A stretch of DNA of 64,000 bases from Prostheceraeus crozeri (taxonomy: Eukaryota; Platyhelminthes; Polycladida; Euryleptidae): the NCBI GenBank assembly GCA_907163375.1, contig CAJQUW010003207.1:37899-101898 (forward strand). Reading direction: 5' to 3'. Below are positions 1 to 64,000 of the stretch, in pieces. Under the pieces are notes generated by a model that saw nothing but the letters and a program-made list of their open reading frames with translations, did not search any database and had not been told where the DNA came from. The position numbers were made by a program, and so were the translations under genes. The stretch's first letter is position 1; each line of letters begins with the position of its first letter.

Positions 1-1194
1 ATAAGAGAAAATGCTTGAGATTTGATCTCTCTTTGACTTGCTTGTGCACATGAGCTAACAAGTCTAATGTTGAGGAAATTACTACGGCAATTGACTTTGG
101 TTGGTTTTGTGACGGGAAAGCCATAAACTATAAATAGCAACAAGCATTACAGCCTCATAAAATACACTAAGAATGCAATATTCCTATGAAATTGTTCGTT
201 TTCAGTATTCAACAAACATTAGTTTTAAAGAAAATTGATAGCATTCACCATTTACTTCATTTATATTGTTGCTGTATTTAACATTTGTATATCATATTAC
301 GCCAGTGTAACTAAAACGTTACGGTTCAAAAAAATGACGTGCCATGTCATGAATGAATATCCGAGCAAGTATTGATTGCTATTTTCGGTATTTGATGGAT
401 AATTAGATCACGCAAATGACATTGACAGTAAATTACATGTGGTCGTTCATACACTGAGCCTTTCAGTATATTAGCAGATTTAAAGACCATTTTTTGTCTA
501 ATTTCGTGATAAAATATAAGCACTAAAAAGTGATAAATTTTGAATTGGCGATTGTTTACCTGAAAATATGTGATAAATAATGTATGGTAATCAAAATATT
601 GTATCATATGTCGCAAGCTGGAGAAGACAGCAGATTCCGAAAAGTGCTGTAACGAAAACGTTACACTGGCGCTAAATGGGTTAAGGGTTCATTAGGACAG
701 AGATCCGTGGGATTTTCTATCTTTGCCTTGAATTTATTTATGCAGGATGCGGTACATATGTTAGGAGAAATAAAGACTTGATACATAAATGCTTAGGCCT
801 GAAATTTATTTGTTTTCGGGTTACAACAGATTTTCGTTATTATGGCGGCCATTTTGAATTAGGCCTATAACGTCATTATTTGACATATGCATGTATGCAA
901 CTTATTGGCTTATCACTAGTCACAAATGAAAGGAAATGGTCGACTTTACGTCTGTTCGCAACACATTATTCGGCCTTAAAATCAAACATTTTCGAGATAT
1001 AGCCTATTTTACAATCATGGCGGCCATTTTGAAAGATGACGTCATAATTTGGCAATGGCTCATAGATGATTTTGGTGACTGACATACATGATATCTGTGA
1101 CATGGATACTTTCCAAAAATACAAGTGCTTAAGGGCTCAGATTGTTTTCGTTTGAAGGCTGTTCCCGCCGGGTGTTGAATGAGCGCATGGGTGT
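1..1194. other. Left flank, no gene recognised
   Basis: No supported coding region. Two similar blocks sit at about 841-880 and 1016-1055, each with ATGGCGGCCATTTT followed by an ACGTCA-type motif; the second contains a full TGACGTCA at 1037-1044. The first resembles a YY1 site, the second a CRE. An 89-codon minus-strand reading frame at 347-616 has no recognisable features and is treated as chance. Confidence 0.5.
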
Positions 1195-1205
1195 ATTCTC
1201 ATGTA
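1195..1205. repeat. Left target-site duplication of the RTE-like LINE
   Basis: ATTCTCATGTA occurs here and again at 4653-4663, exactly bracketing the LINE. Directly inside lies a TA-rich microsatellite, which on the minus strand is the 3' tail of the element. Simple-repeat tails are typical of RTE-type LINEs. Confidence 0.65.
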
Positions 1206-1299
1206 TATATATATTTGTAGTCTACCACGTGGTAGGTCACACACAATACAACAATAGGAAAGAAAGAAACAAAGTCAAAGATAACTGCAAAGTCATTGC

Positions 1300-3012
1300 T
1301 TAAATGTTCGTCACAAACTTCTTCCATTTTTCTCGATCTTCACTCAGACGTTTCAATTCTCCATATGAATTCACCCCGTCTTTCCACTTGAGATCGTCCA
1401 GCCACCTCGCTCGTTTTCTTCCTCTTGTTCTCTTCCCGTTGATCTTCGTTTCAAGGATTTTGGTGAGAATGCCATCGTGTCGGAGTTGGTGACCCACATA
1501 GTTGCCTTTTCGACTCGTGATGGTGTTCAGTAGGCATCGTTTTTCATTTGCTTTCATCAAAATTTCATCATTTGTTACTCTGTCAGTCCACTTGATGTTC
1601 ATAATTCTTCTCCAAAACCACATCTCTGCTGCCTCCAGGTATTTGACGTCACGATGTCTGAGTGTCCAGCTCTCGCAACCGTAAAGAAGGGTGCTCCAAC
1701 AGTAGGTCTTTACCATACGCTTCTTGAATTCAATGCTGTTGGATGTCGTGGTCACTTCTTGTACTTTCTTGAAATAGGACTGTTTCGCTTGAGAGATTCT
1801 TGACCTTATTTCTTTCGTACATCGTCCGTCACTTGTTAGAATTGAGCCTAAATACTTGAAATTGTCGACTTTTTCCAGAACTTCATTTCCCACTCGCATT
1901 GTGAAAGGAGAAGGCGAATTTGTTTTCGAAAATATCATAACTTTAGTTTTCTTAGTGTTGATCTTCATGCCGTACTTTTCTGCAGTGTCATTTAAGCTGT
2001 TCATTATGATTTGAAGTCCTCTGAGGCTCGAAGATAACATGGCCTGGTCGTCTGCATATCTAATCGCTGTTGTTCTTTTTCCACACAAATTGACTCCGTG
2101 ATTTGCCACTTTTGAATTTACTTCGTTAGCTAAGAATTGTATACACACATTAAAGAGCATTGGTGATATGATGCATCCTTGACGTACTCCACGCAGAATA
2201 GGGACTTCTCCAGTGAGATCATTACCTACTTTTATGACTGCTTTCTGATGCTGGTATAACTGTGCTATAATGTTTACTTCAGTTTCATTTATTCCAATGC
2301 TGACGAGAATGTTCCACAGGGTACTCCAATTGACTCGGTCAAACGCTTTCTCAAAATCTATCATGGCAACAAATAATGATCGATTGGCTTCGATATATCT
2401 TTCACTTAGCGTTCTGATTGCTGTTATTGCATCTCTCGTTCCTCGTTTCGATCTGAAGCCAAACTGCTCTTCAGTAAGATGTTCTTCTATTCTGGTTGTG
2501 ATTCTTCTTTCGATAATGGCAAGAAGTACTTTTGATGTATGTGAAATCAGACTGATTGTTCTATAGTTCTTGCAGTCGGTAGCACGCACAGTTTTGGGAA
2601 TGGGGATCAAAATGATTTTCGTGAAATCTTCGGGCCAGATTCCAGATTCAAGGATTTTGTTGCACATTTGAGTAATCGTTATCGTCCCAACATGCTCAAG
2701 CCCTTTAATCAATTCAGCTGGGATCTCGTCAACTCCAGGGCTTTTTCCGACTTTCAGTCTTTTTATCGCCATCTCTACTTCGGAATTGAGAATTGAGTTA
2801 ACTTCCTGTACTGCATTCTCGGAGATAGGTCTCGGACTGTAATTTGGGTCCCCATATAATTCACCAATATACTCTTCCCATCTGTTTTTCACATCCTCAG
2901 GTTCAATCAAGTTTTCTCCAATATTTGACTTTATCATTGTTGATCTGTACGACGGTTTCCGTAGATGTTGTTTGATATTGTAGTACGCTTGGTCAGTCTT
3001 ACTCTCTTTCAT
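1300..3012 (-). CDS. LINE reverse transcriptase ORF (RTE-like)
   Basis: 570 residues. It carries the reverse transcriptase blocks in order: KSPGVDEIPAELIK near residues 90-103, the NYRTISLISHTSK block, MIDFEKAFDRVNW, GVRQGCIISPMLFN, and the catalytic RYADD box. After the palm comes the C-terminal block typical of these LINEs (LLYGCESWTL, then a DRVTNDEIL-type region). It copies element RNA at a nicked chromosomal target. It has no endonuclease of its own; that is in the ORF just upstream. Its ATG overlaps the stop of that ORF by one base (TGATG), so the pair is either translated by termination-reinitiation or is one protein split by a single-base shift. Confidence 0.88.
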   Translation of the reverse strand: MKESKTDQAYYNIKQHLRKPSYRSTMIKSNIGENLIEPEDVKNRWEEYIGELYGDPNYSPRPISENAVQEVNSILNSEVEMAIKRLKVGKSPGVDEIPAELIKGLEHVGTITITQMCNKILESGIWPEDFTKIILIPIPKTVRATDCKNYRTISLISHTSKVLLAIIERRITTRIEEHLTEEQFGFRSKRGTRDAITAIRTLSERYIEANRSLFVAMIDFEKAFDRVNWSTLWNILVSIGINETEVNIIAQLYQHQKAVIKVGNDLTGEVPILRGVRQGCIISPMLFNVCIQFLANEVNSKVANHGVNLCGKRTTAIRYADDQAMLSSSLRGLQIIMNSLNDTAEKYGMKINTKKTKVMIFSKTNSPSPFTMRVGNEVLEKVDNFKYLGSILTSDGRCTKEIRSRISQAKQSYFKKVQEVTTTSNSIEFKKRMVKTYCWSTLLYGCESWTLRHRDVKYLEAAEMWFWRRIMNIKWTDRVTNDEILMKANEKRCLLNTITSRKGNYVGHQLRHDGILTKILETKINGKRTRGRKRARWLDDLKWKDGVNSYGELKRLSEDREKWKKFVTNI

Positions 3013-4259
3013 CAGTCGTTCAATTTCTTCACAGTTTCTTGTCCACCATTCTTCCTCTTCGATCTTTTGGCATCACGTCTGATTTGATTGTGTAGCTCTC
3101 GGTATCGTCTCTTTGATTCATCATCCTTCCTGTTTTTGAGTGATCGTCTTTCTTCCATTTTCTTTACTATTTCATTCGTGATGTACGGCTTACGAGGAAT
3201 AATTTTCCGGGTACCGATACAGGTGGTTGCACTTGAGATCACCGCTGTTTTTACGTCTTTCCATTCAAATGTGCTGTTTTGAAGCTGTCGTTCGCATTCT
3301 GATTGAAATTTCTTCTTCACTTCGATGTTCTTCAGGGCTTCGAGGTTCCATCTTGGTTCAGGAGGTTTTCTTCTTACCCTTTTCAGTGTTGTTCTGCAGT
3401 CCATTACCAAAAGTGTGTGGTCGCTACCTACATCTGCTCCAGGGTATGTTCGAACATTCTTGGCTGAATTTTTGAAACGCTTGCGGCAGATGATGTAGTC
3501 TATTTGATTTCTAGTTTTCCCATCTGGGCTTATCCAAGTATAAAGTCTTCTAGGGTGGTGTTCGAAGAGGGTGTTCGTAATTTTTAAGTCTAGCTCTTGA
3601 CAGAATTCGAGTAACCGGGTGCCGCGATCATTTCTGACTCCTAAACTGAAATTTCCTATTTCTTCCTTGCTGTCTTCACACTGTTTTCCAACAATGGCAT
3701 TAAAATCTCCAAGAATGTATAACGGCTCATTATTTTTTATTATTTTCATTAATTCCTTGATGTCTTCATACACCTCTTCTACCAATTGATCGTCTGCAGA
3801 CTGGGTCGGCATATATACCTCAATAAGATTTATATTTCGGGGAGCATTTTCAATTTGAATCAACATTACTCTTTCATTTTTGCACCAATAATTTCTCACA
3901 CTACGACTCCATTTCTTCGAGACAATAAAACCAACTCCGTTTATTTTCTTTCTTTCATTTCCAGAGAAGAAAACACGAGACTGATTTGTATTGAATTCGC
4001 CTGTGGCTTTGTATCTCATTTCAGATATTCCCAATATGTCGATCTTCAATCTCTTCATTTCTAGTTCAACATTTGCGATCTTTTCCGGTGATGACATGGT
4101 TCTTACATTCCAGTGAGCAATACGCATGCGATTTTCCTCAGTAGCGTGTTGACGGTCCGAGTTCACCTGAGGTCCATGATACTTCCGACCGAGCGAGACA
4201 TTCTTTTGAATATCCTTGACGCTGTTGTTTCTCTGATTTCCCATTGTAAACTGCATCAT
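3012..4259 (-). CDS. LINE apurinic-type endonuclease ORF (EEP fold)
   Basis: 415 residues. The exonuclease-endonuclease-phosphatase fold is evident from RIAHWNVRTM near residue 47, DILGISEMRY, YILGDFNAIVG, NQIDYIICRK and the C-terminal GSDHTLLVMDC with the catalytic SDH. It nicks target DNA so that the reverse transcriptase encoded just downstream can prime on it. After the endonuclease the chain runs into a basic linker (KRRYRELHNQIRRDAKRSKR) that in related single-ORF LINEs leads into the reverse transcriptase, so separation at TGATG may be secondary. The start lies about 390 bp inside the 5' end, which fits a leader. Confidence 0.87.
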   Translation of the reverse strand: MMQFTMGNQRNNSVKDIQKNVSLGRKYHGPQVNSDRQHATEENRMRIAHWNVRTMSSPEKIANVELEMKRLKIDILGISEMRYKATGEFNTNQSRVFFSGNERKKINGVGFIVSKKWSRSVRNYWCKNERVMLIQIENAPRNINLIEVYMPTQSADDQLVEEVYEDIKELMKIIKNNEPLYILGDFNAIVGKQCEDSKEEIGNFSLGVRNDRGTRLLEFCQELDLKITNTLFEHHPRRLYTWISPDGKTRNQIDYIICRKRFKNSAKNVRTYPGADVGSDHTLLVMDCRTTLKRVRRKPPEPRWNLEALKNIEVKKKFQSECERQLQNSTFEWKDVKTAVISSATTCIGTRKIIPRKPYITNEIVKKMEERRSLKNRKDDESKRRYRELHNQIRRDAKRSKRKNGGQETVKKLND

Positions 4260-4652
4260 GATTGGAACTTGGGAGGTGATATTGCAGTGGTTTCCCGTTG
4301 CCTACTGCAAAGTGGACTGAAGTGGACCACCATTACTCTTCCTGGTTGTTCGTCCGCCGTTGCCGCCGTTGACTTCCAGGGTTAGTCAACCAATTGGTTC
4401 TCCATTGATGGATTCGCCCTCAAGAATCCGTCTTCAAAGGATCCGCCGTTGGTCTTCGCCGTAACCCTAGCACGGGTTCTGCGATATACCCCGCAGCACT
4501 GGGTCCCTGTCTGAACTTAGCCATTGCTCCCGCAATGCCCACCCCCGCGACGTGGACGCGCCAGACAAGAATTACCAAAGTGTAGAGTAGAGAATTGGCT
4601 CTACCTACCTTTGGCCGGGTTAACTACCCTGTGATGGTCCAGGGCAGAGGGC

Positions 4653-4663
4653 ATTCTCATGTA
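4653..4663. repeat. Right target-site duplication of the RTE-like LINE
   Basis: Second copy of ATTCTCATGTA, immediately 5' of the LINE (on the minus strand). See 1195-1205. Confidence 0.65.
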
Positions 4664-7600
4664 ATATGCCTATATTCAATATACAGAATATTTCAAAAAG
4701 TGTTTATTTGAGATGCCGATTGATGCATCAAATTCTATAAATTATCCATCTGCAGTTTCTTGTTTTTGAACTAGAAACTGCCACATATGGATATCTGAAA
4801 ATGACATCTTTCAGTAGGGCATCTACAAAATTTTATCTTTCACTGTGACAGTACTTCTCAAATTTTCTCGATTCAATGAGGATCACACTTTTCGTTTAAT
4901 ATGCTCGGAAACACTAAATACGCTGTCTGCTGGAACCGACATCGGTGGGGTCGACAGTTGCTGCAGCTTGTGTAAAGTTGGATTGCACATTCATCACGCA
5001 ATGATTACACGTTTATGGGATTCGAGGATGAACAGGATCTGTTTACTTGTGGTTATCGAAAAAGGCACAGATTGATGTCCAGGATTTGTTTACATGTGCG
5101 CATCACAAAAGCATACTGCATTTATTGATGGAATGAATTTAATGACAGGATGAGTTTACATGTGGGAACGTAACATTTGAATGATGTCTGATTTATCTTT
5201 TTGACATATCATTACCTCTTCAGTGTTTTGTCAGCCACTTTGTGTGGGACCCCGCTCGTCTGGGTTAGAGTGTTCAGGTTAGGGGTCGAAACACAACTAG
5301 ACGAGTACCTGCTGATGACTGACGGACTGCAGTATTATGTTTTATATCCTTAATCGGTAGATGAAGTAATGATCGATGTATTGTATTTCAAATGAAGAAA
5401 TGTTGGATTCCATGAAGTATCATAAGCGGATTAAGAAACTGGCGATAACAAATTCAAGTGAAGAAATAGTATTTTCCATGAGTAGTCTCATGTATTGTGT
5501 AGTTCGATTGCTTTCGGTGTAGTAGAGTGTCATTGTAATTATATTGTTTGCCTCCATTATCCACCTTCCTCTTATCCACAATTACCATTATCCACCATGT
5601 GTAGTGTCAGATATAGTGTAGCATTAGTTCACTTGTAATCAGTGTAGTAGCCTCATTGTATTTCCGTGTTTTACCTCACACTTTTCCAATTTTTATCGAT
5701 CGGTCTCCTGTTGTTTTATAATATCTATTTTGAATTTCCTTAACCTATGGTGACCATTGTCCTATTCTATTTCCACTACCAGCACCTGTAGTCGGTACAG
5801 TGTATAAGACGTCTGTTTTGAAAGTGTATGCGGCAGTTTTTGGAATCAATGGTATTATTATAGAAGAAGTATTATATTATCAGTAAGAATGAATGGTATT
5901 ACAAGTATTAAGAGTTCCATTTCTACGTGATATTGGGCCAAAGCTGATCAATTTTAATTCGTTTCCACGAGAAAGCTCCATTGAGTTCTTTTAAGAACTG
6001 ATTAATCCAATAGTTACAGTATAGCATTGCATCTGTACACTTGCGGATTGGAGAACGCCATCAATCCTCATTAGGACTACTTCAGTTAATAATTTAAATT
6101 AGTAAGCATTATATTCTATTATAAATGGCTGCTGGGATGATTTTCATCATCGTATGAGAATTTAAAATTCTCTTCTATTGCTTCAGCTCCTCAGACAAGC
6201 ATATCCGGATGGAGACCACTTGCGTGGATAAATGCTACCAACCGTGCATGTGAGGAATGTTTGATAAAATTACAAGTATATATAGCATAGAACTCTCTCT
6301 ACAGGCATCATGAATGCACACATGTCTTACATGCTTGGTGGTACACGCACATTCCAAGTCTATGAATTGTTTTTAAGTACCAAGACATCAGTACGTTCTT
6401 ATGATAGATTTCTGAGAAAATCGTGAGCTACTCTTGGCATGCCTTTCTAAAATCTAAAAGGGATAGCTCTACGCAACTGTTCCAAAGTCATTGATAAAAT
6501 GTGAATTTATACAAAAATGTGAGGCACACCAGCATCAATAAGTTAGGTCTACTCCAAACATGAGATTGTATGAGATCCATAGGCCTGCATACATGAACAT
6601 ATTCTTCATGATTTGTGATTTATTGACTATGACTGATGCCAAAGTATGACAGTGTCTAGAATAGCAGTTGGGACTGCTGTGATCCTTTCCGAAAAGTTAC
6701 TGATGTATCTTCATTCATACAATTTTTGCAAATTATTTTTGTGCAAGGATTTTAAAAGTTTGACCTAAATAATTTGCTTGTCGTCTTACAGATTATGTTA
6801 ATATGCATAGGGCGAGTAGGGTCTAGGCTAAGATGAACTCACCAGCTACATTATATGGGCATCTGCAACAGGTCTTCAAGCAATTCTTCTTTTTGGTAGT
6901 TGCATTGATGTAATGAATTTTTGCTGCTTTTAAACTGAAAACGAAATATCAAAATAATGTTATGAGTTATATTACAGACGCCTACAATAAAAAATTCTAG
7001 CAGCGTTCTTCCAACTGAAAAACATAAAAACATGCATAAAGCGAAAAAACATATTTCTTTGTTTAATTCCCCAAAGCATGAGTAGTAGCTCCATCACCGA
7101 CCGAAGGACGGAGGGAGCAAACGCAATTGATGACCGTCACCCGAAGTTAAAAAGTTGAACATGAATCACATGAGTTGGCAACTCCTCATGTTTGACGTCA
7201 ATGTCCCTTGACTTCACGTTTAGCTTGTCTTTGTGATAACACATAGGACATCCTTTGTGCAACACTGGCGCTGACTACTGAAAGCAGGAAAAACAACTTC
7301 GCGTTTCTCATATATAGTAAAAACCAAGTAGAAAGTCAAGTAGAAAGGTATTGGATTAAGAATGGATTGCTGCCCTTTCCCGAGAACGCCTAAACGGCCT
7401 TCATGAGGCCACCTTCAGATACAACTCATAGTGGTCCCAAGTCCATGGCATGTCTTCGGATGTGTATGCAGAGGGGAAGGTTGAAAAATAAGATGAAAGG
7501 AAGTGAGGCCATGCTCACGCCACACGTAAAGAAAAGACACTTTCTATCTTCTTTGTGAGTAGTGAACAAGCTCTTTTTATAGGAATAAGTTACTTTACCG

Positions 7601-8930
7601 TAGTAGAATCATCAACGAAGAATTCATGTGAATGTGAACAGGGTGCTATGCGTTTAGTGAATAACCAAGTGCATTTAGAAACTCACTACGCTGATGTGAA
7701 ATACGCAAACGTGTGATATAAGAAGCAATCCAACACTTAAATACATAGAGTAGGGATATATAGGTAGAGTGTCGACTCAAAAAAGTATCTGTATACAGTG
7801 AAAAATTTTATATGAAGAGATTCAGTTTCGTGCCGAGATTACGTTCCCGTGGTCCAAAAAACTATTTGAGAACTTTTGAAAAAAGTCAAAATTTGCCAAT
7901 TTATATACTACCGAGATGACTCTCCTACATAAGTAGCATGACACAAGTTGGATATCAAAAGGAATTAATATTTGCTAATAAGCATCCTATCTAAGCGGAA
8001 ATCAAGCTGATTATCAAGGAAATTTCATGAATGTATTATAATGAAAGTCTTCATGAAAAAGTCACGATATCATTCGTGCTTTCTTGGCTGAAATTTCAAG
8101 TTTTTAATTCAATTTTCACCGGCATGATTTCAAGATTCACTAAATTCATGTTTCATTTCTTGAATCTGAATAGTGATGTGGACCCATTTACATCTTTCAA
8201 ATTTGATTGAAATCATTGTCTTTGATTATGTGATTTTACTGTGCCAGTGGCAGATTGCCTGTGATATGATCACTCTTAATTTAAGAAAATACGCTTGAGG
8301 TGAGCATGAAAGTAATAAGAACCGATCGAATTACTAATTTAGCAAACATTAAATCTCCGAGGCTATCATGAGAATCTGAAATATCATCATTCCTTCTGCA
8401 TAACAATCATGATCACTCAATTCCGCTGTATTTCTTCAAAACTGAAAAAAATTTGCATCTCTCACATTTGGTGACAATACCACATGTATCTCCCTTGAGT
8501 TCATTTAACAAAATCGAAAGTGTATACGCATTGGGGATTTAAAAATGCGGAGGTACCACTCTACCTAATATAATGCACTTACTCTATGATATGGTCATAT
8601 GAGATCAGGACGGTGCATCACTACAGTTCGTTCTAAATGTTTTTCATAATAAACGTGCACATGAATCCTGTAGGATATAAAATTGTGATGTGTTCGCGTC
8701 TGTTAGCGAAGTATCGGTTAAAACTACGCAGTTGATAAAACTAAAACACCTCATCGACATGTAGTTGCATTATCCAGCATCTTCTTATATGAAGTTAGAA
8801 CAGCAATGAATGAGAACTGAACATCTCATCACTATGACTTTTAGGGAGGATAGATCATCACACGAGTTCGGCATCCAAAACTAAATGCTGTTGTTGCGTC
8901 GCATCAGGCATATTCAGATTCACCTGAACG
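4664..8930. other. Intergenic DNA, nothing recognised
   Basis: AT-rich DNA with many stops in all frames. Reading frames at 4845-5075 and 6851-7033 are short, lack recognisable motifs and look accidental. No repeat family was identified by eye. Confidence 0.4.
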
Positions 8931-8984
8931 TCCATTCTTGACAATCAACATATTTTGAAATTGTTTGATTGCATGATGACTCAT

Positions 8985-9483
8985 TTCATAACTTCATAGC
9001 TTGTGGCAAGAGACCTTGGGCATTCGTTAAAAGCTATAGAAATTGTTGCAAATATAAATGAAAATTTCGAAACTGGCTCATTAGTTGAGCGACTAATGGA
9101 TCTGGATAGCATGCTATGAATCATGACTTGAATCGTTGTTGCATAGAGGATTTCTGCATGCCACATTGCAATGACAGTGAAATTAGGAGGTTGAAATCGG
9201 AGGGACTTGGAATGAAAATGAAAAAAGTGGAACCTATAAGTGATTTGTCGAAAAAAGATCTATCAATAAAATTGACTTCACGAGAAAATTGGAAATATAG
9301 ATGTTTAAATTATTTTTTGAACGGAGCTGCATCTTGTGTTTTAAACGGGTAAGGTCCCTTCTCTTATTGCCATGTTCACATATTGGTAGGTGTTCTACAT
9401 GTTATGTAGCCATGGAAACTACATTTTGTCCCCTTTGTGGTGAAGAAATAATTTCAACAGTCAGTGTACATGTATATCACTGA
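8985..9483 (+). pseudogene. IAP-like UBA-RING protein relic
   Basis: Collinear with the better-preserved gene at 51602-51090, but spread over several frames with stops. The block HCNDSEIRRLK (near 9160-9195) is almost identical between the two. The following part, 9301-9483, is a RING finger: CILCF, then CSHIGRCSTC and a final CPLC. In inhibitor-of-apoptosis proteins such a C-terminal RING is a ubiquitin ligase, and the region before it resembles their UBA domain. No BIR domain is visible. Frame changes near 9100 and 9340 make it non-functional as it stands. Confidence 0.65.
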
Positions 9484-9879
9484 TGAGGTTTGATGCAATC
9501 TTTGACGATTTCAGAACAACCATCTCTGTCTCACCCCTGTATCACCGTCTCATTGAAAAGAGGAAACATGATTTTGCAAAGCAGTAGATTCTTGTGTTCG
9601 AAAAAGCTATTGTCATCCACTGATTGTAGAGAGATGATGCATCGCTTGAGTGATGCTATCATCATTCATGCAAACTGTGAAGATTTTGACTATCTGCTAT
9701 CTGATAATTACTAACCAAAGCAGTCTATGAATACACTTTCATCACTGCTACATAATGGCCCTCTTTCATTGCCTTTCTTGGAGTTATGTGTTCTACAAGT
9801 TGTTTATGGGAAGCCTTTTCCACTTAAACACAATTGATGCAAAGGCACTAAATTATGCGAGTATCACTGTACAAACAGC
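9484..9879 (+). other. Relic spacer with a short unknown frame
   Basis: A 74-codon frame at 9490-9714 lies where the 207-aa unknown gene sits in the intact element. I could not establish similarity, and there is no motif. The rest is AT-rich DNA without a gene. Confidence 0.3.
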
Positions 9880-10155
9880 TTGTTCATGTCTGTCTCACAA
9901 TATGCAATAATGTGCTCGGAAAATCGAAAAGTGCGTTATATGAAATTAGATAGCAAAATAGCCAATGCGATTGCCAGGCATGGTAAAGTTCTTCGCACCT
10001 TAAGCATTCAAAAAGCATCAATTCCTACAAAGCGTAAATTACTATCACAAGGCGGCGGCTTCTTGCCCTTTTAGGGCCTATCCTCATGACAGCTGCTGGT
10101 CCTGCTTTGGGAGGATTAGCTGGTGCTCTCGCAAATAAAGCCACAAATGGATAGA
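9880..10155 (+). pseudogene. Core-like basic GGFL protein relic
   Basis: The frame 9880-10074 contains a basic stretch (IPTKRKLLSQ) followed by GGGFLPF and a stop. A shifted frame just downstream continues with the Ala/Gly/Leu-rich hydrophobic tail expected after this motif. The intact homologue is at 59053-59418, where the same basic region leads to GGFLSAIL. These short, Lys/Arg-rich proteins with a hydrophobic GGFL tail resemble the virion core/pX-like proteins of Polintons and adenoviruses. Position directly before the ATPase relic matches the third element. One frame change breaks it. Confidence 0.6.
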
Positions 10156-10193
10156 TACTAAGTTAGATGGTAAAGCTCTTCATTAAAGTCAAC

Positions 10194-10786
10194 ATGGATT
10201 TCAGTTTACGCTGCAATTGCACTATGTGCATCGTAGGACCATCTCATAGTGACAAGACACATTTAGCACTGGAATTGTTGCAATGACCTTCTGGACCTCA
10301 CACCGAATCGCGTTGTTTGGTGCCATGGAATTCATCAACATGACTTACATCATGAATTGACTGGCAAGGGTTACTTGGTTCAACCGGGAATTATCAGCCC
10401 TGCTGATATTATCGTTCCTGATGATTTACTCAATAAGAGCAAGAAGTCACAAGAAAAAACTGCCATGTTAACCAAGGATGCTCATCGCTTTATCATGCTT
10501 TATCATTTTTATTACGAAAAACATTTTTTCCATGTGGAAAGGAATCACGTCCTCGAAGTCTAAACACACATTACTACATCATCTTTAAAATTCTCGTGAC
10601 AGAAGTCAAGTTGAATTCCTATCTCGACAAGATCTTCCTCGCTCGCAAGTCAAAAGCGTATTTTTAGTATTTGAGACCGCTACGAAAGACCATATAACTA
10701 TTTATTTTTTGATTTTACCTAGGAGTATCCTGAGGATAATCGCTTGCGCAGTCATCTTTTTGAGAACCCAATGATCATATATAAAC
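10194..10786 (+). pseudogene. Packaging ATPase relic
   Basis: An ATG at 10194 opens a frame with the P-loop region CIVGPSHSDKT, where the Walker A glycine before lysine has become Asp. A stop follows within about 30 codons. The downstream frame 10357-10563 keeps a Walker B-like block (DIIVPDDLL, with Pro in the hydrophobic strand) and the following NKSKKS. Homologous blocks in the intact gene at 48808-48173 are GPSQSGKT and LLVLDDLL. The protein pumped DNA into capsids; this copy cannot work, because both ATP-binding motifs are altered and the frame is broken. Confidence 0.75.
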
Positions 10787-10790
10787 TGCT

Positions 10791-11004
10791 ATGAATGGTT
10801 ATCAAAGCATGATTTCTGTTCAAGAAGAAGAATACATGCATTTGACAACAATGCAGACTGCTTAGCAGCCTTGGGCAAAACAACTGTCACAACTCAATCA
10901 GCAATATGAACAAGAAGCTGTTCAAAGTAGCAATCCGTTCGAGAGTATGATAAAGCAGAGTTCTACTTTGGAAGAAATGTAACAATTCAAAGAAAAGGTT
11001 TAAA
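10791..11004 (+). pseudogene. 5' part of the 226-aa-type conserved Polinton gene, split by an insertion
   Basis: From an ATG at 10791 the frame reads a start very like its homologues (SVQEEEYMHLTTMQ here, VIPQDEYVQLTAMQ at 60070). In-frame stops follow at about residues 25 and 64. Similarity stops at about 11000, where the R2-like element begins; the rest of the gene lies at 14335-14500. Confidence 0.7.
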
Positions 11005-14000
11005 ATGATATTTAGTTGCGGTCAGAGGGTGCAGCAGAACTGCGTTGGATTTGTTCCAAGTGAGACAGGTGGGGGCTCAAGCCTGGTTGACAACCATAGA
11101 GCTGAAGAACCCATTTCTGCTGCAAGTGGAGAGCGAGAGAGAATGTGTCAAGTTTTGTGGCCTGCTGCTAATAGTGGTGAATGGTCTGTGTTAGATAGGG
11201 AATTGGGGTCATTCTTGGAGTTGGAGCTAGCTGCAGGGGATGCTGAAAAGAGACTCGAGAGATTTCAGGTGGTGTGCTACGATTGGTGCGTCGAGAAGTT
11301 TGGCGAAAAGAAAGTGGGCAGAGAGAGGAATGTTCAGTGCGTGGAATTGACCAGACGCCAGAAGGAAATTGTGAAGGTGAGGAGTGAGAAGAAGCAGTTG
11401 AGGAGGCGGTGGAAAGTTTGTTCCGAAGTGGAGAGAGAAGGAATTGGGATGCTATACGCGGAGCTGAAGAAACGGCACCAGGAGTTGAGAAGAGCTGAGT
11501 ATCTTCTAAAGAAACGGCGTCGAAGAGAAAGGCAGCGGAAGCTGTTTTATGGCAATCCATATAGTTTCGTGAAGAAGCTTTTTGACAACGGAGCCTCAGG
11601 CCATCTCGAAGTCTCCCAGAATGAATTGGAGGCGCACTTGCGCAAAACCTATTCTGACGAGAGGAGAGAAGAAGAGATGAGCAGGATTGATGGCCTAGTA
11701 AGACCCGAGGAACCAAGAAAGTCATTCGATATGGGTGAATTGCGACTATCGGAGGTGCATGCAGTTGTGAAGAAAGCAAGAGCAGGGAGTGCTGCAGGAC
11801 AGAACGGTCTCTCATACAAGTTGTTCAAGTATTGCCCAAGAGTTTGCAAGGTGCTTTGGTTGATTTTACGAGTATTATGGAGGAAACGTATCGTACCGGA
11901 GAGCTGGTGTGTCGCAGAGGGCGTATACATTCCCAAGGAAAGTCATGCACAAGGAATTGGACAGTTCAGACCCATATCTCTGTTGAACGTTGACGGCAAG
12001 ATCTTCATGAGTGTACTATGCAAGCGGTTAACAGGCTTCGTGTTGGACAACGGCCTGATAGACATTACAGTGCAGAAGGCAGGAGTGCCCGGGTTTCCAG
12101 GATGCTTGGAGCATTCGCACATGATTTGGGAGTGCATACAGCAACACAAGAAGGAGAAGAAGAACTTGGATGTCGTGTGACTGGATTTGGCCAATGCATA
12201 TGGATCGGTCCCTCATCGGTTTTTGCAGTTTGCTTTGGAGTTTTTCTGGATTCCGGTGGATGTCATTATGCTTCTTGGAAAGTATTATGACCAATTCAAG
12301 ATGCGGTTCACTACCAGGGAATACACTACCAGGTGGCAACGTTTGGAGATTGGTATTCCCATGGGGTGTCCAGTTTCTCCGCTGCTGTTTGTCTTGGGAA
12401 TGGAGGTAGTCACACGGGCAGTTGGCCACCGTATTGAGGGTGTCGAGCTACAGCCAGGAGTGCGCACACCATCTTTGCGCGCGTTCATGGACGATATCAC
12501 TATTGTGTCAAGGAACCGGCAGCAGGTGTTGGAGGGAATGAAGCTTTTAGAGGGTGTCATAGAATGGACAGGAATGCGATTCAAGGCAAAGAAGAGCAGG
12601 AGCCTGTCACTGCGGAAAGGGAAGGAAGTGAATGCCAAAGTCTGTGTGGGAGGAGAGACAATACCAACGGTGATTGAACAAGGAGTTAAGAGCCTGGGAA
12701 GGAGGTACGAGCGAGGTCTCACGGACAGACGAAGAGGTGTGAAGATTTTTGAACAAGGAAAGAAATGGCTGAAAATGATAGATGAGACTCAGTTACCAGG
12801 GAGTGCTAAGGTCTGGTGCTCTCAATATGGGATCATGCCGAGGATTATCTGGCAGCTGACTGTGTATAATGTGACTATCTCCAGAGTTGAGAAGTTGCAG
12901 CAGTGTATGAGCAGGTTCTATCGAAAGTGGTTGAGTGTGCCAAGAATGGTAACTGATGTCGCTCTGTATTGCAAATCGAAAAAGTTGAAGCTTCCCATGT
13001 CATCTGTTGTGGAAGAATTCAAGATCGGGAAAGTGCGCAAGGCTTTGATGCTCAGGAACTCTCGTGATGGTGCGGTTGCGTTGTCGCGTCCGGTGGTGCA
13101 GACTGGCAGCAAGTGGAGAGCCGAAGAAGCTACTGACAGAGCAATTGCAGAGGCGAAATGGAAGGAGGTTCAAGGTGCGGTGCAACAGGGGAGGCAAGGA
13201 ATTGGACATCCAGGTTCACGACGGAGGTGGTACAGTAAAGTTGGCGTGAAGGACAAAAGACAGATCGTTCTTGAGAGTGTTCGACAAGAGGAGGATGAGT
13301 TGAGACTCTGCAAGGCGTCCCAGCAGGGAGTGCAGGGGGGATGGATGAATTGGGGAGAAGTTGAACAGCGGGTTGTATCGTGGGAAGACTTGTTGCGAAC
13401 ATCTGCCGGTCAGATCAAATTCTTGATTTCAAGTACGTATGACACGTGACCGACGCCGGTTAATTTGAAGAGATGGAAGGTTAGTCATCTGGATGGGTGT
13501 AATGTGTGCAAGTGCGGTAGAGGATCTCTCGAACACATGCTGTCGACGTGTTGTGGGCTGCTGCGTGCCTATACTTGGCGTCACAATCAGGTCCTTGCGG
13601 TTCTGAAGAATGCTGGTGAGGAAGCAGTAAAAGGACATCGAAGTACGAGAACAATCGCTAGGTCAATCGAGTTTGTTAGAGTGAAGAAATGGCAAGGTGT
13701 GAAACTGAGTGAGTTGGAGCGTGGTGTATGGGAGATCAGAAGCGATGAAAGAAATGCTAAGATGCCAGCTGATGTGGTGACCACCAGTTTGAGGCCAGAT
13801 TTGGTGATGGTCAACAGAGAAGCTCACGCTGTGATAATGATGGAGTTGACAGTGCCATGGGAGACGAGGATGCAGGAGGCACATGAGAGAAAGCAGCTAC
13901 GGTATGCAGAGTTGAAAAGTGAATGTGAGGATCGAGGTTGGAGAACGGAAATATTCCCTGTTGAAGTCGGTTGTCGTGGTTTCAGTGGTTGGTCTTTGAG

Positions 14001-14133
14001 GAAGTGGCTTATGCGCATAGGGCTGACCGGAAGGAGAATGACCGAAGTCGTGAAGAATTGCCGTCAAGCGGCTGACGTCGGATCAGCATGGATTTTGCAA
14101 ACATCTTTGAGCACTGAGAGAGGTGCTGCTTGA
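11005..14133 (+). pseudogene. R2-like reverse transcriptase / restriction-like endonuclease with two in-frame stops
   Basis: One reading frame throughout, interrupted by TGA at 12178-12180 and at 13447-13449. Reverse transcriptase blocks: GSAAGQNGLSYKLFK near 11790, GQFRPISLLNVDGKIF near 11955, then the first stop just before LDLANAYGSVPH, IPMGCPVSPLL near 12355, and the catalytic AFMDD box near 12480. After the second stop come CNVCKCGRGSLEH (Cys-rich) and a block SLRPDLVMV ... IMMELTVPWE near 13790-13860, the PD-(D/E)XK restriction-like endonuclease of R2/NeSL-class LINEs, ending with VEVGCRGFSGWSLRK. The first TGA falls one residue before a conserved Leu-Asp where relatives commonly have Trp, so TGG to TGA decay is the simplest reading. 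Confidence 0.82.
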
Positions 14134-14334
14134 TTCGCCATCAGACAGTACTGGCCGGCCGAGTGGAGGTGTCCAGTTATTAAACGGCCGAAACACCGTT
14201 GATACTCGGTTAACTGCTGATGATCTCTCAGGGCTCGCAGCGCTAGACGCTGTATTCATTCTTTTCATTCTTCTTTAGTTTGGTTCACCCAAACCCCAAC
14301 GCAATCGCGCGCTGACCCTACACCGAAATCCCGA
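11005..14334 (+). mobile_element. R2-like non-LTR retrotransposon with restriction-like endonuclease, 5' truncated
   Basis: About 3.3 kb, lying within a Polinton gene. A single plus-strand frame from 11005 to 14133 covers a reverse transcriptase followed by a zinc-knuckle-like region and a restriction-like endonuclease, and is followed by a 3' tail of about 200 bp with a GC-rich part near 14150-14240. The N-terminal zinc-finger/Myb domains usual for this class are not visible, so the element is probably 5' truncated. G+C is clearly higher than in the flanks. Boundaries are inferred from where Polinton homology stops and resumes, with perhaps 80 bp of target lost. Confidence 0.8.
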
Positions 14335-14500
14335 ACCCAGTTTGATAATCACTCAGCGTGGTGAAGTGGTAAGAAATGATGGTGGAGTCATTAAGGACTC
14401 AAGAGTGGAAGATTTAATTCACCATGGTGTTCCTGATCGCCGTCGTCAATCCTTGCATCCCTGCGCGGACCGATGAGGATGGTTTGATTGTAATTTCAAA
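14335..14500 (+). pseudogene. 3' part of the split 226-aa-type Polinton gene
   Basis: The frame contains a block equivalent to NDRGEIITDENKVIDASRY of the homologue at 60070-60762: a conserved RGE, a run of polar residues, then VEDLI and an Arg-rich RRR. It resumes the gene broken off at about 11000 and soon decays. Confidence 0.6.
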
Positions 14501-15835
14501 GGAGTAGGAAACTTTTCCTAAAATGGGATCGGGCTTACAATTGGTTTAGTCAAAATGCTTTCTTCCTCTACATTGAGGAAGAGACAGTGTCCATCCATCA
14601 GAGCATACATGCAACGTCTTTCCATGACTGGAACTTGTGGTCGTCTACCATTGTGTCGAACAATCTCTTTAAGGTATGTTTCAATCGCATTAAATTGCAA
14701 CCGTGTCCAATAGTCCAAGGGCACACAAGCACTGAGAACATGTAATTTTGAAGAGATCTGAGGTAGGTCATCAAGCAGGCAGGGGCTTTGATGGCGACAG
14801 CCATCAATGATGAGCTATCTTTTGATGACAGGTAATTTTTCCAGATGGTAGAGGATGAGATTTCAATTCGCCAAGGTCAATAGCAGAAGAGTTGATGTCT
14901 TCAAGTAACCTCATGGTGAAATCAGGGACGGTAAATGATAAAGTTGTTCCAGTTACGCACTCCATATACACATTCAGCTCCAATTACATTCCCTTCCCCG
15001 TTTATGTTTTCCTTGTCTTTGCTGCGTGACAGATTGGTTTAGTGCCGTTTCATCACATGCATAATTCATCAATGTAGACAGTCAGACATAAAGATGTTTA
15101 GGCGAATCATAGCATGCTTTACATAATGTCTTTCCGTAGAGAGCTTCCTCGATCCTTTGATGTGAATTCCATATCTGACTCAGTTTTCTTCATATTTTCC
15201 ATAAAATAGTCTTCACGGCTATGCATCCAAACCATGGCATTGGAATCAAGACGCAGTCTTAGTATTTTTAGCGAAAAATTCTCTTCAGTATCTGGCAAAC
15301 GATTCATTTCGAAGTTCCATGGAGAAGCTACCTTTTACATGTTGCCATTGCAAAGAAAGAATTAATCTGTTAAAAAGAGGTAGACGTCTAGTGAGAGCCT
15401 CGTCAACATCTTGAACTTCCTATTTACATATAGGTTTCCAATGTTGTTGAAATCCATCTACTACTTAATGTGCAAGATATTATGTGTCAACTTATGTGCA
15501 ACATATCAGAATGTGTAGTTTGCAATGATGATGATGGACAGCGATATATTCAAACATTGCCACAAGTTCTACCCCCTCTCATCATTATGAATAAAACGAA
15601 AATAAGAAACACGTTCCACTATAAGTTTATTCAACATCGGTGAAATGAATGTGTAACTGAGAAAACTGCTGGATGAATACAATCCATGAAAAGTTCATCA
15701 CCCATTCTCACCTAGATTTATTACAAGGAGTAAAGCAGACTTCATTTAGAATGCATCCATGCAATTGACAATAATCTAAATACAGTTCGTAAGCATCATA
15801 GAGGTTATCATGCCTGCGTGAAGAGAGTTTGAAAT
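14501..15835 (-). other. Relic DNA with short minus-strand frames of unknown origin
   Basis: Frames at 14518-14724 and 15119-15307 on the minus strand look like fragments of a protein (the first has LDYWTRLQFNAIETYLKEI), but I found no match among the other Polinton genes in the window. They may be remnants of a Polinton gene not represented in the other two elements, or chance. Confidence 0.25.
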
Positions 15836-16276
15836 TTAGATAGCTTTATTCCTAGTATTACAATGTGAAGGTGGTCTGTAAAGGTGATGCCTCTCACCAG
15901 CCATATAAAAAAAGCACCTTATCTCTAAATTAATATAATAGTCTTCTCTTACGCGATCTACCCAACATGGCAAATATACGCCATCAATGTGCATGTGTAA
16001 TGTTGCTGCTTTTGGCGCGGCATGATTTCCTAATATTTTAACAATGTGAAAACGTGACAACCATCGCTTTAAGTCATTTATCAGATACGTTTCATTCACA
16101 AATGCAATATGAATCAAAACAGAGGGATCAAGGATATGCACATGACGTCGTTGTTGGAGGACACATTCTTCTTTGTGTGGAGGACACAAACTATCAACAG
16201 TTTGATCACTTTCCATCATTGCAATAGCACTCAACTCCTGCATTGGAATCCCTTCACTGTCTATGAAGACGATAAC
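15836..16276 (-). pseudogene. DEDDh-exonuclease-like exon relic
   Basis: Related to the protein at 57647-58177. After an AG acceptor-like site (minus strand, just before 16276) the frame opens with VIVFIDSEG and MQELSAIAM, matching IIIFMDCEG and VQELSAIAM in the homologue. Further blocks align: LKRWLSRFHIVKI with FKRWLAAFNVIRI, and LPCWVDRVREDYY with LPPWDSRVNQHYH. The DxE of exonuclease motif I is kept, but the C-terminal HxxxxD has Asn in place of Asp (HCNTRN). There is no ATG at the start of the domain, which supports an upstream exon. Confidence 0.55.
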
Positions 16277-16280
16277 CTAC

Positions 16281-18767
16281 AACATGAAAAAGACTCAATA
16301 CATTACAGAATGACGCTGAATAGGAGCTTACAAGGATGTGTGTCCTTCAAACAACAAAATATGTAGATAGTATTTCAACATAAAGCACAAGACCTTGTTT
16401 TCCACATTCACTACAAGCTAGATGATTAGAATCAGTGAATCAGCAGGCAGCTTAATACGAATGAGCAACAGCCTACACTTAGCATTAACAATTTTTTTCA
16501 ACTGACTGCTCTGGTGTTATTCCTGAAGTACTTCACAATATTTGCTTTGTAAAATGAAACAACGATCACCTCGATGCAAAGGCTTACAATATGAAGACTT
16601 CTGGCCAAGACTGTAATAAATCACTTGGAATAACAGCCTTTTGCTCTACAAAGTCTTCTAAAATGTCAAGCTGTTGACGCAATCAATCATCAACAGGTAC
16701 ACCCAAGTTTTGTATGCCATGTATATTAATGATCATAAGAAAATATAGCAAGATCATATGAAAAAACATCGTATTCGTTAGCTTGTCAGTACCATATGAG
16801 GTGCCCCTTGAGTGGGCCGTTTGCCGCATCCGCATTATTCAAAGTTCCTTGCATCACCAAAGTCTATCTCCTCGTCTTCCTCCACTAAAGTAATGGTTCT
16901 TGCTTTCGGCCTCGAATTCATTTTCAAATCCTTTAAGGATTTGAAAGCATAACGTCCAGGTCGCGGTCGTGGCGGTTAGACTTGACGAGGAATCCTAATT
17001 TCCGCTCCGCTTTCTTCTCTGAAGCCTCCTTCACCGCGAACCAGAGCCTTTCTCACTCTAAAACCTCCAATACCTGAAGAAAAATTCCATTATCCCATTA
17101 CCTCTTACAGTCAAAAAATAGGGCTTACCGTGGACAAAACACGTCCTCTTCTGCACGACATGCCTCAAAACATGACCCACTTTGCACAAACTCTGCTTGT
17201 CGTCTCACCTTTCCTTCCTTCACTCCTACCTCCTACCCAATCTCTGCTCCGAGGTGCCTTTCCTGCTCCTGCCGCCTCCTACTAATTTTTTCCACCCTGC
17301 TCCGAGCTGTCCTTCCATGTCCTACCTCGCATCCTACCAACCCGCCGCCTCCTTCCTCCCCACCCACCATCTCCTGCCCAGCGACTGCCCCGGCTCCCTG
17401 CCTCCACCCTCTGCCTCTTAGCTCTTACTTCCTTCCTTGCCTGTGCCCCGAGTTGTCCTTCAATCTCCCGACCATTTCCCTTAGCGTTGCCGAGGGGGAG
17501 GCAGATCTCAACCTTCTACAACTCCTTCCTCCTTCCTTTGCTGGGGGGAGGTCATCAGGTGCGTCTGCTCCCTCTGTCCTTCAGTCTGTGATGTAGCTAC
17601 TACTAACATGCTTTTTAAAAGCACCTCCCTCACTATTTGCTGACAAGTCATTATTGTCATAACATATATTTGCGAAGTAAGTGCATCACATCACTAATAG
17701 ATGTAAGCAGTACATTGTCAACGTGGAACAAACCGAACTTTTGCATTTTCTTACTTTCTTCAAAAATTGTCTCGGCATAACTCATTTTTTATTTGCTGTG
17801 TTGCCACTATCAGTTATGACGAAGGAATAATCAGTTTCAGATGTCGATCGCAACCGGCATCAAAAAGATAGAAAAACGGAATTTTGACGTACTAGGCCTA
17901 TCACATATCAAATTTGATTGGAAAAAGGTACATGTAGATTAATAATAATGTATTTTGCATGGCGGTGCCTTGAAGCCAACTGTCATTACTATATTCCCAA
18001 TTTTGCAGAATATGTGAGAATACGTACCCGAATAATGTTCTAGAATGCAATTGACTACCCTGTCAACTTACGATTTTGTGGAAAGAGCTTTACTACAATG
18101 AACAACTAGGCAATCTGATATGGTTTTAATGGGTTTCATTATCAGTGAAAGACCTTTACCGTCAGCTCATTTTGATCAATGCTGTTCAGTTCATAATGTG
18201 CTTCTTTACTTTTGCTATGAGTGCATTGTTCCAGATATAAAAGGAACGCTATTTTCCTCAATATTATGAAAAGAGAACTCTCAAGCATTTATCAATACTT
18301 CCATACCAGACAATTCTTATCGCAGAAAGTGCATTAAGTCTACCATAATCTTGAGAATGATTTATTTGGTGGTTACTTTATGAAGCTTCTGGAATTTCCT
18401 TCAAGATGAAAGAAAATGAAGATATACGCATTTTGCATGCCAAATAAGTGCAATTCAAGATTATTATTCCAGTTGCTTCATCATCGTTATGAATCTTTTG
18501 AAACATTATTAAATTATTCATCATGATAAGCTTGACACATTTGTCGTTTAATCTATTCTCTTCATCTCTTAATTAAGTTGACTTATATATTGAAATATGG
18601 CACCAGTTGATTATAATCCCAATCAAATAACCTCTTCTTCTTCCTTGCGTTTAATCCCCCCTGGGAGCAGGGTCCGTTGTTTTGCAAATTCGCCTACATT
18701 TGGCACGATCGAGGGCGCCAACTTCCTTCGCGTTTATATTCTTCTAGTCATCCTTCAGTCGATTCGA
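16281..18767. other. Intergenic DNA with a pyrimidine-rich tract
   Basis: No gene recognised. From about 17180 to 17480 the plus strand is strongly C/T-rich (CCTTCC, CTCCTACC and similar runs), giving a low-complexity 79-codon frame that I do not regard as a gene. The rest is ordinary AT-rich sequence. Confidence 0.45.
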
Positions 18768-19148
18768 TCATCGTCTCCGTGGTCGTTCTCGTAGTAGCCT
18801 GCCCAGTGGACTGAGCAGCGTTGCACTTTTGATCACAGAGTCTTCATTACTGCGAATGACATGGCCATTCCACCTTAGCCGAGTTTCTCTCATATTCTCC
18901 GTGACAGTCACGCTATCCAATCGCTTTCGGACGTCTGCATTTGGTACGCGATCCCACCTTGTATAGCCGAGGCATTCTCGCAGCATTCGCACTTTGTTGT
19001 GGAGGGCTCGCTCCTGCTTCCCTGTGGTCGGCCAGCATTCTCCTCCGTATAGGGCGATTGAGCGCACGACTGACTTGTACACTTTCGACTTAAGGCTTTC
19101 AGGCATGCCTCGGTCGCAGAGGATTCCTGTTGTCTGGCGCCACTTCAA
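18768..19148 (-). pseudogene. LINE reverse-transcriptase C-terminal fragment
   Basis: A 126-codon frame that matches only the region downstream of the reverse transcriptase palm: KVYKSVVRSIALYGGECWP, then RMLRECLGYTRWDRVPNADV. The same block appears in the RTE-like protein at 1300-3012 (LLYGCESWTL ... TDRVTNDEIL), though the two are clearly different families. No palm motifs lie upstream, so this is a 5'-truncated copy, the usual fate of LINE insertions. Confidence 0.7.
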
Positions 19149-19373
19149 CCATGCTGCGCTCAGCCTGGTAGCCTTAATTTCGGACTTATTAATAAACGTT
19201 CGGGAAAAACGTTTGGGAATCCAGACGGACCATCTAATGAAATAACCAAAAATTTATTCAGGTAGAAAGTAGAAAGAACATCTACATTAACACAATATTG
19301 CGCCGTGAACTCATTTGTAAAGTTCTATGATTATTCTCATTTCCACTTGACTAGAAAATCATTTGATAACATA

Positions 19374-20446
19374 TACTCATTGACATAATTAATGAAACAA
19401 ACTATCATTGGCTTGAATTGAAGTTTGTTTCATTTTTTTCTCAGGTGTGATGCAATATCTCGCTTTCTATGTATTACCATTCAACACATTAGAGAATGGA
19501 GAAAGATCTATGGTGGTCAAATTTCAAATTTTGATATCGATACAACTGTCACAATTGCTTACAAATTGAACATAAACGTGAACTGAAATCCAGCTTTTGT
19601 AAAATAAAATGGCACACGATCAGTTTGCCAGAGGTATGACTATTGGAATGATTCGTTGTGGTGGAAGTTGTGCGAGTATTGCCGAAGAGCTGCAACTATC
19701 GAGAGTCGTTGTTTGGAGGTGGTGGTGTCGATGGAAAGCAGAAGAAGATGTTAAAAAGAAGAAGGGATCTGGTCGACCAAGAAAGTCTGCAGGAAGGACA
19801 GACGCACGTCTAGTTTTAGCTGCAAAGAGGAATAAATTTGTGTCAGTCCCAAAGCTAGTCGTACACTGGAAGAGTGCCTCAAATATAGACTGCAGCGTTC
19901 GAACGGCTTACCGAAGATTGCGAGAATCTGGAATTCCATCGCGACGACCAGCTATCATAATTCCATTGAGTTTTGAGCACCGCAGAAGCCAAGTTGCCTG
20001 GTGTGATGCCCATCGCTCATGGAATGACCATCACTGGCAGAAGATCTTGTGGACCGATGAATCGAGATTCACTCTGGATTTCAATGACGGTCGTGTCAGA
20101 GTGCATCGTCTTCCAGGTGAACGCTTTGCCCCATGCTGTATTAAAGAACACGACAGATATGGTGGTGGAAGTGTTATGCTGTGGGGTGGCATTTGGCATG
20201 GCGGACGAACGACAGCAGTCATCATCAAAGTCACGTTGACTGGAGAGAGGTATCTCAATGAAATTGTGCTTCCTGTTGTTGCCCCAGTGGTCAGGGTGGA
20301 GGATCTCGTCTTCCAAGACGACAACGAAAGACCACAACGAAAGATTGTGACTAAATTATCAAGGTATCATACATACATGTATATATACCAGTCAAAAATG
20401 AAAGAAGTTAAAGAAGTAAATGTTTCAAAAATTTTGTCAATGAGTA
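19374..20446 (+). mobile_element. Tc1-like DNA transposon, internally shortened
   Basis: Terminal inverted repeats start TACTCATTGACA at 19374 and, on the opposite strand, at 20446, with similarity over about 25-28 bp. TA dinucleotides at 19372-19373 and 20447-20448 are the expected target duplication. At 1.07 kb it is shorter than the usual 1.3-1.7 kb. The missing part is the end of the transposase gene. Confidence 0.8.
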
Positions 20447-20502
20447 TAGTTTGCAATCAACCGCCTTATGACAAGAATCCGCCACCTTGCATGCTTCAAT
20501 AA
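19609..20502 (+). pseudogene. Tc1-like transposase missing its last catalytic block
   Basis: The N-terminus has helix-turn-helix features (CASIAEELQLSRVVVWRWW, then KKGSGRPRK, the GRPR-type hook between two HTH units). The DDE catalytic core starts with ILWTDESRF (first Asp) and continues to VFQDDNERPQ (second Asp). The third block (SPDLNPIE in relatives, present in the neighbour at 21175) is absent: about 15 codons after the second Asp the frame runs into the right terminal repeat and out of the element. An internal deletion therefore removed the catalytic third carboxylate, and the protein should not transpose. Confidence 0.85.
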
Positions 20503-20909
20503 TTTGATTCTTTAGATTCATGTGTAGCAACATTGACCTAGACCTAAACGAGCACCTCAAATGCTCATCAACAAACAGCAGTTTTCCAATCTCGTTGTGC
20601 TAAATTAAACAAAAGCAAAAATTCGGATTTCTATGCCGATGTCTGGAATTGGAAGACACCATTAATAGAATTCCGACTTTTCGTTCTGTTTACAGTAGCT
20701 ACATTGTATGTGGAACCGACTGTTAGATCTCAAGAAGTACAGAATTTGTGAAATATTGTCAAACATAAGTGTGTGTAAAATAGTTGCAGATTTGTGGAGT
20801 GGTATAGTAGTCCGGCCGCCTCCTCGACTATCTGTGTTTACTATGTTTTCTTTGATTCAGTGAAAGTTCATTACTCTTAGTCATTTAATGGTAATTAGTG
20901 AGCAATGTA

Positions 20910-22558
20910 CAGTCCGTTTCATAAAAAGTGGATCATCCTAAAATTTGACTAAATAAAACATAAGTATGACACAGAAAGCATTTTTCATGTTATTTCATGT
21001 CCCTAATATATTTAAATGTCCTTATATAATCTGATAAGCTATGATACAGTAACGGTTCTTAAGAAGCTAATATTTTGTGGCCCTACCCTTATTGTCAATG
21101 ACATTACCAATTCGTCTAGGCATTGATTCGATGATATCGTTGATTTTTGACTGATCTAACTTTCTCCACTCCCTTTATAACAGTGACGTAAGTTGTGATA
21201 CGCCATCTGTAGGTAGCAGTGAACGACGAACGTTGCGTTTTAGAATACTCCGCACATTTTCTATGGGATTCAGATCAGGAGAACGAGCTGGCCAAGATAA
21301 TGTCCTAAGCCCTAATTGAGACTTGCATAAGTTGACTCTACTACTCCTGTGACACGTAGCATTATCATCCATAAATAACCAAGTCGATGGATCACCAAGT
21401 TGATCTGTCATTTGGGCAATGTTCATTCGTAAAACATTCACATAGCGTTCAGAATTCATGGTTCCTTGCTGTATGTGAAGTTCAGAGCGGCCATTGGTCC
21501 AAATGCCATCCCAAATCAGTAGAGTCTCACCACCTTGTACCCGGGACGATGTAAATGTCTCGGAATTTCCTGATCAGATTTTGTCCATAATCTCAATCGA
21601 CCATCACTATCCTTCAGACGGACTGATGCCTCATCAGACCAGACAACCCGATCCCATTGATTTCGCCAGTGACAATGACTCATTGCCCATCTGAGACGTC
21701 TTTTTGTATGCTGATCTGATAATTCGATCTGAGAGGGCCTCTTACAGCTCTTGAAATTCGACTCAATAAGTCTTCTACGAATAGTGGACTTAGAAATAGA
21801 CAAGTCTAGTACAGCCATCTCAGTTAACGAGAGACTTGAATCAACTTTAACAAATCTCAAAATTAGGCGGTCTCTACGTTTGGATGTTTTGCGTGGACGG
21901 CCAGAGCCCTCTTTACGACAGAGTCGAAAATCATCATTATGCCATCGATGCACATTTGTGTAAGGGACATTTAGTCGCTTGCTTGTAGCTCGCAAAGAAA
22001 ACCCTAGTTCTAGCAAGGCTGACATTTTGCCTTTGTGAATGCAATCTCGTTATTGTTCATTTGTGCTTTGTATTGTTTTCAACCAGTAAGAGATAGATTT
22101 CTAGCTGAAAGCAATCAGGAGTGCTGCCAACACCACCGCAACGAAGTCAAGAAGCTATGGAACATGAAGTCCAGTTAATCACATGTAGCAGTTACATTAT
22201 TGTTGATGAATAATGGTGCTATACTGGCTCTGATTGACCAATTTTCTTTATTTTTGCTTGATAGCTTTTGGCTTGTAGAACAACATGTTACATAATAAAG
22301 GAAACAAATGTATTTTTATAAGAGTGAGGTATGATTTTGTGTAACATTGCTAAATGAAGATCAAATTATCTACTACTTTTTTATCTATAACAGGAAAACA
22401 ACTCAATATTCATGCTTGAAATTTCCAACAATGTTATTAGTAAGCACAACTGACATATCTTCCAAATTTCAGAGAAATTCGTTCAAGTTTGGCGGAGTTA
22501 GACAAAGTTGAAGTTAAGGCGATGTTTAAGGGTGATCCATTTTTTATGAAACAATCTG
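20910..22558 (-). mobile_element. Second Tc1-like DNA transposon
   Basis: Inverted ends: CAGTCCGTTTCATAAAAAG at 20910 and the similar CAGATTGTTTCATAAAAAA on the opposite strand at 22558, continuing with TGGATCA. TA duplications are at 20908-20909 and 22559-22560. The 1.65-kb length is normal for Tc1. It encodes a frameshifted transposase on the minus strand, from a different Tc1 lineage than the neighbour. Confidence 0.85.
21175..22025 (-). pseudogene. Frameshifted Tc1-like transposase
   Basis: Two frames cover one protein. 22025-21516 has the HTH region (GFSLRATSKRLNVPYTNVHRW), a GSGRPRK hook and the first catalytic block VVWSDEASV. 21459-21175 has the second, FMDDNATCHRS, and the third, SPDLNPIENV. 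The frame changes between about 21520 and 21460. All three catalytic acidic positions are present, so only the frame break, and possibly others I cannot see, disables it. Confidence 0.85.
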
Positions 22559-22599
22559 TATGAGATCTCCGCATCCAGAATTGGGATAGTCGAAGACAA

Positions 22600-23640
22600 G
22601 GTGAGCAAAATGATGCGGAAGTGTCTTGGTGACCCGTGCATGCCTCTTACCAGTTTTGCTCTATGCGTGGCAAGTGGAGCTGGTTGTGATTACCACTGAC
22701 AGAGGAATATAAGATCAACAAGATGATTAGATACGACTGTAGTCCATGTTGACATTTACTCGTGATGAGGCTATCTGCTCAGATCCACCTAAGTTGAAAT
22801 TGGCCGAAAGTGGGATGTGGTCGAAGTCATGTCTTTCTTCAACTCCATGGCAAAGTACGGATAGGTCATGGGAGCTGGAAGTTGAAGCAAAAGCTTCAAC
22901 CGACGTATGGTGAGTTCGCTCCATACTCGAATATTTAACACGTGTGGGACTCCAGACGGACCCTCCGTATCATTTGTGTGGCACCTACGCCAATCTTCGC
23001 CCTATCCTCTTTGGTTGTCATGTGGCATGTTGCAGAGAGGATTCCATACACATTGGCATGGCATGGTTCTGCAAGCAATTGTGGAAGCAGTCTCGGATGC
23101 AGTGATGCCCCACCAGGTGTGTAGCTGGAATTGCCTTTGTGCCGATTGGTCAAACAAAGAAATGAAAGTCTCCTCGTGTGCCTCGATCTGGGGTCTATTG
23201 CATAAAAGTTCAGAAGTTAGTAGCTGATATTTAGGAGTTGTGAACTAATAAATTATAGTCTACTAAAATTCGGTTGCACAAACGGAAATAGGAAGTTCGA
23301 GTAGATAGACAGCTGCCAGATGAATTATCCTTATCTGAACCACGGCATGATCTACTGTTGGTCGACGCGATTGGGAGGAGAATGATTATTATGGGCGACC
23401 AGACATTCCCTAAGAAGCGATCGTTGAGGATGCCCATGCGATGAAAGCTGCAAAATATGAAGAACTTGCTGAAGAGAGACAGAAGAAGGAGTATAAAGGT
23501 TTTGAAGTGGATTGCTATGGTTTCGTTGCTCTATCGGTAAGGAAATGTCTGGTCAAAGACGATGCTTAAAGCGTGAAGATCATCATCAAGAAGTTCAAGA
23601 GGAAGGCGGAAGCAGGTAGTAGCTGCGTGTTAAGGGCATA
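22600..23640 (+). pseudogene. Degenerate LINE 3' region (reverse transcriptase/endonuclease C-terminus)
   Basis: Broken plus-strand frames keep recognisable pieces of the C-terminal region of R2-like/RLE LINEs: LWLSCGMLQRGFHTHW near 23015 (equivalent to the block MLSTCCGLLRAYTW of the element at 13.5 kb), and near 23430-23500 HAMKAAKYEELAEERQKK, equivalent to HERKQLRYAELKSEC there. No palm domain is seen. It is an old, 5'-truncated fragment. Confidence 0.5.
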
Positions 23641-24854
23641 ACGAGCTGTCGTGGACCCAGCATCTTGAGCGATACTGAACTTAAAGGATGAAAATCTCGG
23701 TGATAACTGACTCTCAACTGATGACACACGTCCTTTTGAGTGCATTGCCTGCTGTTTCGTATAGCATCTCTGATTCAATTCTTGAAAATGACTATGGATT
23801 TTTTTTACAGTCAAAATATTTTAGATTATTTATTGTTTTATTTACATTTAATAATATATTAATATTGCAATAATTTTTTGATTTTCCATATAATAGCACA
23901 AAATTTGATCGTCAAATTAATAGCCTGCTATTTTGTTATTCGAAAAAATTGGCTGTTGCTTTATTGACATGTAGAACCGGATGAATGAAATCACACTACG
24001 TAATGCATATTCATTTGCACGCTCTCTACATGTATATGTTGACGTCGTATATGTTGTTCAGTCGATGTTAGGTTTATGCTTTTTCATGTTTGCTATTTGG
24101 ACAGATATTATGCACGTAATTCTCATATTACTGAGAATGCATTACTAAGAATATGTCATTATAAATAGTAACCTTACTAGCTTTATATGTTTATCCGCAT
24201 TGGTCGTAAATTCATCGCTCCACCTTGTTAAAGACACCATCGCCACGCCTAGCCATTTTTATTTTAGCATGATCATTGTTAACTTCCATTCAACACTAAC
24301 ACTTTTGCCAGCTTGAGGGTAATTTGGAAGACGATTAACATGGCAAAGAAAGTTTGCCTTGATAAGAATAGCCCTAGTTGGCAAAGATAAGCGAGAAGCT
24401 TTGCTATAGTAATAACTTTTCTATATTTTTAAAAAATGTATTGATCGCCCAATAATCTCATAATGATGAATTTTCCTCCGTCATGTCCATAATACAAAAT
24501 TATGCAGATAATCAAGTATCAACTATGGAAATGGATGCATGGCAACCCGGTCTGCATGCAAAAGGTAATTTATAGTTTGAATTCATCATAAATATCAAAA
24601 TGAAAATGGGACAATCTCAATGTAGGACGCTTGGTACAAATCAAGTCTTATTCAGACAATAGTAACAAGCACCTTGATTATTAGGTTTGCTACTATTACT
24701 CATTTCAAAATCATTTTGACAAAGTAAGTTGCAATATACGGCAACCTTTCGCCGAGAATTTGCAATTAGAGTAATTAATTAATTGCAATTAGATTTAAGT
24801 AATTTAATTCTTGGAATCATGAGGTAGTCCGCGTATCCGGGAATGTCAGATCAA
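23641..24854. other. Intergenic DNA, nothing recognised
   Basis: AT-rich sequence with no supported gene or repeat family. Confidence 0.4.
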
Positions 24855-25875
24855 GAGTGTGAACAACTTCTTTGGATACAAATTTTATTGATGTTACTCC
24901 TTCGACGTTTCGCAAAGACAAGCTTGTTCACGTGTGGATGTTGGACACAAAGATTCGCAAAGTTCCAGCAAAACCAACAAACGATTATAACTAGGGAAAA
25001 TAATTCATCAAATACATGATACTGCATGATCTACGTGATACTTACAAAGTTTGAAAAGTTAAATAATAATAAGATAAAATGCAAGAAAAGAAACAAATAT
25101 TCACAATAAAATCAGGAACTGTGCATTAGGCTACGTCCCACACGATGGCTCATAAAAGAGAAGGATCGACTGTGTAAATATGCGCGTAAACAGACTATGG
25201 ATAGCATCTCTCATTTACATTTTTATATCATCATGAAGAATTTTTCCAGATAATGAAATTTGCACAAATCTCAACGTTGTGTTCATCAGCAAAGTGCAAT
25301 TTCAATGCAGAAAAATCATCTTTAAAAATGTGTTGTCGTAGTCGGATCTGTAGCAACCGACCCGTTTCACCAATGTACACTTGATGACATAATCTACATG
25401 TGATTTTATAAATCAAAAATTTCTTGTGACATCTTTTTTGGGCGAAGCACACAAGCACATGTATAAAAATCACTATTGCATTGCTTTATTTCTTTTGGAG
25501 GATGCAGTACTGTCTTTAAATTATTGCCACCATTAAAAGAAATTTTGATTTTATCTTGTAGACCAGTCCTTCTGAAAAGGGAGCTCATTTTCCGCTTTTT
25601 AACCGTATCTAAGGGACTTTTAAGGTCTACGAAGGTTGGACGAAACACAAGTATATGCACATATTACTTTTCAAATTTTGTGAGTATTATGCAGTTTATT
25701 GCATATGATGAATTATTTTCCCTAGCTTCGATCTTTTGTTATAACATATCTCATTGCCGGAACTTTACGAATCTCTGTGTCCAATATCCACGTGAACATG
25801 CTTGTCTAAGCGAAACGTCATGTGACCAACAAGTAACACCAATAAAATTTGTATCCGAAGAAGTTGTTCTCACTC
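24855..25875 (-). mobile_element. Penelope-like retroelement remnant between inverted repeats
   Basis: About 110 bp at 24855-24965 recurs in inverted orientation at 25757-25875; both contain GAACAACTTCTT, GGATACAAATTTTATTG and GACGTTTCGC. Between them a minus-strand frame encodes the C-terminal part of a Penelope-like protein. Penelope elements are known for terminal repeats in unusual, sometimes inverted, arrangement. The reverse transcriptase itself is missing. Confidence 0.6.
25231..25660 (-). pseudogene. Penelope-type GIY-YIG endonuclease fragment
   Basis: Two overlapping frames. 25660-25406 resembles the linker after the reverse transcriptase (RPTFVDLKSPLDTVKKRK, SLFRRTGLQDK). 25473-25231 holds a GIY-YIG nuclease: IYKITCRLCHQVYIGETG, then RLLQIRLRQH and HFADEHN. 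The paired cysteines before YIG and the GETGR are typical of Penelope-like elements. The frame shifts near 25430. Confidence 0.75.
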
Positions 25876-28800
25876 ATAATTTAATTCTTCTTAAGAATTA
25901 GTGACTGCGACATAACCATTGCCTAGCGAGCAGATGAAGTTACCATAAAAAAGCAGCTATTGCTAATTATACTGCGACTAATTGAACCAAACGAAAAGCC
26001 GATTATCTATGCAGTAATCATGGCAATCATGCCAGCACTCGGTACGCAATACCAGATAGACGCCAAGAGGCGAAGGGCCTAAGAAAACTTGGAGACGTCA
26101 AGTGGAACAGGACAGCTGCGCAATTGCGCGCTGTTGCGACTGCCGGTCAACGATGTAGCCGATCGAAATGGACGGAGACAGAAAGCATAAAGCGGGTGTA
26201 GACTTTCAAAACATAAACAAGGTAAGCAGTTTGGCTTGTATTTTCACAACGTGGTGTGTCAGCGTTCAAAACCTAGGCGAAGTCACTATTAGCGCAAATC
26301 ACAGCATCATTGCTGGAATGATGTTCGCTTTAAACAGCTTCCTACTTTGAGTTTGAAATAAAGTTACAATTCTGTTTATGAAGCACTTAGGATACCGTCA
26401 ATGGAAATGTAAAGTTTGATTCTGTCCTCTGATCTCCCTGGAAGTTGTCGAAATTTATTGATTCTTGCCTGGAGAATGAATTCCATGAAATATTGCACCG
26501 CCAAATAAAAAATCTAATGTTGTTTTATGAAATCTCATTCCCACTTTGAACTCGGAGGTTAACTTGAATATTATGAGCTTTAATTTCTATACTTCAAAAG
26601 AAATGTTATTAGTTTCCAATCTTCATCGTCTCAACCAAAACTATTCTTGAAAGTTTAGATAATTCATTATCTTCCAAGTGGGCAACAGATTCTCAGAATC
26701 GGAGATGAGCATAAGCATCAATAATTACGCGAATGTTTGTCTAGATTCAAGTCCGTGAATGCCTTGATTGTCAATTTCCTATCATCAGAGTCTCAAAAAG
26801 ATAACAAAATTTCGAAATGAACAGTATGAGCAATTGAAGAGGACTTGCAAATGATAAAGCCAATGACGTGTAATTGCTTCACGCTCATAACCGACGAGTA
26901 TGAAGTGAAACAATCTCCCATCCGAAGGTTCTGAGAAAAATCACAGCTTCATTTCAGTAGATTCTAGTTTTTTATTTCGTAGTTACCTTGCTTACTACTT
27001 CCCTTTCTGTAATGTTCCACCCTGTAGTGCAATGGGTCATAGTAACAATAAGAAATACAAGATACTACAGGAAACATAGTACCAATGGTCATATAACACA
27101 GGAGTCAAGCAGTAGTAACTTTGATGCATTCATTCATATATGGCTGGAATCTCACAGCTAATCGGAGGTCGTAAACTATGCAACCACAACACTGTTAGAA
27201 TTGCTGGAATTTTAGATTCCTTTGAGTGAGTGCGCGTCAGCTAATCAGCAGTTGCTTAAGTCAATCTATCACCGCATCACTCCCAGTTGTGCCGGAGATC
27301 CTTCCCTGTAGGGAATACTGCCACACCTATGTATCACCTGAATGATCCAATCAGAGCTTGGACTCAAAATTGCAATCTTTACGACAATAGAATTATTTAT
27401 CCTTATTTAGTCAACAGGACCAGATTTGAAACTCACATTTTGTTGATGTTCAATTCAGTTACAGTTTGGCACCGATATTGATCACTGCTATTGAATCTTA
27501 AAAATAGTCATATTTCTGTTATATGCAGAGTTGTAGATTCTTGCTTCAATGTGATACAGGTGAATTTCTTTATTGAAATCATTATTTTGACAATAAAGGT
27601 CTGTCGCAGTACAGTATCTAAAGAGAATGACAACTATTAAGTCAATACAAGACATCAACACCCTTGATTCCCCGACAGCACTCGCCCGACTTAGGAATCG
27701 AAACGAAGTCCGCGGTGGAGAGGAGCTCGCACCTTCTTCACCAGGCCACGTTGACGGTTCAAAAGGAATGCGAGTGAAGGCATTGGTTGCAGATGACTTC
27801 TGCCCCCTTTCATATTTAATGATAATAATCTTGAATATTTGCGAAGAACACTGAAAGCCGCCATCGCTTATTTACCGCTACATGACAACGCATGTTAACG
27901 ACTCACTATTGCCTTCAATGCACGTGTCCGCTTCTGGTCCTTTATCATTATAGAGTGTCGTATTCTATGGGTGAACGCATCTAATGTGCCGTATAGAAAT
28001 GGAAGCCTTCATTGTCTAATATCAATTAGTTTTTTATCATGATTTAGTGTTATAGATAGTCTATGCGTGCAGCTAGAGTTAATTCAAATATGCTGAGCAA
28101 GTACAATGTACACTTGCTCACAACAGTCAAAGAGTTAATAATAAACAGCATGCCTCAGCAAGCAGTTGAATTGACCATCAAAATACAGCTGTCCTACCAA
28201 CTTGAGATGAGACTTCGGCCTCGTAGAACCAAACCGATCGACCTATGTTCTCGTGACTTTTTGTTTTAGCGTGTTTTCAAGCTTTTCACAAAATTCGTTG
28301 GATAAAGCCAATGGAAGATCAAATTTATGGCTTACCTTGAAAAGTACTTTTCATGATTGCCTGAATTTTGCTACTTTTTTTACAGCATTTTGTGTGATAA
28401 TTTCCAACGAATCGCTTCAATTTTCTATAGGAGCACAGGGTTATGTAAATATGACTATGAATGATACCATTATCATACCATAGACATCGAATACAACATC
28501 AAAAATAATTTTTTTAGGATAATAGTAAATAAGCAGGTATATAGTGCATTATGTGAATTAACCAAATCATTTCAATTCTTTGGGCATCCAAAAGTCGTCA
28601 TTCATCCTTGTGATCACATTTTAAGCTGTTTAGAACTGTAGAGTGCAATTTCATCACAATGAAGTGGTTGCTTCTTTGAAGGAAAATTTTGTACATTTCA
28701 CATGCTTATATTTGAGTTGCATTCCAAGCACAAATCAATTCATCAATCTCTTTTTTGTATTCACAAGTAATTTTTCAGTGGATTTAGCCAGCTTCTTCCT

Positions 28801-29090
28801 TATCGTGCATGGTAATCTTTGAGGAGATTTGCATCAAAAATTCGATAAAATGTCAAAACTTTCAGTAACCTGTCAAAATTGGTGATTGCAAATTTTCAAT
28901 TGCTATTGTTGGAAGATAGGAGATGAAAAAAACACCACCATTGAAAGTTCAGACAAGAAATATGCTGCACCGTGAATATCATGCGATTTGGAGCGATGCT
29001 TTAGAAGCTAAGGAGTGCCCAATCCCCACTTTGTTGGATATCGATCAGCTGGATTAGAGGCCGGTACGGATAATATTGAACAATGAGAGA
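25876..29090. other. Intergenic DNA, nothing recognised
   Basis: Short frames (26168-26350, 27627-27854, 28063-28483) carry no motif I recognise and are treated as chance. Confidence 0.4.
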
Positions 29091-29099
29091 AAAGCTGGA

Positions 29100-29667
29100 T
29101 TTCGTAATTTCATTTTTAGTCTACAACTGTGCACGTGCTGGCATCCGTGGCTTCATGCATGAGTGGTTTCAAACATACTAAAATGAGACCTAATGCTGCA
29201 GCTATCGATAACGCTCAATCTAAGGAGGTGGCAGTTAAAACTGGTGTTCCACAATGTTCAGCGCTAGGAGAACTCATATTCTTAATCTACATCAGTGACA
29301 TAAAAATATCAATTATCACGGCGACTTAGCCTTCTTGCTGATGACATATATCAAAATTGTAGATGAAAAAATTTTGAATGATGCACTAGATAAAGCTCAA
29401 ATCTTACTAAATAGCATCTTAAAATACATGAAATACAACAAACTGACACTAAATACAGATATATGTGAATACATCATCTTATCCGCTTTGAACCACAAAT
29501 GTGATCCACAAAAATTATCCAAAAGTCTGGAAATTGAGGGCACCAACGTAAAGCAAGTAGAGTTTACAAAGATTCTTGGAATAAATTTTGATGACAAATT
29601 TCAATTCGATGAACCTGTCGCGGCCGCTACCAACAAATTAAAAAAAATCATTCCCATTTTTTGTTGA
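29100..29667 (+). pseudogene. LINE reverse-transcriptase fragment
   Basis: Broken frames hold a reverse transcriptase palm: GIRGFMHEWF near 29140, then AVKTGVPQCSALGELIFLIY near 29235-29295 (the GVPQGS block), an L-A-D-D remnant near 29335 in another frame, and 29335-29667 with LTLNTDICEYIIL and VEFTKILGINFDD, the blocks that follow the palm. The order fits jockey/CR1-type LINEs. Stops and frame changes near 29330 inactivate it. Confidence 0.7.
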
Positions 29668-32291
29668 CAGAGATCTTATGCCATTAAAAACTCTTCACAT
29701 GGTTCGAGATCAACTTTGTTTACCTTTAATAAAGTATTGCTAATAGTATAATGGAGCTGGAAGCAAAAAATCTTGTTGTAGACTAAAAGGAATTCAAAAG
29801 TCATTGATCAAAATAATTCATCGAAAATATAAACAATCATTAAATTTCAATTCTATGAAGATGAACAATTAATGAACATCGAAGCAACAGAACAACTATT
29901 AATACTACTAGTATTATATAAACTAAAGTATTCAAATAGTATCGCCGTCTACTTATAAAAATTATGTTGAGTCATATACTAAACGACTTGAAAATTTCAA
30001 ATTACCGTATTGCAAAAAGTCGTTCGAACAAAAAATGAGTACATTTCAAATTCCTTTTAGGTAGAATTTGCATCCAAATGCCACAAAATACTCGACATCA
30101 CCAAGAATTCAAATGTTATGTGAGAAAACGCCTAATTAACAATATGGATACCTTCGAGAACCCCAAATAATGTTCATACGGTATTTTTTACGCATTCACG
30201 ATTGCTGTAATCACTCTATAAATATAATTATCGAAAAAGAATCTGAATTAACAACAATGAAATTAAATAGCCGATAGATCAAATTGCCATGCAAATCCTC
30301 ATATGCATCTCTATGCCTCATATTTTATCTCTAGTCTTTCCTGAGTGAAAGTGTTTTAGTTTTAATATGTGTACAGTGTATATGCAGTGCTTATGTAAGG
30401 GTCAGATACATGCCCATTGTTGAGAGTCCACTGGTCCTTTTCTCCGAAACCAACATGTGTCATCTTTGTTGCTTGTGAATATTACCTGCCTAATTAATTT
30501 TGTAATGTAACTTTGGAGGAATAATTGTAATTGTATTTTCCATCTTTGATTCCATTCCATTCCCTTCAAGAATAGATAGTCGGATTTCTTTTGCAGTACC
30601 AGCAACTTGCAATAAATTTAATCACACTTGCCTTATCAATCGAGTGAAACTTGCAATGCTATAGCAGTGCACTTTTCACTACACATAAGAATCAATGATT
30701 TTCTCATTTCTTGATTTTGCTAGATTCCTTAATATTTTTCAGAAATTAGACTGTGCTTCATGTGTTTTCTGCATCATTCAGAAATAAACCAAACATCTGG
30801 AATTTCCGTAGTCTAAAAGTAATCTCTAAAAGTTTTTCTGATTTCACAATGCGTGTAAATAATTTGTTTTAAATGCGATTTGCTCTATGTGAATGCGATC
30901 ACACCACTACTGTTTTTTTACAAGTCACAAATGTGTGAACTGCACATGCTGACAGTATATATCATAACGATTACAGGAATTTTATGGTTAATTTGTTCAA
31001 GTCTGAAGACATCAGTCTATTCTACACCCAGGAGAACTGACACTCTGCAATCGTCATTCTTAGACATCGGACAATTTAAGATAATCATGTGAAATAAATG
31101 TTTCACTTAAATTCCGATAATTTTGTGAAAAGTCTAAGTACAGTGTTAACGACTAAAATTTGATAGGGAATTAACGCATTAATGAACATTATTGCGGGCG
31201 TGTATGTCTGTGCATCCAAGTGTCTTCATCTTGCATGTGACATGTGTGGCACATAGTCTTCCTAGCATTTCAGAAGCATTCCGTGACATGTTTACGACAG
31301 CTATTAATCTCACTGGTAAAATATTCTTGAAGAATTCATCAATAATCTCTGTTTTGATGGAATGCAGTCTTAGCTCCCTTGAACTCCATCTCCAATCATG
31401 ACCCGATGGCCCTTATCTTATCTGCGCCAGCACTTCATCGAAGTGCGGTTCAACACGATTGAGAAATATGATCTCAACTATTTAATTTTCATTTTAAAAT
31501 GTGTCGAACTTATGAATGATCCTTAACTTCTTTCAAATCTGACTTCCGTTGAGTTCTATATTGCCTATCTTATCTGCCATCTTCCATTTAAAAATCGCGG
31601 GAGACATAATTACAACAGCATCAATAGCTGTTCGCATCCTCACAGAAATGACTATTTCACAGTTCGGAGGACAAAAAATGGAAAATTTTACATATGAAGT
31701 TTAGATCAGTGATCTCAAAAAATTCAGATCTGGCAGCTAATTCGAGTTCTCCGGATATTATGTTGGGCGAAAAGAAACCAATGTTGCCAATGTTGCTACC
31801 AAGAAATGTCAAATGTAAAAATTGTTGTCAATTTCATATTATGGCTTACAAAAAGGTGTAATCTTAGCATCAAGCAAACAATCAAACTTTTCTATTTAAA
31901 CTGAGTGCAAGCACGTATTATTATCTTTATGTATTGACTTTAATGTAAGTAGTGACAAATATCAAACCGACGAAGATATACATGTAATAATAATCCCAAA
32001 TGGCCGCAAAATTTCTCGCAGCATCAAAAATTTTAGTATTAAGAGTCATTTGGTCAGATATACCGGTAATTTGATTTTATGCTTAATGGACTTAATTGCA
32101 TGCTGAACAACATTTACCAATTCAGCAAATTATTCAGCAAACAATTGATTAAAAAGTAGGCTACATGCAAGCTTATATGATGCATTATAAGTGCAATGCA
32201 AAAATGCTAAAATACTTAATAAGTAGTCGATACAAAAGTCCGCGGAAATTTTCTCGCAATTGACTGAATATTACATTACTGCATTCGCGAT
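29668..32291. other. Intergenic DNA, nothing recognised
   Basis: AT-rich; small frames at 30402-30605, 30880-31092 and 31192-31401 show no features worth calling. Confidence 0.4.
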
Positions 32292-32297
32292 GTAATG
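32292..32297. repeat. Polinton target-site duplication, left (GTAATG)
   Basis: GTAATG directly precedes the left terminal repeat and is found again at 52025-52030 directly after the right one. A 6-bp duplication is the known signature of Polinton integrases. Confidence 0.9.
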
Positions 32298-32597
32298 AGT
32301 AGTGAAAACTGTGCCCTACTTGCGATGGATAGGTACATGGATAGGTACATGTAAAATTTAGTGTTATCAATAGGTACATGGATAGGTACATGTATAATTC
32401 AGTGTTATGAATAGGAACAAGTATGAGATCTGTTTTACTGGATAGGTATATGTGTTTGGTACACTCGGTTGAGTACACTGTGTTTCGGAACGTCTGTGAT
32501 CGAACTTGTGTGGTTTGGTTCTGAGCACTTGGGTATGTACCGATAGACGTCCGTTGTTTGATTTTGAATGGGTTTGCTCAATTGCGACTATTGTGAC
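32298..32597 (+). repeat. Polinton left terminal inverted repeat, about 300 bp
   Basis: Matches the reverse complement of 51684-52024 with very few differences. Its outer half contains a tandem repeat of roughly 41 bp built on GGATAGGTACATG and AGTGTTAT. The left copy has one unit fewer than the right, which accounts for the 41-bp length difference. The inner end is near GCGACTATTGTGAC. Confidence 0.9.
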
Positions 32598-32733
32598 AAT
32601 TATTTTAAATGTAGCACTATTTAGATGTGAAACTTTACTGTGCAGCTATGATTTAGTTGCTCCCCAATAAGAAATCCAATTCCATAACTATGTTTAAAAT
32701 GAAAAGACAAGAGATTTACAATGTAAGTTTAAT

Positions 32734-33024
32734 TTAAGCGTGAAAAATAAATGACGGGTACAGATCACGTCCCTCAGGCGACTCCATGATCTTCAGGAAG
32801 TCATCACACCATTCATGAAATGTCTGATTTTTACTAAAGTCATGGTCACACTCGTGTACCGGACACTTCACCGGTAGTCCACTCCACCTTTGAAGTGCTG
32901 ACACAGTCAAGGTTTTCCATAGGGCCACTTTGCAGCCGCAACAGAGATGCACGGTCATATCCAACTGACCTCCCATAATGACTTGGCTGTCATTTTGAAA
33001 ATAAAATAGTGGTTTTGAGGACAT
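32734..33024 (-). CDS. Small Cys/His-rich protein, unknown
   Basis: 96 residues. Cysteines occur as LCCGCK near residues 27-32 and as VKCPVHECDHDF near 53-64, suggesting one zinc site, followed by an aromatic/acidic C-terminus. I do not recognise a family. It is the first gene inside the left terminal repeat and is divergent from the gene at 33249, with a TATA box for each in the 225 bp between them. No LxCxE motif is visible. The divergent promoter pair is the best evidence that it is real. Confidence 0.6.
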   Translation of the reverse strand: MSSKPLFYFQNDSQVIMGGQLDMTVHLCCGCKVALWKTLTVSALQRWSGLPVKCPVHECDHDFSKNQTFHEWCDDFLKIMESPEGRDLYPSFIFHA

Positions 33025-33081
33025 GCTTCTTGTTATGGAACGTTGAGGATAAGTACTTAACAGTTTGGAACAATGACATCC

Positions 33082-33089
33082 TTTATATA
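33082..33089 (-). promoter_or_regulatory. TATA box for the 32734-33024 gene
   Basis: Minus strand reads CTATATAAAGG, about 60 bp upstream of the ATG, which leaves a leader of roughly 30 nt. Confidence 0.6.
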
Positions 33090-33128
33090 GTTATATATAT
33101 TCTTTAGGGAAGTTCGGTACCTCTCTGA

Positions 33129-33167
33129 TTGGCTGTTAGGATTTCCTTTGTTTAAAAAGTATATAAG
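33129..33167 (+). promoter_or_regulatory. CCAAT and TATA boxes for the 33249 gene
   Basis: An inverted CCAAT (ATTGG, 33129-33133) is followed by TATATAAG at 33160-33167. The ATG at 33249 is about 80 bp downstream, consistent with a 50-60 nt leader. Confidence 0.6.
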
Positions 33168-33248
33168 TCCGAGGTTTGTACCAATTCTTATCAAAGGTTC
33201 TAATCCTCACGTTTACAAGTTACAATTATTTTAAATCTACAAGTCATA

Positions 33249-33716
33249 ATGGATCGCAAACAGAAAGCCGCAGTTGAGAACGGTACTGCTGATCGTACCA
33301 CTTCGCCAGTGGAACGTACCAATACACCTCCCCAATCTCCGATGGAGCGATCGACAACACCAAACGAGCCGGTGGTGTTCACCCAAGCCCCTGCATCGCC
33401 CGACTACTCGAGTGATGATGGTGAGGATAGTGACGTATCAATCGAGACGATGCGTCACATGAATAAGAAGTCCATGCGAACGCCACTTTACGGAAGGGTC
33501 ACTGTCAAAGTGAAGAACGCGCCGAAAAAATACCACACGAAACGGGTCTTCATGCGAATGGAGCCGAACGAGCGGAACCTCACAACCGCTCTCGAATTTT
33601 CGGTCATCGACCTTGACACACCACGTCGCTGTCCCTGTGCGCCCAAAAAGACCAGAATCCATGTGCAAGTGGACTTGAAAAAACTTGTACCCTTTCCTTA
33701 CCTTGATGATATTTAG
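33249..33716 (+). CDS. Acidic, Ser/Pro-rich small Polinton protein, unknown
   Basis: 155 residues. The N-terminal third is rich in Ser/Thr-Pro (TTSPVERT, PPQSPMERS, ASPDYSS) and runs into an acidic block DDGEDSDVS, good sites for proline-directed kinases and casein kinase 2. The C-terminal half is basic then mixed (YGRVTVKVKN, KKTRIHVQVDLKKLVPFPY), which may be a folded DNA- or protein-binding part. No family recognised. It lies directly rightward of the divergent promoter, in a position expected of an early gene. Confidence 0.6.
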   Translation: MDRKQKAAVENGTADRTTSPVERTNTPPQSPMERSTTPNEPVVFTQAPASPDYSSDDGEDSDVSIETMRHMNKKSMRTPLYGRVTVKVKNAPKKYHTKRVFMRMEPNERNLTTALEFSVIDLDTPRRCPCAPKKTRIHVQVDLKKLVPFPYLDDI

Positions 33717-33969
33717 TGTGTTTTTTTCTTAATCTCTTCATTTAATATTCATTTGTATATATGAACAAACTTGTTTTATCATTTCACAAATCGGTCTTCA
33801 ATTAAGGTCTGAATGGGAAAGGGGAACAACTATCTACAATTAATGATGTTCAATAACTGAATTGAAACAAAAAATCAAATATGAAGACTTCAACTTGAAA
33901 TAAATAGGAACATATAACTTTTAAAGGAACCGTTATGTTGTTAATTTTAAAATGCTTGTAGCAGTCCAG

Positions 33970-34283
33970 GATGATATCATACATGTGTCATACACGACAC
34001 CATAAGAATGAGAATGAAAAGACCTTTCGAATGATATAAGGTATGTACCTATTCGATGGGAAAATCCTAGTTGTATGCAACTGTATGCAAGCAGACAAAT
34101 GTTAGATTTTTAAATTCACTAAGTTTTTAGCCCATTCTTTAAAGACATGTAGCTCTCTAGTTATATGTCATACATGTGTCATACAATACACCATTAGAAT
34201 CAGCATGAAAAGAGCATTCGAATGATATATTGTATGTACCCATTTGATGAAAAAATCCTAGTTGTATGCATCTGTATGCAACT
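33970..34283 (+). repeat. Two imperfect direct repeats of about 115 bp
   Basis: Copies at 33970-34088 and 34167-34283 share GTCATACATGTGTCATAC, ATGAAAAGA, TTCGAATGATAT, TATGTACC and CCTAGTTGTATGCA in the same order. Identity is roughly 80-85% by eye. Confidence 0.65.
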
Positions 34284-34385
34284 TGAAAAATTCCAAGTTT
34301 TTTTTACAAAAATGACTAAGTTTACAAATTTTCAAAGTTAAAGTTTTACAACTAAAAATGACCATAATATACAATCCTCTACACT

Positions 34386-34422
34386 TGACCTTGACCTTAG
34401 ACCTGACCTTGACCTTTGACCT
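34386..34422 (+). promoter_or_regulatory. Cluster of five TGACCT half-sites
   Basis: TGACCT at 34386-34391, 34392-34397, 34404-34409, 34410-34415 and 34417-34422. The last two form a DR1 (one-base spacer), and two pairs are DR0. AGGTCA/TGACCT is the nuclear-receptor half-site. Function is inferred from the motif only. Confidence 0.45.
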
Positions 34423-34945
34423 TCATACACTTCATTATTATTAGCCATGTTTTTTTTTAATTTTTCATCCTAAATTAAGTCATTGAGCGAGAGGCATGAA
34501 TATATCAGTTTAAATGTAAGTGTATTTAAATCAACAAGATTTTCACAGTTTGTTTATAAATAAAAGATACCTAAATAAAGCCTTCATCCATTTTAAATAT
34601 TCAGTCTGTCATCTGCTAACAGATGTATAAAATTCAAGCTTGTTTAATTAAACCAATTGAGAAGTGGTTCAAATTTTCGAAATCTCATTTTCATTCTGTT
34701 ATTATTTCGAAATTAAATAATGATTAATCAGCTGCTTCCAAATTTCATGTCTTTTTATGAACAAACCCTTTCGAATGAAATTAAAATTTCGAATCTCAGT
34801 TTCTATTTCATCCATGAATTTATTTCTTCTTAAGATTTGTCAAATATTAATCTAGTACTTAATTAAGGTTTGAAGATGGTATAGAAATGATTTCTCATTT
34901 AAAAAGAGATTAAATTATAATAAAATTTTTTTATCCTCTACAGAA

Positions 34946-36875
34946 ATGGTTCGACAAGAAAGCATCGCACGGCAACGTCTCATCTTCCATTTCTGTGAGA
35001 CTTGCCAACTGCCCGTTCGACATGCGAACAAAAGCGGGCATAAGGAATGCTCCTTCCGAGAGGACTGCACCTACCTCTACTGTCTCACGTGTAAGAGGTA
35101 TGAAAAGAGCGATGCAAAGGTGAATAGTGACTCCGCGAAAGCTTTCATTGCCAAGCACACCCCTTGTGCTCAACTAAATGGAAGAAAGGGGATTAACTTA
35201 ACCTCCAAAGTTGAGAAGAAGAAGTTGGAGCGTCTTTTTGGGAAGGAGCGACCGACTGAAGGCGTGCTTTCCCAGTTGGATGAACCTGCTCCAAAGGATA
35301 AGCCTCAAAAGTCTCGAGTTCCTAAGAGGAAAGTTCCTAAGTCTCGGGAGTTCATCGATGAGACTTTTAGTGATTGTGAGGTGAGTGCCATCAATTCTAC
35401 ATGCTAGCTTCAACGGATAACTGGCTCACAGCAGAAAAATAAAAAAATACTACTTCATTATGTATGAAATGATTATATGTTGTTAAACATTTCAGGATGT
35501 ACTGATGCCCCCACCGAAGAGAGCCAAGGTGTTGGTTCAGAAAAAACTGTTCGCTAAAGATGTAAGTATTTATTGACTAATTTAATTATTTCTATACATA
35601 AAGTAAATCAACATTGCTTAAACATTTCAGAGTGAGCTACCTCACCCGACAAAGACTAACGAGGATATAGTGGCCGAAAAATTGCGAAATGTAAGCATTT
35701 CAGTTATTTATTAGTTCTCAATGTGAAATTAAACATGAATTTTTCCTACTTTCAGCTGTTTCCTAGTGTTCAAAGCTGCCCAAAAATTCCGCGCTTACCT
35801 TCACCGAGGAGCAGACTACCTTCGAGTCCCGTAAGTGTCATTACATAGGTCTCAGTCAACAATAACTGAAAATGCATCAAGTATTTTTAAAAACATACAT
35901 ACTTCGTCAATGAGTTGCAAACATGTCATCATATTTTTCGTTGCAGTCTATGCGATCTCTGTCGCTGAAGAAGCACCACAGAAGCTTCTTGTCTACGCCG
36001 GCGACAACAACGTCGGTAGAGGACAATGAGGAGAAACCGTACTCAATTCGCGAGTCATCGGAGGATTCGGACTCCTCATCCGAGGATGAAGCCACTACTT
36101 CAGCGACTTCATCTCCGACGTCCTCTTCCGACGAAGATGATGATTCTGATGTACATGTAAGTATATGACTGGTTAACTGCATGTGTACAGAATTGTTTTC
36201 ATTAAAATTTATTTTAAAACACACTTGATTATTAATATATTCGTCTACAATTGATTAATTCATCTTTCAGAATGATTCGGTGACTCCTAAAAAGGCGAGT
36301 GGATCCGATCAAGAAACCGCAATCCAGCAGGAGGTAAGAGGAATTCACATTTGTATCTAATTAATGTCAAAAATGGTAAATGGATGATAAACAATTGTTC
36401 CTTTCAATTACAGGACTCCGTGATGTTTGCGTCTCAAGCGGAGATCTCATTCTCCAACATCCGGGCGTCTCCTAGCTGGAATGTCCACCTACCATTGTCG
36501 CCGATGATGACATTGGCCCCATCCTCAGCAGCTGATATCCCAGTCCCAGCTCCTTCACCTCCAACACCTATCCCAGTCGCAGCTCCTTCCTCTCCAACAC
36601 CTCCTATCCCAGCCGCAGTTCCTAAGGCTTCTCTCCCAGTACGCGAGTACAACGTAGTTCTTGACGCAACGACGGAGGAGGAGGACATCGAAAGCAAGTT
36701 ACGGCGGTGTCAAGAGCGATTGAAACAGTCCGAGGCTCGTGATGCTCAGTTAATGGAGGACAACAGAGGTTTGGTTGAGTCCTTACAAAACATAACTCAA
36801 TCAAACCTCATGTTGGCCTCACAAGTAACAAATAGCCAACGACACGACAAGGAGACCTTAGTCCACGTCGAGTGA
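34946..36875 (+). CDS. Seven-exon Polinton gene: zinc-binding N-terminus, phospho-acidic and coiled-coil regions, unknown function
   Basis: Exons 34946-35380, 35496-35561, 35631-35690, 35756-35830, 35947-36156, 36271-36333 and 36414-36875. Every intron is GT-AG (GTGAGT, GTAAGT, GTAAGC, GTAAGT, GTAAGT, GTAAGA donors; TTTCAG-like acceptors), every junction is phase 0, and all exons stay open in one frame: 456 residues. Residues 1-60 have a Cys/His arrangement (CETCQLPVRH, then CSFREDCTYLYCLTCK) that probably binds zinc. Next come basic PKRKVPKS segments, a Ser/Asp/Glu-rich tract in exon 5 (SSDEDDDSD), a Pro/Ala-rich linker and a C-terminal helical segment (SKLRRCQERLKQSEARDAQL) likely to form a coiled coil. 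It may be a regulator acting in the nucleus; no family recognised. The start follows an acceptor-like TCTACAG, so a 5' non-coding exon is possible. Confidence 0.75.
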
Positions 36876-37090
36876 AGCAATAACACCATCCGTAGGCTAA
36901 GACTGACGCGGATGGACGATTTGGGTGGCTGCAGTGAAAGCTGTAGCCACTTGAAACTATATCATAGTGGCATCGTGAAATGCGTGAAGTTATAACTTAT
37001 TTTTACTTTTGAAAAAAAATAGATTGCTTTAAATTTTATGTTTTCTCTTTACAACAGATCGGAACATATGGTATTGGCTGGTGATGACGC

Positions 37091-37120
37091 TGACGTCATT
37101 AGATGGTAGATGTATATAAG
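37091..37120 (+). promoter_or_regulatory. Polymerase gene promoter: CRE and TATA box
   Basis: TGACGTCA (37091-37098), the perfect CRE palindrome, then TATATAAG (37113-37120), 32 bp before the ATG at 37152. The spacing implies a very short leader. Confidence 0.7.
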
Positions 37121-37151
37121 GGCTTGCTAATTTCAATCCTCATCAATAATC

Positions 37152-40100
37152 ATGGTTGTCTGTACCAAGTGTGGAAAAGTGTTCACTCTCATAGGCAATT
37201 TGCAACGACATGAAAAGTTTTGTAAGTTAGGAAAAACATATCAATGTAGCAAGTGTCCATATAAGACGAATAGGATGGATAATCTTAAGAGGCATAAACT
37301 TGTATGCAATAATAAACCGAATGATAGCATAACAGAGTCAAATTCAAATAATCAAAATAGATCTACTTCTAAGCCAACAACCAGCGCTTCAACTAACATA
37401 CAAAACTTTATGCAATACTGCTCTCGGTGTGGCAAAACGTATAACTCTATAAGTAGATTTCGACAGCATATGAATGTACATAACACAAATAGTGAGATGA
37501 ATATGCATAATAACTATGGAACTGTTAGTCTCAGCGAAAGCGCACTCAATGGCCATGCACGTGTGTATGATATCACGCCAACAACACCTACTGTGGACAT
37601 AACATCATTCTTAGAAAGCATGCGTTCCATGTTAGGGAATTTAGTGTCTGACTTACTAAGGAGCTATCAATTGCGCGGTCGTCTGATTGCACAAATTCGT
37701 TATGTCCGTTCTAATCCTCAAGAAGAAGAAACTTTTCTCGCACACTTTACCTCATCATCCTCAAACTATATTTATGACTATGATGCTTGGTTTCAGGATC
37801 ATCTAAATAGTCTAATAAATCATATTGAAGCCTTCACAAAAAAGGGTAGCAATTGGATTATACATGATGTACAAAATATAGAGTTCATTGTAATAACAAG
37901 TCCAATACTGTCAGGTGGACAATCATTTCCTCTACCGAAGAAGTTAAAAAACTCTAAAGCTGTCATTAATGTTAATTCAAATGATAATGATGGCTTCCTA
38001 TATGCAGTTTTATCAATATTGCATTATAATGAAGTACCTTATTCAAGGAATGAAGTAAAATCATATAGTAAGTGGACATCTGAGATAAATATGGAAGGCA
38101 TTTCCACACCAGTATCAATCAAAGATATTCCAAAATTTGAGAAAAATAATGATATTAAAATTAACATTCACTTTTATGAAAATGGACTCAAAGGTGTTCG
38201 TTACAATAGTAACTTTACTGGTAGGCAAACGGTTAATATTTTGCTAATTCTAAACAATGGAGCAGCACACTATTGTGGAATTCCAAAGCTGTCAAGATTG
38301 TATAGGAAAACCTTAAAAAGACATAAATACTTCTGCGAAAGATGCACTCAGTCATTCACATATAAAACAACACTAGAGCGACACTTCCAGTTTTGTATTC
38401 GAGGAAAAGCACAAATAGAAAAAATGCCATCGGATCTAAAAGTACTAACAAGTAGCATGGAATATCAACTAAGTCCTCCTTTAGTAATTTATGCAGATAT
38501 AGAGTGCTACATTGATAATGAAATACATAAACCTGCGGCCATTGGAGCTTATCATGTCTGGCATAATGCCCTTCAATCAAAATTTGAAAACAAGTATTAC
38601 CTCTTTGAGGGAGAAAATTGCATTATTGGTTTCTTGTACCACTTAGAAACTGTAGCCCAAGACTTATATGACAACCAATGTGCAACAACTAGGCAGCCAA
38701 TGTCACTGTCAGCGGATGAAAAAGCACGCCATGAGAATGCAGAATGTTGCAACAAATGTAAATCGAAATTCAGCGATGAAGTCATAAAAGTTCGTGATCA
38801 TGATCATATCACCGGACGATATAGGCAAACATTATGTAGGAAATGCAATCTCCGGTTAAGACTTAACAGACGGGAGCTCCCCATATTTTTCCACAATTTT
38901 AAAAATTATGATAGTCACATCGTTTGCTATAAAGCGATTGGAAGAATGAAATCTTGGAAATTAGATGTTGTAGCAGCAACTGCTGAAAAATATATAACTT
39001 TATCCGCCAGTGTCCCTGTAAATGAATACAAAGGGAAGACAGTATACTTTAAACTAAAATTCTTAGACTCATATCAATTTCTAAGTGCATCCTTGAGTGA
39101 ATTAGCCAAGGGCTTGCAAACGTATAAGCATGTAGAGACATTAAGGGTAGAATTTCCACAATTAAGTGATAATGTTTTATATCAGAAGGGATTGTTTCCA
39201 TATTCATACTTCAAAAACTTAAACACGTTGACGGAAGACTGTCTACCACCACAATTTGAATTCTATAATGATCTTACTCGTGAGCACTGTTCCGATAGTG
39301 AATATGAACACGCTAACAAGGCATGGATTGAATTTAATTGTAGCACATTTGGTGATTACATGCTGGCATATCTGAAGTTAGATGTTTTATTGTTGGCAGA
39401 CATATTTGAAGTGTTTAGAGCATTGAGTCAACGTGAGGATGAAGTCGACCCTGTACATTTTGTCAGTCTTCCACATCTTAGCTTTACCTCAGCACTAAAT
39501 TTCTCTTCCAATGATCCCCTACACTACATACAAGATGAAAATATGTACAATCTATTTGAACGAGGAATTAGAGGGGGTATGACTTTCACCAACATTCACC
39601 GAGCGCGTGCACGCATTGAAGAATTAGAAAATAATACACATGAAAGTCGACATTTGACCGACTTAGATGTTAATAACCTTTACGGTTCTTCACTCAGTAG
39701 GAATCTACCCCACTCAAATTTCAAATGGTTGAATGAAAGTGAATTAGATAATTTTTTAATTGAAGAAAATGTTCAAAATATAGATGATGATGGTGAAATC
39801 GGCTACATTTTTGATTTAGATTTAGAGTATCCTGCAGCCATTCATGATGACACTGCCGATTTCCCATTAGCTCCAGAAATGCAGATGATTGAAAAGAGAA
39901 TGTTTTCACACTATATGAAAAATCTATATGAAAAAGTAAGACCAAATACACATTTTTCTTCTATCAAGAAACTTCTGCTCCATCAATTTGATAGGGAAAA
40001 TTATGTAGTCCACTATTCAATTTTAAAATTTTACTTGACCATGGGCATGAGAATCAAGAAGATTCATAGTGGCATAAAATTCACACAAAAGCCTTGGTTA

Positions 40101-41009
40101 AAAACATACATTGATATGAACTCTCAAAAGAGGGCTCAATCAAACACTGACTTCGAAAAGTCATTCTACAAATTGAAAAATAATTCTTTATATGGTAAAA
40201 CAATGGAAAATGTAAGGAGAAGGAAAAAATTTAAACTAGTCAACAATGAGAAACAACTACTGAAATTGTCAAATCATCCTCTCTATGTTCAACACAAAAT
40301 ATTTGATGAAGATCTGGTTGGTATGGAAATGTACAAACCTTCAATAGTTTTAAATAAATTAATATATGTTGGTCAAGCAGTACTTGACTATAGTAAGTTG
40401 GAAATGTATCAATTATATTACAATGATCTAAAAGGGTGTCCACTGATAAATAGAACGCGGCTTTGTGGAGGTGATACCGACAGTTTCTTCCTATGTTTAT
40501 ACACATCACCATCTGTCCGTCTGGAAGATATACTTCTATACTTCGGTGAAAAGTTTGACTCTTCAAACTATGATAGTCATCACCGACTATACTCAACTAC
40601 AAACAAAGCTAGATTAGGTTGTTTTAAGGATGAGTGTGCTGGAAAGTTGCTTGAGGAAATGATCCTACTAAAACCGAAAATGTATTCAATGAAATATCTA
40701 GACTCTACGAATCATAGCATCAAACGTGCAAAAGGAATTCAGAGAGCAGCAGTTAAAAAATTGAAACATGATGACTATAGGAGTGTCTATTATAGTGAGA
40801 ATGATACAACTGAAGATATGACAATTATAAATTCAAAAAATCACATAGTTAGCACAAAATCATTTAGGAAGCGAGGTCTTTCACTTTGGGAGGATAAGCG
40901 CTGTTGGCTGGATAAAAATTTATCATTACCATATGGACACTACAGCCTAGGTCTTCCCCCACCGTCGAAGAGAAGGAGATGCCTTCCTGTCACAGGTGAT
41001 GTAGAATAA
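37152..41009 (+). CDS. PolB: Protein-primed family B DNA polymerase
   Basis: 1285 residues, intact. Replicates the element from its ends. N-terminus: three C2H2-type fingers (from CTKCGKVF, CSKCPYKT and CSRCGKTY), then a domain around residues 150-260 also found alone at 58265, then an OTU-peptidase-like segment near residues 277-390 (DNDGFLYAVLSILH ... GAAHYCG), and a fourth finger (CERCTQSF). The exonuclease domain begins with YADIEC (D449, E451), continues with IFFHNFKNYDSH, and ends with YLKLDVLLLADIF. Polymerase motifs are complete: A DVNNLYGSSL (D839), B KLKNNSLYG (K1007-G1015) and C GDTDS (D1108, D1110). The protein-primed subgroup fits Polintons. AATAAA follows at 41015. Confidence 0.95.
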   Translation: MVVCTKCGKVFTLIGNLQRHEKFCKLGKTYQCSKCPYKTNRMDNLKRHKLVCNNKPNDSITESNSNNQNRSTSKPTTSASTNIQNFMQYCSRCGKTYNSISRFRQHMNVHNTNSEMNMHNNYGTVSLSESALNGHARVYDITPTTPTVDITSFLESMRSMLGNLVSDLLRSYQLRGRLIAQIRYVRSNPQEEETFLAHFTSSSSNYIYDYDAWFQDHLNSLINHIEAFTKKGSNWIIHDVQNIEFIVITSPILSGGQSFPLPKKLKNSKAVINVNSNDNDGFLYAVLSILHYNEVPYSRNEVKSYSKWTSEINMEGISTPVSIKDIPKFEKNNDIKINIHFYENGLKGVRYNSNFTGRQTVNILLILNNGAAHYCGIPKLSRLYRKTLKRHKYFCERCTQSFTYKTTLERHFQFCIRGKAQIEKMPSDLKVLTSSMEYQLSPPLVIYADIECYIDNEIHKPAAIGAYHVWHNALQSKFENKYYLFEGENCIIGFLYHLETVAQDLYDNQCATTRQPMSLSADEKARHENAECCNKCKSKFSDEVIKVRDHDHITGRYRQTLCRKCNLRLRLNRRELPIFFHNFKNYDSHIVCYKAIGRMKSWKLDVVAATAEKYITLSASVPVNEYKGKTVYFKLKFLDSYQFLSASLSELAKGLQTYKHVETLRVEFPQLSDNVLYQKGLFPYSYFKNLNTLTEDCLPPQFEFYNDLTREHCSDSEYEHANKAWIEFNCSTFGDYMLAYLKLDVLLLADIFEVFRALSQREDEVDPVHFVSLPHLSFTSALNFSSNDPLHYIQDENMYNLFERGIRGGMTFTNIHRARARIEELENNTHESRHLTDLDVNNLYGSSLSRNLPHSNFKWLNESELDNFLIEENVQNIDDDGEIGYIFDLDLEYPAAIHDDTADFPLAPEMQMIEKRMFSHYMKNLYEKVRPNTHFSSIKKLLLHQFDRENYVVHYSILKFYLTMGMRIKKIHSGIKFTQKPWLKTYIDMNSQKRAQSNTDFEKSFYKLKNNSLYGKTMENVRRRKKFKLVNNEKQLLKLSNHPLYVQHKIFDEDLVGMEMYKPSIVLNKLIYVGQAVLDYSKLEMYQLYYNDLKGCPLINRTRLCGGDTDSFFLCLYTSPSVRLEDILLYFGEKFDSSNYDSHHRLYSTTNKARLGCFKDECAGKLLEEMILLKPKMYSMKYLDSTNHSIKRAKGIQRAAVKKLKHDDYRSVYYSENDTTEDMTIINSKNHIVSTKSFRKRGLSLWEDKRCWLDKNLSLPYGHYSLGLPPPSKRRRCLPVTGDVE

Positions 41010-41014
41010 GTCTA

Positions 41015-41020
41015 AATAAA
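41015..41020 (+). terminator. Polyadenylation signal after the polymerase gene
   Basis: AATAAA six bases after the polymerase stop. Its closeness means that the hairpin cluster at 41057-41226 straddles or follows the cleavage site. Confidence 0.5.
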
Positions 41021-41056
41021 AACAATATAATATTCCACTTGTAATAGATCTTGCGA

Positions 41057-41226
41057 TTGCTGCATCTTCCGACATGTAGCAACACTTACTAATACATAAG
41101 TAGTCTTACTAAAATTGAAATTTCTACATCTTTCCGATATGTAGAAATGATTACTAATAAATAGGTAGTCCTAATGTGAATGAATATGTGAAGAATTTGT
41201 ACTCAACATCATTCCGATATGTTGAG
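41057..41226 (+). repeat. Three tandem stem-loops with different stems and the same loop
   Basis: 41057-41082: TTGCTGCAT / ATGTAGCAA around CTTCCGAC (one G.U as RNA). 41120-41148: ATTTCTACAT / ATGTAGAAAT around CTTTCCGAT. 41202-41226: CTCAACAT / ATGTTGAG around CATTCCGAT. The stems differ in sequence yet stay paired, while TTCCGA in the loop is constant. The first two are followed by the same stretch, ACTAATA then GTAGTC. The pattern points to a conserved structure, as RNA or as cruciform DNA, between the polymerase and PC4-like genes. Confidence 0.75.
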
Positions 41227-41267
41227 CTAATAAAATAACAAACTTTAGGCAAACATTAAACCTAAAT

Positions 41268-41849
41268 TTGAAACATAGCTTTCGGAACATGCCTCAATAC
41301 ATTAGAACATGGAAACTTAGTGACGTTCAAAACGTTCACATAACAAATTCTAAAAGAATAGCATTTCGTCATTCAATAGCAAATAGTGATCGAAAACATC
41401 GTGGCGTTTGCATTAGTATTGACTCATTGCCTTCACTGAAAGACTTTGCGGATCTCATTGACAACCATAAGACTCGGATCAAGATTCCTCTCGATGACAA
41501 GGTATGGATAAAGTGTGATTCATCAGTCAAACTATACGTCTGTTCACCAAAACGTGAAGATGTTGAATATCGATTTTTTCGTTTCAGTGACGTCACATGG
41601 GAAACCTTTACAAGGGAGATACTACCCCAGATAACGTCATTCATGAAAGATGGAGGACATCAAACGGTTGGAAGTTGTAAATCGGATGTTAACTACAAAA
41701 GCAAAGTCAAAACTCAATCTACAAGAGATCGAGAGGAATATACCCAACCGAAAACAATGGTTACTGATAAAACGCAAATTGAAGCCGACAACGAGCTTAC
41801 ATCTTGGAAGACCCTCAATGTTAACATGGAGGATTCAGAGGAAGGATAG
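41268..41849 (+). CDS. PC4-like (transcription coactivator p15-like) ORF
   Basis: 193 codons as tracked; the more likely ATG is MPQYIRTW at 41289. The block IRTWKLSDVQNVHITN ... FRHSIANS ... KHRGVCISIDSLPSLKDF has the order of a PC4 domain: a Trp/Leu start, two strands, a basic residue, then (K/R)-G-(V/I)-x-(L/I)-S/D and a final helix with a hydrophobic-rich LKDFADLID. A second, similar strand-helix pattern follows (VWIKCDSSVKLYVCS ... WETFTREILPQI). PC4 proteins bind single-stranded DNA and assist transcription. The last 66 codons (after 41650) overlap the TBP-like ORF in another frame and look like low-complexity charged filler. The family call rests on pattern only. Confidence 0.5.
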   Translation: MKHSFRNMPQYIRTWKLSDVQNVHITNSKRIAFRHSIANSDRKHRGVCISIDSLPSLKDFADLIDNHKTRIKIPLDDKVWIKCDSSVKLYVCSPKREDVEYRFFRFSDVTWETFTREILPQITSFMKDGGHQTVGSCKSDVNYKSKVKTQSTRDREEYTQPKTMVTDKTQIEADNELTSWKTLNVNMEDSEEG

Positions 41850-42219
41850 ATCTCTCACTATCCTATTCTTTCCAAATGGAACAATCCAATGTATTGGAAG
41901 GGTCATGGAGGGTGATCTCTCATATCTACACTTAACTTTGGAACATTTACTTGGTGATTCATTATCTGATTGGAAAGTGAAGACAATGACCGTGTTATGT
42001 GAATTACACTATCACTATGATTTCCGTAAAGTTACATCATCACATAATCTAACTTATGAAGTGGAGTTATTTCCAGCAGCTCAATTGACTAACTGGCATC
42101 CATATCATGTTCATGTGTTCCATAATGGAAAGATTGTGATAACCGGCATTAAAGACATAAGTGATGTGCCTCCCATCATATGTGATTTGAAAAAATGTTT
42201 CATGAAAACCAAATTGTAG
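41650..42219 (+). CDS. TATA-binding-protein-like (TBP-fold) protein
   Basis: 189 residues, the length of a TBP core. It shows the two pseudo-repeats of TBP in order. Repeat 1: NRMLTTKAKSKLNLQEIE, then LTILFFPNGTIQCIGRV (the strand with the G-x-hydrophobic-x-C-(T/I)-G of TBP). Repeat 2: WKVKTMTVLCELHYHYDF, then YEVELFPAAQ (TBP has YEPELFPG) and VHVFHNGKIVITGIKD (TBP: the GK-hydrophobic-V-(L/I)-TG strand). A TBP binds the TATA box in the minor groove and nucleates the preinitiation complex. The gene follows the polymerase and PC4-like ORFs on the same strand and overlaps the latter by 200 bp. Several promoters of this element have TATATAAG boxes. Fold confidence is high; function is inferred. 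Confidence 0.82.
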   Translation: MEDIKRLEVVNRMLTTKAKSKLNLQEIERNIPNRKQWLLIKRKLKPTTSLHLGRPSMLTWRIQRKDRSLTILFFPNGTIQCIGRVMEGDLSYLHLTLEHLLGDSLSDWKVKTMTVLCELHYHYDFRKVTSSHNLTYEVELFPAAQLTNWHPYHVHVFHNGKIVITGIKDISDVPPIICDLKKCFMKTKL

Positions 42220-42325
42220 ATTTTGTATATATGTGAATAGATAATGAAATATAAACATATTTTTGTTTTCCTTATAAACCCTTGTTTTGGAAAAAAGAGA
42301 GCAAGATAATGATACAACATAAAAA

Positions 42326-42331
42326 TTTATT
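42326..42331 (-). terminator. Polyadenylation signal after the protease gene
   Basis: AATAAA on the minus strand, about 45 bp beyond the protease stop. It is in the 156-bp gap where the two gene blocks converge. Confidence 0.5.
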
Positions 42332-42375
42332 TCAAAACGGTTTCGACATATTTAGTAAGAATTACATCATTTTTA

Positions 42376-42792
42376 TCACAGTTTTTTTGAAAATAGTTCT
42401 AAAGCACTTTTACAGTTATTTTTCAATGGTCTCTCATTGACAAAATAGAGTACATAGCCACCGCACATTAGAGATGTATTACTTTGAAGTGGGAACGATG
42501 TCACTTTCCTAACAGTCCAGGAGAACCTGTTCATCCATAATGCGATATCATGTAAACGAGGTTGATTCAGAGAGTCAAAATATTCGGCCACTTTATAACG
42601 ATTGATGTATACAGCAATCCAATGTTTTCCGGGAAGATTGTTGGTATCCGTATTGATGATAAGCGAACAAGGATAGAAATGAATTGAATCAGGTAAATTA
42701 TCTCTAGAAAAGACATTGAGAAATATTGTCTTGGAGTAGGGATGAGCTTTCCTCATTTTCCTCAAGATTTCTATGTTGCTTAAGTTACTCAT
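42376..42792 (-). CDS. PRO: Adenain-like cysteine protease
   Basis: 138 residues; the maturation protease of Polinton virions. Catalytic residues are visible in order: GKHWIAVY (His57), AEYFDSLNQP (Asp73), Gln103 and LMCGGYVLYF (Cys110). Adenovirus adenain has the same His - acidic - Gln - Cys order but about 200 residues; Polinton forms are shorter. It is the last gene of the leftward block, and its ATG overlaps the capsid gene's stop by four bases (ATGA), so the two are probably made from the same transcript. Intact. Confidence 0.88.
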   Translation of the reverse strand: MSNLSNIEILRKMRKAHPYSKTIFLNVFSRDNLPDSIHFYPCSLIINTDTNNLPGKHWIAVYINRYKVAEYFDSLNQPRLHDIALWMNRFSWTVRKVTSFPLQSNTSLMCGGYVLYFVNERPLKNNCKSALELFSKKL

Positions 42793-44072
42793 CTCTGATA
42801 GCTGACAGTCACGTCTCTCATTCTTGTTATCTCAACTTTGCTATCATAGATAGCATAAATGAGACAAGTAATTGTTTTCTCCAAAGGTGACTCAAATGAT
42901 ACCTCCAGTCGTAGATTTCCAGACTTTGTAACTCCTACGCTTTCACCACCTAGATCTGCATCTGCTGTGAGGTTGTACATAATGAAGAAGTAGCCATTCT
43001 TGTACATATCCATTGTAATTCCATCTGAATCATCTGTATTAAACATGTTGAGGGCGGTGAAAGTAGAACCATAGTCACGTGCGAATTTACCATCTTTGAA
43101 ATTAGGCTCATATGCTTTGCAAGATACAAATTTCCCATCCTGATAGAGTGCTAGTTTGCTAACATTAAAGTGTTGGAAATTGAATGGATTCTTTTCAAAA
43201 GCACCAATGAATGCCTCATTTTCCACAAATGTGATATACACCGCCTTTGGCATTGCAGTGGGAAAAAGATTTGGGTAGGCATGTGAGGATGATCCCGCAC
43301 CAATTGTGAAGTTTGTCAACACACTGTGATTAACTGGATATATTGCATTGTTTTTCCTCAATCCTGTCGCATGCTCGTTGATGACTGACGGGTTCATTGT
43401 TACTCGCCTTACATTGAGCACGGCATTACTTATGTTGACTTGATAGCTTGTATCTCCAAAAGCCATTAACGCGAACTCAGGATTTGCACGAATAAATTTT
43501 ATTTGCATTTTAACCTGTGATAGCAGATATCTAGATTGACGAAGGAAATCAAGATAGACGGGTCCTTTCAAGTATAATTCCTTTGAATCCGCTGTCAAAT
43601 CCATTCGTCTTTTCAACCCTGTATTTGAGACATCATCAAATTTCCCTTGCTGATCATCATACCACCCAGAAACTTGCAAGTGTGACTGTTTAGCTTTCTT
43701 TTGAAATTGAGTCATTGTATGTATATATGCTCCATATGGATATGCTCGATCCCCTCCTTCAATCTGTTTGTCATTCAATATTAGATACACATCTGAGAAC
43801 AGACTGGCAATAGGAAGATTTGCCAATCCCACTTTATCCTTGGATGAATCGATATTTGTACCATCAGTCTTCTTAATTTGTATACACAACTCTAAATCAA
43901 TGGATTGACAGTCAATATAATCTTGAGGATTGGCAGGTATATCAAACTGAATAGGCTGCTGGTTACCATCGATATTTGTTGTGGGGACTATGTCTACAAT
44001 TGTTGAGGAGATGATGTCTGTCTGATGAGGGGGAGAATCGAAGAAACACAAAGCCGAATTGATACTCTGCAT
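42789..44072 (-). CDS. MCP: Major capsid protein (hexon-like, double jelly-roll)
   Basis: 427 residues. The start (TDIISSTIVDIVPT, then QPIQFDIPANPQDYIDC) and the end (VLIYAxYD-type strand, here CLIYAIYDSKVEITRMRDV) match the second element's protein at 62529-63761 and are typical of the metazoan Polinton/adintovirus capsid family often listed as 'F54H12.2-like'. These proteins form the trimeric hexon-like capsomers. No signal peptide or membrane segment is expected or seen. It lies between the pX-like gene and the protease gene, as in the second element. Assignment to MCP rather than penton follows that family and the gene order. Confidence 0.75.
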   Translation of the reverse strand: MQSINSALCFFDSPPHQTDIISSTIVDIVPTTNIDGNQQPIQFDIPANPQDYIDCQSIDLELCIQIKKTDGTNIDSSKDKVGLANLPIASLFSDVYLILNDKQIEGGDRAYPYGAYIHTMTQFQKKAKQSHLQVSGWYDDQQGKFDDVSNTGLKRRMDLTADSKELYLKGPVYLDFLRQSRYLLSQVKMQIKFIRANPEFALMAFGDTSYQVNISNAVLNVRRVTMNPSVINEHATGLRKNNAIYPVNHSVLTNFTIGAGSSSHAYPNLFPTAMPKAVYITFVENEAFIGAFEKNPFNFQHFNVSKLALYQDGKFVSCKAYEPNFKDGKFARDYGSTFTALNMFNTDDSDGITMDMYKNGYFFIMYNLTADADLGGESVGVTKSGNLRLEVSFESPLEKTITCLIYAIYDSKVEITRMRDVTVSYQR

Positions 44073-44082
44073 CGTATTAGCT

Positions 44083-44565
44083 TTACAAATATGTTGTCTT
44101 CCTTCGTTTTGACTTGTTTCTAGTCGCAGTGGAATTTCGTTTGCGCTTTCTTGTTTTCACTCGACGTCTAGATTTAGAACGTGCTGCTCTAGTCGGCTTT
44201 TTACTTTTCCTGCGTCTTTGCTTAGTAACTCGACCGGATCCAACTTGTCTTGACTTCCTACGCTTCTTCCGAACTGTACGTCTCGTCTTTGTTAAATCAT
44301 CTAATGCGTCTATGGCAGATTGCTGCGCGCGCATTTTCATAGATTCACCGATATCCTCACCTTGAAGCGCATCAGCTGCAACATTTGCACCAAAATCTAA
44401 AGCCCTGCTTCCAACACGCTTCATAATTGGTACGCCATACTTTTTGAGTGTTGGAAGAACCATACGTCTTAGTGCACCAAATATGCCTCCTCCAACTTGT
44501 CGTCTACCTCCAACAAACACGGGATAACCGCTCTGATATGATGGTCTACTGTAAATGCCTGTCAT
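44083..44565 (-). CDS. PX: pX-like basic virion core protein
   Basis: 160 residues. Starts with YSRPSYQSGYPVFVGGRRQ, then GGGIFGALRRMVLPTLKKYG, an amphipathic/hydrophobic Gly-rich segment. From about residue 95 it is a long Lys/Arg-rich tail (KKRRKSRQ, KQRRRKSKKP, KRRKTTYL). Adenovirus pX/mu-like and Polinton PX proteins combine a GG-containing protease-processing region with such a basic tail and condense the packaged DNA. The homologue at 62072-62527 starts with the same SRPSY...GG..IGARRQ...GG pattern. It ends 11 bp before the capsid gene starts. Confidence 0.75.
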   Translation of the reverse strand: MTGIYSRPSYQSGYPVFVGGRRQVGGGIFGALRRMVLPTLKKYGVPIMKRVGSRALDFGANVAADALQGEDIGESMKMRAQQSAIDALDDLTKTRRTVRKKRRKSRQVGSGRVTKQRRRKSKKPTRAARSKSRRRVKTRKRKRNSTATRNKSKRRKTTYL

Positions 44566-44608
44566 TATGACTATTGAATAACTATGGAAGTCACAATAGC
44601 GTAAAGCC

Positions 44609-46213
44609 TTATTCTCGTGACCTAATATGTAGGGTCAAAACAGTAACACCACCACAGAACGGTACTACTTCTCCTGCGTCATCATGAATTGATATGTCAA
44701 TTCTATTGATGAAATTTCGGCTGATTGGTAGATACATTGTGTTAAAAAATTCTCGATTGATTAGTTGCTTCCTTACGGATGAGAGAGGAAATGTGCGCAG
44801 AAGTGGGGCCTCAATGTCGCCAACCCTTGTATATTCAATAATGTTACAATAGACGTATAAGTTACTTATATCACGCTCTAGTGATGGGGCGGTATCGCCT
44901 ATTGATGTGCCTTCATAAATAGTTGATTTTGAGAATCCCAATGTGGTCGTTAACACGCTATCCAGCTTGATAAGAGAGTTCTTCCTTACCTTTACAATCA
45001 TGCGTTTCTTATGCGGGTCATAAGAAAAGTGATATTCATCTGCATCAAGGTAATATACACCAAACTCATTTAACTTTGTACACAATTCAGATGGCGTTTT
45101 CAAGCTTTCAATGTTCAAATTAACTCTTTTTACAAGTTCACTGGAAGTAGACAATTCATCACCCAATATGTCTTCGCTGTATACGTGGATATCCCATGAA
45201 GCATTTGTTGATGCTTTGAGTTTAGAAGAGGACAATTGAACCTTGAATGTATCATTTAATTCTGTCAACCAAGGTGCGCTTTCAAGGCCCTTAAACATCC
45301 CAATCATTTCAGATCCGAATTCAATAACAGCGGACTCAGACTTTTCCAATGGTGTCTTTTTAGTAAAAACAATAAATTCTGCCTCCGTTTCAACAGTAAA
45401 TAAAGTTACTTTCTCTTTCTTATATTCACAAGTCATTAACGTTTCTGGCACTGATCCTTGAAACTTTCTTGCAAAGTCTTCAACACTTCTAATGACCTCA
45501 AATTTATTTTTTACTCGGATGCTCCTTTTTTGTAATGCATACAATGGCACAATTCTACATTGAAAATCAGTGACTTTCCTCTCCGAATTCCACCCACGTC
45601 CATTGTACCAATACCTTGATGAGAAAGTTGTTCTGGAATACCCAAAAGTATGACTCAAATCCTTACCTAATACAAGAAGAACATGCTTCCCTTCCTTCAT
45701 CAGTTTTGTTGACCCCTTTATGACTGGTTTGTAGAATTTATTCAAAGTCAGCTTGAAGAGATCATTTATTCGTTCAAACATTCTACCGATTTCCTTTTCT
45801 GTATCTTGCAAGCTCATTGTGGGAACCTTAGAATCAAAAGTTGACGTTGCAAATGCCTTTTGAATTTTAATCATGTTTTGGACAGATGGTAAAAATGTTG
45901 AAAAAGGATGTAAAGTTAGATGATGAAAAGCCCATGTACCATGTAGACTATTTTGAATTATGCGAAAGCAATCATCCTTCTCTCGCACTTCTTTATGTAG
46001 TTCAAAATAGTTGTTCTTTAGCAAACTGATATCGTTGTAATAAGTAATTTCAGTTAGAGCAGCTTCATGGGGTCCATGCAGAGTAATTGGATTAGCGAAT
46101 TCAACAGAGTATAGAGATGGTTTGTTACTTGGGAATATCTTGGGGTTGCTATTGCTTGGAAGAATGATGTTGAAGTTAGTAGACATGTTAAACTCATATA
46201 TGGAAGAAGTCAC
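44609..46213 (-). CDS. Putative penton / minor capsid protein
   Basis: 534 residues; the more likely start is the ATG at residue 10 (MSTNFNIILPSNS). The N-terminus (FNIILPSNS ... FPSNKPSLYSVEFANPITLHGPHEAALTEITY) is the strand pattern of the Polinton/adintovirus second capsid protein: polar 'LPSN', 'NKPS.Y...', 'L.G.wEvAL.eI.Y'. It continues through a long middle to a C-terminus with YVYCNIIEYTRVGD and LLRTFP. Position between integrase and pX-like gene fits a structural role. No such gene exists at the equivalent place in the second element. Family call from pattern; exact vertex function inferred. Confidence 0.6.
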   Translation of the reverse strand: MTSSIYEFNMSTNFNIILPSNSNPKIFPSNKPSLYSVEFANPITLHGPHEAALTEITYYNDISLLKNNYFELHKEVREKDDCFRIIQNSLHGTWAFHHLTLHPFSTFLPSVQNMIKIQKAFATSTFDSKVPTMSLQDTEKEIGRMFERINDLFKLTLNKFYKPVIKGSTKLMKEGKHVLLVLGKDLSHTFGYSRTTFSSRYWYNGRGWNSERKVTDFQCRIVPLYALQKRSIRVKNKFEVIRSVEDFARKFQGSVPETLMTCEYKKEKVTLFTVETEAEFIVFTKKTPLEKSESAVIEFGSEMIGMFKGLESAPWLTELNDTFKVQLSSSKLKASTNASWDIHVYSEDILGDELSTSSELVKRVNLNIESLKTPSELCTKLNEFGVYYLDADEYHFSYDPHKKRMIVKVRKNSLIKLDSVLTTTLGFSKSTIYEGTSIGDTAPSLERDISNLYVYCNIIEYTRVGDIEAPLLRTFPLSSVRKQLINREFFNTMYLPISRNFINRIDISIHDDAGEVVPFCGGVTVLTLHIRSRE

Positions 46214-46226
46214 ATGCTATATTAGC

Positions 46227-47378
46227 TCAAAAGTTACGAGTGTCTCCCATCTCCACATTTTGTAGATCCTGGTGCGTTATCCAGCTATTGAATGAATCAG
46301 GATATCCTTTCCATTTAACTAGATATTTCCTTTGATTGCCATGACCTTTCCTCCTAATTATTTTGTCAATCATATACACCTCTTCACTTCTGTCTACTAC
46401 TTGCAATTCATAAGAGTAAAATTTTCCTTCAATTGGATTGCCATGGTAATCTATTAATTTATACATGGTGGGTCTAAATTTTGTATTTACTTCATCCACA
46501 AAAAACTCTTCTTCAGTCCAATTAGGTAGATACCCCTTCTCAAATGTAGACTTAACCTTTGAAATCCGAACTCTATCACCAACATTAATTTTCTTTTCAT
46601 TGGAAATGTTTTTCGCTTTCTCATCATACAATCGAAGCCATACATCCATCGCATTATCTGGGGTAACATCAACTGGTTTCATCTTAATGATTCGATGGTA
46701 GCTTTCATTGTAATTCTTAACAAATTTCTGCAGCTCACCTACCCAAACATGTGTATTTTTTGCAGTGAAATAGCGCCATATTTTTGTCTTCAGTGTGCGA
46801 TTGAACCTCTCAACCATGGCAGCTTTATAAGCACTTTTGACACTAAACAATTCCACATTATGACTTTTAAGGAGACTTCGAACATGAGAGTTTTCGAATT
46901 CCTTCCCTTGATCGGTCTGTATTCTTTGCGGAACACGCCCCTCATCGAAAATGCTCTGAAAAGCCGCTTCAACTTCTGGTCCTCGTTTAGATTTCAGCGC
47001 ACGTGCCCAAGCATAGCGAGATAAAATATCTATTACAGTTAAGATGTATTTATAGCCATCATTGTACTGTGATATCTGTTGCATGTCAGCCAAGTCCGCT
47101 TGCCATTGACTATCTATATTGTTAACAACATATTTTCTTGTTGGAAACCGCTTTCTCGCATTTTTGTGAAGAGTGTAAGTCGGTTGACTCCTCAACCACT
47201 TCTTGACTTTCTCTATTCCCACACCTGCTGCACGAGCTAGAACCTCCAGACGACTGAAACTTGCGGGATGATTTAAGTCGTAATAAATCTTCCTCAGCTT
47301 CACGGCTGTACTCATCGTCTTTGTTCTGATTTGCACGCGTATTACTCGCACAGCAACTGCTAACACAATTGATATCAA
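46227..47378 (-). CDS. INT: Polinton integrase with C-terminal chromodomain
   Basis: 383 codons as tracked; a start at residue 22 (MSTAVKLRKIYYDL, 47315) is more likely, as homology begins there. N-terminal helical region, then an rve-type core with WQADLADMQ (first Asp), IQTDQGKEFEN (second Asp) and AAMVERFNRTLK (Glu): the D,D-35-E triad. Then an SH3-like strand segment (GDRVRISK ... WTEEEFFVDEV) and a chromodomain: VYMIDKIIRRKG, KYLVKWKGYPDSFNSW. It joins element ends to the host chromosome and makes the 6-bp duplication; the chromodomain may bind methylated histones. Intact. Confidence 0.93.
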   Translation of the reverse strand: MISIVLAVAVRVIRVQIRTKTMSTAVKLRKIYYDLNHPASFSRLEVLARAAGVGIEKVKKWLRSQPTYTLHKNARKRFPTRKYVVNNIDSQWQADLADMQQISQYNDGYKYILTVIDILSRYAWARALKSKRGPEVEAAFQSIFDEGRVPQRIQTDQGKEFENSHVRSLLKSHNVELFSVKSAYKAAMVERFNRTLKTKIWRYFTAKNTHVWVGELQKFVKNYNESYHRIIKMKPVDVTPDNAMDVWLRLYDEKAKNISNEKKINVGDRVRISKVKSTFEKGYLPNWTEEEFFVDEVNTKFRPTMYKLIDYHGNPIEGKFYSYELQVVDRSEEVYMIDKIIRRKGHGNQRKYLVKWKGYPDSFNSWITHQDLQNVEMGDTRNF

Positions 47379-47448
47379 CCTCTATGCCCTCTTCTGCTTT
47401 ACCTTCGAGCGCAGATTTCAAACAACAGCAAAATTTTTGTAACGACAT
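47122..47448 (-). CDS. Small cysteine-rich protein overlapping the integrase start
   Basis: 108 codons, overlapping the first 250 bp of the integrase frame. Cysteines: FCCCLK near the N-terminus, NCVSSCCA, SCSRCG and a terminal KKICC. The second element has an equivalent at 60764-60979 (MCCLPC, CTCGA, CCSCRKC) in the same place, also overlapping the integrase region. Conservation of position and cysteine content, not sequence, is the support. Family unknown; only the first 45 residues before the overlap may be under selection. Confidence 0.5.
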   Translation of the reverse strand: MSLQKFCCCLKSALEGKAEEGIEVDINCVSSCCASNTRANQNKDDEYSREAEEDLLRLKSSRKFQSSGGSSSCSRCGNRESQEVVEESTDLHSSQKCEKAVSNKKICC

Positions 47449-47482
47449 GATATGAGAGAGGCAAGGCTTAATTCATATTTGC

Positions 47483-48133
47483 TTAATATTTACTATACTC
47501 CTTCGCAACACGCATTGAGCGCCTAGTAGCTCTTTTTGGTTGCAGATCATCGGGATCATGAAGCTCTCGCTTGACCGCCATCGTGGGTGTTTTACTCTTT
47601 GATCCATCTTGTAAGTGACCCTTATCCAATTCATTCACAGTCGGTCCTCCAATAATATTGTGAGGTACATTTTGATCAGATAAAATTTTCTGAAAATATG
47701 ACCACCCTTGTGGTGCACCTAGTTTTCGCCTTACATCTCTGACAGCATATTGCAGAAGGTCATCTATGTGACTATTTCTAATAACATCACCAGTTGTTTC
47801 ATCTATTATCTCTCCTCTCTCATTGAACTTCACATGTGGATCAATGAAGTCAAATAATCGCTCAGCGCGCACACGATATGGTCGAGGTGTTGACAAGGTT
47901 ATAAATCGTCGCAACTTGTCACGAATCTGTCGCCTCTCGTCAATGTTTTCAGCTGCTAACTGCATTCGTCGATAGGGATCCTTAATCTTCTGAATTTCCA
48001 TATCCTTTTGTGTTAGTTCCTTAAGTTGATTCGTAATAGGCTGATCTATATTTTTGACTTCCTGTGCACTTTGTAATGTAGTCAATTGTACATACTCCTC
48101 TTGAGGAATGACTACCATCTTTGAATACGACAT
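47483..48133 (-). CDS. Conserved Polinton protein of about 216 residues, unknown
   Basis: The ATG at 48133 (MSYSKMVVIPQEEYVQL) is chosen over one 30 bp upstream because the homologue at 60070 starts MSSYSRMIVIPQDEYVQL. A central helical, charged region (YRRMQLAAENIDERRQIRDKLRR) leads to HVKFNERGEIIDETTGDVI and a block GWSYFQKIL...NVPHNIIGG that recurs in the homologue. The C-terminus is basic (KRATRRSMRV). Copies exist in all three elements, always right after the packaging ATPase, so it is probably a virion or packaging component. I know no name with certainty. Confidence 0.75.
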   Translation of the reverse strand: MSYSKMVVIPQEEYVQLTTLQSAQEVKNIDQPITNQLKELTQKDMEIQKIKDPYRRMQLAAENIDERRQIRDKLRRFITLSTPRPYRVRAERLFDFIDPHVKFNERGEIIDETTGDVIRNSHIDDLLQYAVRDVRRKLGAPQGWSYFQKILSDQNVPHNIIGGPTVNELDKGHLQDGSKSKTPTMAVKRELHDPDDLQPKRATRRSMRVAKEYSKY

Positions 48134-48172
48134 GTTTGAAAATAATAAGGCAACAAAGTACATTGCTTACAA

Positions 48173-48808
48173 CTAACTGTGAACCGAGAAAACTGTCATT
48201 GGTTCAGCGGAATTAGGTATGATATTTGTTCGAAATCGAAGTCGTTCCGGACATTCCTGGGTTAGATCAATAAATAGATAACCATGTGGTTTCTTTGTTA
48301 CATCTTCATTTATTTTTGAAAGTACTTTAGGTTGTTGAGGTAATATCTGTCTACTGAGATGATGTATCTGACTGCTATCTCTTGGATTTTTAAATATTGC
48401 CAAATAATGTGTATTCAAACTTCTAGTTCTTTGCTCTTTCCCTCCATCGAAGATGTTTTGGGTGATGTAGATAATAAAAGCTTCCCTATGATGTGCAGTT
48501 TGAATGAACATTTCAGTTACATCCTTTGAAGATTTGCTTTCTCGTAATAGATCATCTAATACTAGTAAGTCACCTGCTTTGATATCCTCAGTTGATGGCA
48601 ACCCTTGCTTCACCTCATAACCTTTCTGGCGAAGTGTAGAATGTAGTTGTGGTTGAAATATTCCACAATATAATTTGACTCTCTTAATTTCCTTGTTAAA
48701 CATTTCATTTCTATATTGTAGCAATTCAGTTACAAATGTAGTTTTACCGGACTGACTTGGTCCAGCGACACACATTGTGCGATCAGTGAATAGACGAAAA
48801 TCTGTCAT
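48173..48808 (-). CDS. ATP: Packaging ATPase (A32/FtsK-HerA type)
   Basis: 211 residues. Walker A: CVAGPSQSGKTTF (residues 16-23). Walker B: LLVLDDLL (81-88). Then a sensor-like block FIIYITQNIFDGGKEQRTRSLNTHY and RDSSQIHHLSRQ, an arginine-containing motif typical of viral packaging ATPases. It translocates DNA into the preformed capsid. It begins the densely packed leftward late block (ATPase, 216-aa protein, Cys-rich, integrase, penton, pX, capsid, protease). No TATA box is visible upstream. Intact; the other two elements carry broken copies. Confidence 0.92.
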   Translation of the reverse strand: MTDFRLFTDRTMCVAGPSQSGKTTFVTELLQYRNEMFNKEIKRVKLYCGIFQPQLHSTLRQKGYEVKQGLPSTEDIKAGDLLVLDDLLRESKSSKDVTEMFIQTAHHREAFIIYITQNIFDGGKEQRTRSLNTHYLAIFKNPRDSSQIHHLSRQILPQQPKVLSKINEDVTKKPHGYLFIDLTQECPERLRFRTNIIPNSAEPMTVFSVHS

Positions 48809-48889
48809 CTTATAATTCCATTAACATTAAACTCATCATCCCGCTAATTTTGCTTAGAACAACAAAACAGTCACATGTTCCAGATCACG

Positions 48890-48895
48890 TTTATT
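48890..48895 (-). terminator. Polyadenylation signal after the 244-aa gene
   Basis: AATAAA on the minus strand, about 55 bp downstream of the stop at 48950; the spacing is typical. Confidence 0.5.
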
Positions 48896-48949
48896 TACAT
48901 TCAGAATAGAAACTTTCAAGTTACATTTACAAATTAAAACATTTACAAA

Positions 48950-49684
48950 TTAAAACATTTGTGTTTCCTCATCACAATTAGGATTATAGAAAGTTTTCAA
49001 GTCAGCATCTTGGCGCTTCAACTTCAATTTAGGAATCCCATCTTTAGATTTCCGCCCTCGCTTTTTGCTCTCTTCCTTCCCATCACTTGAAGCAGTCTTA
49101 TCAATGTTAATTAAACATTTATCAATTGGTAGTGGTTCATAGACTAGTTGAAGAACCTTCATTTGTAAAGATGCGACTTTACCAGTCGAACCATGTGAGC
49201 CAATATAAAGTCCGGTAACGTGCACTAAGCCCATATAGCGGCCCCGTTTGAGATCCTCACATTCCATCGCGTTTGTAAAGAGATCGAATGCTTGAAAATG
49301 ATCCGATAGTTTTAAAAACAGTGTATCGAATTCCGGCAATTCCTTATAACCAACTCCTTCCTCTAATGCCTTTCTCCAATGAGTGGGAGCACTTTCAGGC
49401 AGCTCAACACATTCTTTCGCGAAAGAGTCAATAGTTTTAGGAATCACCTGTTGCCATTTTGGAAAAGTCACTCGCATTTGTCTCATATTGCTATACCCTG
49501 ATGTAGATATACCATTACTGTGGAAGAATGGAACTTGAAGATAAAAGCCATCATCACCATAATTCAAGGTTTGAAAGTAGAATGTATTTCCAATCCCTTG
49601 CACCTTTCGTGTCGGACGAAGCTTCAAGAGATCTTGCTCAAAAGCGTCACCTTCCTCTCTGATTGTATACATTTTCTGAGTCAT
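48950..49684 (-). CDS. Conserved Polinton protein with basic tail, possible ssDNA-binding protein
   Basis: 244 residues. It shares with the protein at 56660-57434 a block VTGLYIGSHGSTGKVASLQMK (there VNGLYYGRHKDNKIASLSMH), a preceding WxxxL region, and a Lys/Arg-rich C-terminal stretch (KKRGRKSKDG here). The strand-rich body and basic tail would suit an OB-fold single-strand binder for protein-primed replication; this is a guess. It has its own TATA box and a TGACTCA (AP-1-like) site, and lies apart from the packed late block, which suits an early gene. Intact. Confidence 0.65.
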   Translation of the reverse strand: MTQKMYTIREEGDAFEQDLLKLRPTRKVQGIGNTFYFQTLNYGDDGFYLQVPFFHSNGISTSGYSNMRQMRVTFPKWQQVIPKTIDSFAKECVELPESAPTHWRKALEEGVGYKELPEFDTLFLKLSDHFQAFDLFTNAMECEDLKRGRYMGLVHVTGLYIGSHGSTGKVASLQMKVLQLVYEPLPIDKCLINIDKTASSDGKEESKKRGRKSKDGIPKLKLKRQDADLKTFYNPNCDEETQMF

Positions 49685-49769
49685 GTTTCAACAAGTACTA
49701 ATTCGGAGCTTTCAACCAGCGCAAATGAATTGTCACTTGAAAGTGGTAAAATATCATTAAAGCGTCTTC

Positions 49770-49794
49770 CTTATATACACCTATATATGACTCA
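49770..49794 (-). promoter_or_regulatory. TATA box and AP-1-like site of the 244-aa gene
   Basis: Minus-strand TATATAAG at 49777-49770, about 86 bp before the ATG, and TGAGTCA at 49794-49788 just upstream of it. Confidence 0.6.
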
Positions 49795-49835
49795 TCAATC
49801 AAAGTGATGACGTGTCACTTAATGATTCGCTAACC

Positions 49836-50227
49836 TTATATTAACATTGCAGCAGTTGCTGCAATCCTTCCAAGCGGACTATTGATTACACCATTAATAC
49901 TGTTTCCAATATCATTTAACATACTTAGAAACCCACCACCACCGCGCTGAATTAAGTTTCGCCTTTTCTTATCACTACTCCTTGGATTTGAAAACTTTTT
50001 TATGCTATTCAAAGAGCCAGCATTCAACAGAGGCTTGTAAATAGGTAGACATTTGTGTATTGCAAAAGCTAAATCACGAATGAAATCATCACTTGAATTT
50101 TGAATCAATTACACTTCTTCTTATTATCATGTATCCTGTTTAACTTTCGCAACGCCTTTTTAAACTGACTTGAAGGTTTGAAGGACCGTTTCGATTGACG
50201 AGAAGATGCCTTCCGTTTTACAGACAT
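49836..50227 (-). pseudogene. Core-like basic GGFL protein, frameshifted
   Basis: The ATG at 50227 opens a Lys/Arg-rich N-terminus (KRKASSRQSKRSFK, FKKALRKLN) that stops near 50110. A frame offset by one base continues from about 50108 with SSDDFIRDL, a basic DKKRRNLIQ and GGGGFLSML. The intact homologue at 59053 has all of these in one frame (DKFIREI, QRKRKTLTQ, GGFLSAIL). So one indel near 50105-50115 splits an otherwise preserved gene. Likely a DNA-condensing core protein. Confidence 0.65.
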
Positions 50228-50355
50228 TTTTATTCTAATATGGAAATAGATAATACAATTACAATTTTTGCTTAGTACTTACAACATTATATACAAAAGT
50301 TTACAAGCATTCACACAGAGTTTGTTGCTGGTACTTATAAAATTACATAAAACAC

Positions 50356-50979
50356 TTAACGAGTTGTAGAGGGAAACTGATATACACTCACATCGGCTAG
50401 AGTCTGATTTGTAGCAGTTATGAGCTGCTCAATGTCTTTCATTAGATGTTTTGAAATTGGACAGCACATACAGCAGGGCTTTGAATGGAAAGTCTTTAAA
50501 ATATTGGCATAGTATGCCCGCAAACTGATTACCTCAGAATGTCCTTGAGCAGCCACATTGATGCTTACTGATGGCGGTCCACTGAACAAGTCCAGTTTGC
50601 ATTTCTCACCCTTCTCGTCATAGTAGCTGGAGGTGATAATGTCATGGAGACATGTGTTGAGTTTCCGTTGGATACTGCTGCACCAACAGCGAGAGTATTC
50701 CGGTACAATCTCCGTTTGAGCTAGTGGGCGAAATACTTCATTGAGCCAAAATCTTGCAACTCGTGTAAGAGCGTTGTTCACGACTCTCATTAACATTCTC
50801 TGCACCACAACGTCCTCTCCGCAGCGGAAATACTTCACTATTTCCTCCATCAGATGCACCAAATCCGCTTTATAGCCAGTTATATTCACGGCAGAATAAA
50901 ATATATTGCCGGTGAAGAGTTGACTTCGGTAAATTATTGAAATGGGAATGTTGGTAGTGAACGACATGCTGATTGACAT
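50356..50979 (-). CDS. Unknown 207-residue Polinton protein
   Basis: Intact, no family recognised. Mostly helical by composition (VHLMEEIVKYF, VVQRMLMRVVNNALTRVARFWLNEVF), with a Cys cluster SKPCCMCCPISKH near residues 170-182 that could bind zinc or form disulphides. No membrane segment. It has its own TATATAAG promoter 48-55 bp upstream of the ATG and lies between the IAP-like gene and the core-like gene, in the accessory, probably early, part of the element. Confidence 0.6.
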   Translation of the reverse strand: MSISMSFTTNIPISIIYRSQLFTGNIFYSAVNITGYKADLVHLMEEIVKYFRCGEDVVVQRMLMRVVNNALTRVARFWLNEVFRPLAQTEIVPEYSRCWCSSIQRKLNTCLHDIITSSYYDEKGEKCKLDLFSGPPSVSINVAAQGHSEVISLRAYYANILKTFHSKPCCMCCPISKHLMKDIEQLITATNQTLADVSVYQFPSTTR

Positions 50980-51026
50980 TGTATTAGCCTCAAATTATGC
51001 TTGAAATAGAACGGTACAATGTCCTC

Positions 51027-51034
51027 CTTATATA
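51027..51034 (-). promoter_or_regulatory. TATA box of the 207-aa gene
   Basis: Minus strand TATATAAGG, about 50 bp before the ATG at 50979, so the leader would be about 20-25 nt. Confidence 0.6.
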
Positions 51035-51089
51035 GAAAAGTCACACAAAGACACAATAGTGACCAATCACAGACCTGCATGATGACTCA

Positions 51090-51602
51090 TCATGCACGAT
51101 ATACAGTGACTGTTGAAGATATTTCTTCATCACAAAGGGGACAAGATGAAGTTTCAAAGGGTACATAACATGTAGAACACATAACGCTATGAGAACATGA
51201 CAAAAAGAGAAGGGATCGTTACTGTTTAAAACATTTAACGCAGTTCCGTTCACATAATAATTTAAATGTCTCTTCTTCTAATTTCCTTCTGAAGTCACTT
51301 TTATTGGGAGAACTTTTTATTAAAACACTGTCAGATGTCTCTTTCTTTCCATATCGTTCCAATTTGATCCTCCTAATTTCACTATCATTGCAGTGTAGCA
51401 TGGAGAAATCCTCTATCCACCTACGATCCAAATTGTGATTCATTGCATGCTCATCTAGATCCATTAGTCGATCAACTAAATCACCAGCGTTGATATTTTC
51501 ACTGAGATTTGTTACAGTTTCTATAGCTTTGAACGAATATCCAAGGTCTCTTGCGACAACCCACGACGTTGGGATACTAGTCATCATTATGTATGTCATC
51601 AA
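51090..51602 (-). pseudogene. IAP-like UBA-RING protein, RING split by an in-frame stop
   Basis: The frame starts at 51602, but a TATA-like CTATAAATATG at about 51615-51625 would place transcription start after the first ATG, so the ATG at 51587 (MMTSIPTSW) is more likely. Residues about 15-50 (ARDLGYSFKAIETVTNLSE ... LVDRLMDLDEHA) resemble the UBA domain of cellular IAPs. A linker leads to CERNCVKCF, the first zinc pair of a RING. A TAA at 51221-51219 interrupts; the same frame then supplies the rest (CSHSVMCSTC, then CPLC) and stops at 51090. No BIR domain. IAPs ubiquitinate targets and block cell death, and adintovirus-type elements are known to carry such genes. As read, the RING is truncated. 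Confidence 0.75.
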
Positions 51603-51683
51603 ACAACTATCTCATATTTATAGCTTAGTTTGTCTACGTAAAAGGAAAATCAATGTGTCATCTTGATGACAATGGTTTCAATA

Positions 51684-52024
51684 GTCACAATAGTCGCAAT
51701 TGAGCAAACCCATTCAAAATCAAACAACGGACGTCTATCGGTACGTACCCAAGTGCTCAGAACCAAACCACACAAGTTCGATCACAGACGTTCCGAAACA
51801 CAGTGTACTCAACCGAGTGTACCAAACACATGTACCTATCCAGTAAAACAGATCTCATACTTGTTCCTATTCATAACACTGAATTATACATGTACCTATC
51901 CATGTTCCTATTGATAACACTGAGTTATACATGTACCTATCCATGTACCTATTGATAACACTAAATTTTACATGTACCTATCCATGTACCTATCCCTCGC
52001 AAGTAGGGCACAGTTTTCACTACT
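51684..52024 (-). repeat. Polinton right terminal inverted repeat, about 341 bp
   Basis: Reverse complement matches 32298-32597 almost base for base, with one additional unit of about 41 bp in its internal tandem repeat (extra AGTGTTATCAATAGGAACATG near 51895-51940). Ends TTTCACTACT at 52024. Confidence 0.9.
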
Positions 52025-52030
52025 GTAATG
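52025..52030. repeat. Polinton target-site duplication, right (GTAATG)
   Basis: Identical to 32292-32297. Confidence 0.9.
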
Positions 52031-52259
52031 CATGTTTTAATTTGCTAGCATGACATTGTACAAGGTGAATGCCTTATCGGACACTTTGACACAGAAGATC
52101 CCAGAATGCCTACTGCTTTGAGTGGTAACTGCATAGGTGTGTTGTTCGTGAATAATCTCTCGGAACATATCTGTACCTAAGAAATTGAATTATTTGACTA
52201 CTCAATTTGATATCATAGCCAAGTTCACATATACATACATGCATATATATCTGCACACA

Positions 52260-52442
52260 TATCTGCAATGCCAATGGTGTGGTATATTTAGTGTCCACCA
52301 AAATGGCGATGCATTTTGTGCATACGTCAACTACATTGGAGATACGAATAGAACTATTCAGTCGAGAATATTAGAGCACACGAAGTCGAGCCACACCTCT
52401 GTAAATTTGAACACATATGCACTGCCAACCATCAATCAATGA
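52260..52442 (+). pseudogene. GIY-YIG-like fragment
   Basis: A short frame reads VNYIGDTNRTIQSRILEH, close to the YIGETGR...RL..H pattern of the Penelope-type nuclease at 25.3 kb. No more of an element is visible. A relic of a Penelope-like or related insertion, with modest support. Confidence 0.4.
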
Positions 52443-55400
52443 CATTAGCTGGAAATGCTTGCAGAAAAGCGTGATGAACACTTTTGTCCGCCGTACACTT
52501 GAAACCGACGGTTAAAATTGATTCACGGTCACCTGTTTAAAATACCATGCTGACTAATTGACTCCCTATGACTATTGATATTTTGATTCCCTACTAATTG
52601 TCTATTTCCCATGAGAAAGGATAAGCCGAACCGTTGGGATATTGAAGTGTTTACTATTTAATATATTTGTCGATGAAGGAATATTTCTCATTGATATTAG
52701 TTGCTCAACTCATGCTCTTGAAATGATTCTGTGTATCAAAAGTTTAAATGGTATACCATGCTTGCAAGAAGTATGATTGCTGCAGTTTATAATTTGAAAA
52801 ATTAATCAATGAAATAAATATTTCAAAGGAGATTCTCTATTCAATTTTGCATTTTGACTGGAGCTTTTGATTGAACGCTTTGTCAAGATAACTTCAAAAT
52901 GTCACACGAGATAATTTCATACAACAGTCAAAGCAACTTTTACAGCATATTTGGCGATAAATATCAATTGAATTTCATTGCTCTGATTAACTACGTGGAT
53001 AGAATCCGCGCTTATCAATTCATTTGGAAACGTTTCTAACACACAACTCCTTACCGAGCTTATACTTGGTTTATTGGAGTGAAATTTCATCTATAAGTTC
53101 CGTCGACCTGCAGGAAAGGCAGAATGACATCTAAATTACAGTGATCCAATAGCAATATGCAAATCCCAAAAGATGTATCAATTTAATAAAATCGACAGAC
53201 ACACTCTGCTGGCTACAATTTGATAGAGAAATGCTTTTTGAAATGATTTCGTTTACTCAAAGACGAGAATAGAATGTGAATGAGTTGGAATCTTAGATTC
53301 CTAGAGCAGGAAACCCTCAATGATATCAATCAAAAATGCCTTGAGAAATAATTGGCTTGATATTGAAGTATTGTAATGAAAAGATGATGGATGGCCTCAG
53401 GAAATCTAGTCATTCGCTGCAGGTTTGGGCAAAGTTCATGCCTATATTGACCGGAAATCAATGCTGTAGAAGTCTAAAGGGAACATAGGATGTCATGATG
53501 ACTCCTTGATCCTATACTTGCTTCAATTATATTTCAGAAAACCACATGAATTCAACTGGAAGATTGAAAAGGTTCCAGTAAAAGATTTTCCTAGACTTTT
53601 TAATACATCAATTATTAAGTGAATTTAGGAGAGAGGTAAAACTGATGGAAAGTTGGCACAGATGAAAGCCTATATTGCAAAAACACTGAAGAAATGTCCC
53701 ATGTTAATGTGCACGTTGTTTCGTGTTCTACACTGTCAGGGACTCAACACATTGGTGTGTAACGGAAACACTTACAAGTGTTCTACAACTTTTCATCACT
53801 ACCAGATTCCAATTACACTTTTTATTCAGTTGCTGGCTTCATTCAGCTTCCCAGTGAAAGTCATTTTGCTGAAAACTCCCGGGAATACAGAAAATGTTCG
53901 GTCTCGATATGCAAAACGATTTTTTATTCCAAAAACCGCTACGTGCCTTCGGCGTTCTGCGCCTCCTGAGGTTGGTGTTAGCGTCCTCATCTTTGAGGTC
54001 GTCATTCAGCTTCAACAATTACTCGCTTCCTAGACATTGTAATATGACTGCTTCAAATTAGGGCTGTGCGCGGTGCACCAAGACGTTCGAATCTTGATCA
54101 AATTGACATTTTACTGCACAGTTTTGCTTAAAGGTTATTAATTCTGTCTGCAAATCTTAGTCGCAACAGATAGCCTATGAAAGAATGATCTTTAAGCGTG
54201 CAATTTGATCAATCCAACTGAGAACATTATTCTTTCGCTCTATTTATGAATTCAATGCATTTTCAACTTCAAATTTGTGAATGATGAAACTGAATCAATT
54301 AGAAAGTCAAAGCTTACTGAAGCATTTCCTGATAATGAGAAGAAATATGAAGAGGTGACGAAAATACATAATTGGTTCAAGGTCATGAGAAATCAGTTTA
54401 GGACCACAAAATCTCATTTGTCGCGCCCAAAGAATTTCGGAATTTCATAGTGAATATGTGATAGTCCATCTGATAGTCTCATAGGAATCTCATGGTGCAG
54501 AATCTTAAGATATATCCGACAGATTTTTTCGTGCGATCTGGTAGCATTGTATAATTACAGAATAAATGCATGAAACCGAGAAATGTCTAGATGTTGACCC
54601 TCATGCATGGAAATTTGTAGATTGTGGTGACAATGCTCCGATTCATTCTGTTTTCCCCGATGTTTTCAGATATTGTATTTTTCATAATTATGAAGAAAGT
54701 GTCACTGATAAGCTCTTCCTTTGGTATATACTGCACGTACATATGTTTTTAAAAAGAAGAAATAGAAACGTTGACGAAAACTGACTTAGTAATAATGTAT
54801 AGTCAATGCAACTTTCTGCCATTCTCTGGTTGCGGTTGAATACTGTATGATGACTGTCACTTGCAAGTAATGGCAAAAAGGAATTAAAACAGGCCCAGTA
54901 AGTTTGCTGAATTTTTTTTAGTACTTCATGAAATTTGCATTGAATTCTGAACATTCATAACAGAAGACAGAGACCCTACCTTCAAGCATGCCTTGCTCGA
55001 ATTAGACCGTTAGACATCAATCGATTTCTCGATTTGCATGAAGCATGCGGTAGGATTACTTGTGCTCCGAATAAGCAAGAGTTCCCGATGATGCGCAACG
55101 ACGAGAATTGATTTTCATCCATTTCTATCCTGGAAATTGATCCTCTAGTTAGACAGACATTCGTTCTCTGAAAGTATATTTGATACGCGTAATAAACCTT
55201 TAAAAGATTCAGCTGCAATACGCGTAATAACTCATTCAAGATATGGAATAACTTTGCGATAGGTAGTCTAACGAGCACATGATTCTTACACAATTCACTA
55301 TGCAATTCCGGAAACTCCATTTGACATCGAGTACACTTTAAAACTTGAACTAAAATTGTATCTGTAAATGATTGCCCATGAATAAGTGCCCTTATTGCCA

Positions 55401-55812
55401 TAGAGCCAACAATGAAAATTTCGTAGTATTCAATGAAGAACAAAACTTAAGCTACAGTCAAAATCCTCGACCAAAGACTGCCGCGAATTCAGCAGTGAAT
55501 TGACTAATTACCCAAACTTATTAATTTGCTTCGAAGCAGCTGTGTCTTTGAACATCATTGCTTACAAAACGGAAAAACAAAAATTACTAAATTTGCCTCA
55601 TGCCACCTTTGCCACATTTTTTTATCATTGCCAACTTTCAGGGATATTGTGCTGTTCCGCCTGCCGCCTTGAAATATGACTTGAAGAATAATTTTGAAGA
55701 AGCGGTTCACATGTTTGCGTCAAAAAGTTGTGTCACACCTTTTCCAATTCATGTCTCAAATCGCCAAATTCAATGTTAAAATGACTCAGATCAAGAATTT
55801 TTTTCAAATCAG
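52443..55812. other. Intergenic DNA, nothing recognised
   Basis: AT-rich. Frames at 53653-54033, 54566-54784 and 54982-55443 (minus, 153 codons) have no recognisable motifs; the last has two CxxC-like pairs but no relative among the elements here. Confidence 0.35.
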
Positions 55813-55863
55813 AGTAGTAAGTAAAACTCCACTTCTGGACCGCGCAAGATGGCCGCCGTCGCT

Positions 55864-56091
55864 GACGTCCCCCCCCTCTGGAACGGCGGAGTGTCGTGGT
55901 CGGCCGCCGTGGTGCTTTGAGTCAGACGTCCCCCCCCTCTGGAACGACAGAGTGTCGTGGTGTGCCGGCCACGTGCGTCCGTCAGGTTCGCTTACGTCCC
56001 CCCCCCTCTGGCCGACAGTCGTATAGCGCGCGGTGATGTGGTGTCTAGGTTGGCGTGGTGTGCCGGCCAGGTTGGCGTGGTGTGCCGGTCA
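55864..56091 (+). repeat. GC-rich tandem repeats, possible terminal repeat region
   Basis: Units beginning (G)ACGTCCCCCCCCTCTGG start at 55864, 55925 and 55994, spaced about 60-70 bp, with GAGTGTCGTGGT in the first two. Then AGGTTGGCGTGGTGTGCCGG occurs twice at about 56048-56091. The first element also has tandem repeats inside its terminal repeats, so these may be the inner part of the second element's left end. A YY1-like AAGATGGCCGCC precedes them. Confidence 0.55.
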
Positions 56092-56551
56092 GGTTGGGAG
56101 GGTGGACTGTCGTAGCTCACCTGAAAAAATCCTAAGTGTCAGAGTGGCTTTGTATGGGTAAAATTTTGAAAATTTTCCAAAGTGTGGAATTTCGACCTGG
56201 GACCGTCACCAAAACATTTTTCATCAAATTTCACTGAAACCACCTCCCCGGGAAAGCTCGCTTCGATCTTGGCTTCTAGTGGACGGATTTTGTCGTGCAA
56301 TAGCTCGTTTGAAAGCTAAGAGTGAGACAAATTCAGTGAAAGAAACGGCTTGTTCATATCTGTCTTCGTTTAGATGTGAGACGCCATTTAAGATTTTGGG
56401 AGATTGACGAAAAACGACAGAGTTAGAATTTCCCAAGAAACAGCTCCAGCGGGCGAATGAAGGCTCGGATTGGTAAACGGAGGCCAGATTTGGAATCAGC
56501 TTGATGTTATTGTCCAATGAGGATCATCATCCAATGAGAATCAAGCATTTC

Positions 56552-56562
56552 TATATAAATAG
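56552..56562 (+). promoter_or_regulatory. TATA box of the 56660 gene
   Basis: CTATATAAATAG about 107 bp before the ATG at 56660; the leader would be about 75-80 nt. Confidence 0.55.
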
Positions 56563-56659
56563 CCAGCCTTCCACAGTGAGAATCATTCCATCGTTGAATC
56601 GCACGAGTGACGGACGCACATTTTCTCTCTCTAGTTCCCTGTTCTATTATCCAACTAAA

Positions 56660-57434
56660 ATGGTAAGTCGCTACTTTCCTCCCTCCCCTCCCTTGAACGT
56701 AAACTTAATACAATCTTTTCCATTTTCAGGCATCTACTCCATCTGCTGCACTAGTAGGACAAAATGGCGGTCAAACGTTACAAGGTTCGCTACGATCAGA
56801 TCATCTACAACTGAGGCCAGTGGTAGAAACAACGAAGGTACATAATCCTACACCGCTACAGCGTAAATTTCAACAAGTCTTGCGTTATGACGATCATGGT
56901 GTAGTACTGCAAACGGGAATGCTCCCTTCCACGGATGTCAAGATAATGCACAATCAGTATGGGGACTACATACTGATCCCCGTGAGTCCATACATTCGCC
57001 ACCAACTTGATATTATTGAGGAGTACGTGACATTAAATATGGACATTCCTACTCCTCTTGCTCAAGAGTGGAAGGCGAGAGATGACAAGGATACTCCCTA
57101 TAGAAAGATTTGGGATGGTAATCATATTTGCCTACCGGTATCACATTGGTGCATTTACTATAAGAAGGAGGGAGATCAATCAACACCCATCACATGCGAC
57201 GAGCTCGGAGAAGGTACTTGGGATATCCTTTTCAAAGTGAATGGGTTATATTATGGTCGGCATAAGGATAATAAAATAGCCTCTCTCTCCATGCATATGG
57301 AATCCATCCTATATATTCCAAAACCACCCAACGTGGACGACATAATTGATCAAATCCTTAACAGCAGTGGTACGAAGCGCAAGTCGGAGAAGAATGCTGC
57401 CTCAAAACGCAAATCAAAGAAGGAGAATTACTAG
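56660..57434 (+). CDS. Spliced basic-tailed Polinton protein, possible ssDNA-binding protein; first coding exon is ATG alone
   Basis: The ATG at 56660-56662 is followed at once by a GTAAGT donor; the intron ends with TTTTCAG at 56729, and exon 2 (56730-57434) is open and in phase 0 with it, giving 235 residues. No ATG begins the conserved part of exon 2, which supports the splice. The body aligns with the protein at 48950-49684 through VNGLYYGRHKDNKIASL and ends with KRKSEKNAASKRKSKKE, a nuclear-localisation-like basic tail. Probably a replication-associated DNA binder; this is inferred from its tail and position. Confidence 0.65.
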
Positions 57435-57451
57435 TCCTTTCCTAACTCTAC

Positions 57452-57594
57452 CCTATGACAATTCGCTTATGTGCTTTGAGTGTCGTAGACGTGGTCTTAT
57501 TAGATACATTTTACTTCTTCGTTGCCATCATATCATTTGTGTATTTTGTCGTGAAAAGCATCGATGTAATTCTTCATTTTGTAATATGTTATAG
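57452..57594 (+). CDS. Short RING-like zinc protein
   Basis: The frame contains MCFECRRRG, then LLRCHHIICVFC and a final CNSSFCNM: the C..C - C.H..C..C - C....C spacing of a very short RING. It stops at 57594. It may be only the terminal exon of a longer gene, or a relic of an IAP-type RING like that at 51.1 kb. The ATG at 57470 begins the zinc region exactly. Confidence 0.45.
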
Positions 57595-57628
57595 AACGTT
57601 TCCTTAGATGTGTAAATTTCCGTTTTAG

Positions 57629-58177
57629 GCTTCTATCATCATTTTTATGGATTGTGAGGGTGAACCTGTACAGGAGCTCAGTGCTATTGCTATGAACAAT
57701 TGGACATATCAGATTGTTAGTGTCTATCATCAACATGCCAACTGCAATCCCAATGTTGATCAATGGGCGAGAAAACACATTCATGGACTTAATCTGAAAT
57801 ATTTGCAAGACTATGGCTTTTCTTGTGAGAGTGCTCTTCTTATTGACTTTAAACGATGGTTAGCTGCTTTCAATGTTATACGCATCTTTTGTAATAATCC
57901 TGGTAAGGAGAGGAAAGTATTTCCCAATCTAATCATTGATGATATTTTGCTCCCACCTTGGGATAGTAGAGTGAATCAACATTATCATGAAGTCACGAAA
58001 CGTTTTAAGGATTTGTGTGTTCCTATTTTGTCTGTTCGTTGTAGTAGCTACGTTCATAACCAATGCTTCTTTCCTCCTTACCTCAGCACTGCCAAAGTCC
58101 TGTATGGTTATCATTGCTCGCTGTATGATAGTTACCAGCTGTATCTATTTTATCTCTTTCAAACCATTGATTTATAA
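57629..58177 (+). CDS. DEDDh-exonuclease-like Polinton protein
   Basis: An acceptor-like TTTTAG at 57628 precedes a frame that opens IIIFMDCEG (DxE, exonuclease motif I) and VQELSAIAM. Mid-region: HIHGLNLKYLQDYGF, FKRWLAAFNVIRIFCNN (position of motif II), and ILLPPWDSRVNQHYH. Near the end is HCSLYD, the H-x4-D of motif III in DEDDh enzymes, then SYQLYLFYLFQ. Length of about 180 residues fits a stand-alone exonuclease. Such enzymes trim 3' ends of DNA or RNA. A homologue with Asn for the last Asp is at 15836-16276. The start is unsettled: either the ATG in the motif at 57647 or an upstream exon. Confidence 0.5.
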   Translation, partial: ASIIIFMDCEGEPVQELSAIAMNNWTYQIVSVYHQHANCNPNVDQWARKHIHGLNLKYLQDYGFSCESALLIDFKRWLAAFNVIRIFCNNPGKERKVFPNLIIDDILLPPWDSRVNQHYHEVTKRFKDLCVPILSVRCSSYVHNQCFFPPYLSTAKVLYGYHCSLYDSYQLYLFYLFQTIDL

Positions 58178-58264
58178 TGCATGCTTGTTACTATTATTCA
58201 ATAAATGTTACTATGAGAAGAGTTGTTGTTTTCATGCAATGGATGGGTTAGATAAAGGGCGATC

Positions 58265-58675
58265 ATGTCTTTCTCAAACGACTGCGGAACATTACATTTT
58301 CATAGGCAAAGTTTAAAAGGAGCTGTTCAAGATTATGTGATAAATTTTCATAAAGATGAGACCGACATCGAAGCAGTGGTCGATGATGCTAGCACTCTAT
58401 TTCTAGAGTTAATGAATACATTCTCTGATAGCATTGTCATGGCGCGATTAGTTGCGAAAATTAAGTTAAGTCATTTTGGAAAGGAAGAGGCGGAAAGTCG
58501 CTCTTTCCAATTTGCTTCTTATTCAATGGAAGTGGTAGATCACCCCGAAGAATTTTTTAAAAGACATATGATAAAAATTGCTGAACGTCTTAACGCATTT
58601 AACCATCATGGTAGCAGTCTAGTGATTGAAGCGATTTCAGATATTCACATTCAACTTTCCATAAAGAAAAATTGA
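58265..58675 (+). CDS. Stand-alone homologue of a polymerase N-terminal domain
   Basis: 136 residues. From LFLELMNTFSDSIVMARLVAKIKL through FFKRHMIKIAERLNAFNHHGSSLVIEAISDI it follows residues about 150-245 of the polymerase at 37152 (ESMRSMLGNLVSDLL..RGRLIAQIRY ... HLNSLINHIEAFTKKGSNWIIHDVQNI). The shared pattern is a hydrophobic helix, RL(V/I)AxI(K/R), a variable middle, a second helix and G-S-x-hydrophobic-I. In the first element this domain is fused before the exonuclease and polymerase domains. Role unknown. Confidence 0.55.
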   Translation: MSFSNDCGTLHFHRQSLKGAVQDYVINFHKDETDIEAVVDDASTLFLELMNTFSDSIVMARLVAKIKLSHFGKEEAESRSFQFASYSMEVVDHPEEFFKRHMIKIAERLNAFNHHGSSLVIEAISDIHIQLSIKKN

Positions 58676-58677
58676 AA

Positions 58678-59001
58678 ATGCAGTGGTACTTGATTGTAGC
58701 ACAACTGGTTTTCGAGCTATGTCTGCTCACTCTCGAAGTATATTCCTTCTGTACATGCGTCTATTATTTAGAAAAGGCTAGCAAATTCATATCTTCAAAA
58801 AGACTTTCTATAGACATCAGTAACGGTGAAACTATGTGTTGCGATGTATGTAAGCGAAAGGATGGAAATGAAAAGCCCATCTTCAAGAGATGTAAGCATG
58901 CTTTTTGTCAACGCTGTTTCATACGTAATTGCATTCAACTTTGCAAATGTAACCACTGTGACATTGCTCATTTCGAGTGTCACTTATGTTGCAATAGTTA
59001 G
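58678..59001 (+). CDS. Membrane-anchored RING-type protein
   Basis: About 107 residues from the ATG at 58678. The first 35 are hydrophobic (WYLIVAQLVFELCLLTLEVYSF), a membrane or signal-anchor segment. Then a Cys-rich domain: MCCDVCKRK, RCKHAFCQRCF, LCKCNHC and HLCCNS, fitting a RING finger (C-x2-C, C-x-H, C-x2-C, C-x2-C). A membrane RING would ubiquitinate membrane or secretory-pathway proteins; cell-derived viruses use such proteins against host defences, but here this is only inference. The ATG lies 3 bp after the previous stop. Apparently intact. Confidence 0.6.
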   Translation: MQWYLIVAQLVFELCLLTLEVYSFCTCVYYLEKASKFISSKRLSIDISNGETMCCDVCKRKDGNEKPIFKRCKHAFCQRCFIRNCIQLCKCNHCDIAHFECHLCCNS

Positions 59002-59052
59002 TACCTATGCAAATGTGGTAAAGATAGGTTTTAGCAAAGACTAATACGGAAA

Positions 59053-59418
59053 ATGGCGAAACGTAAAATGGCGAAACGTAAAAGTCAAAAGTCTTCAAAG
59101 TTTTCTTCAGCCATTCAAGCTCTCCGACGAATGAAAGCAAATCAGCGATACAATGCTATACGACATGCCAACGATAAATTCATTCGTGAAATTATTTCTC
59201 ATGTCAGAAAGTTTAGGACGAAGAAATTAGCGCCAAAACAACGAAAGTTACTTAAGCGATATGCCACAAAATTGCGTTTCATCTCCAATCCTAAAGTCAC
59301 CCTTCAAAGAAAGAGGAAAACTCTAACACAAAAGGGCGGTTTCCTTTCAGCAATACTTCCAATGATAGCTCCTGCCGTGGGCAACCTATTGGGTAATATC
59401 TTTGACTCTAAGCGTTAA
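59053..59418 (+). CDS. Basic core-like protein with GGFL tail
   Basis: 121 residues, intact. N-terminus KRKMAKRKSQKSSKFSS, a helical middle (DKFIREIISHVRKFRTKK, QRKLLKRYATKLRF), a basic QRKRKTLTQ and then GGFLSAILPMIAPAVGNLLG, a hydrophobic Gly/Pro-containing tail. GG followed by a hydrophobic residue is the cleavage-type context of adenain-processed core proteins. It is the best copy of a gene that is broken at 49836-50227 and 9880-10155. Probably packaged with DNA. Confidence 0.7.
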   Translation: MAKRKMAKRKSQKSSKFSSAIQALRRMKANQRYNAIRHANDKFIREIISHVRKFRTKKLAPKQRKLLKRYATKLRFISNPKVTLQRKRKTLTQKGGFLSAILPMIAPAVGNLLGNIFDSKR

Positions 59419-59449
59419 TTATGCAAATGTTGAGTCTCAAAGTAATAAA

Positions 59450-60073
59450 ATGGATTTCAGACTTCAATGTGATAAAGTTCTGACTGTATCAGGTCCATCT
59501 CATGCAGGTAAAACTGTTTTCACGCTGAATTTATTGGATAAAAGAAGGGAGTTGTTTAAGGAACCTATCAATCGAGTGATTTGATGTTATGGTATTTATC
59601 AACCGTCGTTGTTTCAGGAATTGCAAAGTCGCAACTTTATTCGACATGAAGGCATTATTGCAGTGCATAAACTTCAGTCTAATGATGTTGTTGTATTGGA
59701 TGATTTATTAAAAGAAAGTAAGAATTCAAAAGATGTTACAGATACGTGTATGTTCACTCGCGCAGCACATCATAAAAGGTGCTTTATCATCTATATCACA
59801 CAAAATTTGTTTCCTGATGGAAAAGAAGCTCGTACACGAAACCTGAATACACACTATTATGCTATTTTCAAGAATCCGCGAGATAAAAGTCAATTTGAAA
59901 TTTTAGCGCGACAAGTTGCACCCAGAGGATAAAAAGCCTTAATTGAAATTTTTCAAGCAGCTACTGAAAAACCATACGGTTACTTATTCATTGACTTTAC
60001 GCAAGAGTGTCCGGAAGAATTTAGATTTCGAAGTGATATTTTGAAAAATCCCATGATTATCTACAAACTATGA
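59450..60073 (+). pseudogene. Packaging ATPase with two in-frame stops
   Basis: The ATG at 59450 opens MDFRLQCDKVLTVSGPSHAGKT (Walker A intact); Walker B is VVVLDDLL and the sensor block FIIYITQNLF is present. TGA at 59582-59584 and TAA at 59930-59932 interrupt a frame that is otherwise collinear with the intact gene at 48173-48808 through to its end at about 60073. Two point changes would explain both stops, so decay is recent compared with the copy at 10.2 kb. Confidence 0.85.
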
Positions 60074-60762
60074 GTTCTTATTCTCGCATGATTGTTATTC
60101 CTCAGGATGAATATGTACAATTGACTGCCATGCAGCAAGTAAAGCAACCTCTTGCAAATCAAATGTATAGGAAAGAAATAGATTATCAGCAAAATGTTCA
60201 CATCAAAGATCCACATCGTGCTGTATTATTACAATCGGAAACTGTTGAGCAATTGAAAAACTTGAAGAATAAGATGCGTGACTCTGTATCGACTGCTACA
60301 CCTTTAGCATCTCGCGCACATGCCATATCTCTTTTCAACAGTATTGAACCCCACCTCAATGTAAATGATAGAGGAGAAATCATTACAGATGAAAATAAAG
60401 TGATTGATGCTTCACGTTATGAAGACTTGATTCAGTATGCGACACGTAGAAAGCGCCGTCAGGGCTATGTTCCACCTGGTTGGTCATACTTTCTTAAACT
60501 ATTGAAAAAGCATAATGTACCAAAATTTGCTTTGAATAATGAGACATTGAAAGAACTTGATTCAACAGTGGCTACTGCTCCAATGCTTCAGACGATGAAA
60601 ATGCCAACAAATTGGTTTAAGACGTCACCTGCTACATCCCCTCCCACACTCACTAAGCAAACAAGAGGAAGAACTCGACGCAGATCTACATCGCCACTAA
60701 AACTAGTAAAAGGAAAACGTAAGACAGCTCCTCCCAAGAAATACATGTTCTCAGACTATTAA
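60070..60762 (+). CDS. Conserved Polinton protein of 230 residues, unknown
   Basis: Intact homologue of 47483-48133: MSSYSRMIVIPQDEYVQL at the start, NDRGEIITDENKVIDASRY in the middle, GWSYFLKLLKKHNVPKF, and a basic Ser/Thr-rich C-terminus (KQTRGRTRRRSTSPLK, KKYMFSDY). Its start overlaps the end of the ATPase frame by about 4 bp. Always follows the ATPase in this window. Confidence 0.75.
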   Translation: MSSYSRMIVIPQDEYVQLTAMQQVKQPLANQMYRKEIDYQQNVHIKDPHRAVLLQSETVEQLKNLKNKMRDSVSTATPLASRAHAISLFNSIEPHLNVNDRGEIITDENKVIDASRYEDLIQYATRRKRRQGYVPPGWSYFLKLLKKHNVPKFALNNETLKELDSTVATAPMLQTMKMPTNWFKTSPATSPPTLTKQTRGRTRRRSTSPLKLVKGKRKTAPPKKYMFSDY

Positions 60763-60763
60763 T

Positions 60764-60979
60764 ATGAAGCAGATGTGTTGCTTGCCATGTAATGAGCCGC
60801 CAGAGGTGAATGTCGTTGTCACTTGCACTTGCGGCGCCAGCTCTCACAATGAAACCCCTAAGCAATGTGAACACGATCGCAAAACCGATAAAGCTAAATG
60901 CTGCAGTTGTCGTAAATGTAGAAAGGCAAGAAAACAAAAAGATGAGAAGGAGGAAAAAGAGTCAGTCGTCATCGACTGA
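60764..60979 (+). CDS. Small cysteine-rich protein before the integrase
   Basis: 71 residues: MCCLPC, CTCGAS, KCCSCRKCRK and an acidic/basic tail. It occupies the same place as the Cys-rich ORF at 47122-47448. The family is unknown; the shared position and Cys-pair pattern are the evidence. Confidence 0.5.
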   Translation: MKQMCCLPCNEPPEVNVVVTCTCGASSHNETPKQCEHDRKTDKAKCCSCRKCRKARKQKDEKEEKESVVID

Positions 60980-62030
60980 ACGTTTGAAGTCAATCTATTA
61001 TGATGTAAAGCATCCGGCAGGATTTGCATCTATCAAGAAATTATCAAAAGCAAGTGGTCTTCCACAATCACAAGTGAAAGATGGTTAAAGGGTCAGGCTA
61101 CCTATACACTCCACAAACAAGCGAAAAAGAAGTACCGCACCCGCCATTATATTGTTCATGACATCGATGAACAGTGGCAAGCAGATTTGTGTGATGTTGC
61201 CTCCATTTCAAAACATAACTCGGGCAATAACTTTATTTTAACCGTCATTGATATTTTCTCGCGTTATGCGTGGGCTCAACCTTTAAAAACTAAAGAAGGG
61301 AAAGGAGTAGCAAAAGCATTCCAAACAATTTTTCAAGAAGGTCGCATTCCAAAAAGAATTCAGAGTGATCAAGGAAAAGAGTTTGAAAATCAGCATGTGA
61401 GAAGATTATTTGAGAGGCATGACATTGAGTTGTTTAGTGTAAAGAATGCTTATAAAGCTGCACTCGTTGAACGTTTTAATCGCACATTAAAAAATCGCTT
61501 GTGGCGACATTTTACTGCCAACTTGACACAAAATTGGACAAAGGTTCTACAAGATACACTCCATGCCTACAATCACTCTATCCATCGTTCTATTGGACTC
61601 AGACCAGTAGATGTAAATGCTGACAATGTAGATAAAGTGCGCGAATCATTCCAACGTAAACGCACTCATGTGAAAAGTGATGTGAAAATTGGTGATAAAG
61701 TTCATATCTCAAAAGGGAAGAGTGTTTTTGCTAAAGGGTACCTCCAGAAATGGACAGAGGAGGTATTTACAGTATCAAGGATTAATCAAAAAGACTCTCC
61801 GAACACCTACAAGTTGAAAGATTACGATAATGAGGAAATTGAGGGTAGCTTTTACCGCGATGAGATTGAGGTAGTCACTGAAAGTGAAACATATTTGGTA
61901 GAGAAAATCATTCGATGTAAAAAAACGGCAAGGTGAAGAATGGTGTCTTGTTAAATGGACTGGTTATCCTTCAAGTATGAACTCTTGGATGCGTCGTGCC
62001 GACATCTTTCATCTAAGTGATCGACAGTGA
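60954..62030 (+). pseudogene. Chromodomain integrase with two frameshifts
   Basis: The conserved start ERLKSIYYDVKHPAGF is in one frame to about 61080; a one-base loss moves the protein to the frame 61187-61936, which holds WQADLCDVA, IQSDQGKEFEN and AALVERFNRTLK (full D,D,E core) and EEVFTVSRI. A run of seven A at about 61919 then shifts the frame again, so the chromodomain (VKWTGYPSSMNSW) is read in a third. Otherwise collinear with 46227-47378. Confidence 0.85.
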
Positions 62031-62071
62031 TTCATGCAAAGTTGTAACTAACAATGTTTAGGGTTTGAGCT

Positions 62072-62527
62072 ATGAATCCAACTGCCTCATTTTATTCACG
62101 ACCCTCCTATGTAAGTGGTGGAGGACAAATTTACATCGGCGCTCGCCGCCAACGTGGAGGTAGCATACTTGGTGCACTGAAATCTGTTGTAGCACCTCTC
62201 ATATCCAATGTCGGAAGATCTTTAAAACGAAATGTTTTAAGTAATGCCGTTGGCTTTGCTGGTGATGTTGCTAGTGATCTTTCCAGAGGTAGAAGTTTTA
62301 AGAGCAGTTTGTTGAATCGTGGGAAGGAACGCGGTTTAAAAACATTGAAGCAGACCTTTGCTGGTGTTACTCAAGGAAAGAAATCACCTAAACGAATGAA
62401 AAAAGGAAGGAGGAAACATCGCGGAGCTGGTAAGGTGCGATCTTCAGTCAAAAGGCATTCACGCAAACGTCGCAGAGGCTCTAATCATTCATCAGGCGCT
62501 AAACGACGACGCTGCCATAACTTCTAA
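62072..62527 (+). CDS. PX: pX-like basic virion core protein
   Basis: 151 residues, intact. YSRPSYVSGGGQIYIGARRQRGGSILGALKS matches the start of 44083-44565; the second half is a Lys/Arg/Ser/Gly tail (KRMKKGRRKHRG, HSRKRRRGSNHS, KRRRCHNF). It follows the integrase after only 41 bp: the penton gene found between them in the first element is missing. Confidence 0.75.
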   Translation: MNPTASFYSRPSYVSGGGQIYIGARRQRGGSILGALKSVVAPLISNVGRSLKRNVLSNAVGFAGDVASDLSRGRSFKSSLLNRGKERGLKTLKQTFAGVTQGKKSPKRMKKGRRKHRGAGKVRSSVKRHSRKRRRGSNHSSGAKRRRCHNF

Positions 62528-62528
62528 T

Positions 62529-63761
62529 CATGGAGTGTAAAACTTCCGGGTTTTTGTTTGTTTGATCAACAAGCCATACAGACAGATATTCTTAGTTCAA
62601 GTATTGTAGATTATCATCCTCGAACAGCTGAGAATGCTGGCCCCATTGAATTTGTTATTCCTGGTGGTAGTGATGACTACATAGATTTGAGTTATGCGAT
62701 GGTTGATTTGAGGTTTAGAATTCAGCACGCAGATGGAACTGCTATTGACGATACACATAAAGTTGGGCTGAACAATTTACCATTGACTACATTACTTCGC
62801 GATGTTTCTCTAACGATTGGAGAGCAGCAGGTGGAAGGTGGTCAAAGCGATTATCCCTATAAATCATATTTCAATCATGTATCACAGTTTCATCCAGCAG
62901 CACAAAAAAGTCATATGGAAGCCATGGGATGGTACAGAGATGAAGCAGGAAAATTTGATGTTGAAACAAACAGTGGCTTTGTAAAGCGATCTGCTATAAT
63001 TAAAGATAGTAGAGTATGTCAGCTATATGGTCCGCTGAATTTAGACTTCTTTAGACAGTCAAAGTTTTTACTCTGTAATACCAGCATGCGACTCAAGCTG
63101 ACATTGAATAAGCCTGAATTTGCGCTGAATGCATTTGCTAAAGTTGACAATTTTAGAATTCATGTGGAAGATATTGCACTTTACATTCGTCGAGTAGTAC
63201 CGAATCCAAGTGTCATTAGAGGGCATGCTGAAGGTCTTAACCGCCAAAATGAAAGATCAAAAGAGTTTCATGAAAGATGGCCTCTTTCCATCGGAAGCAC
63301 CGAAGCTCCTCATGGTGGCAATGGTTGAAAATGATGCATTTAATGGTAATATAAAGAAGAATCCTTTCAATTTTAAACACAATCAGTTAAGTGAAATTGC
63401 TTTACGTGTAAATGGTGTGAGTCATCCTGGTCCACCCTACAAACCAGATTTTGCTGCGGATCAATTTATGCTCAGTTATGTTGATTTTATGGATGTCTTT
63501 GGCTTTTACAATACGGATGACACCAACGGACTCACTATGAAAGAGTTTAAGAGTGGATATACTATTTATGCATTTGATTTGACTGCTGACAGCGATATTA
63601 GTGCCCCCTATCGTCAAGCGAACGTGCCTCATAATATTCGTTTGGATTTGACGTTCAAAAGAACACTACCTGAGACGATCAATGTATTAATTTATGCAGT
63701 CTTCGATTCAAATATTGAAATTACAAAGTATCGTGACGTGATTCTTCAGTATAATCGTTAA
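62529..63761 (+). pseudogene. MCP: Major capsid protein, frameshifted
   Basis: Homologous to 42789-44072. An ATG at 62529 is one base out of frame with the first conserved block (QTDILSSSIVDYHP, PIEFVIPGGSDDYIDL, at 62575 on), so the start is broken too, or lies elsewhere. Conserved blocks include NNLPLTTLLRDVSL and NLDFFRQSKFLL. Near 63243-63270 the frame changes and about 20-25 residues present in the first element's protein are missing; the second half (NPFNFKHNQL ... VLIYAVFDSNIEITKYRDV) then runs to a stop that overlaps the protease ATG by one base. Confidence 0.8.
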
Positions 63762-64000
63762 TGAGTTGGTTGACTGCTGACGATATTAAGACTAAAGTGC
63801 AGCGTAATGCAGACGAAGCGACGTTGAAAGCTTTCGATAATGTCTATTCACTCGATACCTTACCACCTGCAGTAAATCACTATCCCATCTTTATTGTGCT
63901 AAACACTCGATTCGCAGAATTTAGGCGGTGAGCATTGGAAAGCGATCTTTATTGGAGAAGACCGACGTGGTGAACTATTTGACTCTCTTGCTCAACCTCC
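63761..64000 (+). pseudogene. PRO: Adenain-like protease, partial and frameshifted
   Basis: The ATG at 63761 starts a frame that follows the first element's protease (NAVxYPIFIVLNT-like strand, here HYPIFIVLNT) and stops near 63930. A shifted frame continues with the catalytic-His block GEHWKAIF and LFDSLAQP. The Cys part is beyond the window. Confidence 0.75.

Follow-up and report, generated by a model that had tools for sequence, protein, structure and literature searches.

A divergent TATA-binding-protein homologue encoded by a Polinton of a polyclad flatworm, with two classes of promoter-like boxes in the element

RESULTS

A TBP homologue within a 20-kb Polinton

We identified a TATA-binding protein (TBP) homologue that is encoded by a Polinton of the flatworm Prostheceraeus crozeri and is maintained by selection. 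Its open reading frame (ORF; 41650..42219, plus strand; 189 aa, with two TBP repeats) lies in a 64,000-nucleotide stretch of contig CAJQUW010003207.1 (here called the window), which belongs to a genome of 2.05 Gb. The ORF matched the Pfam TBP family (PF00352) with 49 bits (curated cut-off, 22.9), and the same family was matched at E 0.01 by 18 of 18 aligned relatives. The AlphaFold model of the protein is a two-repeat TBP saddle; the best 38 matches in a structure search with this model were all TBPs, structure alignments with solved TBPs gave 18-23% identity, and named giant-virus TBPs were among the best viral fold matches. A preliminary description of this DNA had read the ORF as a TBP homologue with both repeats and had proposed a comparison of its predicted structure with TBP; the domain score and the predicted saddle bear that reading out.

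The Polinton carrying the gene (element A; 32298..52024, no strand assigned) is 19,727 bp long. It is bounded by terminal inverted repeats (left, 32298..32601; right, 51680..52024; both unstranded) that include the sequence AGTAGTGAAAAC and is flanked on both sides by a perfect 6-bp target duplication, GTAATG. These boundaries, which are Polinton features together with a retroviral-type integrase, place the TBP gene inside the element, as had been suggested.

The plus strand of element A carries, in order, a presumed polymerase, a gene for a protein that we call X, and TBP. The presumed polymerase ORF (37152..41009, plus; 1285 aa) matched zinc fingers and Endonuclease_7 in Pfam and no polymerase in Pfam or PDB; we presume it to be the polymerase on the basis of motifs only. 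Protein X (41289..41849, plus; 186 aa) overlaps the TBP ORF in another frame with its last 200 nt. On the minus strand, the order from the right is a packaging-type ATPase (48173..48808; AAA_14 and Pox_A32 matches, both below cut-offs), ORF 48163, the integrase (46227..47378; rve, E 3.4e-13, and a Chromo domain), a presumed minor capsid protein (44609..46213; labeled by place), ORF 44565, a presumed major capsid protein (42789..44072; labeled by place and analogy), and a C48-like protease (42376..42792; a weak Pfam match, E 0.031, below the cut-off). Neither capsid ORF had a Pfam match, and Pfam and NCBIfam gave no match to a double jelly-roll capsid protein. A Pfam scan of ten ORFs of element A revealed no RNA polymerase subunit and no TFIIB.

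Several other features of the window were observed. A 108-aa ORF in another frame (47122-47448, minus) overlaps the integrase start in A, and the integrase of a second Polinton family (family D, see below) is a single open 406-aa ORF, which hints at an intron or a frame change in A. The gap between the presumed polymerase and X (41050-41230) contains three stem-loops with stems of 7-9 bp that differ in sequence and a similar TTCCGA loop (folds of -9.9, -6.0, and -4.7 kcal/mol); a resembling sequence also precedes X in subfamilies B and C (defined below). These unexplained stem-loops may represent an RNA element or a dyad binding site. Outside element A, the ORFs at 1300-4259, 11005-14133, 19609-20502, and 21516-22025 resemble non-LTR retroelements and mariner-type transposases on visual inspection.

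Residues 1-123 of X form a predicted tandem beta4-alpha (Pur-alpha-like) domain, and residues 124-186 are predicted to be disordered. X may resemble repeats I-II of Pur-alpha (PURA) in its predicted fold, with no sequence match to Pur-alpha in Pfam or PDB, and differs from it in its disordered tail. The gene is conserved upstream of TBP, overlapping it in another frame. In one database protein (P0093), an X-like domain is joined to a TBP without its first strand, either a fusion or a frame slip.

Copies, selection, and related families

Among the places scored in a genome search with the ORF as the query (150 of 10,671 candidates, the window included), all 150 encode a 100% identical protein, indicating a recent spread of the family. 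When a relative served as the query, 150 places were again scored, one of which has an internal stop. Of thirty loci fetched from this second search, 25 share 82.5-85.7% identity with the ORF (subfamily B), two share 69-71% (subfamily C), two 96%, and one 98%. The dN/dS ratios of TBP between subfamilies are 0.147 (A-B), 0.138 (A-C), and 0.135 (B-C), and they are approximate because the dS of A-C exceeds 1. Over seven TBP pairs the ratio ranges from 0.128 to 0.42, with the highest values in two close pairs that have few changes. The first 66 codons are also constrained, though missing from most database relatives (0.05-0.24 in five between-subfamily pairs; 0.39 and 0.52 in two close pairs). The comparison across copies that the preliminary description had recommended thus yields about 0.14 between subfamilies, and selection keeps the ORF. 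With at least 150 places carrying an identical TBP ORF and several other TBP-bearing families besides, this 2-Gb genome has seen a very large, recent Polinton expansion.

The host TBP maps to contig 9306 as two pieces separated by 15 kb, which are 86% (119 residues) and 91% (34 residues) identical to human TBP. The ORF is only 28% identical to this host protein (121 aa), and a 96-protein tree places 5.3 changes per column on the branch that separates the 94 relatives from the TBPs of yeast and human. The ORF is therefore no recent copy of the host gene, in agreement with the preliminary description. A stretch of contig 3829 shares 43% identity with human TBP (115 residues) and is, in our reading, TRF2/TBPL1-like; of the two matches reported for it, one contains an internal stop. 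TRF2 is, to our knowledge, an animal gene, so this stretch points to an animal host. We also considered that the resemblance to TBP is due to chance, or that the element has picked up a host TBP pseudogene; we found no points in favor of either, and the Pfam score, the predicted fold, the dN/dS ratios, the tree, and the comparison with host TBP rule them out for practical purposes.

The window contains part of a second Polinton (family D; 56820..64000, plus), which ends at the contig end, ahead of its own TBP region. Family D was therefore read from two pieces of near relatives on other contigs, which are 98.9% identical to each other and without the polymerase region. Its capsid is 42% identical to that of A, and its TBP is 33% identical to the ORF (Pfam TBP, 71.8 bits). 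As in A, this TBP gene adjoins the protease on the opposite strand; it is accompanied by two tandem X copies (L055:8201-8851 and 8874-9230, minus), one of which overlaps TBP. The preliminary description had proposed a profile search of other Polintons for the same gene next to the polymerase; in family D the gene lies beside the protease, in pieces that stop short of the polymerase. Among six additional TBP loci, all from further families, tblastn located an X-like stretch at five; three (L060, L061, and L062) have an open overlapping X-like ORF of at least 80 aa, which L063, L064, and L066 lack. A TBP profile search gave 186 related proteins (120 among the matches listed), counted irrespective of genomic context. 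IMG/VR scans revealed no relative of the TBP, and none of the capsid, integrase, or polymerase either.

Conserved and altered TBP residues

Residues were counted over 95 family members of 150-280 aa in yeast TBP numbering, with the roles of the positions presumed from established TBP structures. Three of the four DNA-intercalating phenylalanines (F116, F190, and F207) are Phe in all 95 members. The fourth, F99, is not Phe in the family: P0001 has L58 next to M57, and a wider alignment places Pro here in 92 members. The TFIIB stirrup (E-x-E-L) is kept, with E186 in 92/95, E188 in 91/95 (Asp in 4), and L189 in 94/95 members; in the ORF protein, the predicted TFIIB contacts are E137, E139, and L140. 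Two other groups of positions are altered. In the central minor-groove group, V122 is Gln in 95/95 members and corresponds to Gln80 of the ORF protein, and T124 is Leu in 78/95 and Ile in P0001. Of the TFIIA contacts, K133 is replaced by Glu in 64 and K138 in 69 of the 95 members; P0001 has neither Lys nor Glu at these positions. From this pattern we infer a protein that bends DNA and recruits TFIIB, reads the center of its box differently, and dispenses with TFIIA.

Two classes of promoter-like boxes

The exact box TATATAAG occurs four times on the two strands of element A, each time 39-93 nt before an ORF: at 33160..33167 (plus; 89 nt before ORF 33249), 37113..37120 (plus; 39 nt before the presumed polymerase ORF), 49770..49777 (minus; 93 nt before ORF 49684; kept in B and C), and 51027..51034 (minus; 55 nt before ORF 50979; kept in B, inexact in C). 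A blind search of these four ORFs and two more gave TATA-like words, with 9/300 random sets reaching the score. In subfamily B the box is kept at two of the three places compared, the one before the polymerase not being exact. Subfamily C retains one of two and has two additional ones in its capsid region, on the opposite strand. There is none in the family D piece read, nor before the X-TBP pair or the capsid genes in element A. Several of the four TATATAAG promoters (those of ORFs 49684, 50979, 37152, and 33249) also contain letters that we take to be TGAGTCA- or TGACGTCA-like and CCAAT-like motifs, as in host-type promoters.

A different box precedes the other genes. We refer to it as a candidate late box, "early" and "late" being labels by analogy. 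It occurs upstream of X as TAGGCAA (41246..41252, plus; 43 nt before the gene). On the minus strand it occurs as TAAGCAA (42776..42782; before the second ATG of the protease ORF and inside that ORF as listed), AAAGCTA (44078..44084; 12 nt before the presumed capsid gene; lost in C), TACGCTA (44597..44603; 38 nt before ORF 44565), and TGAGCTA (46223..46229; 43 nt before the second ATG of the presumed minor capsid gene), and again as TAAGCAA at 47479..47485 (37 nt before ATG 47448, just upstream of the integrase ORF), 48163..48169 (36 nt before the second ATG of ORF 48163), and 48850..48856 (48 nt before the ATPase). The box-to-ATG distances of 12-48 nt would leave very short leaders.

The pattern WRVGCWA, found after the fact and fitted to A, lies within 70 nt upstream of 8/8 of these genes in A and of 0/6 other ORFs (0.076 expected per window); for four of the eight (protease, presumed minor capsid, ORF 48163, and integrase), the start was moved to another ATG, and the moved integrase start (ATG 47448) is the first codon of a short ORF in a different frame. 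It was found at seven of the eight genes in B (not X) and at seven in C (not the capsid), where the protease match spans the ATG itself. The narrower TANGC(A/T)A, chosen with D already seen, precedes six of the eight genes in A, 0/6 other ORFs, and 4/9 in D. ORF 50979, a TATATAAG gene, has a near match to the late box, GGCTAATA. When a blind 8-mer search was run in A with raw ORF starts, TTAAGCTA ranked first and was reached by 4/300 random window sets; with the moved starts, 4/300 random sets likewise reached the score. For six genes, the 12-nt box is identical in 65/72 columns between A and C versus 161/312 in the flanks (Fisher 2.5e-10), and in 68/72 between A and B versus 238/300 (Fisher 0.0017), in a count that omits the capsid and the protease, which include losses in C, and that scores flank alignment gaps as differences.

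In family D, a blind search was not significant (top words CCATGCAA, TAGGCAAA, and TATGCAAA; 41/200 random sets), and 100-nt windows gave TACGCAAA (15/200). The A-C matrix scored 3/9 windows of D at p ≤0.031 (rank test p 0.14; combined p 0.02; 34/1000 resampled sets). TATGCAAA occurs four times in family D, three times before such ORFs. These boxes contain what we take to be a POU octamer, ATGCAAAT, and a host factor could therefore be their reader. The late box TANGC(A/T)A thus appears largely conserved in two subfamilies and weakly supported in family D. Judging from these sequences, we think it a likelier target of the viral TBP than TATATAAG.

DISCUSSION

Possible roles of the element-encoded TBP

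The kept and altered residues and the two box classes are consistent with a viral core-promoter TBP that, in the manner of the herpesvirus system, would guide host RNA polymerase II to late genes; we give this reading about an even chance. The TATATAAG genes (the presumed polymerase and some accessory ORFs) would be early genes started by host TBP. A separate box comparable in size to TATA, about TANGC(A/T)A, would serve the capsid, protease, ATPase, and integrase genes as well as the X-TBP pair, and the viral TBP may bind and bend this box via its three kept phenylalanines. Host TFIIB would be recruited through the kept stirrup without a need for TFIIA, and host RNA polymerase II would thereby be brought to the late genes. 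X, a predicted single-stranded-DNA binder, would be expressed with TBP and probably serves replication or promoter opening. The full two-stage version, in which host TBP acts on TATATAAG early genes and an element TBP with a respecified center (Val122 to Gln) acts on TANGC(A/T)A late genes, is more tentative, and we would not yet favor it over its negation.

The preliminary description had suggested instead that boxes of the element serve self-directed transcription, the viral TBP binding TATATAAG and the element thus supplying its own promoter factor. In favor of this, all four TATATAAG copies precede ORFs, and P0001 retains V213 and T215 of the yeast numbering. However, TATATAAG suits host TBP, which exists in the genome; the TBP and capsid genes lack the box, its retention in subfamilies B and C is partial, and the family D piece has none; and the family-wide V122Q change would be needless. 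Self-direction via TATATAAG is less economical than a late-gene TBP and in our estimate unlikely. Somewhat less probable again is a decoy or inhibitor, i.e., a TBP without TFIIA contacts that binds TFIIB or TATA DNA, dampens host transcription, and frees polymerase for the element. The replacement of the TFIIA lysines in the family, mostly by Glu, along with the kept TFIIB stirrup, would suit such a protein, but a pure decoy would need neither three DNA-facing phenylalanines in 95/95 members nor a separate promoter class. A role in replication, with TBP and X bending or opening DNA at origins for a protein-primed polymerase and the box representing an origin or a host POU-factor site, seems to us the least probable of these alternatives, given that the boxes precede many genes in gene orientation and that the TFIIB-facing residues are kept.

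The element-encoded TBP is a concrete candidate switch for Polinton capsid genes. It also widens the range of virus-encoded TBPs, known from large DNA viruses, to include a transposon of 20 kb, and provides a naturally occurring TBP whose DNA-reading surface has changed. Were the two-stage programme true, we know of no smaller system in which a mobile element would carry its own divergent TBP together with the core promoter element that this TBP reads.

Comparison with known systems

The ORF protein shares the saddle fold and two repeats with cellular TBP and TRF2/TBPL1 and differs from cellular TBP in the altered F99, V122, T124, and TFIIA contacts and in a GRPxM motif. With animal Polintons/Mavericks and adintoviruses, element A has in common terminal repeats, a 6-bp duplication, an integrase with a chromodomain, a putative ATPase, a putative protease, and capsid-like ORFs; TBP and X are conserved genes in element A. 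The preliminary description knew of no TBP in metazoan Polintons, and none for a Polinton, Maverick, or adintovirus was named among the literature matches listed, a set with most subscription journals outside its scope. TBP terms were likewise not found in the text searched from PMC11071308, PMC11071296, and PMC10120064.

TBPs are virus-encoded, as here, in giant viruses, mirusviruses, and algal viruses, whose genomes are far larger than element A. According to passages of the respective sources, TBP is present in 59% of mirusvirus genomes (PMC10132985); the algal virus CpV-BQ1 has its own TFIIB and TBP, thought to redirect the host polymerase (PMC12085832); a 2024 survey counted virus TBPs in three families and added four, all large (PMC11410667); and the mirusvirus-like elements of an alga have TBPs, with none in its Polinton-like viruses (PMC10675990). 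The closest parallel to our proposal is provided by the beta/gammaherpesvirus TBP-like proteins EBV BcRF1, MHV68 ORF24, and CMV UL87, which, according to passages of PMC4893493, combine a viral TBP fold, a variant late box, and host polymerase II. The same passages describe TATA on early and TATT on late herpesvirus promoters, the latter bound by the viral TBP, no discrimination between TATA and TATT by BcRF1 alone in vitro, and TBP-like proteins that work in a six-protein complex with about 10% identity to TBP (PMC4893493). Unlike these herpesvirus proteins, that of element A is stand-alone, TBP-sized, and recognizable by sequence, and it is carried by a 20-kb integrating element.
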